From contig NZ_JAUTBJ010000002.1 of NCBI RefSeq assembly GCF_030819175.1, positions 2,676,001 through 2,740,000 of the forward strand: a DNA stretch of 64,000 bases. The letters run 5' to 3'. This document shows, piece after piece, positions 1-64,000 of this stretch. The translations under genes were made by a program, and so were the position numbers. The stretch comes from Sphingomonas sp. SORGH_AS_0879 (GTDB lineage: Bacteria; Pseudomonadota; Alphaproteobacteria; Sphingomonadales; Sphingomonadaceae). Under the pieces are notes generated by a model. It was not told the DNA's origin. It searched no databases and worked only from the letters and a program-made list of their open reading frames with translations. Numbering within the stretch: the first letter of the stretch is position 1; each line of letters opens with the position of its first letter.

Positions 1-75
1 ACGCTGCGTCAACACCGTCTCGACCGGCTCGGGGAGCCGCCGCGTCACGGTGATAATGGGATAGGTGGTGGTCAT
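1..75 (-). CDS. Partial 2-hydroxyacid dehydrogenase-like protein (N-terminus only)
   Basis: Only the first 25 codons lie in the window; the gene runs off its left edge. They read MTTTYPIITVTRRLPEPVET and onward, which resembles the start of D-isomer-specific 2-hydroxyacid dehydrogenases of the glyoxylate reductase type ('VTRRLP'). The ATG overlaps the stop of the aldo/keto reductase (ATGA), so it is the next gene of the same operon. If the family call is right, it would handle a hydroxyacid or ketoacid from sugar breakdown. The fragment is too short to be sure. Confidence 0.5.
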   Translation of the reverse strand, partial: MTTTYPIITVTRRLPEPVETVLTQR

Positions 76-1127
76 GCGATGGTCCTTGCATCTTCGGCGA
101 AGGCGTCCGCCCGGATCAGCCCCTCCGCGATCAGCGTTTGCCAGAAAGCCGGGGGTATCGGCGTCCGGTACAGGTCGAGCGTCTGCGCCAGGCGGCGCGG
201 GTTGGCGATGCCGGGCAACACGCTGGCGACGCAGGGATGGGTGAGCGGGAATTGCAGCGCCGCCGCCGCCAGCGGAATGCCCCAGGCCTCCGCCACCGCC
301 TCGATCCGCCGCACACGGGCGACGATGTCGGCAGGCGCGGGGGCATAGTCGTAGAAGGGAGTCCCCGGCCCCTGCGTGCCGCTCGCCAGGATGCCGCTGT
401 TATATGGCGCGCCCGCGATCACCGCGATGCCGCGCGCGGCACAGGCGGGGAACAGGGCATCGAGCGGCGTCTGCTCCAGCAGGGTATAACGGTTGGCCAG
501 CAGCAGCACGTCGAGCGGGGCGGCCTCGATCGCCTCCAGGCACACCTCGACCTCATTGACGCCCAGGCCGAAGGCGCGGATCGCGCCCTGCTCGCGCAAC
601 GACACCAGCGCGTCGAAGCCCCCGCCGCGCGTCAGTTGCGCCCAGCCCGCGTCATGCGCCTCGCCACGGCTCCACCGACCGATATCGTGGACGAAGAGCA
701 TGTCGATCCGGTCGAGCCCCAGCCGGTGCAGGCTGGCCTCGAACGACCGGAATATCCCGTCGCGGCTATAGTCATAGGCGACACGGAACGGCATCGGCGA
801 GACGAAGCCATCGACCTCCCCGCCCCGGCCCGACGCGGCATCGGGCACGAGCAGTCGGCCGACTTTGGTGGAGAGGACCAGCGCGCCATCGTCCTGCCCG
901 CGAAGCGCATCGCCGAGGCGGCGCTCGCTCAGGCCGCGTCCGTAGAAGGGGGCGGTGTCGAAATAGCGGATACCCGCCGCCAGCGCCGCCGAGACGGCAT
1001 CGCGGGCGGCATCGTCCGCGACCGCGCGATGGGCATTGCCGAGCGAGGCGGCCCCGAAGCCGAGTTCGGTGACGTGCAGCCCGGTGTCGCCGAGCGCGCG
1101 GACGGGCAGAGGAGGAGAGGCATTCAT
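72..1127 (-). CDS. Aldo/keto reductase, probable L-fucose (aldose) dehydrogenase
   Basis: A 351-residue aldo/keto reductase with the family hallmarks in order: ALGDTGLHVTELGFG at the N-terminus, the Asp/Tyr active-site segment YFDTAPFYGRG, Lys in LSTKVGRLL and His in FVHDIGRW. It most resembles the branch that oxidises L-fucose or D-threo-aldoses to the lactone with NAD(P). The open frame extends 157 codons further upstream, but homology begins at this ATG, so the shorter form is chosen. It follows the FAH hydrolase by 62 bases and overlaps the next gene. In context it would catalyse the first step of a non-phosphorylated fucose pathway. The exact substrate is inference. Confidence 0.85.
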   Translation of the reverse strand: MNASPPLPVRALGDTGLHVTELGFGAASLGNAHRAVADDAARDAVSAALAAGIRYFDTAPFYGRGLSERRLGDALRGQDDGALVLSTKVGRLLVPDAASGRGGEVDGFVSPMPFRVAYDYSRDGIFRSFEASLHRLGLDRIDMLFVHDIGRWSRGEAHDAGWAQLTRGGGFDALVSLREQGAIRAFGLGVNEVEVCLEAIEAAPLDVLLLANRYTLLEQTPLDALFPACAARGIAVIAGAPYNSGILASGTQGPGTPFYDYAPAPADIVARVRRIEAVAEAWGIPLAAAALQFPLTHPCVASVLPGIANPRRLAQTLDLYRTPIPPAFWQTLIAEGLIRADAFAEDARTIA

Positions 1128-1189
1128 CGGTCGAACCTTTTCGCCAACGGGGACCGTGGCCCGTGCCGAGCCACGGTCCGGGGTCACGG

Positions 1190-2047
1190 TCAGCGCGCGG
1201 GCGAGGCCGCGACGAAACGCTGGCGCTGCTCGCCCAGCCCGGCGATGCCGAGCGCGACCTCGTCGCCGGGCTTCAGGAACCAGGGCGCTGGCTTCTGGCC
1301 CAGGCCGACGCCGGGGGGCGTGCCGGTGGTGATGATGTCCCCGGCCTCCAGCGCCATGAATTGCGAGCAATAGGACACGATCTGCGCCACCGTGAAGATC
1401 ATGGTGGCGGTGTTGCCGTCCTGCATCCGCTTGCCATTGACGTCGAGCCACATCGACAGCGCCTGGGGATCGCCCACCTCGTCCGCCGTCACCAGCCAGG
1501 GGCCGACCGGGCCGAAGGTCGGAAAGCCCTTGCCCTTGTCCCAGGTCGCGCCGCGCTCGGCCTGCCACTGGCGTTCGGACACGTCGTTGATGACGCAATA
1601 GCCCGCGACATGGGCCAGCGCGTCCGCCTCGGCGATGTCATGCCCGCCGGTGCCGATCACCACGCCCAGTTCGACCTCCCAATCGGTCTTCACCGAGTCG
1701 CGCGGGATGGTGACGGGGTCATTGGGCCCCTGGATGCAGTTGACCCATTTGTTGAAGACCACCGGCTCCTCGGGGATCGGCAGGTTGGATTCGGCGGCAT
1801 GGTCGGCATAGTTCAACCCGATCGCGATGAACTTGCGCGTGCCGCTGACCGGCGGGCCATAGCGCACCGGCCCTTCGACCAGCGGCAGGTCGTCGAGTGC
1901 GAGCGCGGACAGGCGGCGAAGCGCCTCCGGCCCGATCGCGTCGGGCCCGAAATCGGCGACATGCCCCGACACGTCGCGGATGCGACCGGCATCGTCGATC
2001 AGGCCCGGCTTTTCCTGGCCCGCTTCGCCGTAACGACAGAGTTTCAT
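1190..2047 (-). CDS. Fumarylacetoacetate hydrolase-family protein, probable 2,4-diketo-3-deoxy-sugar-acid hydrolase
   Basis: 285 residues, the size of the bacterial FAH-fold hydrolases. The metal-binding carboxylates are visible in DWEVELGVVIG (two Glu) and INDVSERQ (Asp), followed by the usual GDIITTGTPPGVGLG turn. In the modified non-phosphorylated L-rhamnose/L-fucose pathway described from Sphingomonas, an FAH-family enzyme splits the 2,4-diketo-3-deoxy acid to pyruvate and L-lactate. The SDR and lactate-type dehydrogenase directly upstream match that scheme well. It lies 15 bases after the FMN dehydrogenase gene. FAH members also act on aromatic-ring products, so the substrate call rests on neighbours. 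Confidence 0.85.
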   Translation of the reverse strand: MKLCRYGEAGQEKPGLIDDAGRIRDVSGHVADFGPDAIGPEALRRLSALALDDLPLVEGPVRYGPPVSGTRKFIAIGLNYADHAAESNLPIPEEPVVFNKWVNCIQGPNDPVTIPRDSVKTDWEVELGVVIGTGGHDIAEADALAHVAGYCVINDVSERQWQAERGATWDKGKGFPTFGPVGPWLVTADEVGDPQALSMWLDVNGKRMQDGNTATMIFTVAQIVSYCSQFMALEAGDIITTGTPPGVGLGQKPAPWFLKPGDEVALGIAGLGEQRQRFVAASPAR

Positions 2048-2062
2048 GATGATCCCTTCAAG

Positions 2063-3217
2063 CTATCGGATGGATGGAGATTGGACGAGAATGTCGTCGG
2101 TGATCGCACGCACCGAGGCCGCGCCGGTCAGCGTCATCGCCACGCGCATCTCCTGCGCGAGCATGGTCAGCATCCGGTCGACGCCCGCCTCGCCTTGCGC
2201 CGCGAGCGCCCAGAGCCAGGCCCGACCCAGGAGTACGCCTCGCGCGCCCAAAGCCAGCAAACGCACGACGTCGAGGCCCGAGCGGACGCCGGAATCGGCC
2301 AGCACGGTCAGGCGATCACCCACCGCCGCCGCGATTCCGGGCAGCGCCGCCGCCGTGGACAGCACCCCGTCGAGTTGCCGCCCGCCATGGTTGGAAACGA
2401 TGATCGCCTCCGCGCCATAATCGGCGGCGGCGCGGGCATCCTCGACGTCGAGCACGCCCTTTATCAGCAGCGGGCCGTCCCATTCGGCGCGCAGCCATTC
2501 GAGATCGCGCCAGATGATGCCCGGATCGAAATTCGCGCCCAGCCAGCCCATATAATCGTTCATGCCGCTGTCACGGCCGAGCACGGGCTCCAGATTGCCC
2601 AGCCGGTGCGGCCGCCCGCGCAGGCCCACGTCCCAGGCCCAGCCGGGCTTGCCGAGCGCCTGCATGACGCGACGCGCCGGGCCGAACCGCCCCGACATGC
2701 CCGAATGCGCGTCGCGGTAGCGGATGCCGGGGATCGGCATGTCGACCGTGAACACCAGCGCTTCCGCCCGCGCCGCCCTGGCCCGCGCGATCAGTTCGCG
2801 CATGAAGCCCCGGTCGCGAATGACATAAAGCTGGAACCACAAGGGCCCCTCGGGCAGCGCGGTCCGCACCTCGTCCATCGCGCAGATGGCGACCGTCGAC
2901 AGGGTGAAAGGCACGCCGTGCCGATGCGCCGCACGCGCCGCCTGCACCTCGCCGCGCCGCCGGAACATGCCACCGATGCCGACCGGGCCGAGCACGACCG
3001 GCAAGGGCATGTCACGGCCGAGGATCGTCGTGCCGAGGTCCACATTCGCGACATCGCGCAGCACCCGCTGGCGCAACGTCACCCCGCGCAAGTCCTCGAC
3101 ATTGCGACGAAGCGTCTCCTCCGCAAAGGCCCCGCCATCGGCATAGTCGAACAGGAAGCGCGGCAGCCTGCGCCGCGCCGCCGTCCGGAAATCCTCGACG
3201 GATGAGATCGTCGCCAT
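2063..3217 (-). CDS. FMN-dependent alpha-hydroxy-acid dehydrogenase, probable L-lactate dehydrogenase
   Basis: 384 residues from the ATG at 3217; an alternative upstream start adds nine residues. The family landmarks are present: [10 protein letters not shown] (Tyr near FMN), the Lys segment GPLLIKGV, and the catalytic His motif SNHGGRQLD, then [12 protein letters not shown] and GARGVLLGR for the phosphate site. Such enzymes oxidise L-lactate, mandelate or glycolate to the 2-keto acid and pass electrons to the respiratory chain. Beside an FAH hydrolase expected to release L-lactate, L-lactate oxidation to pyruvate is the natural role. The start is 4 bases from the SDR stop. Confidence 0.87.
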
Positions 3218-3221
3218 GCGG

Positions 3222-3953
3222 TCAGGCCATGGTCCAGCCGCCATCGACCGCCATCAGGCAGCCGGTGGTATAGCCGCTTTCGTCACTCGCCAGGTGCAGC
3301 GCCAGCGCCGCGATCTCGCTCGCCGTACCGATCCGGCCCATCGGCTGGCGAGCGACGAAGGCGGCGCGCGCCGCTTCGGCATTCCCCGTGGCGGCAAGCC
3401 GCTCGTCGAGCGAGGGCGACTGCACCGTGCCCGGACAGATGGCGTTGCATCGTATGCCAAGGCCGACATAATCCACCGCGACCGACCGGGTCAGGCCCGC
3501 CAGCGCCCCCTTGGACGCGCAATAGGCCATGCGGTTGGGCACGCCGATCATCGCCCCCGCCACCGAGGCGATGTTGACGATCGACCCCCGACCCGCCGCC
3601 ACCATCGCGGGCAGCACCGCGCGGATCACCCGCATCGTCGCATGGACGTTGAGATCGAACGACAGCGCATAGCCGCGCTCGTCGGTGTTCAGTATATCTC
3701 CCGCATCGACATAGCCCGCGCAGTTGACCAATATGTCGAGCGTCCCCACCCGCTCCGCCAGCGCATCGACCGCCGCCGCGTCGAGCAGGTCGGCGACGAC
3801 CGGCGTGCATCCGGCCAGTCCCGCCAGCGCGTCCCCGTTCCGGTCGAGCGCAAAGACCGTCGCGCCCTCGCGAACGAACATCTCCGCCGTCGCCCGGCCT
3901 ATCCCCTGCGCCGCGCCGGTGACCAGCGCACGCTTTCCTTCCAATCGCTTCAT
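3222..3953 (-). CDS. SDR-family oxidoreductase, probable 2-keto-3-deoxy-L-fuconate/rhamnonate 4-dehydrogenase
   Basis: A 243-residue classical SDR. It has the NAD-binding GAAQGIGRA near residue 14, NCAGY, the catalytic Ser in NIASVAG, YCASKG (YxxxK) and a C-terminal GGWTMA. Its ATG overlaps the mutarotase stop by four bases (ATGA). Between an enolase-type dehydratase and an FAH hydrolase, an SDR of this kind would oxidise the 4-hydroxyl of the 2-keto-3-deoxy acid to the diketo acid. SDR sequence alone does not fix the substrate. Confidence 0.85.
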
Positions 3954-4336
3954 GCCTGTTCCGTTTCTTTGCTATGATCCGACTGCCGAAAGACGCGCAC
4001 CGCCTCCGGCCATGCTTCGCCATCGGCGAAGGGCGGTCGTTGCAACGCTCCCATCCGCACATGCCATTGGTCGATCGCCGCCTGCACATGGCGCTCGGCA
4101 TCGAGCGCCTCGGGATCGAAATCGGGCGTCACGTCCATCAACATCACCAGCCGACAGCCCGCCCGATAGATTTGCAGTTCGGCGATCCCATGGCGAAGCT
4201 GCGCCGCGATCACCTCCGGCGGCGTGTTGCCCGGCGCATGGGCCTGGTCATAGGCGGCGACCGTCGCCGGATCGTCGGCCAGGTCCATGATCCGAACGAT
4301 ACGGCGCGTCGCCATGCCAGCGGGCGCGTCGCTCAC
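3950..4336 (-). CDS. L-rhamnose/L-fucose mutarotase-like protein
   Basis: A 128-residue protein of the RhaM-like mutarotase family (small dimeric alpha/beta barrel; family members are about 100-110 residues). Recognisable segments are RIVRIMDL, the Tyr/His-bearing YDQAHAPGNTPPEV, and RLVMLMDVTPDFDPE. It would speed alpha/beta anomer exchange of the 6-deoxy sugar before oxidation. A GTG at 4336 overlapping the stop of the beta-helix gene (GTGA), with GGAG upstream, is preferred; an in-frame ATG at 4315 is the alternative. The C-terminal 20 residues are longer than usual. It overlaps the SDR start. Confidence 0.75.
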   Translation of the reverse strand: MSDAPAGMATRRIVRIMDLADDPATVAAYDQAHAPGNTPPEVIAAQLRHGIAELQIYRAGCRLVMLMDVTPDFDPEALDAERHVQAAIDQWHVRMGALQRPPFADGEAWPEAVRVFRQSDHSKETEQA

Positions 4337-6420
4337 TTTTCGGGCTCCACACCGGCACGGTCCATGATCGCACGGGCGGCGGCGGGCCATGCGCCGCCCT
4401 TCACCAGCATATTGTCGACCGCGCGATTGTTCAGATAGTCGGTCCATGCGCCGGTCTGGCGGCCGGAATCATACCAGTTCTTCTCGGCGACATTGTCCAT
4501 CGCGGTACGCAGCGGCAGCATGTCGCCCTGCGAATTCAGGTTCAGCCAGACACCGACATTGCTGACGACATTGTTCCGCATCGTGACGTAGCGCGATCCC
4601 TCGTCCAGATAGAGCGCGATCCCGCCCGGCACGTCATAGACGTAATTCTCCGCGATCAGCGCGCCGGGGTCCGCCGACAGGTGATAGATGGCACCGCCGT
4701 CCGGGAACCAGCTTTTCACATTGTGCACGCGATTGCCCAGGATGACCGTGTCGCGAAGGATGGTCGGCGTGTCGTAGACGCGATTGTCAGGGTGATCGTA
4801 ATAGCCCCGGCTCGCCACCCGGTAAGCCGGGCTGCCGCCCGGATCGTTGGTGCCCCAGCCCCAGCCGACATCGATCCCGTCATAGGGCGCGTCCGACACG
4901 TCGTTGTGCACGATGACCGCGCCGGTCGCATAGGTGACCAGGATGCCCGCCTGTTCGTGGTAATCCTGCGACACGCCCTTGACGATATTGTTGCGGATCA
5001 GGATGTCGCGGACCCCCGCTTCCGGCACGGCGGGGTGATGCGCGTCGGGCGTGATCCCGCCGACCATGATCGCGCCGCCCGCCAGATCGAGGAAGCGGTT
5101 GCGCTCGATCGTGATCGCGGTCGTGCCCATGCCGATGCCGCGCTCATTGGCGTCGGCGTTGTTGCCGACCCCCAGCGCGATCTGGCCGAGATGGGTGAAA
5201 TCATCGCGCTCGAACCGGATGCGGGTGGCCGCCGCGACCTGGACGGCGGCGGGCTGCTGATGCCAGCGGTTACGCGTCGTCTCGAAGGCGCGGCACCCCC
5301 AGCTACAATCGCGGATCGGCTGGTCGGGATAGTCGGGCACCCGTCCCGACAGGAACGCGCCGCTCTGCTGGCTGGCATAGCCGTCCGGGCCGGAAGGGGC
5401 GAGCCAACTGGTATGCTGGAACGACAGCCCGACAAAGGCCAAGTCGCGGACCGGAACGTCATAGGTGCCGCCGATCGCGACCAGCGATTGCAGCGTCGGC
5501 ATCACCACCTCCGCCCTCGCCATGTCCTCGCCCGCGCGCGGCTTATAGTAAAGCTGCCCCTTGGCGGGGTCGGCATAGAATTCGCCGCCCTTCTTCAGAA
5601 AGGCGAGCGCGTTCACCAGGAAGAAGCGCGCCTTCTCCCCCGACAGCGGCTGGGCGATCGTGTCATAGCCGATGATGCTGTTCTGCCAGCCCGGCTGCTT
5701 CATCACGATGCGGTTGCCGTCGATATGGTCGACCACGGCGTGACGGTGCGTGAACCAGCTCGTCCCCTCCACCTCCATGCGGCCCTGGTCGGGCAGGTCG
5801 GCCAGGAACCGCCATGCCGGATCGACGATCTCGATCCCCCAGTCGTGGAAGGCGAAGGCGCGGCGCGACGCCTCGACGGTGGCGCGCTTGGCCATCCGCC
5901 CCTCGACCCAGATCTGGCGCGGGGCCGAGCCCATCGGGATCGACGCGACCCAGATGCCGCGCTGGGTGTCAGCCAGTCGCCAGCCCGTCACGCTGGTGCC
6001 GCCGGACAGGACGGGTCGGGCATTGGGGGCCGCTTCCCAGCGGACGACATGGCCGTTCTGCCCGCCGTCCGCCGCGCCGAACTGGAGCGGCGCGGGCAGG
6101 CGATAGACGCCGTCCATCAGCCGGACGGTGACGTCGCTCCCGCGATTGAGCTGCCGGACCGCCGCCTGCGCCCGCGTCAACGTCGCGAACGGACGCTCGG
6201 GCGAGCCGTCCCCGGCATCGTCGCCGCGCGGCGACACGGTGACGACCACCGGCACGCCGGCGGGTCGCCGCAGGATATGCGGGGTTTCGAGCATTTCCTC
6301 GGCGGTCGCGGGGATCGGTTCGGGGGGAATGGACGGCGCGGGCAGGGTCTGCGCCACCCCCGGCGCGGCCATGATCGCGGCGGTCATCCCGGTCGTGAGC
6401 AACCCAAGCAGCTTCCGCAT
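4333..6420 (-). CDS. Secreted right-handed beta-helix glycosidase, GH141-like (probable alpha-L-fucosidase)
   Basis: 695 residues from the ATG at 6420, preceded by AGGAGAG. It has a signal peptide (MRKLLGLLTTGMTAAIMAAP... ending AQT). Next comes the motif of these beta-helix enzymes, VSPRGDDAGDGSPERPFATL, then RQIWVEGRMAKRA and a long run of parallel beta-helix rungs with many Asn/His/Asp residues (GGAIYHLSADPG, GGIALYLDEGS). The architecture matches GH141, whose characterised members include an alpha-L-fucosidase acting on pectin and a xylanase. Its position at the head of a fucose-type catabolic block supports fucosidase. The family call is from memory of the motif style and should be searched. 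Confidence 0.7.
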   Translation of the reverse strand: MRKLLGLLTTGMTAAIMAAPGVAQTLPAPSIPPEPIPATAEEMLETPHILRRPAGVPVVVTVSPRGDDAGDGSPERPFATLTRAQAAVRQLNRGSDVTVRLMDGVYRLPAPLQFGAADGGQNGHVVRWEAAPNARPVLSGGTSVTGWRLADTQRGIWVASIPMGSAPRQIWVEGRMAKRATVEASRRAFAFHDWGIEIVDPAWRFLADLPDQGRMEVEGTSWFTHRHAVVDHIDGNRIVMKQPGWQNSIIGYDTIAQPLSGEKARFFLVNALAFLKKGGEFYADPAKGQLYYKPRAGEDMARAEVVMPTLQSLVAIGGTYDVPVRDLAFVGLSFQHTSWLAPSGPDGYASQQSGAFLSGRVPDYPDQPIRDCSWGCRAFETTRNRWHQQPAAVQVAAATRIRFERDDFTHLGQIALGVGNNADANERGIGMGTTAITIERNRFLDLAGGAIMVGGITPDAHHPAVPEAGVRDILIRNNIVKGVSQDYHEQAGILVTYATGAVIVHNDVSDAPYDGIDVGWGWGTNDPGGSPAYRVASRGYYDHPDNRVYDTPTILRDTVILGNRVHNVKSWFPDGGAIYHLSADPGALIAENYVYDVPGGIALYLDEGSRYVTMRNNVVSNVGVWLNLNSQGDMLPLRTAMDNVAEKNWYDSGRQTGAWTDYLNNRAVDNMLVKGGAWPAAARAIMDRAGVEPEK

Positions 6421-6488
6421 CGCCTTCTCTCCTATTGTATGAAAGTCTTGCCCCGCATTCCGGACGCCGGTCGGCGGAGAATGCACGA

Positions 6489-6506
6489 CGTCGGTCGCGA
6501 CCGACG
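6489..6506. promoter_or_regulatory. 18-bp perfect palindrome upstream of the beta-helix glycosidase gene
   Basis: CGTCGGTCGCGACCGACG reads identically on both strands. It lies in the 177-base gap between the GntR stop and the GH141-like start, about 70 bases upstream of that ATG. It could be an operator for a LacI- or TetR-like repressor, or a short hairpin at the end of the GntR transcript. No U-run follows on either strand. It differs from the TGATATATCA sites elsewhere in the locus. Confidence 0.4.
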
Positions 6507-6597
6507 GGTCGGCCGACGCTATCGTCACGGGATCACCCCTCGATGCGCCGCGGTGTCGAGCGCCCCCTTATGGCGGGCGTCGATCACGCGCATGCCC

Positions 6598-7305
6598 TCA
6601 CTCCATGCCGAGGATCCGCTGCAACGCCTGTTTGAAATGCATCGCCAGCGCCGCCTCCGCCGCATCGGCATCGCGCCGCGCGCAGGCCTCGAGGATTTCG
6701 AGATGCTCGCGTAGCGTTCGAAGCGCCAGCGGCGTGGTCACCAGCCGATCGAGCCGGACGAGCGTGACGTAATTCTTTAACCGCCGTGCGGTGATCTCGA
6801 TCAGCGGATTGCGGAGCGCGGTGATCAGCGCGCCGTGCAGCCGCTCCTCCATCTCCTTCAGCCGCGCCTCCTGCTCGGCATGAAGGCCGTTCTCCTCCAA
6901 ATCGGCGATCAGCGCGCGGTGATCGGCCAGCATTGCCTCGATATCGCTGGCCTCCCCCGTCTCGGCCAGCGCGCGGGCGCCCGGCCGCTCCAGCAGCGAG
7001 CGGAACTGATAGGTCGAGCGCGACAGTTCCAGATCGGCCTTGATGAAGCGGATGCAGGATCGCGAATGGATCGAGACCAGCCCCTCCGCCTCCATCGTGC
7101 GGAGCGCGTCGCGGAGCGGCTGCACCGTGATGCCCAGCCGCTTCATCAACAGGCTCTGCGACAGTTCCGCGCCCGACGGAATGGTCCGGTCGAACAGCCC
7201 CTGAAGGATGGCGCGATACGCCTGCTCGGCCAGCCCCTGGGTCTCCTTGGGCGGGGGCGAAGCCGCGGTTTCGGTTTCGGAATGCGATATCTTGGTGCGT
7301 GCCAT
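6598..7305 (-). CDS. GntR-family transcriptional regulator (FadR/FCD subfamily)
   Basis: 235 residues. The N-terminal winged helix-turn-helix spans roughly residues 30-95 (QAYRAILQGLFDRTIPSGAE, then the recognition segment LGITVQPLRDALRTMEAEGL). The rest is an all-helical FCD ligand domain with His/Asp-rich helices. Members sense organic acids or sugar acids and usually repress the adjacent catabolic genes. The ATG at 7305 is used; an upstream GTG at 7332 is possible. A TGATATGTCA site lies about 60 bases upstream, a near copy of the palindromes between the dehydratase and receptor genes, suggesting autoregulation and control of the locus. Confidence 0.88.
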   Translation of the reverse strand: MARTKISHSETETAASPPPKETQGLAEQAYRAILQGLFDRTIPSGAELSQSLLMKRLGITVQPLRDALRTMEAEGLVSIHSRSCIRFIKADLELSRSTYQFRSLLERPGARALAETGEASDIEAMLADHRALIADLEENGLHAEQEARLKEMEERLHGALITALRNPLIEITARRLKNYVTLVRLDRLVTTPLALRTLREHLEILEACARRDADAAEAALAMHFKQALQRILGME

Positions 7306-7366
7306 GGCAACCTGAATAGGGTGGATCGGCACGACGGATCAACATCGCGCGCGCGCGAAGGGAAAT

Positions 7367-7376
7367 TGATATGTCA
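7367..7376. promoter_or_regulatory. Candidate GntR operator upstream of gntR
   Basis: TGATATGTCA differs by one base from the perfect palindrome TGATATATCA found twice in the divergent region near 9.8-9.95 kb. It sits in the gap between the MFS stop and the GntR start. The binding assignment is inferred from recurrence and position. Confidence 0.5.
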
Positions 7377-7380
7377 GCCA

Positions 7381-8658
7381 TCACCGCACACTGCGGATCG
7401 GCAGGACGAAACAGGCTCCGATCAGGACGAATGCACCCGCGACCATGAAGAGCAGCGGATAGTCGTTGCCCGTCATCCCCAGCAGCATCGCGGCGAGCAC
7501 CGGGCTGAGGATCTGGGGCACGTTGACGGCGGTGGTCAGGATACCCAGATCCTTGCCGGTATCCTCCGCCGATCCGGTTCCGGCGGGCAGGACCTGCGTC
7601 ATCAGCGCCAGGTCCACCGACATGAACGCGCCATAACCCAGCCCGATCAGCACGGCATAGGCGAACATGCCGCTGGCATTGGGCTGGATCAGCGGTGCGC
7701 TCACCGCCACCGCCATGATGATGCCCGCCGCGAAGACCAGCGGCTTGCGACGACGCAGGCGATCCGACAGCCAGCCCGAGACCAGCCCCGACAGGACCAG
7801 CGCGACGAAGGTGACCGAGGACAGCCGCGCGATCATCCCATTGGCATCCCCCTGCGACAGCCCGACATAATCCTGAAGGATATAGAGCAGGTAGGTGACG
7901 ATCGCCTGATAGCCCATATAGATGGTGAAGCGGCCGAGGAACGCCCAGGCGAAATCCGGGTGCTGGCGCGGATCGATCCAGAAGGATTTCAGGAATGCGC
8001 CAAGATGGAAGGGCGGTGCCGGGGGCAGCGCCTCGCGCGGTTCCCGGTTGAGCGCGACGAAGCCCAGGCAGGCGACGATGATGGCGATCCCCAGGATCAG
8101 ATAGGCGCGCGGCAGGTCGTGCGCGAGCAGGCCGCCGAAGATGGTGCCCGCCGACACGCCCGCCGTCATCGCCGCGCCGACCACGCCGGACACGAAGCCG
8201 CGCTGCTCCTCGACGAAGCGATCCGCGACGATGGTGGTGATCGCGGGCTGCATCGAATTGAGGCTGACCGTCGCCACGATCCAGAAGGCGGTCACCGACA
8301 CGATGCCGGAGCCATGGGGAACCAGGATGATGGCCCCGCCCCCGATCACGCCGCCGATCACGATCCACGGCGTCCGCCGCCCGAAGCGGCTGCGCGTCCG
8401 GTCCGACAGCGCCCCGGCCAGCGGCGTCACCAGCGTGCTGAATACCGAAGTGATCGCGAAGACGATGCCCAATGTCCGGGTCTTGGTCGCGGGGTCGATA
8501 TCCTGGATCTGGTTGGGCAGCAGGACGCCCAGCACGCTGGCATAGAGGGTCAGCAGCACGAAGAAGACGATGCCGAGGCTGACGATCAGCCGCCAATGCC
8601 GCGCCGGACGGGGCATCGCCCCTCCCGCCGCCGCCAATGAGGGACGCGACATCGTCAT
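7381..8658 (-). CDS. MFS sugar transporter
   Basis: 425 residues with about 12 hydrophobic segments and the MFS loop motif between helices 2 and 3 (GALSDRTRSRFGRRTPWI), a style common in sugar and glycoside permeases. Its start overlaps the dehydratase stop (ATGA), so the two are co-transcribed. It would carry the mono- or oligosaccharide across the inner membrane after release in the periplasm. Substrate inferred from context. Confidence 0.85.
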   Translation of the reverse strand: MTMSRPSLAAAGGAMPRPARHWRLIVSLGIVFFVLLTLYASVLGVLLPNQIQDIDPATKTRTLGIVFAITSVFSTLVTPLAGALSDRTRSRFGRRTPWIVIGGVIGGGAIILVPHGSGIVSVTAFWIVATVSLNSMQPAITTIVADRFVEEQRGFVSGVVGAAMTAGVSAGTIFGGLLAHDLPRAYLILGIAIIVACLGFVALNREPREALPPAPPFHLGAFLKSFWIDPRQHPDFAWAFLGRFTIYMGYQAIVTYLLYILQDYVGLSQGDANGMIARLSSVTFVALVLSGLVSGWLSDRLRRRKPLVFAAGIIMAVAVSAPLIQPNASGMFAYAVLIGLGYGAFMSVDLALMTQVLPAGTGSAEDTGKDLGILTTAVNVPQILSPVLAAMLLGMTGNDYPLLFMVAGAFVLIGACFVLPIRSVR

Positions 8659-9776
8659 GCCGGGACCGACGGGCTGGTGCTGGACAGTTCGGGCCGGCTG
8701 TGGTGGCGCCGCGCCGCGTCGCTCAGCCGCAAGCCGTGGCCCGGCTGGTCGCTGCCGTAGATCTTGCCATCGCGGATACGGAAAGGCTGCTCGACCAGAT
8801 GGTCGAAATTCTGGAAGCTATATTCCAGCCACCGCACGCCGGGCAGCGCCAGCGCCATGTTGACCCCGATCTCCAGGAAGCTGTTGCCCAGCGTCACCTC
8901 GACATTATGCTCCCCCGCCAGCCACGCGGCGCGCATCACGTCGCCGACCTGGCCATGGACGTTGAGCATGTCGCAGGCCTGCGCCTCCAGCAACCGCCGC
9001 TTGCCCGTCAGATCCAGATACTCGCCCGAATTGACATAGGTCACGCCCTGCTGGCGGATGAGCCGCAGCCCGTCGATATCGTCACGCGGAACCGGGTCTT
9101 CGACCCAGTATATCTCATGCCCCGCGCGACTGAAGCAGCGCAGCGCCTCGATCGTGCGCTGCGCGGTCCAGGCTTCGTTGGCGTCGACCATGACCTTGCG
9201 CCCCGCGCCCACCGCCTGGCGCAACAGGTCGAGACGGTGCAGGTCGCGCGCCAGATCGGGATGGCCGACCTTGATCTTGAACGCGTCATAGCCCTGCTCG
9301 GCCGCGTTGCCGAACAGCTCGGTAAAATCCGCGTCCGACAGGTGGAAGTCCAGCCCGCTGGCATAGACCGGCACCGATTCCCGATCGCCGCCCAACATGC
9401 GCCACAGCGGCATGTCCTGTTGTTGCGCGAGCAGATCCCAGACCGCGTGCTGGATCGCCTCCTCGAACGGTAGCGTCATCCGCCGGGCATTGCCGCCGCG
9501 TGCATGGCGCACCGCCATCGCCAGTTCGATCGGCCCCTTGCCCTCCAGATTCGGCCAGGCCTGTTCGGCGAAGATTCGCGCGATCTCGTCCGCGTCGGGC
9601 AGGACGGTGAACAGCGCCTGGACGAAGCCCAGGCCCACACGCCCCTCGCCGTCGATCAGTTCCAGCGTCGCGACATTGACCTCTTCGCTTCGCACCTGCG
9701 AGTCGCCGACGGGGCGGATGCGCGGATACTGAAATCGCGTGATACGGAATTCCGTCAGCGTCGATCGCTGCCCCAT
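8655..9776 (-). CDS. Enolase-superfamily (mandelate racemase-like) sugar-acid dehydratase
   Basis: 373 residues from the ATG at 9776, which follows AGGAGAGG. It shows the KxK motif (AFKIKVG), the metal ligands VMVDANEAW and YWVEDPV, and a third acidic ligand in SGEYLDL. This is the mandelate racemase subgroup, home of L-fuconate and L-rhamnonate dehydratases. In context it would dehydrate L-fuconate-type acids to the 2-keto-3-deoxy acid. In the C-terminal segment VTLGNSFLEIG, aligned by eye with mandelate racemase, Asn appears where the catalytic His is expected. The barrel may therefore use only the Lys base, or my alignment is off. Confidence 0.8.
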   Translation of the reverse strand: MGQRSTLTEFRITRFQYPRIRPVGDSQVRSEEVNVATLELIDGEGRVGLGFVQALFTVLPDADEIARIFAEQAWPNLEGKGPIELAMAVRHARGGNARRMTLPFEEAIQHAVWDLLAQQQDMPLWRMLGGDRESVPVYASGLDFHLSDADFTELFGNAAEQGYDAFKIKVGHPDLARDLHRLDLLRQAVGAGRKVMVDANEAWTAQRTIEALRCFSRAGHEIYWVEDPVPRDDIDGLRLIRQQGVTYVNSGEYLDLTGKRRLLEAQACDMLNVHGQVGDVMRAAWLAGEHNVEVTLGNSFLEIGVNMALALPGVRWLEYSFQNFDHLVEQPFRIRDGKIYGSDQPGHGLRLSDAARRHHSRPELSSTSPSVPA

Positions 9777-9792
9777 CACACCTCTCCTATTC

Positions 9793-9802
9793 TGATATAT
9801 CA
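9793..9802. promoter_or_regulatory. Candidate GntR operator, dehydratase side
   Basis: Perfect 10-bp palindrome TGATATATCA, 16 bases upstream of the dehydratase ATG, in an AT-rich island within GC-rich sequence. An identical copy lies about 156 bases away, near the divergent receptor gene. Confidence 0.6.
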
Positions 9803-9948
9803 AAATACATATTCAATTGGATTCATCGTGCAAGCGATTTTTGGATGCGCGTGAAGACATTCCGGTCATTGTCTTCTGTCGCACCCCGCCCTCCTCTTTG
9901 TGAGCCATCCCCCAACACACCACTTGCACAAATCAAATTTCCCGATAT

Positions 9949-9958
9949 TGATATATCA
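9949..9958. promoter_or_regulatory. Candidate GntR operator, receptor side
   Basis: Second exact copy of TGATATATCA, about 36 bases upstream of the receptor ATG at 9995. It overlaps where a downstream promoter element could lie. The pairing with the site at 9793 suits repression of both divergent transcripts, perhaps through a loop. Confidence 0.6.
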
Positions 9959-9994
9959 GAATCACGTAAAGATGATTTTCAAAAGGAGGGGCAA

Positions 9995-12742
9995 ATGGCT
10001 GTAAAAATGGCTTTATTGTGTGGCGTGGGCTTGGTTGCGGTATCGGCACCGGCTTTCGCCCAAACTCAGGATGGTTTGTCGCCGAGCACCGCCTCTCCGG
10101 GGGCGCGTGGCACCGACCAATCGGCAACGCCCGCCGATGCGGATGCGCCGTCCTCCGCCGACATCATCGTCACGGGCCTGCGCGCCAGTCAGCAGGCCTC
10201 GATCGACCTCAAGCGTGCGGCGATCAATCAGGTCGACTCGATCACCACGCAGGACATCGGCAAATTGCCGGAGCAGAATGTCGCCGAGTCGCTCCAGCGC
10301 ATCCCCGGCGTGACCATCACTCGCAACGGCGGCGACGGGCAGTTCGTCTCCGTTCGTGGCCTGGGTCCGCAGTTCAACGTCGTGACGCTGAACGGACGTA
10401 CGCTGGCGACCGACAATATCGGTCGCGAGTTCAGCTTCGACATTCTGCCGTCCGAACTGATCGCGGGCGCGGACGTGTTCAAGAGCCCGATGGCCAGGCT
10501 GAACGGCGCCAGCATCGGCGCCACAGTCGACATCCGCACGCTTCGCCCGCTGACGCAAAAGTCGTTCGTCCTCGCCGGGTCGTTCGACATGCAGTATGAC
10601 GACCTGTCCGCCAAGTGGAACCCGCGCGCGTCCGCCGTGGTGAGCTGGCACAATGCGGACGAGACGATCGGCGCATCGCTGGTGGCGTCCTATCAGAAGC
10701 GCAACGTCCGGGTCGACTCGTTCGACATCGGTGCAGGCTGGGTCCGCCACAGCAATAATGACGATTATTATAAAGGTCGCGTCGCGTCGTCGGTCGGCAC
10801 CTTCAACAACGTCATCATGCCGTCCAACATCTCGCCCTCCATGTCCTTTTCGGACCGTGAGCGGATCGGCCTGAGCGGCACCATACAGGCCAAGGCGACC
10901 GAGGAACTGACCTTCACCGGCGATGCCTTCTACTCGCGCCTCGACCAGCTCGATACCGGGAGCGGCCTGGCCTATGACTTCAGCGGCGGCACCCTGTCGA
11001 AGATGGTGGTCGGGTCGAACAACCGCGCGGTTTACCAGCAGTTCACGGGTGGCACGATGGACCAGATCGTGACGCGGACGCCACGAAAGGCCGACACGCT
11101 GCTCATCGGCGGCAACCTGACATGGGATCACGGCCCGCTCAAGATCAGCGGCGATCTGTCGGCATCGCGTGCGACTCGACGCGGCAATGACGATCAGTAT
11201 TTTTCGACGATCCGGCGCACGAATACGACGATGGAGTGGGATAGCCGAACCGGGTCGCCCATCTTCAACCTCGCCTTCAGCAATCCAGGCTATGCCAACG
11301 CGCCTACCGATCTATCGCACATCGGCGCCCATTACGAATTCGCGGGAGGAACGAACACCACCGACAAGACGCTGGAAGCCCATATCGATGGCGAGTGGAG
11401 TCCGACGGACGACGTCAAGATTTCGATCGGCGCCGCGCGGGAGAATCGCGACAAGCTCGCGAGCACAATCGCACAACCCGGTGCCTCGCAATGCGCCTTT
11501 TGCGGCGGCCAGGTCTATTACCCGCTGCCGTCGTCGCTCTTCTCGGTTACCCCGTCCAACTGGTTTCCGGGCTATGACGGCAACACGATCCGTCAGTGGG
11601 TGACCTATGACCCGCGCGAAATGGCGCGAACGCTGGCCGGCTTCAAGAGCACCGCACCGGGCTTCGTCGGCTATCAGCGGCCCGTCTACGATCCGGCGCA
11701 AAGCTCCGTGGTCAAGGAGCGGGTGTGGATCGGCTATCTGATGTTCGATGTGAAGACCGAACTCGGCACCATGCCGCTGGCGATCAACACCGGCGTCCGG
11801 TTCGAGGATACCAGCTTCAGTTCGGACGGCGCGGCCCAGACCATCATCAGCGCGGTGTCGAACGGCACCGGACAGAATACGATCGTGCTGTCGCCGGTCG
11901 TGCCGGTCGGCTTCAAGGGGCATTACACCGACCTGCTGCCGTCGTTCAACGCGCGCCTCGACCTGACCGACAAGCTGGTCATCCGCGCCGATGCGTCGCG
12001 CGTCATGAGCCGTCCGACCCTGACCGATCTGTCGCCCGCGCAGTCGATCCTGTCCAACCCCGGCAACGAACAGATCACGCGCGGCAATCCCAACCTGCTG
12101 CCGTTCCGGGCGTCGCAGGTCGGCGCGGCGGTCGAATGGTATATCGATCGCTACTCGCTGCTGTCGGGCGCGGTGTTCTACAAGAGCATCGACAGCTTCG
12201 TTTCGCGTTCGACCTCCCCGCAGAAGGTCGATCAGATCACCTTCCAGGTGAACACGCCCACCAATGGCAAGGGCGCGGTGGTCAAGGGCTTCGAGCTGAA
12301 CTACCGGCAGGCGTTCCGCAACCTGCCCTCCCCGCTCGATGGCCTGGGCGTGCAGGCCAATTACACCTACACCGCAAGCGACGCGAATTATGAGAATCAG
12401 GTCACCGGAACCAGCTATGGTCTGGAGGGCCTGTCCAAGAACTCGTACAGCCTGGTCGGCTTCTACGAGAAATACGGCCTCCAGGCGCGCGTCGCCTATA
12501 GCTGGCGCGACAAATATCTCGCCCAAGCCAATGGGCGTAATGGTTTGCCGCTCTACTTCGCCAGCTATGGCCAGATCGACGCCAGCCTGATGTACGACAT
12601 CAATTCGCACCTGACGCTGAGCGCCAACGCCCTGAACCTGAACAATGCCAAGGAGTTCACCTATTCCGAAGTTCCGGAGCAGGTCTTTGGCTACCGGTTG
12701 ACCGGCCGACGCTACCTGATCGGTCTGCGGGCGAAGTTCTGA
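9995..12742 (+). CDS. TonB-dependent receptor, carbohydrate type
   Basis: 915 residues from the ATG at 9995, which has a strong AAAGGAGG ribosome site; the frame is open 50 codons further upstream but without support. There is a signal peptide ending APAFAQ, then the N-terminal box and plug (DIIVTGLRASQQASIDLKRA, DIGKLPEQNVAESLQRIPGV, VSVRGLGPQFN), and a beta-barrel ending GLRAKF. The plug signature is that of alphaproteobacterial and xanthomonad receptors for plant-derived glycans. It is divergent from the sugar catabolic operon, shares its candidate operators, and precedes the GH31 gene. Confidence 0.92.
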   Translation: MAVKMALLCGVGLVAVSAPAFAQTQDGLSPSTASPGARGTDQSATPADADAPSSADIIVTGLRASQQASIDLKRAAINQVDSITTQDIGKLPEQNVAESLQRIPGVTITRNGGDGQFVSVRGLGPQFNVVTLNGRTLATDNIGREFSFDILPSELIAGADVFKSPMARLNGASIGATVDIRTLRPLTQKSFVLAGSFDMQYDDLSAKWNPRASAVVSWHNADETIGASLVASYQKRNVRVDSFDIGAGWVRHSNNDDYYKGRVASSVGTFNNVIMPSNISPSMSFSDRERIGLSGTIQAKATEELTFTGDAFYSRLDQLDTGSGLAYDFSGGTLSKMVVGSNNRAVYQQFTGGTMDQIVTRTPRKADTLLIGGNLTWDHGPLKISGDLSASRATRRGNDDQYFSTIRRTNTTMEWDSRTGSPIFNLAFSNPGYANAPTDLSHIGAHYEFAGGTNTTDKTLEAHIDGEWSPTDDVKISIGAARENRDKLASTIAQPGASQCAFCGGQVYYPLPSSLFSVTPSNWFPGYDGNTIRQWVTYDPREMARTLAGFKSTAPGFVGYQRPVYDPAQSSVVKERVWIGYLMFDVKTELGTMPLAINTGVRFEDTSFSSDGAAQTIISAVSNGTGQNTIVLSPVVPVGFKGHYTDLLPSFNARLDLTDKLVIRADASRVMSRPTLTDLSPAQSILSNPGNEQITRGNPNLLPFRASQVGAAVEWYIDRYSLLSGAVFYKSIDSFVSRSTSPQKVDQITFQVNTPTNGKGAVVKGFELNYRQAFRNLPSPLDGLGVQANYTYTASDANYENQVTGTSYGLEGLSKNSYSLVGFYEKYGLQARVAYSWRDKYLAQANGRNGLPLYFASYGQIDASLMYDINSHLTLSANALNLNNAKEFTYSEVPEQVFGYRLTGRRYLIGLRAKF

Positions 12743-12761
12743 CGCGCGATCCGTGATTCAA

Positions 12762-12794
12762 GGGGGCAGCCAGCCCTGATCTCCGGCTGCCCCC
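12762..12794 (+). terminator. Hairpin after the receptor gene
   Basis: GGGGGCAGCC at 12762-12771 pairs perfectly with GGCTGCCCCC at 12785-12794 around a 13-base loop, 20 bases after the receptor stop. No T-run follows, so it may be a partial terminator or an mRNA-stabilising stem that separates receptor and GH31 expression. Confidence 0.5.
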
Positions 12795-12900
12795 GAACAT
12801 CATTGACTGCTTCGATAATAGCGTAAAGCTACATATCGAAATCACGGCTCCTCCGGCCTTGCCGAGAATGGGCTGACGACAGTTCGACTCGGGGAGTTCG

Positions 12901-15525
12901 ATGGACCATTTCACCTTTTCCCGCCGCGCGATGCTCCAGAGCGCAACGGCCATGGGTGCCATCACGACCCTGCCATTTCGGGCCAAGGCGGCGGTCCCAC
13001 GTGCGGATCTCTCGATCCCCGTCGATGGCGGAACGCTCGAACTGACGGCCTTGACCGAACGGGCCGTGCGGGTGCGTTTCACCCGCCGACCGCTGACCCC
13101 GATCCTGACGATGCCCGACATCCTGGCCGATCCCGGCCAGCATTTCCCGGCGGCGGTGGTTTCGAAGGGGGCGGCCCCTTCCCTCCGTCTGCCGGCGTTG
13201 CACTGCACCTTCGATCGGTCGTCGGGCGTGTTGAGCTTTCATGACGCGGGTGGCCGGTTGCTGCTGCGCGAGACGCCGGGCACGCGCTCGCTGGTCGATG
13301 CCAAGGTCCGCGACCATGCGACGATGGCCGCGACGCAAGGATTCGACTCCGCGCCGGACGAGCGCCTTTATGGCACCGGCTGCTTCCAGGATGGCGCGCT
13401 GAACCTGCGCGGACTGCCGCGACGGCTGACGCAGGTGAACACGCAGATCAGCCTGCCCTTCGTCCTGTCCAGCCGTGGCTATGGCCTGCTGTGGCACAAT
13501 ACGGGCCTCAGCGAACTCAACCCACCCGAGGGGCGCGTCGATCTGGCCCTGGTCGGTTATGACGGCGGGGCAAGCAATGTCGACGTCACCACGACCAACG
13601 GCAACGCGACCGTGGCGCGACGGCCCGCGATTTTCGAGGGCCGCTTCACGGTCACAACGGCGGGCGATCATGCGCTGCTGCTCGACCTGGGGCGCAAGAT
13701 GACGTCGCGCTATCATATGGAGATCGACGGCAAGCCCCTGTTCGACTTCGCCAATCGCTGGCTGCCGCCGACGACCAGCACGATCACCCCGCTGAGCGCG
13801 GGCGAGCATCTTGTCCGGGTACGGGCGGAGAGCGACGAGGCGCCGGTCCTGCATTTCGGTCCCGTCCGCCCGATGACGCAGTGGCAGTCGCCGGTCGCCG
13901 AGGCGATCGATTATGTCGTGATCGCGGGGCCATCGGCGGACGAGGTGATGCGCGGCTATCGCGACCTGCTCGGCGCGGTCCCGATCATGCCGCGCTAGGC
14001 CTATGGCTTCATCCAGTGCCGCGAGCGTTACAACAGCCAGGCCGAACTGTTGGAGAATGCCCGCGAATTCCGCCGCCGACGCCTGCCCGTCGATGTCATG
14101 GTCCAGGACTGGCAATATTGGGGCAAATATGGCTGGAGCGCGATGCGCTTCGACGAGGTCAGTTATCCCGATCCGGCCGCGATGGTGAAGGACCTGCACG
14201 CCATGGACATGCGGTTCATGCTGTCGGTCTGGGCGGCGATCGGCCGGGATTCGGAACTGGGGAAACAGGTCGCTGGCCTGGGCTATTATATCGAGGAAAC
14301 CAACTGGGTCGACATGTTCAACCCGGAGGCCGCGCAATTCTACGCCAGGAACCAGTCGCGTCGGCTTTCGACCCTCGGCATCGACGCATGGTGGCAGGAT
14401 GCGACCGAGCCGGAGAATGACGATCTGGCGGGTCGTGAGATGTTCGGCGGGCCGGGCGAACGCGTCCGGCTCACCTATCCGCTCCAGGTATCTCGGACCG
14501 TCTACAACGGACAACGCTCCTTCGATCCGGGCAGGCGCGTCATGATCCTGACCCGATCGGCCTTTCTGGGGCAGCAGCGCTATGCCTCCGCGACATGGTC
14601 GGGCGATATCGGCAGCGACTGGGATACGCTGCGCCGCCAGGTGCCCGCGGGGCTCAACATGGCGGCGGCCGGTTATCCCTATTGGACGGTCGATGCGGGC
14701 GGCTTCTTCCGGCCGGGTAAGGGGCAATATACCGACCCGGCCTATCACGAATGCTTCCTGCGCTGGCTGCAATATGCCACCTTCCTGCCGCTCCAGCGCG
14801 TGCATGGCTATCAGACCGACACCGAACTCTGGCGCTTCGGCGAGACGGTCGAGCGGGTCGGACGGCAATATCTCGAACTCCGCTATCGCCTGATGCCCTA
14901 TCTCTATTCGATGGGGGCGGATTGCTGGCGGACCGGCGCGCCGTTGATGCGGCCGCTGGTCTTCGACTTCCCGAACGACGCCAAAGCGCTCGACCAGACG
15001 CACAGCTATATGTTCGGCCGGGCGCTCCACGTCGCGCCGGTGCTGAAGGGCGGGGTCGAGCGGTGGCCTGTCTATCTGCCGTCGACGCCCGGCGGCTGGT
15101 ATGATTACTGGACCGGCGAGCGACGCCAGGGCGGACAGGTCCATGACGTCCCGGCCCCGCTCGATCGCATCCCGGTCCATGTCCGCGCGGGCAGCATCGT
15201 CGCGCATGGCCCCGTGACCCAGTCGACCGCCGAGAGCATCCGCGACCGCATCGTGCTCCACGTCTATCCGGGTGCTGATGGGTCGTGCGAAGTCTATGAG
15301 GATGGCGGGCTCGACTATGCCTATGAACAGGGCGACCATGCCATCGTCACCTGCCGTTGGAACGACGCGACGCGTACCCTGACCCTTCGCCGCGCCGCAG
15401 GAAAGCCGGTCGGCGCCTATGCCTCAAGCCGTTTCAAGGCTGTCTTGCACGGACAGGGTGGCGACGTGGCGGAACCTGTTGAAATGACCTTCGGCGTGAA
15501 GGGAGCCTCCCATCGCTTCCGGTAG
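12901..15525 (+). pseudogene. GH31 alpha-xylosidase with PA14 insert, interrupted by an amber codon
   Basis: One continuous frame of 874 codons plus stop except for TAG at codon 366 (13996-13998). The flanks read PIMPR*AYGFIQCRERY, where GH31 enzymes have Trp, so a single TGG-to-TAG change explains it. A Tat-type signal (SRRAML) opens the protein. A PA14-like insert lies at about residues 235-325, as in xyloglucan-active alpha-xylosidases. The barrel retains the nucleophile Asp500 (WWQDATEPE) and the acid/base Asp569 (WSGDIGSDW). The enzyme would remove xylose from xyloglucan oligosaccharides in the periplasm. As it stands, translation should stop before the catalytic domain unless the stop is a sequence error or is suppressed. 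Confidence 0.85.
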
Positions 15526-15621
15526 CAAATTCCGTGCTTAGGATTCAGGCCCCATGGCTGTCCGAATCATTCCATAACGCGAAAGGATGCGTGGCCAGCG
15601 AATAACAGGAAGAGTGATCCG

Positions 15622-16593
15622 TCAGCCCGGTTCGATACGCAGGAAGAAGCGTCCGAACCGGACGATGCGGATGGGGAACAACGAGGCGATCATCTCCAAA
15701 GTCTCTTCGGTCCTGTCGAGATCGAAGACACCGCTCACATGAATCCGTGCCGCCTGCTCGGTGATGGACAGGATGCCCATCTGATAGGGACGGACGGCGT
15801 CGATCAGCGCGCGCAAAGGGCGGTCGTGAAGGATCAGCTTGCCCTCCACCCAACTGGCGGAGTTCAGGACTTCGTTCGACGCCAGTTCGACGAAGCGGTC
15901 GCCGTCCCACTGGATTCCCCGGCCCGGCGCCAACATCCGCGAGGCCGAACCTGGCAGGTCGACGAAGAGGGGATGATCGACAGCGATCGCCTGGCGTACG
16001 CCCGCTCGATTGACGAACATCGCCCGGCCTTCCCGCCATTTCGCCCGCAACCCGCCGATCGCCACGCCGAAGGGCGTCTCGGCCGCCCTGGCGTCGACGA
16101 GCGCGATACCTTCGTCGATCGTCAGTCCATGCCTCCGCCCGCCAGGGGCCACCAGATCGGCCGCGCTGCGGGCGTCCAGCATCAGCACGCTCCCGTCCGG
16201 CAGGTCGAACCGGCGGCGCTGCCCGGTCGAGGTGCGATATTGCGCGAAGAGGTCCACCAGCGGGGTCACGCGATCGGCGAGCAACAACGCCAGCACGGAT
16301 GCCGCCACCGCGCCGCCCCCCTTCCGCAGCGCGGCGCGGCGGGAGATCGCGTGACGGTCGATCGAGGCGGCAAGCGCGGCGCCACTGACGCTGGTCGACA
16401 CGGAATGGAATGGCGCCAGGGCACCGTTGAGGCGGTCCCAGGCGCAACGATGCGTGACATCGTGGGCCAGCCACGCGTCGAATTCGGCGCGTTCGGCGGG
16501 TGTCAGCGCATCCTCGCGCACGGCCATCATCCAGCCGATCGCTTCGTTCACGACGTGCGGCGATGGCGTCACCGGCATGGCCCTATTCGTCAT
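15622..16593 (-). CDS. fecR: FecR-family anti-sigma/signal transducer
   Basis: About 323 residues. It has a cytoplasmic N-terminal DUF4880-like domain (EAIGWMMAVREDALTPAERAEFDAWLA), one membrane segment (AVAASVLALLLADRV), a periplasmic FecR domain and a C-terminal DUF4974-like part. FecR proteins relay receptor status to a partner ECF sigma factor. The start is uncertain: ATGs at 16605, 16593 and 16578 are all in frame, and the first two overlap the sigma gene, as usual for fecI-fecR pairs. The upstream receptor with an STN domain is a likely signal source. It converges with the GH31 gene. Confidence 0.88.
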   Translation of the reverse strand: MTNRAMPVTPSPHVVNEAIGWMMAVREDALTPAERAEFDAWLAHDVTHRCAWDRLNGALAPFHSVSTSVSGAALAASIDRHAISRRAALRKGGGAVAASVLALLLADRVTPLVDLFAQYRTSTGQRRRFDLPDGSVLMLDARSAADLVAPGGRRHGLTIDEGIALVDARAAETPFGVAIGGLRAKWREGRAMFVNRAGVRQAIAVDHPLFVDLPGSASRMLAPGRGIQWDGDRFVELASNEVLNSASWVEGKLILHDRPLRALIDAVRPYQMGILSITEQAARIHVSGVFDLDRTEETLEMIASLFPIRIVRFGRFFLRIEPG

Positions 16594-17092
16594 CCTGAAA
16601 TTCATGATAACAGCGTTGCATCACCGCGGCGATGTGCTTGCGCGTCATGCTGACCGAAATGCCCAGCCGTTCCGCGATCTCCGCATGGCGAAGCCCATCG
16701 ATCTGGCTGAGCAGAAAGGCCGTCCGCGCCTTGGCGGACACTGGTCGCAGGACGCGCTCGATCCGCCGGAGCGCCTCGAGGATGATGAGGCGGTCCTCCG
16801 CCGACGGTTCGAGCGCGGGCGGCAGATGGGCGACGGCGGCGGCATATTGAAGCCGGACGATGTCCTTGGCGCGGAGGTCGGACATCAGACGCCGCGCGAT
16901 CACGGTCATGACCGCCCGCGGCTCCACGATCGTCTGACGCGCGGCGATCGTGATCAGCCGCAGCATCGTCTCGGCCGCGATATCCTCGGCCAGATGCGCA
17001 TGGGTCATTTGCGGGCGAAGCCACCGGCGCAACCAGTCGTGATGCAGGCGGAAGATGCCATCCAGCGCGACGGAAGGCTCGGCCGCCGACAT
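16583..17092 (-). CDS. fecI: ECF sigma factor, FecI-like
   Basis: 169 residues from the ATG at 17092. Region 2 is visible (IFRLHHDWLRRWL, AEDIAAETMLRLIT, then VIARRLMSDLRAKD), as is region 4 with its helix-turn-helix (QIDGLRHAEIAERLGISVSMTRKHIAAVM). Partnered with the overlapping FecR, it should direct transcription of TonB-linked uptake genes when the receptor is occupied. It lies 160 bases downstream of the tonB stop on the same strand. Its target promoter was not identified with confidence. Confidence 0.88.
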   Translation of the reverse strand: MSAAEPSVALDGIFRLHHDWLRRWLRPQMTHAHLAEDIAAETMLRLITIAARQTIVEPRAVMTVIARRLMSDLRAKDIVRLQYAAAVAHLPPALEPSAEDRLIILEALRRIERVLRPVSAKARTAFLLSQIDGLRHAEIAERLGISVSMTRKHIAAVMQRCYHEFQDDE

Positions 17093-17252
17093 TAGAGGCG
17101 ATCCCCCCGGAGGCACGGAAGCCCCAGCATGTTCGAGATATCCGACACGATTGCCCCCCATCCACCGCATGGTCCGCCGCCAGACATATCCTCTCGAATC
17201 ACTTGTTTCGGAGGAGTGTATGCGCCCGCCGCTCCATGTCGAGGGGGCGTTT

Positions 17253-17981
17253 TCAACGGGCGGTGCTGATCGAGAATTCGATCGGCACGGTCAGCGCCAG
17301 ATCCTGGTCGCCGATCGACGCCGGAGGCGGCGGCAGACGGACGCGATGCAGCAGGTCCAGCGTTTCCTCTTCCAGATCGACGAACGGGCTGCGACCGACG
17401 ATCCGCACGTCGCGCACCTTGCCCGCGCGACTGACGGTGAAGCGGACGACGATGGTTGCTTCCTCATGGGCGAAGCGCGCCGACGCCGGATAGCGTTTGG
17501 CCGCCTCCAGACGCGCCAGGACCATCGACTCCCAGTTCGGCTTGGCGTTGGCGTCGCTGTTGATGGCGCTGGCGGTCCGATCGCGATCGGCCTGTTTGAC
17601 GGCGGCCGCCTGAACCGGAACGTCGGGCGCGGCAGGAGCGGCGGGCGGTGGTGGCTTCGACACCGCCGGCGGGGGCAGCGTGACATCGTCATGCGCCAGC
17701 GCGGTGGGCAGCTTCAGCTTGTCCAGCGGTGAGGGCGGCGTCGGCGGCGCTGGGGTGGGCTGCGGCTGGTCGGGTTGCCGTTGCGGCCGCGGCGGTTGCG
17801 GTGCGGGCGATGGCGGCAGCGGCACCAGTTCCACAGCCAGGCTGGGCGGTGCCGCTATGACCTGGAGAGGCTGGCCGAATTTCAGCGCCAGGCCCAGGAT
17901 GATGCCGCCGTGGAGCGCCGCTGCGACCAGCAAGCCGGGCGCAAGCCTGCGCCATTCCGATGGTGATCCCGGATCGCCCAT
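17253..17981 (-). CDS. tonB: Energy transducer TonB
   Basis: 242 residues: one N-terminal membrane segment (LLVAAALHGGIILGLALKFG), a long Pro-rich spacer (PLPPSPAPQPPRPQRQPDQP and more) and a C-terminal TonB domain with RYPASARFAHEEATIVVRF. It couples the proton motive force gathered by ExbBD to outer-membrane receptors. It is last in the receptor-peptidase-ABC-exbB-exbD-tonB block, 2 bases after exbD, which argues for a dedicated energiser. Confidence 0.92.
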   Translation of the reverse strand: MGDPGSPSEWRRLAPGLLVAAALHGGIILGLALKFGQPLQVIAAPPSLAVELVPLPPSPAPQPPRPQRQPDQPQPTPAPPTPPSPLDKLKLPTALAHDDVTLPPPAVSKPPPPAAPAAPDVPVQAAAVKQADRDRTASAINSDANAKPNWESMVLARLEAAKRYPASARFAHEEATIVVRFTVSRAGKVRDVRIVGRSPFVDLEEETLDLLHRVRLPPPPASIGDQDLALTVPIEFSISTAR

Positions 17982-17983
17982 CC

Positions 17984-18391
17984 CTACCGCTCTCGCGCGG
18001 CCAGGGCGACGCGGGTGTAGCCCACCGCGCGAAGATCGTCGAAAATGTCCATCAGCGCCTGATAGGTCTGGGTCTTGTCGGCGGCCAGCAACAGGCGATC
18101 ATCGGCGCGGGCACCGGCGGCGGCCAGCGCGCGGCCGAGTTCGCGGCGAGACGTGGGGCGATCATTGACCGACAGCGTTCCGCGTGCGTCGATCGATACG
18201 ACCACCGGGCGCGTCGCGGGCGGTGTCGCCTTCGCGTTCGATCCCGGCAGGTCCACAGACTGCGACACGTTGGACGCCTGTGCCGCGACCATGAAGATGA
18301 TGAGCAGGACGAGGATCACGTCGATGAACGGCGTCAGGTTCAGGTCGGCGCATTCCTCCAGATCGTCGCCGAGCTTGTTCGATATCGCCAT
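17984..18391 (-). CDS. exbD: Biopolymer transport protein ExbD
   Basis: 135 residues with the membrane helix LTPFIDVILVLLIIFMVAA, including the essential Asp, and a small periplasmic domain (VVVSIDARGTLSVNDRP...). It partners ExbB in the proton channel that powers TonB. Three bases separate it from exbB. Confidence 0.92.
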   Translation of the reverse strand: MAISNKLGDDLEECADLNLTPFIDVILVLLIIFMVAAQASNVSQSVDLPGSNAKATPPATRPVVVSIDARGTLSVNDRPTSRRELGRALAAAGARADDRLLLAADKTQTYQALMDIFDDLRAVGYTRVALAARER

Positions 18392-18394
18392 GGC

Positions 18395-19204
18395 TCAGGC
18401 GCTCCGCGCTTGTGGGATGAAGGCGGCTTGCTGCCGTCCCGCCGCCAGCGCCATATCCTCGATCTCACGCCCGGCAAGCCCGGCGACCAGCGTCGCGGTC
18501 ATCTCCAGTGCGCCGCGATAGACGGCCAGGCGGCGAACCAGGTAGTTGTACATCACCGTCGCCGGGATCGCCGCGACCAGCCCGAGCGCGGTCGCGAGCA
18601 ACGCCTCCGAAATGCCCGGCGCGACGACGGCGAGGCTGGTCGTCTTGGCCGCGGCGATCCCGGTGAAGCTGTGCATGATGCCCCACACCGTTCCGAACAG
18701 CCCGACGAACGGACCGACCGAACCGATCGACGCGAAGACCGGCAGCCCGCGTCGCATCGTCGCCACCGCATCCCCCTCGATCCGGGCGATCCGGTCCTCC
18801 GCCCGCTGACCGGCGCCCGCGATGCTCCCGGCCTGGATCAACGATGCCGATTGCGCGATCTCATCGACCGCCGCCTGCGCCATCCTCGCGGTCGCGGGGT
18901 CCAGCCCATCGACATCCGACAGCCTTTTGGCGCTGGCGAGCCTGACGGTCGCCGCCTTGACGGCCGGCAGCCCCGACCGGAACTCCCTCAGCTTGACGAC
19001 ACACAAGGTCCAACTGACGAACGAGGCCGCGAGCAGGATCAGCATGACCGCCTTCACCATCGGTTCCGCGTTCACGAACATGGCAAAGGCGTCGAAATCG
19101 ACCCGAACCGTCGTCCCGCCGGAGGCCTGTGCCGCGGCGATCCCCGGAGCGGCCAGCGCCGCAGCTCCGATGCCGATGGCAATTTGCGTCAATTTACCTG
19201 TCAT
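18395..19204 (-). CDS. exbB: Biopolymer transport protein ExbB
   Basis: 269 residues from the ATG at 19204; the frame extends much further upstream inside the ABC gene, but homology starts here. It has a signal-like N-terminus (...APGIAAAQ), a first helix (AVMLILLAASFVSWTLCVV) and the MotA/TolQ/ExbB core (PVFASIGSVGPFVGLFGTVWGIMHSF, GISEALLATALGLVAAIPA). Its ATG overlaps the ABC transporter stop (ATGA), showing one operon. Confidence 0.92.
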   Translation of the reverse strand: MTGKLTQIAIGIGAAALAAPGIAAAQASGGTTVRVDFDAFAMFVNAEPMVKAVMLILLAASFVSWTLCVVKLREFRSGLPAVKAATVRLASAKRLSDVDGLDPATARMAQAAVDEIAQSASLIQAGSIAGAGQRAEDRIARIEGDAVATMRRGLPVFASIGSVGPFVGLFGTVWGIMHSFTGIAAAKTTSLAVVAPGISEALLATALGLVAAIPATVMYNYLVRRLAVYRGALEMTATLVAGLAGREIEDMALAAGRQQAAFIPQARSA

Positions 19205-21033
19205 CTGTCGATCTCCGGCAACGCGGCGTTGGATTGATCCGCCATCACGCCCTCGGCGACCGGCGGTGACGGCATGGTGGCGGGGCGCAGCGACCAGCCG
19301 CCCTCGCGTAGTTCCAGCATGAGGTGGTGGAACGGAATGATGCTGGTGCGGTGCGCGACGCTGACCACGGTCGCGCCCGCTTCGACCAGCAGGCCGTACA
19401 GCAGCGCCTCGGTCGCGACGTCGACCGCACTGGTCGCTTCGTCGAGGAAAACATGGGCGGGCTTGCTGATGAGGAAGCGGGCGAAGCCGATCCGCTGCTG
19501 CTCCCCTAGCGACAGGATGCGCGACCAGTCCTGTTCGGCGTCGAGCCCGCCATGATAGGCGACCAGATCGCCCAGATTGACGCGCCGCAGCGCCGCCAGC
19601 AGCACCTCGTCCTCGACATCGCCAGCATCCTGCTTCGGGTAGATCAACTGGCTGCGGAGCGTGCCCAGCATCATATACGGCTTTTGCGGCATGAACAGCA
19701 TCCGCTCCAGCGGTGGCAGATCCAGCCGTCCACTGCCCCGCGTCCACAAGCCGGCGAGGACGCGCAGGAACGAACTTTTGCCAACGCCCGTCTGGCCGAC
19801 CACGATCATGCGCTGACCGGGCTCCAGGTCGAAGCTGATATCCCGCACCAGGCTGCGTTCGCCGCCCGGCGTCTGATAGGTCACATGATCGACCCGGATC
19901 GAATCGCCGCCACGAAACAGCGCGATGGAATGTTGACCGGGCTTCTCCGCGCGCGTCCGGTGCCGCTCTTCGATTTCCCGTGATTTTTCTAAAACTTGCG
20001 CAAGACGCACGGCATTGGGCGCGACATGGGACAAGGTCGGGATCAACCTTTCGAAATTGCCGATCGCGCTCTGGATGACCATGGTCGCCATTGCGGCCGA
20101 GGCGATCGCACCGAATTCGATCTTCCCCGACAGATAGAGCGGGATGACGAAGATCAACGGCAGGGCGAACTCCGCCAACTCGAACAGCCGTATGAAGAAC
20201 TGGACCCGAACGTCGTTCACGATGTTGCGGACCGATTGGCGCACGGCGTGGCGCAGGCGGGTGTCGATCTGCTGGCATTCGGCCTCCTCACCGCCATAGA
20301 AGGCGATGGTTTCGGCATTGTCGCGAACGTGAAGGACGCCGTAGCGCAAGTCCGCCTCGGCGATCTTGACGTCCCACGCAATGCCGATTCCCGGCCGGTA
20401 GACATAGAAGAATGCCAGAATGCGGATACCGGAAAGCACGAAGATCGCCGGTGCGATCAGCGGCGATATCCGGGAAAGTAGCGCCATCTGGATCGTAATC
20501 GAAAAGCCGATCGAAAAGATCATCGGAGGGAAGGCAACCAGTGCCTTGCACAGCGGAGCGATCTCTTCCTGAATCCGCTGGTCGGGGTTGTCGATGTCCC
20601 TGTCGATATTGATGTCGTAATAGGCACGATTGGCCAGATAGCGGTCGACGAGCAAAGTGGTCAGAAAGCGGCGCCAGTGCACTTCGAGATAGCTGGTCAC
20701 GAAGTCGCTAACCCAGGAAACAACTCCCTTGCCGACGAACAGGGCAGCGATCGTCAGGGTCAGCGGCCAATATGTATCCACGCTCTTCGCGACGAGGGCG
20801 TTGGTCTGCTCCCCGACAAGCTGGGTGTTGTAGCCGCTCGCCACCGCATTCAGCGCGTTGCAGGTGAAGGCCGCCGCCAATAGCGCCCATGGCGTCCACG
20901 CCCACCGCCGCAGCCAATAGGGCCATACCAGCAACGCCACGCGGCGGAAGAAGACGGCGTTGATCTTGCGATCGCGGGGATCGACCACGATACGCGATCG
21001 CATCGTCCCGGTCGTGCTGCCCGACGCCTTCAT
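19201..21033 (-). CDS. SbmA/BclA-like ABC transporter, fused permease and ATPase
   Basis: 610 residues. The permease half (about 1-350) carries the SbmA/ABCD-type signature YYDINIDRDIDNPDQRIQEE and about six hydrophobic segments. The ATPase half has Walker A (VGQTGVGKSSFLRV), an LSLGEQQRIGFAR signature and Walker B (HVFLDEATSAVD). Relatives such as BclA and YddA move peptides or peptide-like antibiotics across the inner membrane, generally inward for SbmA/BacA/BclA. The gene overlaps both the M16 peptidase and exbB by four bases. A peptide or peptidic siderophore is a reasonable guess for cargo; direction and substrate are inference. Confidence 0.8.
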   Translation of the reverse strand: MKASGSTTGTMRSRIVVDPRDRKINAVFFRRVALLVWPYWLRRWAWTPWALLAAAFTCNALNAVASGYNTQLVGEQTNALVAKSVDTYWPLTLTIAALFVGKGVVSWVSDFVTSYLEVHWRRFLTTLLVDRYLANRAYYDINIDRDIDNPDQRIQEEIAPLCKALVAFPPMIFSIGFSITIQMALLSRISPLIAPAIFVLSGIRILAFFYVYRPGIGIAWDVKIAEADLRYGVLHVRDNAETIAFYGGEEAECQQIDTRLRHAVRQSVRNIVNDVRVQFFIRLFELAEFALPLIFVIPLYLSGKIEFGAIASAAMATMVIQSAIGNFERLIPTLSHVAPNAVRLAQVLEKSREIEERHRTRAEKPGQHSIALFRGGDSIRVDHVTYQTPGGERSLVRDISFDLEPGQRMIVVGQTGVGKSSFLRVLAGLWTRGSGRLDLPPLERMLFMPQKPYMMLGTLRSQLIYPKQDAGDVEDEVLLAALRRVNLGDLVAYHGGLDAEQDWSRILSLGEQQRIGFARFLISKPAHVFLDEATSAVDVATEALLYGLLVEAGATVVSVAHRTSIIPFHHLMLELREGGWSLRPATMPSPPVAEGVMADQSNAALPEIDR

Positions 21034-23774
21034 GCCAAGGGCTCCGCGACGACCAGATCGGACAGCCCCGCCTCCGCGACGGAAGCGGCAATGGCACGCG
21101 CCTCGCCTGTCATCATACAGACCAGCGCATCCGGCTCCGGCAATAGCGGGATCGCCGCCGCCGCCAGTTCATCCGGCGTCAGCGCCTCGACACGATCGCG
21201 ATAGCGATACCAATCGTCCGGCCCCCGATAATCGTGATCATGACCCGATTGCAGCGCGTTGACCGTGTCGACGGCCTTTTCGTTGAGCCGCGCCAGACGC
21301 TGTCGCTCCGATCGCCTGAACGCCTCGATCTCCGATGCCCGCACGGGGTGACTGCCACGAAGACCGTCGACGATCGTGCGCAACTCGCGCAAGGCGGGCC
21401 CAGCCAGCGCAGGTTTCACTTCGGTATGGACGACACCATAGCCGGGCCCATGGCGGGGGACCAGTTCACCGACCTGCCCCTGGACGCCATAGGTCCATCC
21501 CAGTTCCTCCCGCAGCCGCAAACCCGCGCGCGCGCCGAAGTCACCGGCCAGCGCATGGCCCAGACAGGCGAAGCGAAGCAGTTCGTCCTCCTCCAGTCGA
21601 TGGGGCGACCGCCAGTAGAGCGACACGCGCGCGGACTCGCGCCCCGGCGCGTCGATGATGCGGATACCCGACCGGACCGGCGCGAGATCGAGCCGTGTCG
21701 GCGGAGAGAATGATTCCGACCCGGCCCAGGACGCCAGTATCGCCTCCGCCAGCGCGGTTGCCTCCTCCATATCCATGTCCGCCGCGAGAAGCAGAAGCGT
21801 TTCCTCGGGCTGCCATGCAAAGCCATGGAAGTGCCGCATATCCGCCATCGTCAGCCGCTGGTCGATATCGGTGGCTGCGGGCATGGCACCCGCCAGTCGG
21901 TGGTCAGCGCCCAGGACGCACGCATTGGCAAGGGCATAGGCCAGCGCGGCGGGGGTGCCCGCGCGCCCGCGCGCATTGGCCGCCAGCGTGGCGACCATGG
22001 TCACCTGATCGTCCGATCCGAAGCGCGGCGCGCTCAGCAGGTCGGCGAGCAATGCCAGCGCACTCGGCAACGCTGGCCGCAACCCGCTGATGTCGATGGT
22101 CGACCGGTCGAGCATGGCGCGGGCGGCGACCTTCAGCCCCGCGCCCGACGCACGATCGGCCAGCGCGGCGGCATCGTCCCCGCCCGCACCGATCGCCATG
22201 CCCGACGCGATCACCTGCGCGATCCCCTCCAGTCCGTGCGGCTCGAAGGCCGTGCCGCCGCGCCCGATCGCGCGGAGATGGAAGCGCGGATCGCCGACGC
22301 GGCGCGCCAGCCGCAGGCGGGCTCCGCATCGCAGCCGCACCTCATGATAATCGGGCGCATGGATCATCGCCGCCGCCGGATCCGCGATGGCCGGTGCGGA
22401 CAGGGGCACTTGCTCCGCCACGGTGCCCGGCCGCACCTGATCGACCATCAGAACGAAGCGATCGCGCCCCAGCCAGCGCCGGGCCGCGCCGCGAATATCC
22501 TCGTCTTCGAGCTCCCTGATCAGCCGCACTTCACGATGGAACCAGTCCGCGTCGCCGTGGAGCAGTTCGCCTTCCACCAGGGCGCCCGCGCGCCGTTCGA
22601 AGGATTCCATATCCCGCATCCGGTCGGACAGCATCCGCACGCGCAAGGCCTCCAGCCGATCGGCGGGCAGCGGGCTCGACACGAAGTCGGCGACGGCGCC
22701 GTCGAGCAAATCGGCAATATCCGCGACGGGTGCCGCGCGCAGTTCGGCGGATATCACGAACATGCCCGATGCGCGGCCTTTGACCACCGATATGTCGATG
22801 CTCGACGCGATCGGCGCATCACCCGTCGCGAAACGCTGGTGGAGCAGGCTGGAGCGGCCGTTGCCCAGCAATTCCCCCGCCATGGCCAGCGCGACATGGT
22901 CCCGCGCACTGGTGACGATGGAGGGCGTGGACCATGCCTGGTAGAACAGGCCGGGCCGCTGGATCCTGTCCGCCACGCGCAAGACGCTCTCGCGCGGCAT
23001 GGCATCGAACCGGGCCAACCGCCTCGGGGCGGACGGCACCGGGGCGATCCCGGCAAAATAGCGCGTCACCATGTCCAGCGTTTCGGCACGGTCGATCGCC
23101 CCGGTGACCACGACCACCGCGTTCGCCGGACCATAATGGGTCCGGTGCCAGTCGCGGAGCGTCTGGGCGGTGACCGCTTCGATATCCGCGACATGGCCGA
23201 TGACGGGATGCTTATAGGGGTGACCGGCGGGGAGCATCCCGTCCGCCAGCCACTCGAACACCTTGCCGAGCGGCCGGGCTTCGTTCTCGCGCTTTTCCTC
23301 CAGGATCACGCTCCGCTCCCGCTCGATGATGTCGGGATCGAGGCTGTCGGCGAAGTTCGCCATGCGATCCGCCTCGGCGAACAGCACATATTCCAGCAGA
23401 TGCGCAGGGATCGTCTGGACGTAGCGCGTCTGGTCCGGCTCGGTCATGGCATTGACCGAGACGGCCCCCGCATCGAGCATTCGCGTGACATAGCTTCCCG
23501 GCAGCGCCCGCGTACCGCTGAACATCATATGTTCCAGGAAATGCGACAGCCCGGTCTGTCCCCTTCCCTCCTCCATCGCCCCGACGCGGTAGCCGACGCA
23601 GACATGGACCAGCGCGGTCGTGCGATCGGGTTGCAACAGGACGGTCAGGCCGTTGGGCAGGACGTGCCGCTCCGCCGTCATGGCGATCGCCGCCGCCAGC
23701 GATCGGCTGTCGAGACGCCAGCCCCGCGCTTCCGAAAGCGTCGGGACCGGCACTTCGGCAACGGACGCGAACAT
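21030..23774 (-). CDS. M16-family zinc peptidase (pitrilysin/insulinase type)
   Basis: 914 residues: two M16 halves in one chain, as in insulinase-type enzymes. The N-terminal half has the inverted zinc motif HFLEH (residues 78-82) and a downstream Glu in ERSVILEEKREN near residue 159, the spacing of active members. The C-terminal half is the inactive partner domain. No signal peptide is visible, so it probably works in the cytoplasm. M16 enzymes cut small peptides enclosed in their chamber. Between a receptor and an SbmA-like transporter, it could digest an imported peptide or release iron from a peptidic siderophore. Confidence 0.85.
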   Translation of the reverse strand: MFASVAEVPVPTLSEARGWRLDSRSLAAAIAMTAERHVLPNGLTVLLQPDRTTALVHVCVGYRVGAMEEGRGQTGLSHFLEHMMFSGTRALPGSYVTRMLDAGAVSVNAMTEPDQTRYVQTIPAHLLEYVLFAEADRMANFADSLDPDIIERERSVILEEKRENEARPLGKVFEWLADGMLPAGHPYKHPVIGHVADIEAVTAQTLRDWHRTHYGPANAVVVVTGAIDRAETLDMVTRYFAGIAPVPSAPRRLARFDAMPRESVLRVADRIQRPGLFYQAWSTPSIVTSARDHVALAMAGELLGNGRSSLLHQRFATGDAPIASSIDISVVKGRASGMFVISAELRAAPVADIADLLDGAVADFVSSPLPADRLEALRVRMLSDRMRDMESFERRAGALVEGELLHGDADWFHREVRLIRELEDEDIRGAARRWLGRDRFVLMVDQVRPGTVAEQVPLSAPAIADPAAAMIHAPDYHEVRLRCGARLRLARRVGDPRFHLRAIGRGGTAFEPHGLEGIAQVIASGMAIGAGGDDAAALADRASGAGLKVAARAMLDRSTIDISGLRPALPSALALLADLLSAPRFGSDDQVTMVATLAANARGRAGTPAALAYALANACVLGADHRLAGAMPAATDIDQRLTMADMRHFHGFAWQPEETLLLLAADMDMEEATALAEAILASWAGSESFSPPTRLDLAPVRSGIRIIDAPGRESARVSLYWRSPHRLEEDELLRFACLGHALAGDFGARAGLRLREELGWTYGVQGQVGELVPRHGPGYGVVHTEVKPALAGPALRELRTIVDGLRGSHPVRASEIEAFRRSERQRLARLNEKAVDTVNALQSGHDHDYRGPDDWYRYRDRVEALTPDELAAAAIPLLPEPDALVCMMTGEARAIAASVAEAGLSDLVVAEPLA

Positions 23775-23776
23775 CT

Positions 23777-26366
23777 TCAGAACGATCCGCGCAGCGTCAA
23801 CAGCGCGGTGCGCGGTTGACCGTAATAGCTGCCCATGCTCGCCATCACGGTCGAATAATATTTCCTGTCGAACAGGTTGGTCACATTCGCCTGAAGCGAC
23901 AAGCGGGGCTGGATCATGAACTTCAGCATCGCGTCGACAGTCGCGTATCCGTCGCGCGGCGTGTAGACATAGGTCGTCTTGAACTTCCTCGTCGGCCGAT
24001 CATAGGTCTGCAACCTCGCATAAGGAGCGACGCTGCTTTCGACATGGCCGCCAAGTCCGACGATCAGCCTGTTGTTCAGGACGGGAACGCGCCACGTCGC
24101 GAACGCCTTCAAGAGATGATCGGGCACCTGCTGCTGCAGCGGGACCAGGCTCGCCGTCGTCAGGACGGTGCCCGCCTTCTGGCTGGAATGCGTATAGGTA
24201 TAGGACGCGTCGAGGTTCAGACTGCGGGTCAACGCGCCCTGCACCTGGAATTCGAAGCCCTTGCTCCGGTTTTCGGTGCCATCCGTCAGGTAGCAGCATT
24301 GGGATCCGGTCGTCGGATTCTGCGAATAACGGCCCGACGGATCGAAGACCGGCGTATTGCGGCTACGGATGTAGAAGATGGACTGCGACAGGTTCAGCGT
24401 GCCGTTCGCCAGCGCTTCCTTCATGCCGACCTCCGCATTGGCGCCGGTCAGCGGCTTCACCGGATTTCCGTCGGCCTGATAGTAATTGAAATGGTCGAAG
24501 ATCGTGTTGTAATTACGCGTAGAAGGAGACGGTCTTGGTGACGTCCAGTACCAGCCCGACATTCGGGTAGGCCAGGTTGCTGGTGCTGGTCGTGTTCGTA
24601 GAGATATCGGGCGCGACGCCCTGGCCATAATAAGTAGCGGTCTTGACCGCCGTCCTGTAACCTGAATACCGCTCCGCGATCGTCAGATGTGCCCAGGACC
24701 AGGGTGAGATGCGCAGCGTGGCGTAGGCACCATATTGAATCTGCTGATCCTGCGGATAGGCGGTCTGGTAGTCCAGGCTGTAATCGGACGCCGCAGGCTG
24801 CGGAAACCGGGCCGCATCGAACGGGATGATGACATAGTTCCGATAGGCGAAGAAACCCGAGATGTCGGCCAGGCTCTGGCGGATCAACTGATAATTTGCG
24901 CCGGTCGTCAGGTCGAACGCCACCTGGCCGATCGAAAATGTGCCGTGCACATAGCCGTCGAGCAGATACTGGTCCGAGCGCCTCTTGGCCCGAAAGGCGG
25001 TCGCCGTTCCCTCGTTCACGACACCCGGCCTTACGCCGATCTTCCCGAAGGTCGGGGTGAAGGCGAACGTATTGAAGTTGATGTCCTGCCACGTGATCTG
25101 CCCGTTCAGGCGCAGATCCCACTTGTCGAACAGCTTTTGCCGCAATTGCGCGAACACTTCGCGCGTGTTCGTGTTGGTGCGGCTCCACGGCGTGCACAGG
25201 CAGGTGCCGCGCGGCAGGTCGAGCAGCTTGCCATCGGCGTTGGTCGGCAAGCCCCAGAAGGGCGTATCGCGGCTGGTGCTGATCTTGCCGCCCAGGTTGA
25301 TCGTCGTCGCGGTCGACGGCGTGACCTCCACATTCACATAGCCTTGCAGGAACCGGCGCGAGGCATTGTCATAGAAATACTCGTTGCGTTCGCCCGTCAC
25401 CACCGTCCGCGCCTTCACCAGACCACCCAGCCATTCCGGGGAGGAGGCGTCGACCACGGTGCGAAGCTGGTTGTACGAGCCGCCCTGCACGGTGATGTCC
25501 AACATGCGATGGTCGAGCGGCCGCTTGCGCTCCAGGCCGATCGAACCGCCGGGCGATCCGACCCCGGTGAACGTCCCCGCCGCGCCGCGCTGGATGGCGA
25601 CGCTGTCGTAGATCGACAGATCGTCGAGTACGGAATAGTTGGATGTGAAGTTGCCGTTGCCGGTCGCCCCGATGAAGATCGGCGACCCGCCGTCGATCTG
25701 CACATTGTTGATCTGGAAGCCGCGCGAGAAGAAGTTCGGCCCCTGCGCGGTCTGTACGGACGACACGCCCGGCAAAGCATCGAGGCCATCGGTGAAGCTG
25801 TTGATGACGCGATCGTCGATCTGCGTACGCGTCAGCACCGAAACCGCCTGCGGCGTATCCTTCAGCGCCAGCGGCGTCTTGGAAGCGATGGTCGTGGCGT
25901 TGGTCGTATAGCTGCGCGTGCCCTCGGTCGCGATCGGATCGCTGCTTCCGTTGGCACCCGCCGGTGTCCCGCCCGCTGCGACACCGGCACCGGCGGCCGT
26001 GACCCGCACCGTCGAGAGCAGCTTGCCGCCACCGTCGGCTCCGGGGATCGGAACCACCAGCCATTCGCCGCCAGCCGTCGTCTTCAACATCAAACCGCTG
26101 CCATCCAGCGCCATGCGTGCCGCGCTATCCGGTGCCATGGAACCGTTGACGGCCGGTGCCGACTTGCCGCGGACGGTCGCCGGATCGAAGGTGATCCGGC
26201 GGCCCGCCTGTGCCGCGATCTCGGTCAGCACATTGTCGAGCGACCCCGCCGGCACATGGAACATCACCTGGCCCGCTGCCGCATGGGCTGGCGTCCCCAT
26301 CGCCACCCCCGCCGTCGCCAGCCAAAAGGCCATCATGCTACGTTTGACGTTGAATGTGTCCTGCAT
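23777..26366 (-). pseudogene. TonB-dependent siderophore receptor with STN domain, frameshifted
   Basis: Reads as a receptor of about 860 residues: signal peptide (...AHAAAG), STN secretin/TonB signalling domain (FHVPAGSLDNVLTEIAAQAG), plug (KTPLALKDTPQAVSVLTRTQ, DALPGVSSVQTAQGPNFFSR) and barrel ending LLTLRGSF. The frame breaks at 24511-24516: TKTVSFYA meets TAA, and the barrel resumes in the next frame as NYNTIFDHFNYYQ. One extra base explains it. The ATG at 26366 is used (a GTG at 26375 is in frame). The STN domain fits signalling through the FecIR pair downstream. Two bases separate it from the peptidase gene. Sequencing error is a real alternative. Confidence 0.85.
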
Positions 26367-26375
26367 CTTGCCCAC

Positions 26376-26903
26376 CCCATGCCGCCGGACTGACGGCCTC
26401 CACTGGCTTTGACGGGCGTCGCAACAAAAGTGTCACCTCCGAAACGGATTTTTTGTGGTTTAGGCGGTCATCCCCCCACCACTGGCCCGTACGCGCCGGC
26501 TCGGGATGCAGGCGGCAGAACGGTGGATGGGTTCGCCACGCAGCCGCTGACCTGGCAACTGCCGAGGGAGTGATCGCCCAACGTCGCGGTGGGACAATAG
26601 AGACGGGCGGGTCAGGCCCGTCTCAGGCCCGGGCTCCGGTCAATGCGCTGAAGGCCTGCTCATGCTCGAGCGCCCAAATACAGTGCGCCTAGAACGGCAC
26701 GCGTAGCGAATGGCCGAGTAGGGTGATCGCGTAGACGACGCCGATCGACGTACCGCAGATCAATGGGTCCTGCCCCTGGATCAGCGCGCTGTTCGTTCTG
26801 AGTGACGGACGATGGTTGCATCGCGACGTGCCGTTCTCAGTCATCCATGGCCCATCGTAGCACCCGCGCGTAGCCAGGTCGGGCGTCGTCAAGCGAGAGC
26901 ATC
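26376..26903. other. Non-coding region upstream of the siderophore receptor
   Basis: Contains the promoter region of the receptor operon (minus strand) and a hairpin at 26600-26624. A 102-codon open frame here has no recognisable features. The region ends at the left inverted repeat of the decayed IS. I could not name an ECF promoter with confidence. Confidence 0.5.
26600..26624. terminator. Perfect 9-bp hairpin upstream of the receptor operon
   Basis: GAGACGGGC at 26600-26608 pairs with GCCCGTCTC at 26616-26624 around a 7-base loop. No T-run on either strand. It may be a leftover terminator of a gene removed by the IS insertions, or a regulatory stem. Confidence 0.35.
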
Positions 26904-26929
26904 TGACGTGCTCCCCAAAGCTCCTCCAG

Positions 26930-27794
26930 TCATAACTGGAGTCCGGGGTTGGTATGGTGCCCCTCGGGGCGATGTTGCACAACCCGCCTGGCAGCATCGG
27001 CGGGCGTCAGCCCACCAACACCGCTATGCGGCCGCACATGGTTGTAGTCGTCGCGCCAGAGCCGCAGCACCGAGCGGGCATGGCCTAGCGACACGAACAG
27101 CGTCTCGTTGAGGCATTCGTCGCGCAGACGACCGTTGAAGCTCTCGACGTAGCCGTTCTGTTGCGGCTTACCCGGCGCGATGTAGTGCCACTCGACCGGG
27201 CGCTCCTGCGTCCATCTCAGGATCGCTATGCTGGTCAGCTCGGTGCCGTTGTCGCTCACGATCATCAGCAGCGGCACGGCCCTGACGGCGATGATGGCGT
27301 CGAGCTCACGAGCGACACGCGCGCCTGACAGCGAGGTGTCGGCCACCAGCGCCAGGCATTCCCGCGTGAAGTCGTCGACCACCGCCAGGATACGGATGCG
27401 CCGGCCGCTGATCAGCGTGTCGCTGACGAAGTCGAGGCTCCACCGCTGGTTCGGACCTTACGGCAGCACCATGGGCGCTCGGGTGCCCATCGCTCGCTTG
27501 CGGCCACGCCGGCGTCTGACCCGCAGGTTCTCCTCGCGGTACGGCCGCAGCAGCTTCTTGTGGTTCATGACCAGCCCCTCGCGGGCCAGCATGATCCCCA
27601 GCCGACGGTAGCCGAAGCGGCGACGCTCCGCCGCGATCTCGCACAACCGCGACCGCAGGTCGCCATCATCACTACGCCGGGGCGTAGCGCACCGACGTTC
27701 GATCGACACCGAAGATGGTACAGGCCCGACGCTCGCTGATGCCGAACAGCTGCCGAGCATGCTCGACAGCCTTCCGCTGAGCGGCGGGCTTCAC
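26930..27794 (-). pseudogene. IS3-family transposase OrfB, inactivated
   Basis: Integrase-type DDE transposase remnants: [12 protein letters not shown], then [22 protein letters not shown] and [18 protein letters not shown]. Two lesions are visible. The frame that starts after orfA (VKPAAQRKAVEHARQLFGIS) shifts near 27680, where the reading jumps into [16 protein letters not shown] at 27458-27460 then interrupts [14 protein letters not shown]. The protein cannot be made intact. Confidence 0.85.
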
Positions 27795-28057
27795 CAGTTT
27801 TTTCCCGCCACCTCCTTCAGCACGGCGTTGTCCAGCATGGCATCAGCCAGCAGTCGTTTGAGCCGGCCGTTCTCCTCCTCGAGCACCTTCAGCTTGCGTG
27901 CCTGCGACACATCCATGCCGCCATACTTCGCCTTCCACGCATACAGCGTCGCGCTGCTGATGCCGTGCTTGCGGCAAACGTCGGCGGTCTTCATCCCGGC
28001 CTCCTGCTCGCGCAGCACCGCGATGATCTGCTCCTCGCTGAACCTAGTCTTCTTCAC
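27791..28057 (-). CDS. IS3-family transposase OrfA
   Basis: 88 residues: helix-turn-helix (FSEEQIIAVLREQEAGMKTA DVCRKHGISSATLYAWK, split here for length) followed by a leucine-zipper-like helix ([20 protein letters not shown]). It ends at an A-rich stretch (gga aaa aac) of the kind used for the -1 shift into OrfB in IS3 elements. Intact, although its partner OrfB is broken. Confidence 0.9.
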   Translation of the reverse strand: MKKTRFSEEQIIAVLREQEAGMKTADVCRKHGISSATLYAWKAKYGGMDVSQARKLKVLEEENGRLKRLLADAMLDNAVLKEVAGKNW

Positions 28058-28197
28058 GTCCGTCTCCTCACGAAGGCGGACTCTAGCTCAAACTGCCGGA
28101 GTTTCAGGGGAGCACGTCTGAACTGGCCCCCATTTCGACCGGACGGATTTGAGCCTAGGAAGGAGGCTTGGGGCTATCCCCTGAGCATAGGCTTATG

Positions 28198-28572
28198 TCC
28201 GTGTCCGAGATCATCACCGACGGCGGTCGTCGCCGTCACTGGAGCACGCCCGAGAAGCTGAGGATCGTCGAGGAGACGCTCGATGGTCGGGAGAGCATAT
28301 CGGTGGTGGCGCGCCGCAACGGCGTGGCGCCGAACCTGCTGTACCGTTGGCGGCGGCTGATGCTGGAAGGCGGGAGCGTTGCAGTTGCCGGCGACGACGA
28401 CGTGACCAGCAACCGGCAGGTCCGCGAGATGGAAACCCGCATCCGCGAACTGGAGCGCCAGCTCGGGCGCAAGACGCTGGAGGTCGAGATACTGAAGGAG
28501 GCGCTGGAGCGCTCGCGCCCAAAAAAAGCGAGCTTGCTCATGCACTCGCCGCTGCCGGAGACTATCCGGTGA
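28198..28572 (+). CDS. IS2-group transposase OrfA
   Basis: 124 residues: helix-turn-helix (WSTPEKLRIVEETLDGRESI, VVARRNGVAPNLLYRWRRL) and a coiled coil (METRIRELERQLGRKTLEVE). A run of seven A at 28521-28527 in the codons P-K-K is a typical -1 slippage site and gives entry to OrfB. Confidence 0.9.
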   Translation, partial: SVSEIITDGGRRRHWSTPEKLRIVEETLDGRESISVVARRNGVAPNLLYRWRRLMLEGGSVAVAGDDDVTSNRQVREMETRIRELERQLGRKTLEVEILKEALERSRPKKASLLMHSPLPETIR

Positions 28573-29402
28573 GCCTGGTCGCCAGCACGCTCGGGGTCGG
28601 GCGTTCGACGGTGTACGACCGCCTGACGGGAACCACCAGGACGCGCGGGCCGTACGCCAAGGCCGACGACACGGATCTGCTGCCCTGCATTCGCCAGATC
28701 GCCGCGCAACGGCCAACATACGGCTACCGCCGCATCGCGGCGGTCCTCAATCGGCAGCGGCGCGCCGAAGGACTTGCGCCGGTCAACCACAAGCGCGTCT
28801 ACCGCATCATGGCGGCGGACCGCCTGCTGCTGGCGCGGCGCTACGCCGAGCGAGCCGACTATGGGCATGACGGCGTCGTAGTGACGATCCGCTCGAACCT
28901 GCGCTGGTGCTCCGACGGCTTCGAGTTCACCTGCTGGAACGGTGAGGTCGTGCGCGGTGCCTTCATCATCGACGCCCATGACCGCGAGATCATCTCGTGG
29001 CGCGCGGTTGCCAATGCCGGCATCAGCGGCTCGGACGTGCGCGACATCATGCTGGAAGCCGTGGAAACCCGCTTCGGCACCATGCGCGCGACGACACCGG
29101 TCGAGATGCTGTCGGACAACGGTTCGGCCTATACCGCCTGCGAAACACGGACCTTTGCCCGGCAGCTGGGCCTCAAACCCTGCTTCACCCCCGTCCGCAG
29201 CCCGCAGTCCAACGGCATCTCGGAGGCCTTCGTCCATACCCTCAAACGGGATTACGTCCGCGTCTCGCCGCTGCCGGACGCACTCACCGCGTTGACATCG
29301 CTTGCCGGATGGATCGAGGACTACAACGACAACCACCCCCATTCAGGGCTCAAAATGCGTTCGCCGCGCGAGCATCGCGCACTGGTTTCTGCAACCGCTT
29401 GA
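28524..29402 (+). CDS. IS2-group transposase OrfB (made by -1 frameshift from OrfA)
   Basis: About 292 residues read in the -1 frame after the A7 run. It has an HTH-like N-terminal part (VASTLGVGRSTVYDRL), the HTH_21-type segment PTYGYRRIAAVLN and an rve DDE core: first Asp near IIDAHDREIISW, second in LSDNGSAYTA, and Glu in QSNGISEAFVHTLKRDYV. The full length matches active family members. The start coordinate is set by the slip site, not by a start codon. Confidence 0.88.
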   Translation, partial: KSELAHALAAAGDYPVSLVASTLGVGRSTVYDRLTGTTRTRGPYAKADDTDLLPCIRQIAAQRPTYGYRRIAAVLNRQRRAEGLAPVNHKRVYRIMAADRLLLARRYAERADYGHDGVVVTIRSNLRWCSDGFEFTCWNGEVVRGAFIIDAHDREIISWRAVANAGISGSDVRDIMLEAVETRFGTMRATTPVEMLSDNGSAYTACETRTFARQLGLKPCFTPVRSPQSNGISEAFVHTLKRDYVRVSPLPDALTALTSLAGWIEDYNDNHPHSGLKMRSPREHRALVSATA

Positions 29403-29619
29403 ACCCGTCCGGTGAAACGGGGGCCAGATCAACGTCACTGTTTTCTGTCCGTATGGGTCACCAGCGATTGTGAGCACTTAGACGCTTGATCGCAGGACTG
29501 ACGGGGAATTTCCTGAATATATCGGTGCTAAACGAGCGGAAGCGCATGGCAACGCGTAAGTACGTTCGTCCGGACATGGCGGCCTGGAGCCCGATCCATC
29601 ACCTTTGAACCCGAACGTC

Positions 29620-29639
29620 ATCCCAGCCCAGGCTGGGAT
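29620..29639. repeat. REP-like palindrome
   Basis: ATCCCAGCC and GGCTGGGAT form a perfect 9-bp stem with a 2-base loop, in the context CGTCATCCCAGC...GGGATCTC. Palindromes of this type are scattered between genes in sphingomonad genomes, from memory. Only one copy was noticed in this window. Confidence 0.55.
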
Positions 29640-29722
29640 CTCCCGGTGGTAGTGCGCAGCAGGAGCCGCTTCAGGCCCGAGCCCGCGCTGGGGCGACGTT
29701 TCCAGCCCGATGGATCATCCCC

Positions 29723-29741
29723 GGGCCGGCCTGATCGGCCC
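29723..29741 (-). terminator. Possible terminator of the EPS operon
   Basis: GGGCCG and CGGCCC form a 6-bp GC stem around a 7-base loop, 39 bases beyond the stop of the last EPS gene. There is no clear U-run, so termination could be Rho-dependent. Confidence 0.35.
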
Positions 29742-29779
29742 TCCCGCTCCCTTGCCGCATCCCGCCCGGACGGGCATGG

Positions 29780-30667
29780 TCAACGCGCCCGCAGTTGACC
29801 TCGAGCCAGCCGACGATTCTCCAACTGCCGTCGAATTTGCGCGATGGCCCAGCCCGGTTCCATCGCCACCAGAAGTAACGTATTGCGCCAGTCCCGGCGG
29901 CGTTCGCGATTGGCGCTCAGGCGCTGGATCTGGACATGGGCCACTGCCGCCTCCCACCGCGTCAGGCCGACGTTACACCATTTTGCGATCGACTGCTCGA
30001 CCAGTATCCGCGAGGCGCGCACCTTGTCGATGGCGATGGTGGAGATCAGTTGCCCCGGTGAACGCCTGTACCAATAATACACGCCCGTCTCGCGCCAGAA
30101 GACGCACCCCTGCCGCAACAGGTCGAGATAGAAGAGAATATCCTGGAAATAGATCGCGTCCTGGAAGCGGACGGCCTCGGTCACGGCATTGCGGCGATAA
30201 CTGAACCCACTGGGCCCACCGATCGGATTCCATGCCATCGTCGTGCGGGGAATGATCCCGCTTGGCAGCGCGGGAATGGTCAGCCTTGGCCGTTCGATTG
30301 CCTCGCCGAAGCTCAGACCCGCAACCGAAACGCAATCGATCGCTGGATGAGCCGCATAGACCGCAACGACACGCCGGATATAGTCGACGGGCCATATGTC
30401 ATCGGCGTCGAGGAAGAAGATGATCGAACCGGTCGCCTGATCCAGCCCGCTGTTCCGCGCGCCGCCGGGGCCCTTCCCCCGCCGATTGTGGAAGAAGCGG
30501 GTCACCAGCCGCCCCGTGATCTCGTCGGGGGGAAGCACGACATGGCGGTCGTCGACGGCAATCAGATGCTCGATCTCGCAATCGCTATCCTGCCGCGCGA
30601 CCGATTGCCGGGCTTCGGTCAGGAAATCGTCCAGCGCGAGGGTCGGCGTCACGACGCTAATTTTCAT
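29780..30667 (-). CDS. Family 2 glycosyltransferase
   Basis: 295 residues of GT-A fold: MKISVVTPTLALDDFLTEAR start, GGARNSGLDQATGSIIFFLDADDIWP with the metal-binding Asp cluster, then the acceptor-site region and a basic C-terminus. It would add one sugar of the repeat unit on the cytoplasmic face. Its ATG overlaps the flippase stop by 11 bases. It is the last gene of the EPS operon. Donor sugar unknown. Confidence 0.87.
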   Translation of the reverse strand: MKISVVTPTLALDDFLTEARQSVARQDSDCEIEHLIAVDDRHVVLPPDEITGRLVTRFFHNRRGKGPGGARNSGLDQATGSIIFFLDADDIWPVDYIRRVVAVYAAHPAIDCVSVAGLSFGEAIERPRLTIPALPSGIIPRTTMAWNPIGGPSGFSYRRNAVTEAVRFQDAIYFQDILFYLDLLRQGCVFWRETGVYYWYRRSPGQLISTIAIDKVRASRILVEQSIAKWCNVGLTRWEAAVAHVQIQRLSANRERRRDWRNTLLLVAMEPGWAIAQIRRQLENRRLARGQLRAR

Positions 30668-31895
30668 GGCGGCACCTCCAGTAAAGCAAGGGGGGAAGGA
30701 GACCCGCTCGCAGGCAGATGATCGAATAGGTCAGCGCCACGCAGCCCTCGATAGCGGTCAGCGTGATCGCCGTGCCGATCAGGCCATAGTGTTGCGACAT
30801 CACGAAATAGCCAGGAATGCCGATGCCGCCGCACACCAGCGTGACCGTTCGAACGATGTCATCGCGCTTGGCGGCCAGGACGGCATTGTTGACGAGGAAG
30901 GTCGATATTCCCAGCAACATGGGCAAGGGCGCCATGATGCGGATGCAGTCGAGAATACCGGCATAATGATCGAGTTGGATCAACCGCAACAGCGACGTAC
31001 CGCCGATAGCGATCCCCAGGCTCATCGCCAGCGAGGACAGCAATGCGCCGCCGTTCAGCCGCAAAAGGCTGTTCGCCAGCCCCTTCTCTCCCGCGACATG
31101 GCGAATGCTTAACGGATAGGCCGACATGAACAATGGTGCCGACGCCTGCTGCAGCGCCGTCACCAGCCGCTGGCAAAGACCGAACGCGCCGACCATTTCG
31201 GGGGACTGGACGATCCCCAGGACCAGCACGCCGGCGCTGGTGTAGGAGAACACGCCCAGCTTCATCACGAAAACGTCGCGCCCGTCACGCAGCAACGCGA
31301 TGGCGAGGCGAAGCGGCAATACACGCTCAAGATAGCCCTTGCGCCACAACAGCGTCAGCCCGGCGACATGGATTGCGAACATGGCGATGCATTGCGACAG
31401 GAACAGGCCGTCCAGACTATGGAAATGCCCCGCCGTCACCGCGGCGGCGAGGCCGATCAGCCGCACCGGCGCGGTGTAGACCAGAAACGCCTTCTGCAAC
31501 GACAGTGCGATGAATATCCAGGTCGGGATGATGCCGTTCATGATCATGAACACCAGCACGCACATCGCCGGGCCAATGCCGATCGCCGGCACGGAAATGC
31601 TCATCGCCCCTCCGGCGACCAGCAGCGTGATCAGCAGCAGCACCGTCTGGATCAGCAGGATGGCGGCGATCAGTGCCGCGATGCGCGGGGGATTGCCCAG
31701 CGCCAGCGATATTTCGCGCGCGCCCGAATAGCGAAAGCCATATTCCAGCCCGACCAGGATCAGCGATCCCAGCCCGAGATAGAAGACGACTTCCGACCCG
31801 ATCGCCTGACTGGCCATCGCAGCGGCCAGCCAGGTGATGAACGCCGGATATCCGATCTGGAACGCGTGCAGGATGAAGGTTGCGGCCAGCCTCAT
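30657..31895 (-). CDS. Lipopolysaccharide/EPS flippase (Wzx-like)
   Basis: 412 residues from the ATG at 31895, with 10-12 predicted helices and the N-terminal pattern of polysaccharide flippases (FHAFQIGYPAF-like opening, GLEYGFRYSGAREISLALGN). It would flip the undecaprenyl-linked repeat unit for Wzy polymerisation. The start overlaps the stop of the small membrane protein (ATGA). The 38 extra codons upstream lie inside that gene and are not used. Confidence 0.8.
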   Translation of the reverse strand: MRLAATFILHAFQIGYPAFITWLAAAMASQAIGSEVVFYLGLGSLILVGLEYGFRYSGAREISLALGNPPRIAALIAAILLIQTVLLLITLLVAGGAMSISVPAIGIGPAMCVLVFMIMNGIIPTWIFIALSLQKAFLVYTAPVRLIGLAAAVTAGHFHSLDGLFLSQCIAMFAIHVAGLTLLWRKGYLERVLPLRLAIALLRDGRDVFVMKLGVFSYTSAGVLVLGIVQSPEMVGAFGLCQRLVTALQQASAPLFMSAYPLSIRHVAGEKGLANSLLRLNGGALLSSLAMSLGIAIGGTSLLRLIQLDHYAGILDCIRIMAPLPMLLGISTFLVNNAVLAAKRDDIVRTVTLVCGGIGIPGYFVMSQHYGLIGTAITLTAIEGCVALTYSIICLRAGLLPPLLYWRCRHEN

Positions 31896-32263
31896 CGCGC
31901 ATCCGCCGTGGCGGAGGGCAGCGGACGCTCCACCGGTTCGCGCAGACTGGCCCGCACCAGCAGCGGCCAAAGCAGCAACAGCACGCTCGGCAGGAACAGG
32001 GTGACGCACAGGTCGTGCAGGGACGCAGCCATATCGCTTTCCGTGGCTCCGGCCGGGCGAGACATGTCAAGCGCCTCGTTGATCAGTTCGAAGATCAGGA
32101 CACCGAACCACGGCCAGCGCAGTGACGGGCGCCGCACCAGCAGATGGAACAGCACGAGCAGCAGCACGCCGACAAAGGCGTGAAGGGCATCCGGCGCAAT
32201 CCCGACGGCGCGCTCGATCCACAGGTTGAGCGACGTCCATGCGAAAGCAGCGTTGATGGTCAT
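31892..32263 (-). CDS. Small membrane protein, VanZ-like
   Basis: 123 residues with three or four hydrophobic segments (HAFVGVLLLVLFHLLV, RWPWFGVLIFELINEALDM, FLPSVLLLLWPLLV). The Glu/Asn/Glu cluster in FELINEALDM recalls VanZ-like proteins, often found in polysaccharide loci. Function unknown. It overlaps heparinase and flippase genes on both sides, so it belongs to the operon. Confidence 0.6.
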   Translation of the reverse strand: MTINAAFAWTSLNLWIERAVGIAPDALHAFVGVLLLVLFHLLVRRPSLRWPWFGVLIFELINEALDMSRPAGATESDMAASLHDLCVTLFLPSVLLLLWPLLVRASLREPVERPLPSATADAR

Positions 32264-34047
32264 AGCCCCTCGCGCACCCGCTCGCGTAGCAGTTGCAGTG
32301 TCTCGATCCGTTCTCCCACGGCAGACGGCGTGGTGCGGAGCCGCATGATGCCGAACCGCCAATCGTCATGGCCGACCGGCAGGATGTCCAGCACCTGCGC
32401 CCGCTCGAGCGCCATATAGTGGCGGGACCAATGATCCGGCGGCGCGAGTACGGCCGCCCCCTCCACAATATCCAGCCAGACCACGGTCGCGCCTTTGCGC
32501 AGACGAAGGAGCAGGGCGTTCTCCACCGTGATCTGCCAATCGGCCGGAATCAGGAACCGTGATCGGGCCGGGGCCGGTCCGGGCGACCAGCCATCCGCAA
32601 TCAGCAGCGCCCCGTCCGGCAATGGCGTGACCAGCCGACGGACCTTGCCCGCCCCGGTCCGCAATACGCCGCCGATCGTGTGATCGGGCAGTCCCGCCAG
32701 CTCGCCCGGGTCGAGCGGCCGCGCGGCGGCGAGGCGACCGACCTTGAAACAGCCCAGATAGTCGACGGGTTCGGCTCCGTCGAAACAGGGACCATTATGG
32801 CTGGCGGCCGACCGCTCATGGGCACGCCGCGGACCGGTCGAATATTGCGACGTACCCGGATCGACGAACAGGCGCTCCCCAGCGACATCCAGTTCGAGCG
32901 CGAGGAAATCGGCATGACCATGCCCCGGATTCCACGCAGGCCCGATCGCCCCCGCGTCCATCCACACATCGATCATACCATGGGCAAGGTGCGCATAGCC
33001 CGCATCGGGTAACGACGAACTGCCGCCCGTTCGGGAAACGTCGCCCAGCACGCTGGCCACCGGCGGCACCTCGCCCATCCACGCGTCGTTGAACAACACG
33101 ATCTCGCCGTCCCGATGCGAAAGCAACGCCCACGCGCGAGCCGCGGCGTCGCCACGAATCCGCGCTAAAGCCCTTGTTTCCGCTTGCAGGAAAGTCGTGG
33201 CCGCAAAAATGCGCAACGCCATCACGCTCAGCCCCTGATACATCGCCGATCGTTCGATCTGCATGCCATCGGGCAAAATGGTCTGGGCAATGATCGCCGC
33301 GACCTCACGATCCAGACGCCGGTTTGCCGCCCCGCCATAGCCGCCGCATGCCATGCCATAGAGACACAGCGCCGCCAGGTTACGCTCGGTATGGTTGTTG
33401 CGCAGGTCATGTTCGACATTGGCGCGGACGAATGCCGCGTCGCGGCGCAGCAGCCCGGCGACCCGGCCATGGAGCTGCGGATCGGCCTTGCCCCGCGCTT
33501 GTGCCAAGGCGACGCCGCTCAATAGGGCTAGAATGCGGTGCGATGCGCCATAGGGCGACCAGATCGTCTGGAACGGCGCAGGAAGATCGAACCCCGTCGC
33601 CCGTTCGAACATGTCAAGCAGGGCAAGCGCGGTCTGCGCATCGTCGGCATCACCCTCCGCCAGCAGAGAATGCATCACTTCGAGCTGGCACAGCTTCATG
33701 CGCCAGAGATGATGATCCTTCTCCTCGGGCAGGCAGTGCCGCCAGTCGATGTCGGCCATACCACCGAAATCGACCTGCCGCCCCATCAGACGGAAGACGC
33801 CGCGCGCCGCTTCGGCGCGGGCCGCTGCATCGACCCGATAGTAGCGACCGATCAAGTCGGCAAGGCCTGCATCCAGCACGCATGGTTGTGGCAATTCCGG
33901 CGTGGCATCGGTCCATCGCGCAAGCCGGCCGGCATAATGGCGGGGCGCCAGGGGCACGACATGATCGCGCAACTTTCGGCGCAGTTGGTGCGCCAGCACG
34001 GGCAAGGGAATACGACGCAGCGCATGCGCCATCGGTTGAGAGATCAT
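32260..34047 (-). CDS. Heparinase II/III-family polysaccharide lyase
   Basis: 595 residues: an alpha/alpha-toroid N-terminal half with NVEHDLRNNHTERNLAALCL (catalytic-region Asn/His) and a C-terminal beta-sandwich with NPGHGHADFLALELDVAGERLFVDPG, split over two motifs, the family signature. These enzymes cleave uronic-acid polymers by beta-elimination. No clear signal peptide is visible, so location is uncertain. Inside an EPS operon with a sugar dehydrogenase that makes a uronate donor, it may trim or release the polymer. It overlaps the ligase-like gene (ATGA). Confidence 0.85.
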   Translation of the reverse strand: MISQPMAHALRRIPLPVLAHQLRRKLRDHVVPLAPRHYAGRLARWTDATPELPQPCVLDAGLADLIGRYYRVDAAARAEAARGVFRLMGRQVDFGGMADIDWRHCLPEEKDHHLWRMKLCQLEVMHSLLAEGDADDAQTALALLDMFERATGFDLPAPFQTIWSPYGASHRILALLSGVALAQARGKADPQLHGRVAGLLRRDAAFVRANVEHDLRNNHTERNLAALCLYGMACGGYGGAANRRLDREVAAIIAQTILPDGMQIERSAMYQGLSVMALRIFAATTFLQAETRALARIRGDAAARAWALLSHRDGEIVLFNDAWMGEVPPVASVLGDVSRTGGSSSLPDAGYAHLAHGMIDVWMDAGAIGPAWNPGHGHADFLALELDVAGERLFVDPGTSQYSTGPRRAHERSAASHNGPCFDGAEPVDYLGCFKVGRLAAARPLDPGELAGLPDHTIGGVLRTGAGKVRRLVTPLPDGALLIADGWSPGPAPARSRFLIPADWQITVENALLLRLRKGATVVWLDIVEGAAVLAPPDHWSRHYMALERAQVLDILPVGHDDWRFGIMRLRTTPSAVGERIETLQLLRERVREGL

Positions 34048-35411
34048 CGGAAACCGGCCTTGTCGATCAATGGAAGGAAGCCCGCCCGAAACCGAGGGAT
34101 GGACTGGCCCATCATGGGCAGTGACGGCGCAGGCTTGGTAAGGAAGCCGGCCAGCATCGCGGCCAGCAACTGGATCGCGAGAATCCGCGTCGGATAATCA
34201 ACCAGCGAATGGAGCAGCAGGACCAGCAATCCGGCTGCCGACGCCCAGGCCAGCCGCCTGGCATCCCGGCCAAGCCGGGAAATGGCGATGCAGCGCCTGA
34301 GCGCCCAGACAACGGCAAGCAGCAGCAGCAGCATGGCTGGCAAACCGCCTTCGAGCATCAGTTCGAGATATTCATTATGCGCGTGATTGACGTAATGCAG
34401 CCCCACATGATCAAGCGGTTCGACCGACCGAAAGATGGTCTCGAATGTGCCGAAGCCGGACCCGACCGGCCAAGAGCGCGTGATCGCCGTCCAGCTATCG
34501 CCCCAGAAGCGGAAACGCTCGAGATTGCCGCTGTGCAACCGCTCGACCACCCGCGCGATGACCGTATTATGCCGTGCCAGCGATACCGCAGCGATCACCG
34601 CCACGCCCGACAACGGCACCATCCACCACCAGCGGACGAGCCACTGGCGCAGCAACACCGGCAACAGCGCGATCGGCAGCAATACCAACCCGGCGCGCGA
34701 CGTGGTGGCGATCACTCCCGCCCCAAGCGCCACCGCCAGCGATAGCGGCAGAAACGCACCCATCGAACGCGATCGCGGCAAAGCGCCGGTCAGAGCGGTC
34801 GCGACCAGCAGGAACGCCGCCTGATGATTGCGATTGGCGAACAGGCCGGTGGCATAGCCGACATGGCCTTCGGGATAGATGGTCCCCCATGCTCCGGCCG
34901 CCACAAGCTGCACCACGGCCAGCATCAGACTGGCCAGCGCGCAACCGATCGCGATGCAGGCAAGCAGGGTCCGCTGCCGCAGGTCCATATGGATGACCAG
35001 CGTCAGCATCGCGGCGGCGGGCAGCAATGCGGCCAACGAGCGTCGCGTCGCCGCGGGATCGAGGCTGATCGGGTAGGCTCGATCACTCAATCCCACGCGA
35101 TCGGCGATGACGGCGGCCAGCGACCGCCCCGGCAGAGCGCGCCAACAACCGGGATTCAAAGGCACGAGTTGCACGACGATCAGCACCGCGACGAGCATCA
35201 GCAGCACCAGAGGCAGGGCAGCCCCCGGCGAACGCGATGGCAATGGCCGCAGCACGAGCGATGCCAGTATCGTCAGTGCCACCGCCTCGATGGCCAGTTC
35301 CGCGACAGGGTGGCCGCTGCCCCCACCACCGAACAGCAGCGCGAAGACCAGGAGCACCGCCGCGCGCAGGACGAGTTGACTGCTACCGGTCGAACGGTCG
35401 TGGGACGTCAA
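34044..35411 (-). CDS. O-antigen ligase/polymerase-like membrane protein
   Basis: 455 residues with about 11-12 helices and the Wzy_C/WaaL-type periplasmic segment NHAHNEYLELMLEGGLPAMLL. It also has ATGLFANRNHQAAFLL, typical of O-antigen ligase-related EPS proteins. The start is probably TTG at 35411, overlapping the upstream stop (TTGA); no ATG fits in front of the first helix. It is a second polymerase/ligase-type protein beside the Wzy-like gene at 40.6 kb and may attach or terminate chains. Confidence 0.8.
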   Translation of the reverse strand: MTSHDRSTGSSQLVLRAAVLLVFALLFGGGGSGHPVAELAIEAVALTILASLVLRPLPSRSPGAALPLVLLMLVAVLIVVQLVPLNPGCWRALPGRSLAAVIADRVGLSDRAYPISLDPAATRRSLAALLPAAAMLTLVIHMDLRQRTLLACIAIGCALASLMLAVVQLVAAGAWGTIYPEGHVGYATGLFANRNHQAAFLLVATALTGALPRSRSMGAFLPLSLAVALGAGVIATTSRAGLVLLPIALLPVLLRQWLVRWWWMVPLSGVAVIAAVSLARHNTVIARVVERLHSGNLERFRFWGDSWTAITRSWPVGSGFGTFETIFRSVEPLDHVGLHYVNHAHNEYLELMLEGGLPAMLLLLLAVVWALRRCIAISRLGRDARRLAWASAAGLLVLLLHSLVDYPTRILAIQLLAAMLAGFLTKPAPSLPMMGQSIPRFRAGFLPLIDKAGFR

Positions 35412-36544
35412 CGCCCAGCCCCCCCGACCGGCGTGATCGTGATACGGTCGAAGCGCGCCTCGCTGTATGACGGACCATCGGCACGCCGCGCTTCCAGCGC
35501 CACGATCTGCGTCGTGCAGCCGTCCGCCGGCACCGCGAAATCCTCGCGCCAGCCAAACGTCTCCGGTGCCCCCGCCATCGCCACCATGGTGCCGCCGGGC
35601 AGGCACCGCAGCGTCCAGCGGAGCACGCCAAGTCCCATCACCTGATGGGATGGGGTGACAGTGATCAAGCGATAGCGCCCCGGCCCAAGCACCAGTTGCT
35701 GAAACAGCAGCGCGCCGAAAGCCGATCGGTCGACACCGACAACGAGCGAACGGCCCCCTGCCCCCGAGACCAGGCGCATGTCCGCGCCCGGCTGGCGCCG
35801 CGTGGTCCATTCGAACGGCACGATCCGGTCCGCCGTCCTGTCCAGACGAAGCCGTTCGAAATCCGGATCGAGCACCGCCCCCTGCTCCGCCCCGGTCAAC
35901 CGCAGCCAGAAGTTGCGCGCACGCGCCGCCTCCCCCGTCGCGGCCAGGGCCTGGACATAGGGTACCAGTTCGCCTGTCCGATCGAGCTGTCCCTGCCGTG
36001 CCAACACCTCGAGCAGGGCCTCGTGCGCATCGCGCAAAGCGGGCGGGATCGCGTCGATCCGCTGGAAGAAGGCGGTGCGCCATGCCGGCCGGGCCTTCAG
36101 ATGCAGCAGCAGGGCGGTTCGCCCGGTCCCGTCCACCGCGGCCGCGTGCAGCGCCGGAAGCAAGGCAGGTTCGAGCGCGGGCCTGCGCCGCAGCAGCGCA
36201 TCGACGTGGCGCATCGCCGCTCCATCGTCGCCGCGTCGGATCGCGGCGTCGATCAACAGTCGCTGCGTCTCCCTGTCTCGCCAGCCCAGTCTGCCGCTCA
36301 ATTCGGCCAGCGCGTCGGCCGAGTCCCCGTGCCCGGTCGCGCGTTCGGCGAGCGCAAGGTCCCGCAGCGCCGCCTGGTCATAGAGCGAGACCGCCAGCCG
36401 CTGCCGTGGGTCCGTGCGATCGGACAGCAAGCGCAAGGTCTGAACGAGGATCAGCACCGCCCCCGCCATCACCGTCAGCAAGATCGCAACGCGCAACGGA
36501 TCGGCGCGAAAGGCGCGCAGCGATCGCATCATCGACGCCACCAT
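35408..36544 (-). CDS. Membrane-anchored protein of unknown function in the EPS operon
   Basis: 378 residues: one N-terminal membrane helix (VAILLTVMAGAVLILVQTL), then a helical repeat region resembling TPRs (about 50-200, with many Ala/Leu/Arg pairs). A C-terminal beta-rich part follows (GRSLVVGVDRSAFGALLFQQ onward, to about 375) that could be a carbohydrate-binding-like sandwich. It overlaps wzc by 16 bases and the ligase-like gene by four. I do not recognise a named family. A scaffold for the export machinery is a guess. Confidence 0.65.
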   Translation of the reverse strand: MVASMMRSLRAFRADPLRVAILLTVMAGAVLILVQTLRLLSDRTDPRQRLAVSLYDQAALRDLALAERATGHGDSADALAELSGRLGWRDRETQRLLIDAAIRRGDDGAAMRHVDALLRRRPALEPALLPALHAAAVDGTGRTALLLHLKARPAWRTAFFQRIDAIPPALRDAHEALLEVLARQGQLDRTGELVPYVQALAATGEAARARNFWLRLTGAEQGAVLDPDFERLRLDRTADRIVPFEWTTRRQPGADMRLVSGAGGRSLVVGVDRSAFGALLFQQLVLGPGRYRLITVTPSHQVMGLGVLRWTLRCLPGGTMVAMAGAPETFGWREDFAVPADGCTTQIVALEARRADGPSYSEARFDRITITPVGGAGR

Positions 36545-38742
36545 CGCTTGCGAGGGGCGTCGTCATGGCTGTAATTATAATAGGCATAGCCATAGCCATA
36601 GCCGAACGCCTGCACCTCGACCCGGTTTAGGATGATGCCGCGCAGGGCCGCGCGGCTCAGGCGCAGGCGGCGGAGAGCAGCGCGGATGGTGCGGCGGTTG
36701 ACCTTGCTGCTATCCACTACGAATAGCGTGGCATCGACATGGGCGGCGATGCTGGGCGCATCGGCCAGCCCCAGCACGGGGGGACCATCGAACAGCACAA
36801 GGTCGTATTGTTCCTCAAACTGTCCAACCAGCCAGGGCAGCGTGCCCATCGCCAGCAACTCGGCCGGGTTGGCCGCTGATCCGCCGGTCGCGATGAATGT
36901 CAGGTTGAGGATCGTCGTGGGGTGCACGACATCGGCGATCTCCGCCTCGCGCCGGAGCAGGTCGACCAGTCCGTTCCGGTTTTCCAGCCCGAAGAGCTTG
37001 TGCATCGAAGGGCGGCGCATATCGGCATCGATCAGCAGCACCCGGCGACCGGTCTGCGCGAAATCCCGTGCCAGGGCATAGGCGATGCTGGTTTTGCCCT
37101 CGCCCTTGCCGCAACTGGTGACGAAGGTCGTCCGTGGGGGCCCGGCACTGTCCGACAATTCGACGGTGGAGCGGATCGCGTGGATCGCTTCGCTCAAGGG
37201 CGAATGGGGCCTTTCCAGTTCCTCACGGAACACCAGCCCGGCCTCCAGTCGCGGTACCATGCCCAGACCGGTGATGCCGAGCTTGCGTTCTGTCTGTTCG
37301 ACGGAACCCACGGCATCATCCAGATTCTCACGCAGATAGACAAAGCCGAGCGCGACGATCAGCGATCCCAGCAGCGCCAACCCGAGATTGACGCCCAGTT
37401 GCGGCGCGACCGGTCGGCCGGGCGTCGATGCAGCGTCGACGATCGCGATGTTGTTGGACGATACGCCCGCCGCCGTGCTCACCTGTCGGAACCGCTGGAG
37501 CAGGTCGTCATAGAGTTCGCGGTTGGTGCGAACCTCGCGCCGCAGGATCGTGTAGCGGATCGAGCGATCCTGTTCGGTCAGCGTCGCACCCTTCAGCCGA
37601 TCCACCTCCGCCTGCATCTGCCGTTCCTGCAGTTCGGCGGTCAGGAAGCGGTTGCGGATCGAGTCGCGGATATTCGCCGCGAGCCCTGCCAATCGCTGGT
37701 CGAGCGCGGCGATCTGTCCGCGCAGGCGGATCAGGTCGGGATGATCGCTCTGCCGGCGCTGACTCTGCTCGGCATAGCTCGCATCCAGTTCGGCGCGCCG
37801 TTCCATCATGGTCTGCACGACAGGATTGGACAGCACGTCGGGCAGGTTCATCACCGGAGCCGCCTGGGCATTGCGCCAGAACTGTTCGGCATCGATCCGC
37901 CTTGCCCGTGCCTGCGACAAGGCGTCGTTGGCCTCGACCAGGCTCGCCCCGATGAGCGACGGGGTGCTGTTCGTCTGCTGGTTCGCCGATTTGATCGCGT
38001 CGGTATCGATGATGCCGGTCGAACGAGCATAGGCCACCATGCTCCGTTCGGATTCCTCCAGACGCTCCTTCGCCTGCTGAAGCTGCTCACGCAGGAATTG
38101 CCGGGCATAGCCTGACGTGTCGAACCGGCGGGACAGGTTGCTGGCGATCATCGCATCGGCAAAGGCGTTGGCGATCTTTGCGGCCAGGGCGGGATCGGGG
38201 CTGTCGAACGTCACCCTGGCGATGCGAGACCCATCTGGCAGCGTCACGTTCAAATGCTCGCGCAAGGTCGCCAGAACCCGTTCGCGCAGCGCAACTTCGG
38301 CATCCGCCTGCCCCGGCGCGCTGCCTTTCCACTTGACGCGCATGGCGTCTAGAAACGCCCTGTCCTTGAACAGGCCCAGCGTCTCGGCAACGCGGATCGC
38401 CAGCGTGCGGCTGCGCAGGATTTCGGTCTGGGTCTGAAGGAAGCGGTCCGCGTCCTGCACCGCCTGCACCGGCTCGACATCGGGCGCGTCGAGCACGCGC
38501 GACGCCTGCTGGTCGATCTGCAGGCTGGCTTCGGCACGATAGGTCGGCGTGGTGAGCAACGTCACGCTCAACCCCAGCAAAAGTCCTGCGCAGCAGATCG
38601 CCACGACGAACCAGCGGTTGCGCATCAGGGCCAGCCGCACGCCCTCCAGATCGATCTGCGTGCCGGAGAAGAGCCAGGACTCTTCCATGGCCGGATCGCT
38701 GCGGGCCGCAGTGGCCGGGGTAGCCTTTGAAAATGTGGGCAT
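36529..38742 (-). CDS. Wzc/GumC-type polysaccharide co-polymerase with tyrosine autokinase
   Basis: 737 residues. The N-terminal Wzz domain with its first helix (WFVVAICCAGLLLGLSVTLL) is followed by a long periplasmic coiled coil and a second helix near 445. The cytoplasmic BY-kinase has Walker A (SCGKGEGKTSIAYALA), A' (LLIDADMRRP), Walker B (DLVLFDGPPV) and a C-terminal Tyr cluster (FGYGYGYAYYNYSHDD). Cycles of tyrosine phosphorylation control chain length and export with Wza. It follows wza by 54 bases. Confidence 0.92.
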   Translation of the reverse strand: MPTFSKATPATAARSDPAMEESWLFSGTQIDLEGVRLALMRNRWFVVAICCAGLLLGLSVTLLTTPTYRAEASLQIDQQASRVLDAPDVEPVQAVQDADRFLQTQTEILRSRTLAIRVAETLGLFKDRAFLDAMRVKWKGSAPGQADAEVALRERVLATLREHLNVTLPDGSRIARVTFDSPDPALAAKIANAFADAMIASNLSRRFDTSGYARQFLREQLQQAKERLEESERSMVAYARSTGIIDTDAIKSANQQTNSTPSLIGASLVEANDALSQARARRIDAEQFWRNAQAAPVMNLPDVLSNPVVQTMMERRAELDASYAEQSQRRQSDHPDLIRLRGQIAALDQRLAGLAANIRDSIRNRFLTAELQERQMQAEVDRLKGATLTEQDRSIRYTILRREVRTNRELYDDLLQRFRQVSTAAGVSSNNIAIVDAASTPGRPVAPQLGVNLGLALLGSLIVALGFVYLRENLDDAVGSVEQTERKLGITGLGMVPRLEAGLVFREELERPHSPLSEAIHAIRSTVELSDSAGPPRTTFVTSCGKGEGKTSIAYALARDFAQTGRRVLLIDADMRRPSMHKLFGLENRNGLVDLLRREAEIADVVHPTTILNLTFIATGGSAANPAELLAMGTLPWLVGQFEEQYDLVLFDGPPVLGLADAPSIAAHVDATLFVVDSSKVNRRTIRAALRRLRLSRAALRGIILNRVEVQAFGYGYGYAYYNYSHDDAPRKRWWRR

Positions 38743-38796
38743 CAGTAACAGATCCGATCAGGGTCCGATCGGCACAGGCGCGTGGCCGTGCCGCGC

Positions 38797-39546
38797 TTAT
38801 CGAAAGGGTCGAAAGACTGCGACCAGCGGCGCGGTGCTCAACACATCGCGCCATGCGGCCTTGAGTGCGGAAAACCCGACCACCACCGTGTCGCCGGGCT
38901 GCATTTCCGGATCAGGCATTTCGCCCCGGCGGATCTTGCCGACATCGAACACCGCGCCCATCGGCTGGCCGTCGATCGTCCGCAATATGACGACCTCTCC
39001 CAATGCCGATACGCGCGTCGTTCCCTCCGCCATGGCGATCGCGCCCAGCAGGCTGGTCTTGCCCTGCAACGGGTAGATGCCCGGCTTGTTGACGGCGCCC
39101 TCGACAACCAGCTTCAGCGACGCGGCGGTCGTCAGGTTGACCGCCACATCGGGATTGATGAGCATGTGCTGTCCCAGCCGGTCGGCGATCGCGCGAGCAA
39201 GTCCGTCGGTCGTCAGGCCACTTGCCTTTACCTGCCCGATCAGCGGCAACGAGATGTTGCCGCCACTGGTGATCTGCACCTCCTTCAGGCTCAGATCGGG
39301 TTCGTTAAGCACCGTCAGGCTGATGACATCGGCAGCGCCGAGCACATATTCCCGGTCGGCCTCCGGCGCGACCACCGGTATCACCCGATAGGCCGCACCG
39401 TCGCGGGGCATGTCGGGGCGGGCGCAGCCGCTCAACAGCGCCAACATCGCGCCGCATCCCAGCGGAAGCGCCGACGCGACAGCGCGAGCAAGGGCGATGA
39501 TGCGGGGCGATTGCCGCCGCCCGGCATCAAACGGGGTGACTACCAT
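38797..39546 (-). CDS. Polysaccharide export lipoprotein, Wza/GumB-like
   Basis: 249 residues: lipobox LLSGCARP (Cys about residue 41), PES domain with YVLGAADVISLTVLNEPDLS and a SLBB domain (VEGAVNKPGIYPLQGKTSLL). It forms the outer-membrane export channel working with Wzc. The start overlaps the acyltransferase stop region by 20 bases. Confidence 0.92.
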   Translation of the reverse strand: MVVTPFDAGRRQSPRIIALARAVASALPLGCGAMLALLSGCARPDMPRDGAAYRVIPVVAPEADREYVLGAADVISLTVLNEPDLSLKEVQITSGGNISLPLIGQVKASGLTTDGLARAIADRLGQHMLINPDVAVNLTTAASLKLVVEGAVNKPGIYPLQGKTSLLGAIAMAEGTTRVSALGEVVILRTIDGQPMGAVFDVGKIRRGEMPDPEMQPGDTVVVGFSALKAAWRDVLSTAPLVAVFRPFR

Positions 39547-40606
39547 AACGTTTCCTAAGAGGGCCCAGTCGCTGCGTCGTGACCGAATAGGCCAATGTCG
39601 AAACGGCTGCAGTGAGGACGAGGGACAGGAGCGCCCGTGGAAAGGGCGCGGGAAGGAAATGCCCCACGACGAAATAGATCGGGAAATGCCAGAGATAGAG
39701 TTCGTAGCTGATCCGGCCGAGGTAGCGGACGGTCGGCCACTCGGCGATCCGACGCGCCCATAGCGTTCGCTCAGGAAAGATCAGCCCGCAGAAAGCCACG
39801 CCGATCGCGATACTCTGCGGCGTATATTTGAACGCGACCTCATACCAATCGGCCCAGTGGACCAGCGACGCGATCATGGCGGCCGACCCGCCCCACAGCA
39901 GCCAATAGGCACGTCGTTCGAAGCACGAGACGCGCAGCACACCGGCATCGAGGAGCAGCGTCAAAAACACGCCCCAGCCGATCGCGTCGATCCGGGTCAG
40001 GGTGAAGTTGTAGTTGATGTTGTCGGCCTGCTGCGGTGCCATCCATGAGACGGCCATGCGCAACGCCAGCGCTCCACTCAGTATCGCAGCCAGCAGGATG
40101 ATCCGGCTTGTCCCCCTTCGCACGAACAGCAACACCGGCGGCAGGAGCAGGTAGAAATGCTCCTCGACCGCCAGGCTCCAGAGCGGCTCCAGCGCGTCAT
40201 AACCAGCATCCCATCCCAATAGTCGCGCACCGATCTTCTGGACATTGCCGAGATAGGCGAAGGACAGGAGCAGTTGTGACCAGGAAAAACCGGCAGGATC
40301 GATCCACACGAGCAGCGGAACGGCGACCACGCCCATCAAAAGCAGCGGCGGCAACAGCCGGATGAGCCGTCGGATATAGAACCGGCCGAGCGCGATCCGA
40401 CCATGGGTCTTTTCCTCGGCCAACAGCAGGCGCGAGATCAGGAAACCGCTGATGAAGAAGAAGATCGAGACGCCAAATCCGCCCGGAACATTCGGCAGCA
40501 GACGGTAATGTGCGACGATGACGATCGCGACGGCGAGCAACCGGAGCCCATCCAGACCGGCGACATAACCGAAGCGCGCCGTCGCGCTGGTGGATACACC
40601 GCTCAT
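39527..40606 (-). CDS. Acyltransferase family 3 membrane protein
   Basis: 359 residues from the ATG at 40606. It opens GYVAGLDGLRLLAVAIVIVAHY (family motif with the essential His), then GVSIFFFISGFLISRLL, an Arg-rich loop FYIRRLIRLLPPLLL, and EPLWSLAVEEHFYLLLP. About ten helices. Likely O-acetylates or otherwise acylates the EPS repeat unit. Its ATG overlaps the Wzy-like stop (ATGA). Confidence 0.9.
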   Translation of the reverse strand: MSGVSTSATARFGYVAGLDGLRLLAVAIVIVAHYRLLPNVPGGFGVSIFFFISGFLISRLLLAEEKTHGRIALGRFYIRRLIRLLPPLLLMGVVAVPLLVWIDPAGFSWSQLLLSFAYLGNVQKIGARLLGWDAGYDALEPLWSLAVEEHFYLLLPPVLLFVRRGTSRIILLAAILSGALALRMAVSWMAPQQADNINYNFTLTRIDAIGWGVFLTLLLDAGVLRVSCFERRAYWLLWGGSAAMIASLVHWADWYEVAFKYTPQSIAIGVAFCGLIFPERTLWARRIAEWPTVRYLGRISYELYLWHFPIYFVVGHFLPAPFPRALLSLVLTAAVSTLAYSVTTQRLGPLRKRYGSHPV

Positions 40607-41922
40607 GCCACACCGCCTTGCCGGGCCGGAGCGATCCAGAAACCGGGGTTCAGCGCCAGCCCGATCAGCAGCCAGAAGGGCGGATAGGCCGCCGGAAAGC
40701 TCTGCACCCACGTCATGAACATCATCGCGAGGCAGAGTGGCCGAAACGATATGCCCGACAGGGCGACCGTGCGGAACAGGAGCACCGCGAATGCCAGGCC
40801 GACCAGGCCGTACTCCAGGAACAGCACCGGAAAATAGGCCAGCGGCGATCCGTTGAAGCTCAGCGGAACGCTGGTCGCGTAATAACCGGTCAGCCCGAAG
40901 AAGGTGTCGAGGTCGTGCCGCGCATAGATCGCCCCCCCCAGCTTGAGGAATGCGCCCGCCCCATAGCCGAGCCCATGCGAGTCCATCATGCCGAGGATGC
41001 CGACGGCATTCTGAACGATGCGATAGGACAATGTCGTGTCCAACAAGCCCATTGGGGAGCGCAGCGTCAACAAGATCAGGTCAACGCCACGAATGCCCGT
41101 TTCGGGAATGGTACCGATCAGGAACAATGCGGCCAGGACCGTAAGCCCAACGACTAGATAGCGCGGCCACAGGCTCCCCCGCCCCGCCGTGCGCTGGGTG
41201 AGATACCATAGTCCGCCCAGCACCATCACCGCAAAGAAGCCCGAGCCGGATTGGGACAGCAGCACGTTCAACAGCGCAAGGCCCACAGGCCAGACCGGCA
41301 CTACCGCTCCCTCGCGCGACAGCGCCTTGCGCGTTACCAACGTCAGCAACAGCATGAACGCCATGGTAAAGCCGAAATCGGTGGCTTCCGGTGCCAGGCT
41401 GGTGGCGCCGCGTCCTCCGAGGATGCCGCTAGCGGTCGGAACCAGCGGGCGCGTGACGGCCAGATAAGCCCCCTTGCTGACAAATCCCAGCAGCGCGAAC
41501 ATGGTCCACAACGGCAAGGTTAACGCCAGCACCCGCCACAACAAGGACGGCGACACATAGGTGGCGGCGACCAGGATCGCCCAGCAGATGACGAAACTGG
41601 CCGAGCGGCGGAGATAATAGTCGAGGCCAACCGAGCCGGGTTCGGAAACATAGAGCATGAACCACAAGGCGAAGCACAGCACGAGCAGGTGGAATCCGGT
41701 GACGCGCAACGTCGCGGTCAAAAGCCGGTGCACGAGGAACGCCCAGCACAGCAGCGCTGCCCAGGGCTGCACCTGCGATGGCGCGGCGATGGGCCCAAAG
41801 ACGAGATAGGGCAGGCAGCACAGCACCAGCGCCGCCGCGAGCGTCATCCGCGCCAGCATATCGGGCGCCGCCACCGACATGACCGCACGTCCGTCCCAGG
41901 CCGCCCCCATGGCTTGCGACAT
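40603..41922 (-). CDS. O-antigen/EPS polymerase (Wzy-like)
   Basis: 439 residues with about 11 helices, starting at the ATG that shares one base with the upstream stop (TGATG). It has the low-similarity character of Wzy proteins. The large loop DSHGLGYGAGAFLKLGGAIY before the last helices matches the periplasmic loop of EPS polymerases. Function by topology and context. Confidence 0.72.
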   Translation of the reverse strand: MSQAMGAAWDGRAVMSVAAPDMLARMTLAAALVLCCLPYLVFGPIAAPSQVQPWAALLCWAFLVHRLLTATLRVTGFHLLVLCFALWFMLYVSEPGSVGLDYYLRRSASFVICWAILVAATYVSPSLLWRVLALTLPLWTMFALLGFVSKGAYLAVTRPLVPTASGILGGRGATSLAPEATDFGFTMAFMLLLTLVTRKALSREGAVVPVWPVGLALLNVLLSQSGSGFFAVMVLGGLWYLTQRTAGRGSLWPRYLVVGLTVLAALFLIGTIPETGIRGVDLILLTLRSPMGLLDTTLSYRIVQNAVGILGMMDSHGLGYGAGAFLKLGGAIYARHDLDTFFGLTGYYATSVPLSFNGSPLAYFPVLFLEYGLVGLAFAVLLFRTVALSGISFRPLCLAMMFMTWVQSFPAAYPPFWLLIGLALNPGFWIAPARQGGVA

Positions 41923-43262
41923 CAACCCGCGATCCCCGCACCGGACAGGGTCGGCGCTACCGCCGTCACTTCCTGGCGCAGGCTGTCGTAAAATGCCTCT
42001 TCGAGCTTGAGGAAATGGGCTTCCCACGTCCAGTGCCTCGCGACGAAGGCGCGCGCGGCGGCCCCCAGCGCCATCGCCTGGTCCGGATCGGACAGCAGCG
42101 CGATTACGGCTGCGGCAAAGCCATCGGCATCGTCGGCGATGCGCAGCGTATCGTCCGGCGCCATGATGCCCTCGTTCGCGATCGAGGTGGCCACCGTCGC
42201 CTTGGCACAGGCCATATATTCGATCAGCTTGTTCTGCATGCCGCCGGCTGCACGCATCGGATTGATGCAGACCGTTGCCGAACGGATGAAATGCCCCACG
42301 TCCTGCACCGTACCGGTGACGGTGATCCCATTGCGACCGTCGAGATCGCGAATGGCCGCGGTCGGATCGCGCCCCTGGATGATCAGCGTGGCGCCAGGAA
42401 CAGCAGTGCGCACGATCGGCCAGCACTGATCGACGAACCACAGCACCGCCTGAACATTGGGCTGATAGAGCATGGACCCGGAGAAGACGATCCGACCGGC
42501 AACCACCTCCGCGGCCATCGCCGGGCGATACCGGGTCAGGTCGGTGCCGTGTGCGCCATAAACCCAATTGTCGATCGGGCGCTGCTTCTGCGCTATACAA
42601 ACAGCCTCGACCGTGGCGACGTCGGCGGGGCCGATCAGCACCGCTCGATTGAAGCGCTGCCAAATGCGCGCCTCATAGCGTTCGCACAGCGCCGTTTCGA
42701 TGCGATACAGGAGTCGCTTGATGGCATGACGCTCATTCTCGAATATGCGTCGGGAATTGAGCGACTGCGACAATTGCATCGCCAAGAACGAGACGGGCGC
42801 ACGCGCATCCTCCGGGCGACCGACACGGGTCAGCGCATGGGGCACCGCATGCGCACTCCGGATATAATAGCAGTAGACGACGTCATACTCGCCCGCCTGC
42901 ACCCTCGCCTTCACTTCCCGCGTCAGTGAGCGGTTGCGAAACATGGCGACCTGCACCGGCTCGCGGCGGAACAGCCCCTCGATCAGCCCGCGCGCCATCT
43001 GACCGATCCCGTGCGAATGAATGCGGACATGGCGGCACGCGCGGTTCAGCCAGTCCCGCTGGACCCGCGAGACCTCGCCATGCTTCGCCAGCGTGTAGAA
43101 ATCGACCTGATGCCCCCTTGCAGCAAGGAAACTGAGGAGATGCGCGACGGTCAGTTGATCGCCGCGCATCATGGGAAAGGGCAACCGGCTATAGACGACC
43201 GCCACGCGCAACGGCCGGTCGCTCGGCAGACAGTCCATGACCTTTGGAAGTGCGTCGACCAT
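41922..43262 (-). CDS. Family 4-type glycosyltransferase (GT-B)
   Basis: 446 residues from the ATG at 43262 (a GTG three bases earlier is in frame). It opens LRVAVVYSRLPFPMMRGDQL, then an acceptor domain, and a C-terminal donor domain with IVFSGSMLYQPNVQAVLWFV and NPMRAAGGMQNKLIEYMACA, ending in a helix typical of this clade. It is similar in style to sugar transferases linked to EpsH/exosortase-type EPS loci. It overlaps the dehydrogenase stop (TGATG). Confidence 0.85.
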   Translation of the reverse strand: MVDALPKVMDCLPSDRPLRVAVVYSRLPFPMMRGDQLTVAHLLSFLAARGHQVDFYTLAKHGEVSRVQRDWLNRACRHVRIHSHGIGQMARGLIEGLFRREPVQVAMFRNRSLTREVKARVQAGEYDVVYCYYIRSAHAVPHALTRVGRPEDARAPVSFLAMQLSQSLNSRRIFENERHAIKRLLYRIETALCERYEARIWQRFNRAVLIGPADVATVEAVCIAQKQRPIDNWVYGAHGTDLTRYRPAMAAEVVAGRIVFSGSMLYQPNVQAVLWFVDQCWPIVRTAVPGATLIIQGRDPTAAIRDLDGRNGITVTGTVQDVGHFIRSATVCINPMRAAGGMQNKLIEYMACAKATVATSIANEGIMAPDDTLRIADDADGFAAAVIALLSDPDQAMALGAAARAFVARHWTWEAHFLKLEEAFYDSLRQEVTAVAPTLSGAGIAG

Positions 43263-44527
43263 CACGGCAGCCGGTTGGTGCTAACATGCTTGCGCGCATT
43301 GACCTTCAGGTCGGCGATCAGCCCGACCGTATCGATGGCGAGATCCCAATCCTCTGTTTCCGCGACGTCGCGGGGAACGAACAGGCTGTTGAGCGCAGGG
43401 ATCTGGCTATAGGCATAGCCCAGATTCTGCCCGATCAGCTTCGCGGGGACCACCACGGGGTCATAGACCGAAAGCTGGTAGCCAGCCTCCAGCAGCTTGC
43501 GTGCAAGGTCGACATTGGCGCTCTCGCGCAGATCGTCGCTTTCCGCCTTGAACGACAGCCCGGCGAGCAGAACCTTGCCGCCTGGACGGACATGTTCCTG
43601 CACATATTCGAACAGGAAATATTTGTGGCTTTCGTTCGACCGGATGATGGAATCGATCATCGCGGTATGCGATCCGACATCCGCCGCGATATATTGCAGT
43701 GCGCGCACATCCTTGGGGAGGCAGGAACCGCCGAACGCGCCGCCGGGTCGGGTATAATAGGGCGAGATGTTCAGCTTGGTGTCCGACACGAAGATTTCGT
43801 GGACCTTGCGCGCGCTGATGCCGAGTTTGACGGCGGTGCGACCGACTTCGTTGGCGAAGGTCACCTTGACCGCGTGCCAGGTATTATCGACGAACTTGGT
43901 GAATTCGGCTTCCCGGAACCGCGTCACGAACAGGGGCGCGTCGATCCCCTGGTACAACGCCGTCATATTGGCCGAGGGCTTCCCGTCGACGGTACCGATG
44001 ACGATCTTGGGCGGGTGGAAATAATCCTCGATCGCGGTCGCTTCGCGCAGGAATTCGGGATTGTAGACCAGCTCGACGGCGTCGTTCAGCCGGTCGCCCA
44101 GTTCGGCCTCGAAGATGGGGCTGATCAACGTATCGAGCGTTCCGGGGCGGATCGTCGAGCGATACACGACGGTCAGCGGACTCGGGCGGTTCGACGTGAC
44201 GGCGCTGGCGATCTGGCGGCTGACCTCGCTGATATAGGTCATATTGTGCGATCCGTCGGGGCCGCTCGGCGTACCGACGCAGACGATGGCCATGTCGCAT
44301 TCGTTGATGACGCCGGCCGCGCTTTGGGAATAGCTGAGAAGGCCGTCTTCCCGCCCCTTGCGGAGCAGTTCATGCAGTCCCGGTTCGGTGATCGGGCATC
44401 CGCCCGCATTGAGTTCGGCAACCTTGGCCTCGTTGACCTCGATACCGCTCACCTTGTGGCCATCCCTGGCGAGACAAGCCGTCGCCGTGAGGCCGACATA
44501 GCCCAGACCGAAAACAGCAATGTGCAT
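43262..44527 (-). CDS. GDP-mannose/UDP-glucose 6-dehydrogenase family, AlgD-like
   Basis: 421 residues: Rossmann start MHIAVFGLGYVGLTATACLA, the Glu loop ITEPGLHELL, the catalytic Lys region FVDNTWHAVKVTFANEVG and the catalytic Cys in GGAFGGSCLPKDVRAL. The 'VDNTWHAVKV' and 'FGGSCLPKDVRAL' forms favour GDP-mannose dehydrogenase (AlgD-like) over UDP-glucose dehydrogenase. It would supply a uronic-acid donor for the EPS, consistent with the lyase in the operon. A substrate test is needed to choose between the two. Confidence 0.85.
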   Translation of the reverse strand: MHIAVFGLGYVGLTATACLARDGHKVSGIEVNEAKVAELNAGGCPITEPGLHELLRKGREDGLLSYSQSAAGVINECDMAIVCVGTPSGPDGSHNMTYISEVSRQIASAVTSNRPSPLTVVYRSTIRPGTLDTLISPIFEAELGDRLNDAVELVYNPEFLREATAIEDYFHPPKIVIGTVDGKPSANMTALYQGIDAPLFVTRFREAEFTKFVDNTWHAVKVTFANEVGRTAVKLGISARKVHEIFVSDTKLNISPYYTRPGGAFGGSCLPKDVRALQYIAADVGSHTAMIDSIIRSNESHKYFLFEYVQEHVRPGGKVLLAGLSFKAESDDLRESANVDLARKLLEAGYQLSVYDPVVVPAKLIGQNLGYAYSQIPALNSLFVPRDVAETEDWDLAIDTVGLIADLKVNARKHVSTNRLP

Positions 44528-44600
44528 TACAAGAAACCCCTGCTCGTGATTGGCGCGCGAAAGCTTGCCCGGTGCGCCGGGCGGGCGTTGAAGGAGGCGG

Positions 44601-46016
44601 TCAGAAGACCGATCGGCCGGCTAGAGCCATGACGGTGCGGAAGACGATCTTGATGTCTTTCCCCAGCGACCAGTCGCGAAGATATTCGAGGTCTGCGTCG
44701 AGCCGGTTCTGGAGATCCGCGTCGACGAAGGTGGTGCCTCGGAAGCCGCGGACTTGCGCCAGTCCGGTCATGCCGGGTTTGACGGCATGGCGGTGCCAAT
44801 AAGCGGTGTCGACTTCCCAATAGAGCTTGTCGCCAGCCTTCGCGCCCAGCGCATGAGGCCGGGGTCCGACGATACTCATGTCCCCGCGCAGCACGTCGAT
44901 CAGCTGCGGCAGTTCGTCGATGCTGGTGGATCGGATGATCCGGCCAATCCGCGTCACGCGATCGTCGCTGCGCCCCTGGGTCAGCCGGCTGCCGGAAAGA
45001 TCCTGCGTATCGACACGCATGCTGCGAAACTTGTGCATCCGAAACTGTCGGTTACCCCGACCGATGCGCGGCTGACGGAACAACGCCGGGCCGGGACTGT
45101 CGAGCCGGATCGCCAGCGCTGTGAACAGCAGGAACGGGGTCAGCAGAAGCAGGCCGGTCCCAGCCACCACGATGTCGAACAGCCGCTTGGTGATGCGGTC
45201 GCTGAACGACAGCGGTTCGCCCGCCACCTTCAGCGTCGCCTGTCCATGGAAGCTGCCCGCGCCGATGGGAGCCAGCGACGCGACTTCCTCGACCAGCAGT
45301 TCCACCGGGACATTGGCGCCGCGCAATGCAGCCGCCCAGGCGGCGCGACGATCCTGCGGGCAGGAAACGACCAGCCGGTCGGCCCTGCCTGCCAGCGCGC
45401 CGAGCCGCTCCAGAACGTCGGGATCATGAACATCGGCGCGCAGACCGTGCCGGACGGCGTCGATCACCAAACCGTCCATCGGGGTGAACGGGCTTGCATC
45501 GCCATCGACGAGCAGGATCGTGCGGTGCCGCCCCGATCGTTCACTCCACCAGGCAGACCCTAACATCAGCGCCAGCGCGGTACGCGCCACGCCCAAAGTG
45601 CAGGCTAGGCCGGTCAGGGAGGGGAGCAAAGCCGAGGACACGTGGTCGATCGACCGCCCCTCCAGCATTGCGAAGGTCCCCACGGCGCAGAAGGTGATGA
45701 GCAGCGCAAGCCACGCCCGCTGCGTGCTACGTACTGCGTCGGCGGCGATCGCGGGCGAATAAGCGGCTCCATAGACCGCGACGGCGAAGTAGATGGCGCC
45801 CAGTATCCACAGTAGATGCGGATGGACCGCCCCGCCAATCGTTGCGGACAGGCTGAAAACCGCAAGGAAGGCGATGGCATCCGCCAGGCACAACTTTCCA
45901 CCCAGAAACACGAAGCGAATGGGCTTGGCGGATAACATGGCGCCGCCCCATCCCGGCGCGTCGACAATCGCCGGTTCCTCTATATAGCCCATTGAACGTT
46001 GAGCCGAATTTAGCAC
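44601..46016 (-). CDS. Undecaprenyl-phosphate sugar phosphotransferase (priming enzyme)
   Basis: 471 residues. Several N-terminal helices are followed by a CoA-binding-like domain, then the bacterial sugar transferase domain from about residue 275: KRLFDIVVAGTGLLLL, KFRSMRVDTQDL, SIDELPQLIDVLRGDMSIVG, VKPGMTGLAQVRGF. It transfers the first sugar phosphate to undecaprenyl phosphate. A GTG at 46016 is preferred because GGGGAGGGG stands at ribosome-site distance. An ATG at 45992 lacks such a site. 73 bases precede the dehydrogenase gene. Confidence 0.9.
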   Translation of the reverse strand: MLNSAQRSMGYIEEPAIVDAPGWGGAMLSAKPIRFVFLGGKLCLADAIAFLAVFSLSATIGGAVHPHLLWILGAIYFAVAVYGAAYSPAIAADAVRSTQRAWLALLITFCAVGTFAMLEGRSIDHVSSALLPSLTGLACTLGVARTALALMLGSAWWSERSGRHRTILLVDGDASPFTPMDGLVIDAVRHGLRADVHDPDVLERLGALAGRADRLVVSCPQDRRAAWAAALRGANVPVELLVEEVASLAPIGAGSFHGQATLKVAGEPLSFSDRITKRLFDIVVAGTGLLLLTPFLLFTALAIRLDSPGPALFRQPRIGRGNRQFRMHKFRSMRVDTQDLSGSRLTQGRSDDRVTRIGRIIRSTSIDELPQLIDVLRGDMSIVGPRPHALGAKAGDKLYWEVDTAYWHRHAVKPGMTGLAQVRGFRGTTFVDADLQNRLDADLEYLRDWSLGKDIKIVFRTVMALAGRSVF

Positions 46017-46098
46017 GTGCGTTCCCCTCCCCAGAACCGGCGCTACGGATCTGGGCCTACTTCAATGGAAGTGGTCTATGTTCGCCGTTAGGCGCGGA

Positions 46099-46395
46099 TC
46101 ACGATGCCGGGCTGACCGGCCGATCATCGTCTCCGGCAGCAACCGCGATGATCGCGCCTGTCGCTGCCACACCCCCCAGGGCGGCAAGGAACAGCGTGTT
46201 GGTCAGCAGGCCACCGCCCGCCACACCGCTTGCCCCTGCAGCACTGCCTGCCCCCGCCGTGCCAGTCGCCCCGCCCGACTGCGCACCGACCTTGGCACCA
46301 ACGCGCGCCGCTTTCCTTGCCGTGGGCGGCGCGGCGGCTGCCAGCGAGATGATGGCGGACGCCGCGATCAACGATTTAGTGGCCAATACCAACAT
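46099..46395 (-). CDS. Small exported Ala/Gly-rich protein
   Basis: 98 residues, ATG at 46395 after AGGAATAGGT. A signal-like N-terminus (MLVLATKSLIAASAIISLAA) is followed by an Ala/Gly/Thr-rich stretch (SGGATGTAGAGSAAGASGVA), one hydrophobic segment (TLFLAALGGVAATGAIIAVA) and an acidic tail (GDDDRPVSPAS). It lies 82 bases upstream of the priming enzyme on the same strand and may be the first gene of the EPS transcript. No family recognised. Confidence 0.6.
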   Translation of the reverse strand: MLVLATKSLIAASAIISLAAAAPPTARKAARVGAKVGAQSGGATGTAGAGSAAGASGVAGGGLLTNTLFLAALGGVAATGAIIAVAAGDDDRPVSPAS

Positions 46396-46730
46396 ACCTA
46401 TTCCTTTCGATGCGTCTTGGACAAATGGCCACTGTCACCGCAGCCATGGACGTTGTTATTCATGCCAACCAAAATACGACGGCAACCCAGAACGGGACCG
46501 ACAAAGATACCGCGAAAAGCACTCCACGGAAAAATGACAAGGCATCTTGGAGATCATCACCAATCCGGAACGATTCTTCACCCAAAACTCGATCTTGTTC
46601 TATCATGAACCGATGCTTGACATCCGTCATGGCCGCCCCCTTGCATCAACTACTTTCCCATATGACGATGATACGACCTCGGTCGACCGAAGCCATCGCA
46701 CCGCCCAGCGATCCGGAACCTGCGCGGCCC
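46396..46730. other. Intergenic region upstream of the EPS operon
   Basis: 335 bases between the small exported protein and the stop of the GGDEF-EAL gene. It has lower GC than its surroundings and is likely to hold the EPS promoter (minus strand). No clear repeats or operators were identified. Confidence 0.5.
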
Positions 46731-48053
46731 TCATTGCCCGACCGCAAAACACAGGCTTGCCGGACGGCACCGGCTGGTCGGCCGGTCGAGGACTGCCAGC
46801 GAATGACGCCATGTTTGTCGCCAGGGCCGACAATAGGATGGCCGCCCCCAAAAATAGCCCTGCTGCCACAGCGCACCGGCATCCCGGGCAATTCGACTCT
46901 GCTCAGGCGTTTCCACGCCTTTCGCCACCACGATGGAACCCAGCGATGCCGCCAGCGCGGAGAGCCGCGCAAAGAGCAACTGGTCGCGTGAAGACGTGCC
47001 TGCCCGCCATAGGAAGATGCGATGCACCTTCACGATATTCGGTGCGAAGGCGAGCACCTGAGGGATCGAAGCGTGACCGGCCCCGAAATCGTCCATCACG
47101 ATCCGGCATCCCAGTCGGCGGAGCTGGTCGACCAACGCAATCGCACGCGAAATGTCTGGCACGGCAGCGGTCTCGGTAATCTCGATCAACAGTCGCCGGG
47201 TGACATTCGGTCGGGCGCACAGCCGCGCCATCACATCCGCCCACCAGGGATCGACACATAGGCTCAGCGCGGACAGCTTGACCGCCAGGCTCACCTCGTC
47301 CGGCGCCTGCTCCAGATCGGTCAGGACTTGTCGCACCATATGGCGGTCCAACAGACGCACCATCCCGGTCCGTTCGAGCGCCAATATCCAGTCATCGGCC
47401 GCAGAAAGTGCACCATCCCGGTCGAGCAGCCGCGCCAATGTCTCGAAATAGGCGACGCGCCCGTCTTCCACGTTAGACACTACTCGCCAGCACAACTGCA
47501 AATCGCCATCCGGATCATTGATGCCGGACGGTTCGAGCGTTGCCAGAACGCGCGACGCCAGCGCCATGTCCCTACGATACCGGGCACCCCAATCGCCTTG
47601 GCCGGGGGACGCACCGACAAAGGGAAAGCACCATTCTCCGAACTCTGCTCCGTCGCTTGCCAGACGCCAGCGCCCGGACAGCCAGAGATGGACGGGACCA
47701 GCGGCGGCTTCGAACGGAACGGTCGGCAAGGTTTCGCACACATCGCCGACCCATGCCTCACAGGCCGATCCATCGGGTTCGGCGCCAAGGGTGGGCAGCG
47801 AAAGGAGGCGGATTTCTATCAAATCGGCCGCGACCCGTTCGATCGAACCATCATTTCGCACGACCTGCGCCAGCCGATCGCATACCGCCGACACCACGGC
47901 ATCAGCCGTCGCGCTGCCATAAGCGGACAAAAGGTGCGGATAATTTCCGATACGGAACTGAAAATGCGCGGCGTAACGATCCGGCTGGATCGGCGAGCAT
48001 AGCGTGCCACAGGTGGTTGCCGACTGCCTCCCACTTTTTGCACGCAAAGACAT
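46731..48053 (-). CDS. Degenerate GGDEF-EAL protein, probable c-di-GMP-responsive regulator
   Basis: 440 residues from the ATG at 48053, which has GGGGG upstream; the frame is open to 48092. The N-terminal part keeps GGDEF-like structure (HFQFRIGNYPHLLSAYGSAT) but has ERVAADLIEIR where GGDEF should be. The EAL domain keeps ETLARL, LLIEITET, VMDDFGAGHASI and QGYFWGRP. It has lost key residues by eye: KLS for NLS, VKVHRIF for the K-x-D motif, and AKGVE for AEGVE. Catalysis is therefore unlikely, and a binding or protein-interaction role in EPS control is possible. The C-terminal tail after GRP is Arg-rich. Confidence 0.78.
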   Translation of the reverse strand: MSLRAKSGRQSATTCGTLCSPIQPDRYAAHFQFRIGNYPHLLSAYGSATADAVVSAVCDRLAQVVRNDGSIERVAADLIEIRLLSLPTLGAEPDGSACEAWVGDVCETLPTVPFEAAAGPVHLWLSGRWRLASDGAEFGEWCFPFVGASPGQGDWGARYRRDMALASRVLATLEPSGINDPDGDLQLCWRVVSNVEDGRVAYFETLARLLDRDGALSAADDWILALERTGMVRLLDRHMVRQVLTDLEQAPDEVSLAVKLSALSLCVDPWWADVMARLCARPNVTRRLLIEITETAAVPDISRAIALVDQLRRLGCRIVMDDFGAGHASIPQVLAFAPNIVKVHRIFLWRAGTSSRDQLLFARLSALAASLGSIVVAKGVETPEQSRIARDAGALWQQGYFWGRPSYCRPWRQTWRHSLAVLDRPTSRCRPASLCFAVGQ

Positions 48054-48099
48054 CGGCAACCCCCAGCTTGGCAGCGGTCGGGATCGAACCACTGAATCT

Positions 48100-48126
48100 G
48101 TTACCGTATATCCAAAAGTGTATCAG
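48100..48126 (+). repeat. Left inverted repeat of the recombinase segment
   Basis: Begins GTTAC and ends with the 18-base core TATCCAAAAGTGTATCAG (48109-48126). It lies between the EAL gene and the recombinase gene. Confidence 0.85.
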
Positions 48127-48206
48127 CCGCCCGGGAGAGACGTTATGGTAACGCAATGACTTTAACCTGTTCCTCGGAAAGCAGTCCTGCACAGGGAACG
48201 GAGACC

Positions 48207-49082
48207 ATGCCCGCGGCGATCTACAACCACTATGGCCAACGTAAGTATCTCACTTCTCAGGAAATAGATGCGTTCGTCCATACTGCCGGATCATGCAGCA
48301 CCGACATCAAGACATTCTGTTGCATGATGGCCTTTACCGGCTGCCGCATATCGGAAGCCTTGGCCATGACGAAGGACAGTATCGACTTCGAAGCGAAGCA
48401 CGTCGTCATCCGTTGCCTGAAGAAACGGGGGAAACGTGTATATCGAGCCGTACCGCTTCCCGCTTCCTATCTGAAAGCCCTAAAGCGTTGGTTTAAAACG
48501 CTTGAGGGGACGAATGATCGTCTGTGGCCTTGGTCGCGCATGACCGGATATCGCCGGATCTGCGAAGTCATGAGCGATGCGATGGTCCGGGGAAGCTATG
48601 CCAGTCCCAAGGGATTGCGCCACGGCTTTGGCGTGCGGGCGATCCAGGCAAGCGTACCGCTGACGTTGGTTCAGCGGTGGCTGGGACATGCGGACATCAA
48701 GACGACAGCCATCTATACCAGCGCTGTCGGTCCGGAGGAGCGGGAAATCGCGTCCCGCATGTGGCGCGAAGAGCGAGTTGCTCCGCCTTCCCCGCCCAGC
48801 AACTGCGAAGAGAGGCCCGATGGGTGGCAGGGCCTATTATCCCGCGCACGATCAATGCCGATCGTATTCACTTCAGATACCCCCCCGCAAACGCTTGATC
48901 CGACCGTATCTGCCGATACTCCGTCCCATAGTCACAAATGCCGGCACGCTCACAGCGGCGACGCTGAGGTCAATCCTGAGTCAGGTAACCAGGAAAGGTG
49001 GCCGAAACGATTAACAGCTTGCCTCCTGATACACTTTTGGATAAAGTGTAACCGATATTATCACTGTCAATCATTTACTTAG
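48207..49082 (+). CDS. Tyrosine recombinase/integrase
   Basis: 291 residues from the ATG at 48207 with GGGAACGGAG upstream. The catalytic core is compact (about 180 residues): Arg47 in TGCRISEAL, a Lys-rich beta-hairpin (LKKRGKRVYRAVPL), the box-II segment SPKGLRHGFGVRA, His161 in WLGHADIKTTAIYTSA, and nucleophile Tyr170. Box II has Lys where HxxR is usual, a variant I recall in other stand-alone proteobacterial integrases. The last 100 residues have no recognisable domain and run through the right inverted repeat to a stop at 49080. There is no N-terminal core-binding domain of normal length. Confidence 0.85.
   Translation: MPAAIYNHYGQRKYLTSQEIDAFVHTAGSCSTDIKTFCCMMAFTGCRISEALAMTKDSIDFEAKHVVIRCLKKRGKRVYRAVPLPASYLKALKRWFKTLEGTNDRLWPWSRMTGYRRICEVMSDAMVRGSYASPKGLRHGFGVRAIQASVPLTLVQRWLGHADIKTTAIYTSAVGPEEREIASRMWREERVAPPSPPSNCEERPDGWQGLLSRARSMPIVFTSDTPPQTLDPTVSADTPSHSHKCRHAHSGDAEVNPESGNQERWPKRLTACLLIHFWIKCNRYYHCQSFT
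49026..49052 (-). repeat. Right inverted repeat of the recombinase segment
   Basis: Inverse of the left copy, with identical 18-base core (49026-49043). On its inner strand the sequence GTTACAC...GTGTATC forms imperfect opposed arms about 11 bases apart, the general layout of a tyrosine recombinase binding site. It lies within the 3' end of the recombinase ORF. Confidence 0.85.
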
Positions 49083-49434
49083 CCTCGATCGTTCTTCGTC
49101 GGCCTGTAGAATGAACTGACCGACGCTCAGCAACGACCCTACGCGTCCCGGGTTCCATCCATCGGGAAGGAGAACAGACGATTGTGGCGGGGCAGACATG
49201 GGCTTGCCCCACATGATCGGGCAGCCATTTGGTCGGTGTGAAGCGTTTTTGTTCGAACGGTTACCCATTCGACCTGGGACACAAGCGACGTGCCTCGTCC
49301 AAAGCACGGGTGCTGGGATTCCCATATCGCAGGTTCAGGCATCAGCCATTCGGATGATTGAGGTGGTCCCGCCTTCCTGGACAGGTTCGCGGCGAAGTTA
49401 AGCTTAAACCGATGTTGTCATGCCGCGAGTTTGG
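49083..49434. other. Non-coding stretch between recombinase and IS
   Basis: 352 bases with only short unsupported frames. No RNA gene, repeat or promoter could be assigned. Confidence 0.5.
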
Positions 49435-49499
49435 TGACGTGACCCCCGTTTCTTCATCCAACTGGAAGTAGAGACCGTCTCCTTAAAGGGACGGACGGA

Positions 49500-49766
49500 A
49501 TGAAGCGGAAGCAGTTTTCGGAAGAGCAGATCATCGGCATCCTGAAGGAGGCCGAGGCGGGTGCGGTGGTGACGGAGCTGTGCCGCAAGCACGGGATGTC
49601 GAGCGCGACTTACTATGCGTGGAAGGCGAAGTTCGGCGGCCTGGAGGTGTCCGACGCAAAGCGCCTGCGGTCGCTCGAAGAGGAGAACGCCCGGCTCAAA
49701 CGGCTACTGGCGGACACGATGCTGGACAATGCGGGGTTGAAAGACCTGCTGTCAAAAAAGTGGTGA
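49500..49766 (+). CDS. IS3-family transposase OrfA
   Basis: 88 residues: [16 protein letters not shown] and [20 protein letters not shown] (helix-turn-helix), then the zipper helix [20 protein letters not shown]. The classic slippery heptamer A AAA AAG lies at 49754-49760, in phase, just before the stop. Confidence 0.93.
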
Positions 49767-50665
49767 CGCCCGCCGCGAAGCGGCAAGCGGTCGCGCATCT
49801 CCAGGCGACGCTGGGGATGAGCGAGCGGCGGGCATGCACGGTCGTTGGGGCAGACCGCACGAGCATGCGGTATCGCTCGTGCCGGGCGGATGATGGCGAC
49901 CTGCGGTCGCGGCTGCGCGAGCTGGCGCAGCAACGCCGACGGTTCGGCTATCGGCGTCTGCACATCCTGCTGCGCCGGGACGGCATCACGATCAACCGCA
50001 AGAAGACCCAGCGGCTCTATCGTGAGGAGGGTTTGACGGTCAGGCGCCGGAAGGGACGAAGGCGCGCCACAGGCAGCCGTGCGCCCGCGTCAGTGCTGGC
50101 GCTTCCCAACCAGCGCTGGAGTCTGGACTTCGTCCACGACCAGCTCGTGACCGGCCGTCGGTTCCGCGTGCTCAACATCGTCGATGACGTCACGCGCGAA
50201 TGCCTTCGGGCGGTGGTGGACACGTCGATCTCGGGCCGGCGGGTCGTGCGCGAGCTGGCCGATCTGATCGCCGAGCGTGGCAGGCCGAAGATGATCGTCA
50301 GCGACAACGGGACCGAACTGACGTCGAACGCGGTGCTCGCCTGGTCCGGCGATGCCCGCATCGAGTGGCATTACATCGCGCCGGGCAAGCCCACGCAGAA
50401 CGGGTTCGTCGAGAGCTTTAACGGTCGCATGCGCGACGAGCTGCTCAACGAGACGCTGTTCTTCACCATCGGTCAGGCCCGCTCGATTCTGGCCCGCTGG
50501 GTCGACGACTACAACAACGAGCGTCCGCACTCCTCGCTCGGCTACGCCACTCCGGCAGCCTTCGCTGCCGGGCTCGAACAGCAACGGGCGGGGTTAACCC
50601 CGCCCGTTGCTTCACCTGCGCTTATGCGCGAAAACCACGGTCGGTCTCTGGTTGCCGCTGGATGA
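49757..50665 (+). CDS. IS3-family transposase OrfB (made by -1 frameshift)
   Basis: About 302 residues in the -1 frame after the slippery site ([15 protein letters not shown]...). It has [16 protein letters not shown] and the DDE core: [13 protein letters not shown] with the first Asp, [12 protein letters not shown] with the second, and [18 protein letters not shown] with Glu. It appears complete, so the element may be mobile. The start coordinate reflects the frameshift, not a start codon. Confidence 0.9.
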
Positions 50666-50705
50666 AAGACCGGGGTCACGTCACGGGCTCCACAACTCCC
50701 GATCT

Positions 50706-51467
50706 ATGCCGATCGTCCGTCGGGTTACGCTTCATGTGCCTGGCCTAGCCCGCGATACTGATCCCATCAGGGTCGCGCTTCTTGCCGACATTCATTTGGG
50801 TAACAGCGGGATGACAGCGACACGGCTGGCCAAGATCGTGGAGCAAGTGGAAGCTACTCGGCCTGACATGATCCTTTTGGCTGGCGACTTTGTAACGGGC
50901 CATGATGCGCAGGGTGCGACAGAGCGTGCCGAAGGCCTGACCGTGCCGCTCGCTCGTTTGAGCGCGCCGCTTGGCGTTGTCGCAGTTCTTGGAAATCACG
51001 ATTATTGGACCGCTGCCTTGACGGTACGCACGGCATTGATGCGGGCCGGCGTCACCGTTCTTGAGAACAAGGCGGTCAGGCTTGGACCTTTCGCCGTCGT
51101 CGGGATAGGTGATCGCTTTTCGGGTCACGATGACATCAGGGCTTCTCTTACGCAGATGCGGCGGGCGGGAGGGATGCCAATAATCTTGACCCACTCACCC
51201 GATCTGGTTCCTGACTTGCCGAATAACCTGCCGCTTGTGCTCACTGGCCACACCCATTGCGGACAAGTCGTGTTGCCTCTGATTGGACCGCTGGTGATGC
51301 ATGCGCCCAAGGACCATTGGCGACGGCTCTATAATCCTCGCTATCGGTGCGGGATCGTTCGCGACGGCAAGCGTACAACCATCATTACTGCGGGGGTGGG
51401 CTCTGGCACTTCCACCATCCGTATTGGAGCAATGCCGGATTGGTGGCTGATCTCCTTGGCACCATGA
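50706..51467 (+). CDS. Metallophosphoesterase, probably 5'-truncated by the IS
   Basis: 253 residues from the first usable ATG, 22 bases after the IS end. The calcineurin-like motifs are present: LLADIHLGNSG (D-x-H), LLAGDFVTGHD (GDxx), VLGNHDYW (GNHD), and LTGHTHCGQVVLP (GHxHxGQ). Family members usually have an N-terminal membrane anchor before this domain. The codons upstream of the ATG (GLHNSRS...) look like coding sequence, so the anchor was probably lost to the insertion. The catalytic domain is complete, and expression might come from an IS promoter. Substrate unknown. Confidence 0.82.
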   Translation: MPIVRRVTLHVPGLARDTDPIRVALLADIHLGNSGMTATRLAKIVEQVEATRPDMILLAGDFVTGHDAQGATERAEGLTVPLARLSAPLGVVAVLGNHDYWTAALTVRTALMRAGVTVLENKAVRLGPFAVVGIGDRFSGHDDIRASLTQMRRAGGMPIILTHSPDLVPDLPNNLPLVLTGHTHCGQVVLPLIGPLVMHAPKDHWRRLYNPRYRCGIVRDGKRTTIITAGVGSGTSTIRIGAMPDWWLISLAP

Positions 51468-51547
51468 TCGATCAGCTTCCCGATTGGGAAGGTCGGCCGG
51501 CACGATGGCACGCCGACGAGTGCGCTGTGGGCCGCTCAGGTGGCGCG

Positions 51548-51586
51548 TTTTCCCGAAATATGTTCCCAATTGCCTTTTCCCGAAAT
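51548..51586 (+). repeat. Short direct repeat TTTTCCCGAAAT
   Basis: Two identical 12-base copies at 51548-51559 and 51575-51586, 27 bases apart, in a 259-base non-coding stretch between the phosphoesterase and an IS fragment. They might be recombinase or replication-protein sites, or chance. Confidence 0.4.
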
Positions 51587-51726
51587 GCGCCATCGGACAT
51601 GGAGTTTTGGGAAAGGCCGGGCCGCCTGAAACCGGGTTGACCGAGCCCGCTCCTGGCGCAGCGGGTCCGGGTTGAGGAGCCGAGGGGTATCGCATCAGCG
51701 GGGGCGTCAACCCAATCTGGCGACGA

Positions 51727-52110
51727 CTATGTCTTTTCTAAATTGCGGAAACACGAACTGTAAGCGCTAAAAACAAATGACATTACTCCTCTAGATAGAA
51801 ACGGCACTGATGGTGCTGTCGGCGCGTCCCCGATGTCATAGCCTTCCGCGCGGATCCGTCTGGCATCGACCGCAAACCCTTCGCCGCCAACCGGCCCCTC
51901 GGCCATGCAGCGCGCGACCGTCATCTCGAACAGCCGGCGCAGCAGGTCGCTGTCGGGGAAGCGCCGGTGACGGTTCTTCAAAAAGGTCGATTGGGCGGGC
52001 ACGTCGCCGTCCAGCCCCAACCCGCAGAGCCAGCGATAGGCCAGGTTCAGATGCACCTCATCGCATCGCCGACGCTGGGACCGGATGCCCATGTAATAGC
52101 CGATGATGAG
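51727..52110 (-). pseudogene. IS1182-like transposase fragment
   Basis: The remaining segment LIIGYYMGIRSQRRRCDEVHL (split) ... LNLAYRWLCGLGLDGDVP ... FLKNRHRRFPDSDLLRRLFE is the conserved N-terminal DUF772-type part of IS1182/IS5-like transposases. The DDE domain is missing and the tail (after RIRAEGYDIGDA) is unrelated. The fragment abuts the pit promoter region. Confidence 0.8.
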
Positions 52111-52117
52111 TGACGTG

Positions 52118-52135
52118 CTGTCACGAAACTGTCGC
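52118..52135 (+). promoter_or_regulatory. Pho-box-like site upstream of the Pit transporter
   Basis: CTGTCACGAAACTGTCGC consists of two CTGTC half-sites exactly 11 bases apart, close to the alphaproteobacterial PhoB consensus (CTGTCAT repeats with 11-base period). It ends 22 bases upstream of the ATG. Confidence 0.65.
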
Positions 52136-52157
52136 AGCGGGCGGGGATAGCGCGGTC

Positions 52158-53801
52158 ATGATAGCGCTCACGCCCCCCGCCCTGCCCCCGGGCGAGACGG
52201 ACACACCCCATCGTCTGGACGGCAACCTGCATCCAGCGGGACGCTGGGTCTTCGCCGCCCTCCTCGCTGGCGGCCTCGCCTACGCCGGTGTCAGTATTCT
52301 GACCGACACCCAACAGGTCGGCGAGCAACTCGCGCTCGGTGCCTTCGCCTTCCTCGCGCTGGCGCTCGTCATCGCGTTGGGTTTCGAGTTCGTGAACGGC
52401 TTCCACGACACCGCCAACGCAGTGGCGACGGTGATCTATACCAACGCCATGCCCGCCCCGCTGGCGGTCGTCTGGTCCGGGGTCTTCAACTTCCTCGGTG
52501 TGATGCTGTCGTCCGGTGCGGTCGCCTACGCGATCGTCACGCTATTGCCGGTGGACCTGGTCCTGCACGTCGGCAGTACCGCTGGCTACGCGATGATCTT
52601 TGCGCTGCTTTTCGCCGCGATCGGCTGGAACCTCGCCACCTGGTATGTGGGCCTGCCCAACTCCTCCAGTCACGCGCTGATCGGATCGATCCTCGGCGTG
52701 GGGTTCGCCAACCAACTGCTGTCGGGTGGCCCCGGCGGCACGTCGGGCGTCGATTGGGGTCAGGCGCAGAAGGTGCTGGCAGCGCTACTGTTTAGCCCGC
52801 TGCTCGGCTTCGTCGCGGCGTTCATCCTGCTGCTCGTCTTGAAGCGGCTCGCGCCCGACCCGGCGCTGTACCGCGAACCGGCTGCAGACCGGCCACCGCC
52901 GCGCGGCATCCGTGCGCTACTGATCTTCACCTGCACCGCAGTCAGCTTCGCGCACGGCGGCAACGACGGGCAGAAGGGCATGGGGCTCATCATGCTCATC
53001 CTGATCGGTATCGCGCCCACGGCCTATGCGCTGAACCGCACGGTTCCGGAAAGCGCGACGCCGGCCTTCGTCCAGGCATCCGACAACGCGGAACAGGCGT
53101 TCCGGCGCCCGGCGCGAGGGACGACGATATCGGTCGATGGCGCTCGCGCCACGCTTACGCAGACACTGCGCGACCGACGCATTGCAGCGCCCACGACCTA
53201 TGCCGCACTGGCGACGCTGTCCGACGACGTCTCGCAGCGGATCGCGGCCTATGGCTCGCTCGGCAAGGTTCCCGCCGCGGCGACACCCAATTTGCGCAAC
53301 GACATGTATCTCGTTCTCGACAGCGCCACGCTGGTGAAGAAGGACGAAGGCGCGCGACGCGCCATGAGCGCGGCCGAGGTCGACGCCGTCGGCACCTACG
53401 CCGATCGGTTGCAGCAAGGCACGCGGTACATCCCGTTCTGGGTTAAGGTCGCGGTCGCGCTGGCGCTCGGCCTCGGCACGATGGTCGGCTGGCGGCGCAT
53501 CGTCGTGACCGTCGGCGAGCGCATCGGCAAGACCCACCTGACCTATGGCATGGGCGCCTCTGCGGAACTCGTCGCGGCATCGACTATCCTGCTTGCGGAA
53601 CGCTTCGGCCTGCCCGTCTCGACCACGCACATCCTGTCGTCGGGCGTCGCCGGAGCGTCGGTCGCAAACGGGGCCGGCCTGCAGACACGAACGGTGCGAA
53701 ACATGGCTCTGGCTTGGGTTATGACGCTGCCTGCGGCGATGACGCTGTCCGGCTTGCTCTATTGGGGCCTGCTGCGCATGGGCGCGCTGATCAGCGGATA
53801 G
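52158..53801 (+). CDS. Inorganic phosphate transporter, Pit family
   Basis: 547 residues from the ATG at 52158 (the frame is open 16 codons upstream). It has the two PHO4 signatures: GFEFVNGFHDTANAVATVIYTNAMP and WYVGLPNSSSHALIGSILG in the first half, and AVSFAHGGNDGQKGMGLI and FGLPVSTTHILSSGVAG in the second, each split for length. A hydrophilic loop of about 140 residues separates the halves. It imports phosphate with protons or as a metal-phosphate. It has a Pho-box-like site and sits next to an IS fragment, so its upstream region may be rearranged. Confidence 0.92.
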   Translation: MIALTPPALPPGETDTPHRLDGNLHPAGRWVFAALLAGGLAYAGVSILTDTQQVGEQLALGAFAFLALALVIALGFEFVNGFHDTANAVATVIYTNAMPAPLAVVWSGVFNFLGVMLSSGAVAYAIVTLLPVDLVLHVGSTAGYAMIFALLFAAIGWNLATWYVGLPNSSSHALIGSILGVGFANQLLSGGPGGTSGVDWGQAQKVLAALLFSPLLGFVAAFILLLVLKRLAPDPALYREPAADRPPPRGIRALLIFTCTAVSFAHGGNDGQKGMGLIMLILIGIAPTAYALNRTVPESATPAFVQASDNAEQAFRRPARGTTISVDGARATLTQTLRDRRIAAPTTYAALATLSDDVSQRIAAYGSLGKVPAAATPNLRNDMYLVLDSATLVKKDEGARRAMSAAEVDAVGTYADRLQQGTRYIPFWVKVAVALALGLGTMVGWRRIVVTVGERIGKTHLTYGMGASAELVAASTILLAERFGLPVSTTHILSSGVAGASVANGAGLQTRTVRNMALAWVMTLPAAMTLSGLLYWGLLRMGALISG

Positions 53802-54295
53802 CCGCATATCCGTGGATCCGGGTCGGCTATCGGCACGGGCTTGGCGCGATGGTTCGCAAGTACCCATTGGCGGGATAGAAGAAGCTTGCTCGCTCAACCA
53901 AGCCGCCGGCCGTGGCTCCGCCTCGCCTGCCACCGCCGGGATGGCTGGCCGGTCAAATTCTGGCGATATATTCTCAGGCTGTGAGGCCGCTGAACATCTT
54001 GATGCGGCGGCAAAGTTGTATGCGGCTATGAAGATTGGCAAGATGCGTCCGCAGTTGATCGTGACCCTTGGCGCAAGCTAATCGACGCGCTGGCGGTTGC
54101 TGTCCTGAGCCTGTTTAATAGCCGTCCTTCGATGCGCCCGCTAAACGTTGGCGGCGACCTTGGGCGGCAGCCCGACGCCGTGGCACCAATCCTGTGCCGA
54201 TGATGCATCATCAAACGCCGGGATCCAATTAAAGAACCACCCCTTCATCTCACCCGCGACACAACCTACCGGGCCATCAGGCTCCCCCCATTGGC
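53802..54295. other. Non-coding or decayed stretch between pit and phoD
   Basis: 494 bases. Short frames on both strands (for example one ending MKIGKMRPQLIVTLGAS on plus and one with KGWFFNWIPAFDDASSAQDW on minus) look like remnants, but I cannot name them. No RNA gene or operator seen. Confidence 0.45.
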
Positions 54296-55870
54296 TTACG
54301 CCTTGGTCAAACCGGGGCGCCCCGCCTCGACCGAAAAGCGTGCCAGATCGAGGGCCGTCGATCGCGGGTCGCGCGGATTGTCGAGGCCGCGGAAGGTTAC
54401 GTCGCATCGCGCGGGCGTCAGGTCTATCCGGCCGTAACCGCGTACGAAATTCTCTGCGAAGTGAAAGCCCGGGGTCCGCGCGGCGGTCGATTTGAACAGC
54501 GGGTCCTCGTTCAATGAGGTGATCGAGCCGCCGACGAACTCCGAGGCGATTGGCTGCCCGTCCGGACGGGCGGGATCGTGCAGGTTGGAAGCGGCGAAGG
54601 CGTGGATGTCGCCGCTCAGCACGATCGGGTTCGGCGTCCCCGCCTGAACCCAGCGACGGAAGATACGGTCACGGGCGGCCGGGAACCCCTCCCAGCGGTC
54701 GACCGAGTGAAACGCCGCTCCCTTGTCGGGCTGCTTGGGGTCGATCGTCCGAAAGGGCGTCATCAGCGTCTGCTGGGCCAACAGGTTCCAGCGCGCACGC
54801 CGTCCGGTCAATTCGCCGTCCAGCCAATGTTCCTGCCGTTTGCCCAACATGCTGAGCTTCGGGTCGTGGCGCGCGGGACAGTCAGCGACCAGATAGTCAT
54901 AGTCGCGCCTGCCGTTCGCGTCCGGCGCGGGCTGGCATGGGCGGTCGTCGCGATACTGCCGGTCATCCAGCAGGGCGATGCGCGCCAAGCGCCCCCAGTC
55001 GAGACGACGATACAGCCGCGCCCAAGGGCCATCGGGGCGCGAGGCGCGTCGCAGCGGCATGAATTCCCAATAGGCCTGATAGGCCGCCTCCCGGCGGGCA
55101 AGGAATGTCGCCGGATCGCCATAGCGCTGGTCCCAGCGACCGGCATAGTCGTTGGCAACCTCGTGATCGTCCCAGATCGACATCCAGGGCGCGGCGGCAT
55201 GCGCTGCCTGGAGCAGCGGGTCGAGCCTGTAGCTGGCATAGCGCGCCCGGTAGCCGGGCAGGTCGAACGGCTCGGGATTGACGTGCGGGCGCAAGGCCTT
55301 GGGGTTCGGCGCCCCCTCGTAGATATAATCGCCCAGAAACAGGATCAGGTCGGGATCGTCCGCCACCGCATGGGTCCACGCGGCGTAATGGCCGACCTCG
55401 TATTTCTGGCAGGATCCGAAGCAGATGCGCATCCGATCGACGGCGGCGTCCGGGGCGGGTGCGGTACGCGTGCGGCCGACCGCACTGACCTGGCCCAGTG
55501 CCTGGAAGCGATAATAATAGTCGCGGCCCGGACGCAGGCCACCGACCTCGACATGAAGGCTATGCCCGTCCTCGGGTCCGCTCCGTACCTCGCCTGCGCG
55601 CACGATGCGGCGGAAGTGCGCATCCTCGGCCACTTCCCAGCGCGCCGGCACCCGTGCGCGGCCCATGCCGCCCAGCGGATCGAGGGGCTGCGGGGCGAGG
55701 CGGGTCCACAGTACGACCCCATCTGGCCGGGGCTCTCCCGATGCCACGCCGAACGAGAAGATCGCCTCCGCCGGCCCGCGCATCAGCGCCATGCTGCCGG
55801 GGGCGATGACGAAGGGCGCGACCACGAGGGGCGCCCCGATGATCTGTCGACGCGTGACGCGAGATGCCAT
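54296..55870 (-). CDS. phoD: Alkaline phosphatase D (PhoD-like)
   Basis: 524 residues. A Tat-type signal (VTRRQIIGAPLVVAPFVIAP) is followed by an N-terminal Fn3-like domain (FSFGVASGEPRPDGVVLWTR) and the PhoD metallophosphatase domain: ICFGSCQKYEVGHYAAWTHA, LILFLGDYIYEG, SIWDDHEVANDYAG, IVLSGDIHAFAASNL. It is a secreted Ca/Fe-dependent phosphodiesterase/phosphomonoesterase that frees phosphate from organic esters. It is divergent from a TonB-dependent receptor, with Pho-box-like repeats between them. Confidence 0.93.
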   Translation of the reverse strand: MASRVTRRQIIGAPLVVAPFVIAPGSMALMRGPAEAIFSFGVASGEPRPDGVVLWTRLAPQPLDPLGGMGRARVPARWEVAEDAHFRRIVRAGEVRSGPEDGHSLHVEVGGLRPGRDYYYRFQALGQVSAVGRTRTAPAPDAAVDRMRICFGSCQKYEVGHYAAWTHAVADDPDLILFLGDYIYEGAPNPKALRPHVNPEPFDLPGYRARYASYRLDPLLQAAHAAAPWMSIWDDHEVANDYAGRWDQRYGDPATFLARREAAYQAYWEFMPLRRASRPDGPWARLYRRLDWGRLARIALLDDRQYRDDRPCQPAPDANGRRDYDYLVADCPARHDPKLSMLGKRQEHWLDGELTGRRARWNLLAQQTLMTPFRTIDPKQPDKGAAFHSVDRWEGFPAARDRIFRRWVQAGTPNPIVLSGDIHAFAASNLHDPARPDGQPIASEFVGGSITSLNEDPLFKSTAARTPGFHFAENFVRGYGRIDLTPARCDVTFRGLDNPRDPRSTALDLARFSVEAGRPGLTKA

Positions 55871-55987
55871 GGAACTGCAACCCCCGAACGAAGAATGGCG
55901 ACCGCATAGGTCCGATTTCGACGCCCCGCCAGAAGCTTTCGTCGCGTTGCGCTGCGCAAGTTGGGAAATCTCGGCGATCCGGCGGTA

Positions 55988-56029
55988 GTGTCATGAAACC
56001 GACCGGGTAAATGTCATGAAAGTGACTTT
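55988..56029 (+). promoter_or_regulatory. Pho-box-like repeats between phoD and a TonB-dependent receptor
   Basis: TGTCATGAAA occurs twice (55989-55998 and 56012-56021), 23 bases apart, each followed at 11-base spacing by a weaker half-site (CGACC, TGACT). The second pair ends about 58 bases before the receptor ATG. It may also serve phoD, although phoD starts 118 bases away. Confidence 0.55.
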
Positions 56030-56086
56030 GCCCCTGCTTATCGCCGCCGGAATTGCGAGCAGATCATCTGCCCGGGGGGATCGTAA

Positions 56087-58543
56087 ATGATATCGAACAC
56101 TTTGCGCGGCCGCGGCCGCACAAGCCGGATGGTTGCGTCCATGCTGCTGACGGGTGGAGCCTTCTGGGCTTTGCCGCTTCATGCGCAGGTCGCCGCCGCA
56201 GCCGATACTGCCGCCGCCCAAACCGGCGAGCAGGCCGATGCCCAGGCGACGGAGACTGGCCAAAGCGATGTCGTCGTCGTCGCGCGCCGTCGGGACGAGC
56301 ATGTCCAGTCGGTGCCGATTCCGGTGACCGTCATCACACCGCAGGAACTGGCGCGGCAAAATCTGGTCAACTTCACCAATTTCCAGACCAAGTTTCCGTC
56401 CTTCTCGGTCTATCTGACCAACCCGAAGCAGCTGAACCTCGGCGTTCGCGGCATCGGCAACAACGGTTTCAACACCGATGGCATCGATGCCTCGGTCGGT
56501 GTGTTCGTCGATGGCGTCTACAATGCCCGGCTGGGCATGGTGTCCAACGACTTCAACGACATCGCCGATGTCGAGTTGCTGCGAGGGCCGCAGGGGACGT
56601 TGTTCGGCAAGAACACCACGGCGGGCGCGGTCCTGATCAACACGCTCAAGCCCAGCTACCAGTTCGGTGCCGCGACCGAATTCACCATCGGCAACCAGGG
56701 CTTCCGCCAGATCAAGGGCAGCGTGACGGGCCCCTTGGTCGACGGCAAGCTGGCGCTGCGCATCTCGGCCTTTGCCAGTGGGACCGATGGCTATTACCAC
56801 AACATCTACAATGGTGGCTGGCAGAATGCTCGGGCTGGCGAGGGCGTGCGCGCGCAGGTGCTCGCGAACCCGACCGAGGATTGGACGATCCGCCTGATCG
56901 GCACCCATGCGACCCAGGATTTCCCATCCATGGGGCCGATCACGCTCGGCATATACAACCCTGCGGCATTACAGGCGCGCATGGCGGCGGGGGGCTATAC
57001 GCTGCTCGTCAGTTCCAAGGAAAAGCGGGAGATGAATATCGATTCCCCGCTCAACGCCCAGACCAGGACCGACGCACTCAGCCTGCAACAGGATCTGGAC
57101 CTTCACGCGCTGGGCACGATTACGTCGATCGGCGCGTGGAGCCGCTGGTCCTGCTTCACCAACAACGACAACGACTATACGCAGTTGGATGCGATCCGCG
57201 ACTATGGCTCGTGCAACCGGGTGCAGCAATGGTCGCAGGAAGTGCGCTGGGCCTCGACCACCGGCCATCCGCTGGAGGGGCTGATCGGCGGCTTCTTCTC
57301 GCGCCAGCAATTGGACGTGGATTCGCGCATCCGGTTCGGGTCGCAATATCATCTCTGGGCCGGCAATCCGAACGCGACGCTGTTCGGGACCAACTCCGCC
57401 AACGGCCTGATGTGGGGCAAGGGCGGATGGGCCACGGCGCTGACCGGGGCCGGGTTCGACAGCCATGCGGTGTTCAATACGAAGACCAGCGCGGTGTTCG
57501 GCCATGCGACCTGGCATCCCGATGACGCGCGCCGCCTGGCCTTCGACCTGGGCCTGCGCCAGACCTGGGAGCGAAAGCGGATGCGCTATGACGGCGTCAT
57601 CGCCAATCGTGGCGGCCTGAACACGGACCAGCTTCTCGCCCTGTCGCCCAGCGGCGCGAACGCCCAGCTCGGCTCGGCGGCCGACGCCATCACCGACACG
57701 TCGCTGTCGGGCGAGGTCGGCGTCAACTTCAAGCCGGTGCCGACCGTCATGTTCTACGTCACCGCCGCGCGCGGCTACAAGTCCAAGGGGTTCAACCTCC
57801 TCCCCTATAATGCGACCAACCCCGACAAGGGCATCGCCACCGCGATCGCGCTGGGCGCGGGCCAGCATATCAACGGCGAACAGGCTGACAATATCGAGGC
57901 GGGGATCAAGACCGAGTGGTTCGATCGCCGGCTGATCTTCAACCTGACGGCCTTCCATACCTATGTGAAGAACTATCAGGCGAACCAGTCGATCGGCGTC
58001 GGCAACACCGCGACCAAGTTCCTGGCCAATGTCGGTGCACTGGTGTCCGAGGGTGTCGAGGGCGAAGGTGAAGCGTTTATGGGCCCGCTGCATCTGAAGG
58101 GCTTTCTGGCCTACAATCGCGCAGTCTACGCTTCTTTCGCCAATTCGGTCTGCCCGGCGCAGTCGAGCGCGACGACGTGTGACCTGACCGGGCGCCAGGT
58201 GGCCTGGGCACCTAAATGGACCGCCAACTTGACGGCCGACTATACCCATCGGGTCTCCGACCGCACGGCCGTCTATGGTCTGGTCGACGTCAATTGGCGG
58301 ACGCGACAGAACACGACGATCACGCTCGACCCGGCGGCGGAAATTCCCGGCTACGCGTTGACCTCCGCTCGGGTTGGCCTGTTGCTGGACGACAAGCGGC
58401 TGGACGTTCAGCTCTGGGTCGAGAACCTGCTCGACAAGGCCTATTATGTGAACCTGCTCGGCGTGACCAAGTCGACGGGCATTTTGCAGGGCTATCCCGG
58501 TGCGCCGCGAACCTTCGGTGTGACGATCCGCGGACGACTCTGA
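56087..58543 (+). CDS. TonB-dependent receptor, possibly Pho-regulated
   Basis: 818 residues. After a signal region (...FWALPLHAQV) comes a TonB box-like DVVVVARRRDEHVQSVPIPV, plug motifs (LNLGVRGIGNNGFNTDGID, VELLRGPQGTLFGKNTTAG) and a barrel ending FGVTIRGRL. It is the receptor type often assigned to iron complexes or small organic molecules. Adjacent phoD and the Pho-box-like repeats suggest uptake of a phosphorylated compound instead. The gene stops exactly where a truncated resolvase begins, and the terminal residue is Leu rather than the usual Phe, so the last residues may have been altered. Confidence 0.88.
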   Translation: MISNTLRGRGRTSRMVASMLLTGGAFWALPLHAQVAAAADTAAAQTGEQADAQATETGQSDVVVVARRRDEHVQSVPIPVTVITPQELARQNLVNFTNFQTKFPSFSVYLTNPKQLNLGVRGIGNNGFNTDGIDASVGVFVDGVYNARLGMVSNDFNDIADVELLRGPQGTLFGKNTTAGAVLINTLKPSYQFGAATEFTIGNQGFRQIKGSVTGPLVDGKLALRISAFASGTDGYYHNIYNGGWQNARAGEGVRAQVLANPTEDWTIRLIGTHATQDFPSMGPITLGIYNPAALQARMAAGGYTLLVSSKEKREMNIDSPLNAQTRTDALSLQQDLDLHALGTITSIGAWSRWSCFTNNDNDYTQLDAIRDYGSCNRVQQWSQEVRWASTTGHPLEGLIGGFFSRQQLDVDSRIRFGSQYHLWAGNPNATLFGTNSANGLMWGKGGWATALTGAGFDSHAVFNTKTSAVFGHATWHPDDARRLAFDLGLRQTWERKRMRYDGVIANRGGLNTDQLLALSPSGANAQLGSAADAITDTSLSGEVGVNFKPVPTVMFYVTAARGYKSKGFNLLPYNATNPDKGIATAIALGAGQHINGEQADNIEAGIKTEWFDRRLIFNLTAFHTYVKNYQANQSIGVGNTATKFLANVGALVSEGVEGEGEAFMGPLHLKGFLAYNRAVYASFANSVCPAQSSATTCDLTGRQVAWAPKWTANLTADYTHRVSDRTAVYGLVDVNWRTRQNTTITLDPAAEIPGYALTSARVGLLLDDKRLDVQLWVENLLDKAYYVNLLGVTKSTGILQGYPGAPRTFGVTIRGRL

Positions 58544-58975
58544 GATGCTGGAGACACGTTCTGCGTCGTGCGCCTCGATCGGCTCGGCCGTTCGCTGAAG
58601 GAACTGCTGGAGACGAGCGACATGTTCAAGGCCCGCGGTCTGGCGTTCCGATCGCTGGAGGTGCGCCTGGATACGTTGTCGGCCGCTGGCGAGTTGGTGT
58701 TCCACGTCTTCGGTGCCATCGCGCATTTTGAACGCCGGCTGATCTTGGAGCGCACGCGCGAAGGCATCGCCGCTGCCTGCGCAGGCGGCGAGGTGCCGGG
58801 ACGGCCGACGCTGGATACCGACAAACTCGCCTCCGCCCTGAAACTGGTCGAAGCGGCTGTCCGTCCCGCGCAGGCTGCGAAGCAACTCGGGCTTGGACGA
58901 TCAACCCTCTATCGGGAACTGGCGCTTCTACTGGATACGATGCCGGTTACGCCTGCGCTGGAGGAAATGTCCTGA
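58544..58975 (+). pseudogene. Truncated serine recombinase (resolvase/invertase), N-terminus lost
   Basis: Starts in mid-domain (GDTFCVVRLDRLGRSLKELL), continues through EFVFHVFGAIAHFERR-like sequence (ELVFHVFGAIAHFERRLI), LERTREGIAAACAGGE and a C-terminal helix-turn-helix (PAQAAKQLGLGRSTLYRELA). About 60 N-terminal residues, including the catalytic Ser motif, are missing. The frame is open from the receptor stop. It ends overlapping the glycosyltransferase ATG. Probably a transposon remnant. Confidence 0.85.
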
Positions 58976-60273
58976 TGGCTCGCGTTGTTCTGGTCACGAT
59001 CGGCTCACTCGGAGACCTGCACCCGTTCATAGCGATCGGTCGAGCTTTGATCGCGCAGGGTCACCGCGTCCTTTTGGCGGTGCCCGAAGACGGCGTCGCC
59101 AAGGTCCGTGCCGCCGGCCTCGATGCCGCGCCGATCCTGCCAGGCTACGCCGACATCTGCGCACGTCTGGGCATGAGTCCGGAAGAGGCGGCGGGCAGGG
59201 TTCTCGAAGACACGAATTTCGTCGTCGACCAGATCCTCATCCCGTCTCTTCGATCGAGCACGGCAGCGCTGGACGAATTATCGGCGGATGCCGACGTGAT
59301 CGCCGGTTCGGTCTTCGCGCTTGCCTCCGAGATTGTCGCGGAAAAGCGTAGCCTGCCTCTGGCGTCTGTCGTGCTTCAACCCATGACGTTGTTCTCGGCG
59401 TGGCAGCCTCCCGTGGCGCCACGGTTCGAGATCATGCGGCATCGGCCGCGCACCGCCATCGGTCGGGGCTGGAACCGGACATTCTACGCCCTCGCGCGCA
59501 TCGCCCTGCGTCGGCGTCACGCCCGGCAGATCGATGATGTCCGTGCCGCACACGGTCTTCCTCCCAGCCAAGGTGCCCCCATGCTGGATCATGGGCCGGT
59601 CACAGCTGCTTTCATATGCTGCTGGTCGCAGGCGTTGGGCAAGCTTCCACCTGATGCCCCCCGTCACGCGATCCTGACGGGCTTTCCCTTCTTCGACAGC
59701 GAGAGCGGCGCCGATGACGAACTGGCCGTCGAAATTCAAACCTTCCTCGACGATGGTCCTCCGCCGCTCGTCTTCACCCTGGGATCGTTCGCGGTCGCTT
59801 CGGCCGGCCGGTTCTATGATGAGGCGGCTGCGCTCAGCCGTGCCCTCGGCAGACGAGCGGTGCTGCTGACCGGGCAACCGGGACCACCGCGTCGCGATGG
59901 CGACTGCCTCATCATGAATTATGCGCCACACTCGGCTGTTTTCCCCCGTGCATCTGCCATCGTTCATCATGGCGGCATCGGGACGACTGGACAGGCATTG
60001 CGTGCGGGACGCCCACAGATCGCCGTTCCCCACTTCGGCGATCAATTCGACAATGCTGCACGATTAAAGGGGGGTGATGTGGGTGCCACGATCCATCGCG
60101 ACAGGTTCAAAGTCGGACAAGCCACAAACATCGTGTCGCACATATTGACTGATCCGGCGATAGCGGATGCAGCACGCCGGGCGGCAACGATCATTGCCAG
60201 AGAAGACGGCGCGGCAGAAGCCGCACGACACATCGCCGGCTTGGCGCTGACATCGCCACGGGCAATCCGCTGA
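58975..60273 (+). CDS. GT-B glycosyltransferase of the UGT/YjiC type (GT1)
   Basis: 432 residues: MARVVLVTIGSLGDLHPFIA (acceptor-side opening of this family), then the donor domain with FTLGSFAVASAGRFY and the nucleotide-sugar motif IVHHGGIGTTGQALRAGRPQ, ending PHFGDQFDNAARL. Relatives glycosylate lipids, sterols or small natural products, for example rhamnolipid synthases. Its ATG overlaps the resolvase fragment stop. In a phosphate-starvation setting, glycolipid synthesis is one possible role; this is speculative. Confidence 0.85.
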   Translation: MARVVLVTIGSLGDLHPFIAIGRALIAQGHRVLLAVPEDGVAKVRAAGLDAAPILPGYADICARLGMSPEEAAGRVLEDTNFVVDQILIPSLRSSTAALDELSADADVIAGSVFALASEIVAEKRSLPLASVVLQPMTLFSAWQPPVAPRFEIMRHRPRTAIGRGWNRTFYALARIALRRRHARQIDDVRAAHGLPPSQGAPMLDHGPVTAAFICCWSQALGKLPPDAPRHAILTGFPFFDSESGADDELAVEIQTFLDDGPPPLVFTLGSFAVASAGRFYDEAAALSRALGRRAVLLTGQPGPPRRDGDCLIMNYAPHSAVFPRASAIVHHGGIGTTGQALRAGRPQIAVPHFGDQFDNAARLKGGDVGATIHRDRFKVGQATNIVSHILTDPAIADAARRAATIIAREDGAAEAARHIAGLALTSPRAIR

Positions 60274-60399
60274 CATCGACTTCGAAAACTGACATTCGGT
60301 GAAATGAGCGCCAATCACCTTCCCAAATACCATCCTTGTGAAGAACGGGCCGGCCTTCCCGTCGGCCGTTTCCAAACAGGAAGCGTTCGCCCTCCCCCT

Positions 60400-60899
60400 T
60401 CACTCCGGTTCGCGAGCGAGTTCCTGGCGCGCGATGTCGAGATCGTGGCGGAAGGCCGCGTCACCATGTAATCGCGCAATTACAGCGGCGGCGGCCTGCC
60501 GGCCTGCCGCGACCGCGCTGGCATTGTGCGCGCCGCAGATCACGCGGCTGTCGCCATAGTCGCGGGCCTGCGCCAGCAAGGCCGTGGCCCGCGTGGGGAT
60601 CAGTTCGGCCAGGATGAGCGAAACCGAGGTGCCCCAACCCGTATGCCCCGAGAGATGGTCGAAGCTGGGTTCCAGCGCCGCACGCGGCTGGCACACCGGA
60701 TCATCATCGACCAGGAAAGGACGCCGCCGGGCATAGACCGGCTTCACCGTATTGACTGCCGCGGCGACGTCTCCGCGCATCTTTGCGAGCAGCTTCGCCA
60801 GCGCGGGCGTTGCCGCGGCCGACAGGGTGCGGCCGGCCGCCGGGCTTGCCAGCAACAGGGTTGATGCAACAAGATCGGCAGCAGGAAGGCCCGTCGCAT
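60400..60899 (-). pseudogene. Class A acid phosphatase (PAP2/PhoN-like), frameshifted in the signal peptide
   Basis: ATG at 60899 overlaps the receptor stop (TGATG) and begins a signal peptide, MRRAFLLPILL. Reading then has to change frame near 60863 to continue STLLLASPAAGRTLSAAATP. The PAP2 motifs follow: KPVYARRRPF, LSGHTGWGTS and SRVICGAHNASAVAAGR (SDV, usual in class A enzymes, is SAV here). Without the shift no exported enzyme is made, although an internal ATG at 60855 could give a cytoplasmic fragment. A one-base error is possible. Confidence 0.75.
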
Positions 60900-63580
60900 C
60901 AGTATCGCACCAGCGCGCCGATATAGAAGGCGCGGCCGTTCTCGATCTCTTCCCGCAACAAGCCGAAATTCGGGCCGAACATGCGTTGCGGGCGGAAGTC
61001 GGTCAGGTTCTTGCCCTGCGCGACGATCGTCCAGTGACGGCTGAGCGTCAGGCGGAGCTGCGCGTCGAACAGGTCGCTGGCGGCATAGCGCCGGTCGCCG
61101 AGCGGATCGGTCGTCGATACCGAATAGAGGATCGGCGACAGATGGTTCCACGCCCCCTGTATCGTGATTGGCCCGGCGGTGTAGAACAGCTTGACGTTGG
61201 CGACCGTGTTCGCGCTTTCGAACAAGCCGGACAGGCGGCGGCGGGTCACATTGTCGGACAATGTCACCTGCGGCGGTGTCGTGTCGAGCAGCGTGACATT
61301 GGCCGACGCGCCCAGTCCCGCCAGCGGACCCGGCAGGAACGGCATCCGCGCCACGACCGCGTTCAGTTCGATACCCTGCACCTTGGCGCTGCTGGCATTG
61401 ACCGGGCGAATGCGGGTGACGAGTTGCTGCGTGCCGTCGAACAGCTCGGTCGCCTGGTTGCGGACGGTGATGATCTCATCCTTGATGTCCTTGCGGTACA
61501 GCGCGGCGGAGAACAGTACGTCGCGATTGACGTAATATTCCAGGCTCAGGTCGTAATTGTCCGAGCGGCGCGGCTTCAGGTCGGGATTGCCCGAGGTGAT
61601 GCTGATCGCACCGGTCGAGCTGTTGACGTTGACGCTCTCGCGCGCGGCGAGGTCGTCGTAATTGGGGCGGCCGAGCGTCCGGCTATAGGCGGCGCGGAAC
61701 CGCAGCCGGTCGGTCAGGTCCCAGTCGAACTGCGCGGAGGGCAGCCAGTCCTGATAATGCTGACCCTGCTGTCCCCAGCTATAGGTCGCACCGCGCAGGC
61801 GATAGGAGCCAGTGGTCAGCGTCGTATCCTCGAACCGCACGCCCGCCGTGAGCCGCGCCGTGTCGAGCGCGTAGCGCGCCATCAGATAGCCCGCGACGAT
61901 ATTCTCCGTTAGGTTGTAATCGGATTGCAGGCTGTTGCCCGTATTGGCCGAATTGGCGGTGAAGCCGCTGCGATTGGCCGTGAAAAAGGATCGCGCCGCG
62001 CCCGGATCGACGAACAGCATCGTCTGTCCGCCGCCATTGTACGGCCTATAGGTCTCGGGCGCGATCACCCCCGAAAGCAGATAGTTGGAGGTGGCGTTGG
62101 TCCGGTAATTGTCGAGCACATAGTCGTAGCGGCGGTCGAGGAAGCGCGCGAAAGCGCCCGTCCCGATCCCGAAGCCGCGATCCTCCGCCGCGAGGTTGAA
62201 GCCCAGATTGGCGCGGGCGGTCAGCGCATTCTCGCGCTGGTCCTCGGCGGTCGTGCCATATTCGAACTGCTTGTAGTTGGCGGCATTCGCGACATAGGCC
62301 GGATCGGTGAAGTTGAACTGCGCGAACTGGCCCGGCGTTATCGTATAGCCATAGGCCAGGCTGTTGGTGTTCGCGACGCGATAGGTCGCGAGGCGAGCGT
62401 CCTGGCTATAGGTCGCCACCGCGTAGTTGACGCCGAAATCGGCAAGGATGCGGTCGCCCGGCGTCAGTTCGCCGTGGAAATCGGCATAGCGCATCCGGCG
62501 GGTCTGGTAATATTGGACCAGATCGACCTGCGCATTGGCGTTGGCGACATTGCCGCCGGTCGCGATGACGCCGCTGAAATTGGTGTAGCGATTGGTCGCG
62601 CTCGTCACCGCCGTGTTCGCAGCGACCAGGTTGGACTGGCGTTCCTCGTCATTGGTATGACGGAAATCGGCCAGCGTCACCGCCGCCTTGAACATTTGAT
62701 GATCGTCGAACTCCAGCTTGCCGAACATGCCATAGCGCTGACGGATATTGTCGTAATGCAGCCAGCGACGGCGATCCGGCGCGACAAAGGCGCTGGATAC
62801 GTCGTTAGCGGGCGAGGTCAGCCGCGTGCCGGTGGACGGATCGAAGTATAGATAATTGTCGCTGGCCGAATTCACCGAGGCGGAGTCGCGCCGGAAGAAA
62901 CTGCCCGCCACGACGACACCGAATTTGCGATCCGGCCCGAAGGTCGTCGAGGCGACCAGCTCCGCCTGGCCCGAGGGGCCGGCCTTGCCGCGCGTCCGCT
63001 CGAAATCCCATTTGCCGATGTCGAAGCGCCCGCCGACAAAGGGCTTGCCGCCGCCATCGAAGGCGCTGCGGGTGCGCAGATTGGCGATGCCGCCGATCGC
63101 GTTGCCGTTCATCGCGGCATTGACCGATTTATAGACCTCCACCCGCGACGCGAGCGACGAGGGGATCACGTCGAGCGAGACGTTGCGCCGCCCGACCTCG
63201 TTGGCGGGCAGCGACACGCCGTCGATCTGGACGAGGTTATAGTCGGCGTTGAGGCCGCGGATCGACAGAAATTGCGCCTCGCCACGCGCATTGTTCTGGA
63301 TGGTCGAGACGCCGGGCACGCGGGTCAGCGCCTCGCCCAGCCCGAAATCGGGCAGTGTGCCGATCTCGTCCGAACTGATGCTGTCGGAGATCACGGCAAT
63401 CCCGCGCTTCGCCTCGATCTCGCGCACCGCCTGAAGCCGGGCGCCCGTCACGATGATCTCGTCATTTGCATCCTGAGGGTCGGACGGCGTGGTGGTCGGT
63501 GCGGTCGTCTGGGCCTGGATCGGCGCGGCCAACGCGGACGAGAGCAACAGCAGGCTGCGCAAGGCCAGTGACGTCTTCAT
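60899..63580 (-). CDS. TonB-dependent receptor, probably Pho-regulated
   Basis: 893 residues from the ATG at 63580, which has GAGGGGAA upstream; the longer frame to 63739 is not used. A signal peptide ends PIQAQ, then EIIVTGARLQAVREIEAKRG, the plug segment LPDFGLGEALTRVPGVSTIQ, LSIRGLNADYNLVQIDGVSL, and a long barrel ending YIGALVRY. It shares a TGATG junction with the acid phosphatase gene, so the pair is one transcript. A good Pho-box-like site lies about 50 bases upstream. A phosphate ester or polyphosphate-like ligand is a reasonable hypothesis. Confidence 0.9.
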   Translation of the reverse strand: MKTSLALRSLLLLSSALAAPIQAQTTAPTTTPSDPQDANDEIIVTGARLQAVREIEAKRGIAVISDSISSDEIGTLPDFGLGEALTRVPGVSTIQNNARGEAQFLSIRGLNADYNLVQIDGVSLPANEVGRRNVSLDVIPSSLASRVEVYKSVNAAMNGNAIGGIANLRTRSAFDGGGKPFVGGRFDIGKWDFERTRGKAGPSGQAELVASTTFGPDRKFGVVVAGSFFRRDSASVNSASDNYLYFDPSTGTRLTSPANDVSSAFVAPDRRRWLHYDNIRQRYGMFGKLEFDDHQMFKAAVTLADFRHTNDEERQSNLVAANTAVTSATNRYTNFSGVIATGGNVANANAQVDLVQYYQTRRMRYADFHGELTPGDRILADFGVNYAVATYSQDARLATYRVANTNSLAYGYTITPGQFAQFNFTDPAYVANAANYKQFEYGTTAEDQRENALTARANLGFNLAAEDRGFGIGTGAFARFLDRRYDYVLDNYRTNATSNYLLSGVIAPETYRPYNGGGQTMLFVDPGAARSFFTANRSGFTANSANTGNSLQSDYNLTENIVAGYLMARYALDTARLTAGVRFEDTTLTTGSYRLRGATYSWGQQGQHYQDWLPSAQFDWDLTDRLRFRAAYSRTLGRPNYDDLAARESVNVNSSTGAISITSGNPDLKPRRSDNYDLSLEYYVNRDVLFSAALYRKDIKDEIITVRNQATELFDGTQQLVTRIRPVNASSAKVQGIELNAVVARMPFLPGPLAGLGASANVTLLDTTPPQVTLSDNVTRRRLSGLFESANTVANVKLFYTAGPITIQGAWNHLSPILYSVSTTDPLGDRRYAASDLFDAQLRLTLSRHWTIVAQGKNLTDFRPQRMFGPNFGLLREEIENGRAFYIGALVRY

Positions 63581-63630
63581 GATATTCCCCTCTTTCCCCG
63601 AATAGGTCGATCGCCTATTACTCACTATAG

Positions 63631-63648
63631 GTGACATATCTATGACGA
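63631..63648 (-). promoter_or_regulatory. Pho-box-like site upstream of the receptor
   Basis: On the minus strand TCGTCATAGATATGTCAC has GTCAT and GTCAC half-sites 11 bases apart, close to the CTGTCAT-type alphaproteobacterial box. A weaker plus-strand pair (TGTGAC, CGTCAT) lies at about 63656-63672, toward the divergent gene. Confidence 0.6.
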
Positions 63649-63689
63649 AGCGGCCTGTGACGCAATCGTCATCAAGCGAGGGCAAAATC

Positions 63690-64000
63690 ATGCGTGGATT
63701 GAGGATGTTGAGCGCGCTGATCGGGCTGTTGGCGAGCACCGGGGCGGCGGCCGCCGATCGCCTCTATGCCTGTGGCGACGACCAGATTCGCGAATATGTC
63801 GTAACGGGCGACGCCGCGACGGAGACATGGAGGTGGAGCGCCGGCGCTGCCCAAGACCTGCCTTCAGCCTATCGGACCCGATTGCTCGCCCATATCGATG
63901 ACTGCAAAGCCGTCGATGGGAACAAGGCGATCCTCGTCACCGCCTCGACCGGGGGCGTCGTGCTGATCGATCGGGCGAGCGGGAAAGTGCGGTTCCGCGC
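63690..64000 (+). CDS. Secreted protein, DUF6528-like (partial)
   Basis: 103 codons up to the right edge. A signal peptide (MRGLRMLSALIGLLASTGAA) precedes RLYACGDDQIREYVVTGDAA and DDCKAVDGNKAILVTASTGG, reminiscent of the DUF6528 beta-propeller-like proteins that start with a 'CGDD' motif. Function unknown. It is divergent from the receptor gene with 109 bases between starts, which include candidate Pho sites. Confidence 0.6.
   Translation, partial: MRGLRMLSALIGLLASTGAAAADRLYACGDDQIREYVVTGDAATETWRWSAGAAQDLPSAYRTRLLAHIDDCKAVDGNKAILVTASTGGVVLIDRASGKVRFR

Follow-up and report, generated by a model that had tools for sequence, protein, structure and literature searches.

A putative phase-variation cassette carrying its own tyrosine recombinase beside an EAL-domain gene in sphingomonads

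The recombinase segment and its neighbours

The window, by which we mean the whole analysed stretch of 64,000 nucleotides from Sphingomonas sp. SORGH_AS_0879, contains the gene of a tyrosine recombinase (REC) enclosed by an inverted repeat (48096-48126 and 49026-49056), whose 31-nt arms are 87% complementary and are separated by a spacer of 899 nt. Both arms share an identical 18-bp stretch, CTGATACACTTTTGGATA, and an outer GTTAC; this arrangement had been described in a sequence-only reading of the window and was confirmed by the repeat search and by a Pfam match to Phage_integrase. The recombination sites, delimited within the inverted repeat by a site profile, are 26 bp long and lie at 48100-48125 on the minus strand (left, EAL-side site; crossover core 48109-48115) and at 49027-49052 on the plus strand (right site; core TTGGATA at 49037-49043), with scores of 34.9 and 34.8 bits. 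Each site is an imperfect dyad of the form GTTACA...TGTAAC, and the exact 17-mer TGATACACTTTTGGATA of the inner site occurs twice in the 4.3-Mb genome, in the two window arms only.

The REC gene is placed at 48207-49082 on the plus strand. Its open reading frame extends from 48156 to 49082 and runs in frame through the right site, and comparison with relatives makes the ATG at 48207 the probable start. The product is FimB/FimE-sized: the Phage_integrase match (4e-22, residues 30-189) begins at residue 30, so that the protein has the catalytic-domain-only layout of FimB and FimE, which comprises about 200 residues and lacks the N-terminal core-binding domain, with a longer C-terminal tail in the window REC. 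Under the curated NCBIfam cut-offs it stays below both PRK09871 (43.2 bits, cut-off 222) and PRK09870 (42.1 bits, cut-off 221), and Pfam gives Phage_integrase only, with no serine recombinase (Hin/Gin) domain. The residues R64, R155, H178 and Y187 are invariant in an alignment of 18 sequences; the frame of the window gene is open and its catalytic positions are the invariant ones. Box II of the window protein (48599-48629, residues 149-158) reads KxxR (PKGLRH) and that of locus L073 reads RxxR, the histidine of HxxR, the box II motif of tyrosine recombinases, being replaced.

The EAL-domain gene, presumed to be the switched gene, lies at 46731-48053 on the minus strand (Pfam EAL, 5.8e-47) and reads away from the cassette. 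Its ATG at 48053 is 47 bases from the left site, a distance that the sequence-only reading had given and that the coordinates confirm; of the GGDEF-EAL protein assumed in that reading the EAL part stands, whereas Pfam finds no GGDEF domain. The motif table shows that the protein has lost catalytic and metal-binding residues of active EAL phosphodiesterases (N to K, KID to KVH and AEG to AKG), which makes it catalytically degenerate. Therefore, control via c-di-GMP breakdown is doubtful at the window locus.

Downstream of the EAL gene, exopolysaccharide (EPS) genes identified by Pfam extend over 30657-46016 on the minus strand and comprise sugar transferase, UDP-sugar dehydrogenase, glycosyltransferase and acyltransferase genes and Wza-, Wzz-, Wzy-, heparinase- and Wzx-like genes. 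The gap after the EAL gene measures 715 bp in the window (to the EPS genes) and 13 bp in L005, a paralogous locus of the same genome, so that co-transcription is likely in some loci; the switch might control the window EPS operon. The gap in the window harbors an ORF of 98 aa (46099-46395, minus strand) with hydrophobic, Gly/Ala-rich stretches.

On the EAL-distal flank, 16 nt outside the site, lies the putative IHF-binding motif AATCATTTACTTA (49069-49081, plus strand), which resembles the IHF consensus. Beyond this flank, an IS3-like element with two overlapping ORFs is recognized by eye at 49440-50690.

Recurrence of the cassette, its sites and its neighbours

The genome of the window strain has three REC paralogues, which are 70-71% identical over about 440 nt. 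Two of them (L005 and L006) lie between sites and are divergent from an EAL gene, which is followed by a TpsB-type transporter gene. In L006 (4703-5262) the conserved REC parts are split over two frames and both sites are still present; in L007 (about 4916-5711) REC is also split over two frames, with no sites and no EAL match nearby.

REC relatives with E values of 1e-30 or better were found in at least 9 of 151 genus genomes and in at least 19 of 397 family genomes, the own genome included in both counts. Scanning of named genomes confirmed 464 loci, of which the best 80 were retained. The site scan covered 98 loci with 107 REC genes after 15 named loci duplicating other regions had been removed; L162, a further duplicate of L080, remained in it among the loci without sites. 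Both sites scored above 13 bits at 40 loci, of which 38 are sphingomonad-type, with 728-940 bp between the sites, and L126 and L157, which are not, were left out of the 38. Some of these loci are closely related to one another (the end of the segment that bears the TTG discussed below has 28 distinct 12-mers), so the loci cannot be counted as independent events.

The 7-bp core is identical within the pair at all 38 loci despite ten core types, and random pairing of cores gave a mean of 8.0 matches and a maximum of 17 in 5000. Each end was located independently with the site profile, which had been built from 26 of the 38 pairs, most of them first found through mutual similarity; at the 12 loci outside the profile set the core is likewise identical within the pair (12/12). 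The recurrence of the sites and the agreement of their cores show that the repeat arrangement goes beyond chance. Among the remaining REC genes, seven have paired repeats with at least 20 of 26 matches (maximum in 201 shuffles, 19), L109 being the one sphingomonad; L126 and L157 bring the non-sphingomonad cases to eight. The IHF-like motif is found at offset 16 in 27 of the 38 distal flanks, allowing up to two mismatches. Best matches with at most one mismatch occur on 15/38 distal flanks and 0/38 EAL sides (shuffles, 7.7% and 1.1%), and the first 30 nt of the flank are AT-rich distally (29% GC) as against 63% GC on the EAL side, the side having been set by base composition for the 6 loci without an EAL match.

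An EAL match lies within 2.5 kb of the cassette at 32 of the 38 loci, and REC and EAL co-diverge (Mantel rho 0.63, p 0.001, 31 loci). At the loci without an EAL match the corresponding side bears a gene for a winged-helix protein (L076), a winged-helix gene below the Pfam cut-off together with usher genes (L071), Hint and glycosyltransferase genes (L107) or DUF2827 genes (L077, to which L103 is similar), and L096 is similar to the EAL-bearing L024. The EAL residues are intact at 23 of the 32 loci, degenerate at 8 (window included) and partly changed at L101. Since degenerate EAL proteins recur beside an open REC (also at L024, L025, L028, L029, L078, L110 and L111), a non-enzymatic EAL role is possible. 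EAL matches at 1e-60 or better number six in the 151 genus genomes, and REC stands beside four of them (three in the own genome, one in G004). The sequence-only reading had proposed a search for empty sites: a cassette-free EAL-TpsB locus without REC does exist (L169), yet it is without sites too. Another EAL locus without REC, L170, is on a 3.9-kb contig that stops at an apparent outer half-site, and elsewhere in its assembly only a distant REC-like match (29% identity) was found.

Surface-structure genes were recognized downstream of the EAL gene at 21 of the 32 EAL loci, the ORFs checked being those of all loci but L023, L029, L085 and L111. They are EPS genes at five loci (window, L025, L066, L069, L083), TpsB genes at ten (with a TpsA domain in L065), usher/chaperone genes at three (L075, L078, L101), CsgG-like genes at two (L063, L088) and a YadA-like gene at one (L110); among the ORFs checked at L024, L026, L027, L028, L086, L100 and L102 (7/32) there are none. 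L023 has TpsB on the far flank. Beyond the set of 38, EAL and an SCPU chaperone-usher cluster adjoin REC on an annotated plasmid of S. parapaucimobilis. REC relatives were also seen on plasmids of acetic acid bacteria, Komagataeibacter accounting for 10 of 33 plasmid records, and 5 loci are on viral contigs.

Orientation of the segment in related genomes

Comparison of related loci revealed the segment in both orientations. In genus g86 (Sphingosinicella, to judge from its named copies) it is inverted in L064, L072 and L074 relative to L073, with flanks colinear at 84-89% identity; the comparison of L067 with L073 agrees with inversion, and here just short pieces of the far flank can be matched (77-81%). 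L024 (Sphingomonas sp. ATCC 31555) and L096 (S. pokkalii) have opposite orientations and flanks of 92% and 76-77% identity, L096 having been assigned to the OFF form (see below) from flank similarity. Between L063 and L085 (Sphingobium indicum BiD32) the segment is inverted and 78% identical, and the flanks, 3 kb each, are 93% and 95% identical. L063 is labelled Sphingosinicella and L085 Sphingobium, and flanks of 93-95% around a segment of 78% could reflect transfer, a wrong label or replacement of the segment. The inner half-sites travel with the segment in L063/L085 and in L064/L073, and the outer half-sites remain with the flanks, which places strand exchange in the core.

Sphingobium faniae CGMCC 1.7749 has the same 902-bp segment (902/902) on two contigs, both of which end at the core of the remaining site. 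The REC-5' end of the segment joins the EAL flank on one contig and the other flank on the second. In G548 the same two flanks (2098/2098 and 3029/3030 nt identical) enclose the segment at a single locus, and the segment, identical to that of S. faniae, is in the co-directional orientation. S. faniae therefore has junctions of both the divergent and the co-directional form, and G548 that of the co-directional one. The two-junction pattern could also arise if S. faniae had two identical copies, but the difference from G548 would then be unexplained. Of the smaller S. faniae contig, the initial 1.9 kb have no match in the compared G548 stretch.

The orientation is equal within the pairs L065/L068, L066/L069, L028/L029, L077/L103, L110/L111 and Novosphingobium ST904/RL4, which counts against frequent switching, and the window copy has one orientation in the assembly. 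That cassettes of the window type invert is strongly supported by this comparison of relatives with breaks at the sites, and the window copy itself would be expected to do so. The sequence-only reading had suggested that the segment may invert and that related genomes be searched for either orientation; the suggestion holds for this kind of cassette, and both orientations were found, even between the practically identical S. faniae and G548. The window locus thus has the inverted sites around a short segment and the site-specific recombinase of an inversion switch, and its relatives (S. faniae/G548 and three further sets) have the segment in both orientations.

The proposed switch, its alternatives and known systems

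At the REC-3' end of the segment a TTG precedes the site's TA at a distance of 17 bp in 38/38 loci, and at the other end in 0/38; for the loci outside the profile set the counts are 12/12 and 0/12. The TTG is also seen by eye in L095, L109, L173 and L174, later finds that stand outside the count, and in non-sphingomonad REC loci with paired repeats it is present in 2/8 (L122, L126) and absent in most. The REC frame runs through the right site at 22/38 loci, stops just before it at 2 and ends at least 37 nt upstream at 14; a coding explanation of the TTG was rejected because the TTG is kept in these 14. In the window the putative -35, TTGCCT (49019-49024, plus strand), now faces away from the EAL gene. 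The putative -10, TATACG (48105-48110, minus strand), is located by the crossover core on the EAL side and would sit 17 bp after TTGCCT upon inversion of the segment. The pattern CTTGC-N17-(C/T)TA resembles CTTGAC-N17-CTATAT, the alphaproteobacterial promoter pattern. Because the TTG has this spacing at the REC-3' end only, inverting the segment probably puts together a split promoter directed at the EAL gene. The sequence-only reading had seen no promoter inside the segment, and a strict sigma-70 scan indeed gave 0 matches; the outward -35-like TTG conserved at one end is a candidate. In weighted promoter scoring the -35 end facing EAL had 25 wins, 5 ties and 3 losses (n=33), with the best match at the proposed position in 18/33. 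REC is divergent from EAL at 24 loci (window included) and co-directional at 8, and we infer that the divergent form is OFF, the co-directional form ON and the window copy in the OFF state.

We consider it likely that the segment is a self-contained phase-variation cassette, in which the internal REC flips the segment and a split promoter turns the EAL gene and surface genes ON or OFF. REC would recombine the two inverted sites within the 7-bp core, and about 0.9 kb would flip. The REC-3' end would provide the -35-like TTG, and the -10 would take its TA from the core and its remaining bases from the flank-bound half-site, so that the crossover would divide the promoter. In the divergent form, to which the window copy belongs, EAL would have no -35 facing it (OFF); inversion would bring the -35 end next to EAL (ON). 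The IHF-like site on the far flank probably aids synapsis or biases direction. Cells in the ON state would make the EAL (or another) regulator and, where the surface genes follow closely, would express these as well, and populations mixed for slime or adhesins would be the outcome. It also seems likely to us that such cassettes form a widespread sphingomonad family of autonomous inversion units that has relatives in other Alphaproteobacteria and is characterized by an internal tyrosine recombinase, a split promoter, help from IHF and interchangeable regulator and surface modules. These modules may be exopolysaccharide, two-partner secretion, usher pili, CsgG-like or trimeric autotransporter genes, and a genome can have several cassettes.

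It could be argued that the window cassette stems from a switching family but is decayed or locked, with no effect left in the window strain. We regard this as unlikely: the loss of catalytic residues from the window EAL protein, the single orientation in the assembly and the broken REC frame of the paralogous cassette L006 agree with decay, but the REC frame of the window is open and has the invariant residues at its catalytic positions, both window sites score high and degenerate EAL proteins recur beside open REC genes at other loci. It is rather improbable that the segment inverts and yet the TTG serves REC or an accessory protein as a contact point instead of being a -35, inversion then changing EAL by REC read-through or changing only REC. 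The TTG is found at one end only, with an exact 17-bp spacing to the TA, and loci whose REC stops upstream still have it, which speaks against such a contact, even though the negative strict scan and the 18/33 best weighted matches at the proposed place suit it. REC also runs through the right site at most of these loci, so inversion would alter its tail, in the way that ipuS inversion alters the tail of the recombinase IpuA in E. coli according to PMC6083910. A small tyrosine-recombinase transposon bounded by terminal inverted repeats, the main alternative of the sequence-only reading, was rejected as the main reading and is highly improbable, for the enclosed recombinase, the L063/L085 segment that is more diverged than its flanks, as if replaced, and the cassette-free L169 are outweighed by the constancy of the EAL neighbour, by REC-EAL co-divergence, by inversion in place and by the lack of a second copy in the genome, where, instead of the copies at unrelated loci that the reading had named as a transposon's mark, only the paralogues of about 70% identity occur, two of them adjoining EAL genes.

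The phase-variation cassette proposed here is like the E. coli fim-type switches (fimS with FimB/FimE, ipuS with IpuA/IpuB) in its tyrosine recombinase without an N-terminal domain, and IHF participates in the fim switch. According to PMC6083910, ipuS inversion similarly turns a promoter towards a regulator and surface genes (ipuR-upaE). Unlike in the cassette with REC wholly inside, the fim-type recombinases are outside the element (ipuS overlaps only the ipuA end), and the elements are about 0.3 kb or less with the promoter within them (PMC6083910). The cassette further differs from them in its 26-bp sites and in a -10 that would be completed by the flank. Hin is a serine recombinase that works with Fis and an enhancer; unlike Hin, REC is tyrosine-type, with a 7-bp core and an IHF-like flank motif. 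The cassette is like the Hin-type Salmonella segment, which PMC5903667 names as having the recombinase inside, in the internal position of this gene and in an outward promoter (only proposed for the cassette). A likeness to pdcB/pdcC of Clostridioides difficile, as described in PMC9286219, is inversion before the gene of an EAL protein (there with a degenerate GGDEF) with ON/OFF expression; the pdcB element differs in being 174 bp long, 840 bp upstream of pdcB and bounded by 19-bp repeats, with no recombinase gene inside and with its recombinase unidentified in that paper. By analogy, the cassette would combine the working mode of a fim-type switch with the layout of Hin and a target like that of C. 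difficile pdcB.

A survey (PMC5903667) reports inversion signatures in 0/4 Alphaproteobacteria. The cassette is not described in the open-licence papers on sphingomonad phase variation and invertible DNA that were searched, and an earlier description is possible. Inversion-type phase variation is known; the tyrosine recombinase inside its own segment is what differs. Sphingomonads include gum producers and pollutant degraders, and the cassette would provide them with a genetic means of switching slime and adhesins reversibly. As a portable unit with its own recombinase and a promoter that would be completed by recombination, it is directly testable and could be a genetic switch. A second REC gene without sites of its own is present near the cassette in L023, L066, L069, L071, L078 and L101, which recalls the fimB/fimE pairs.
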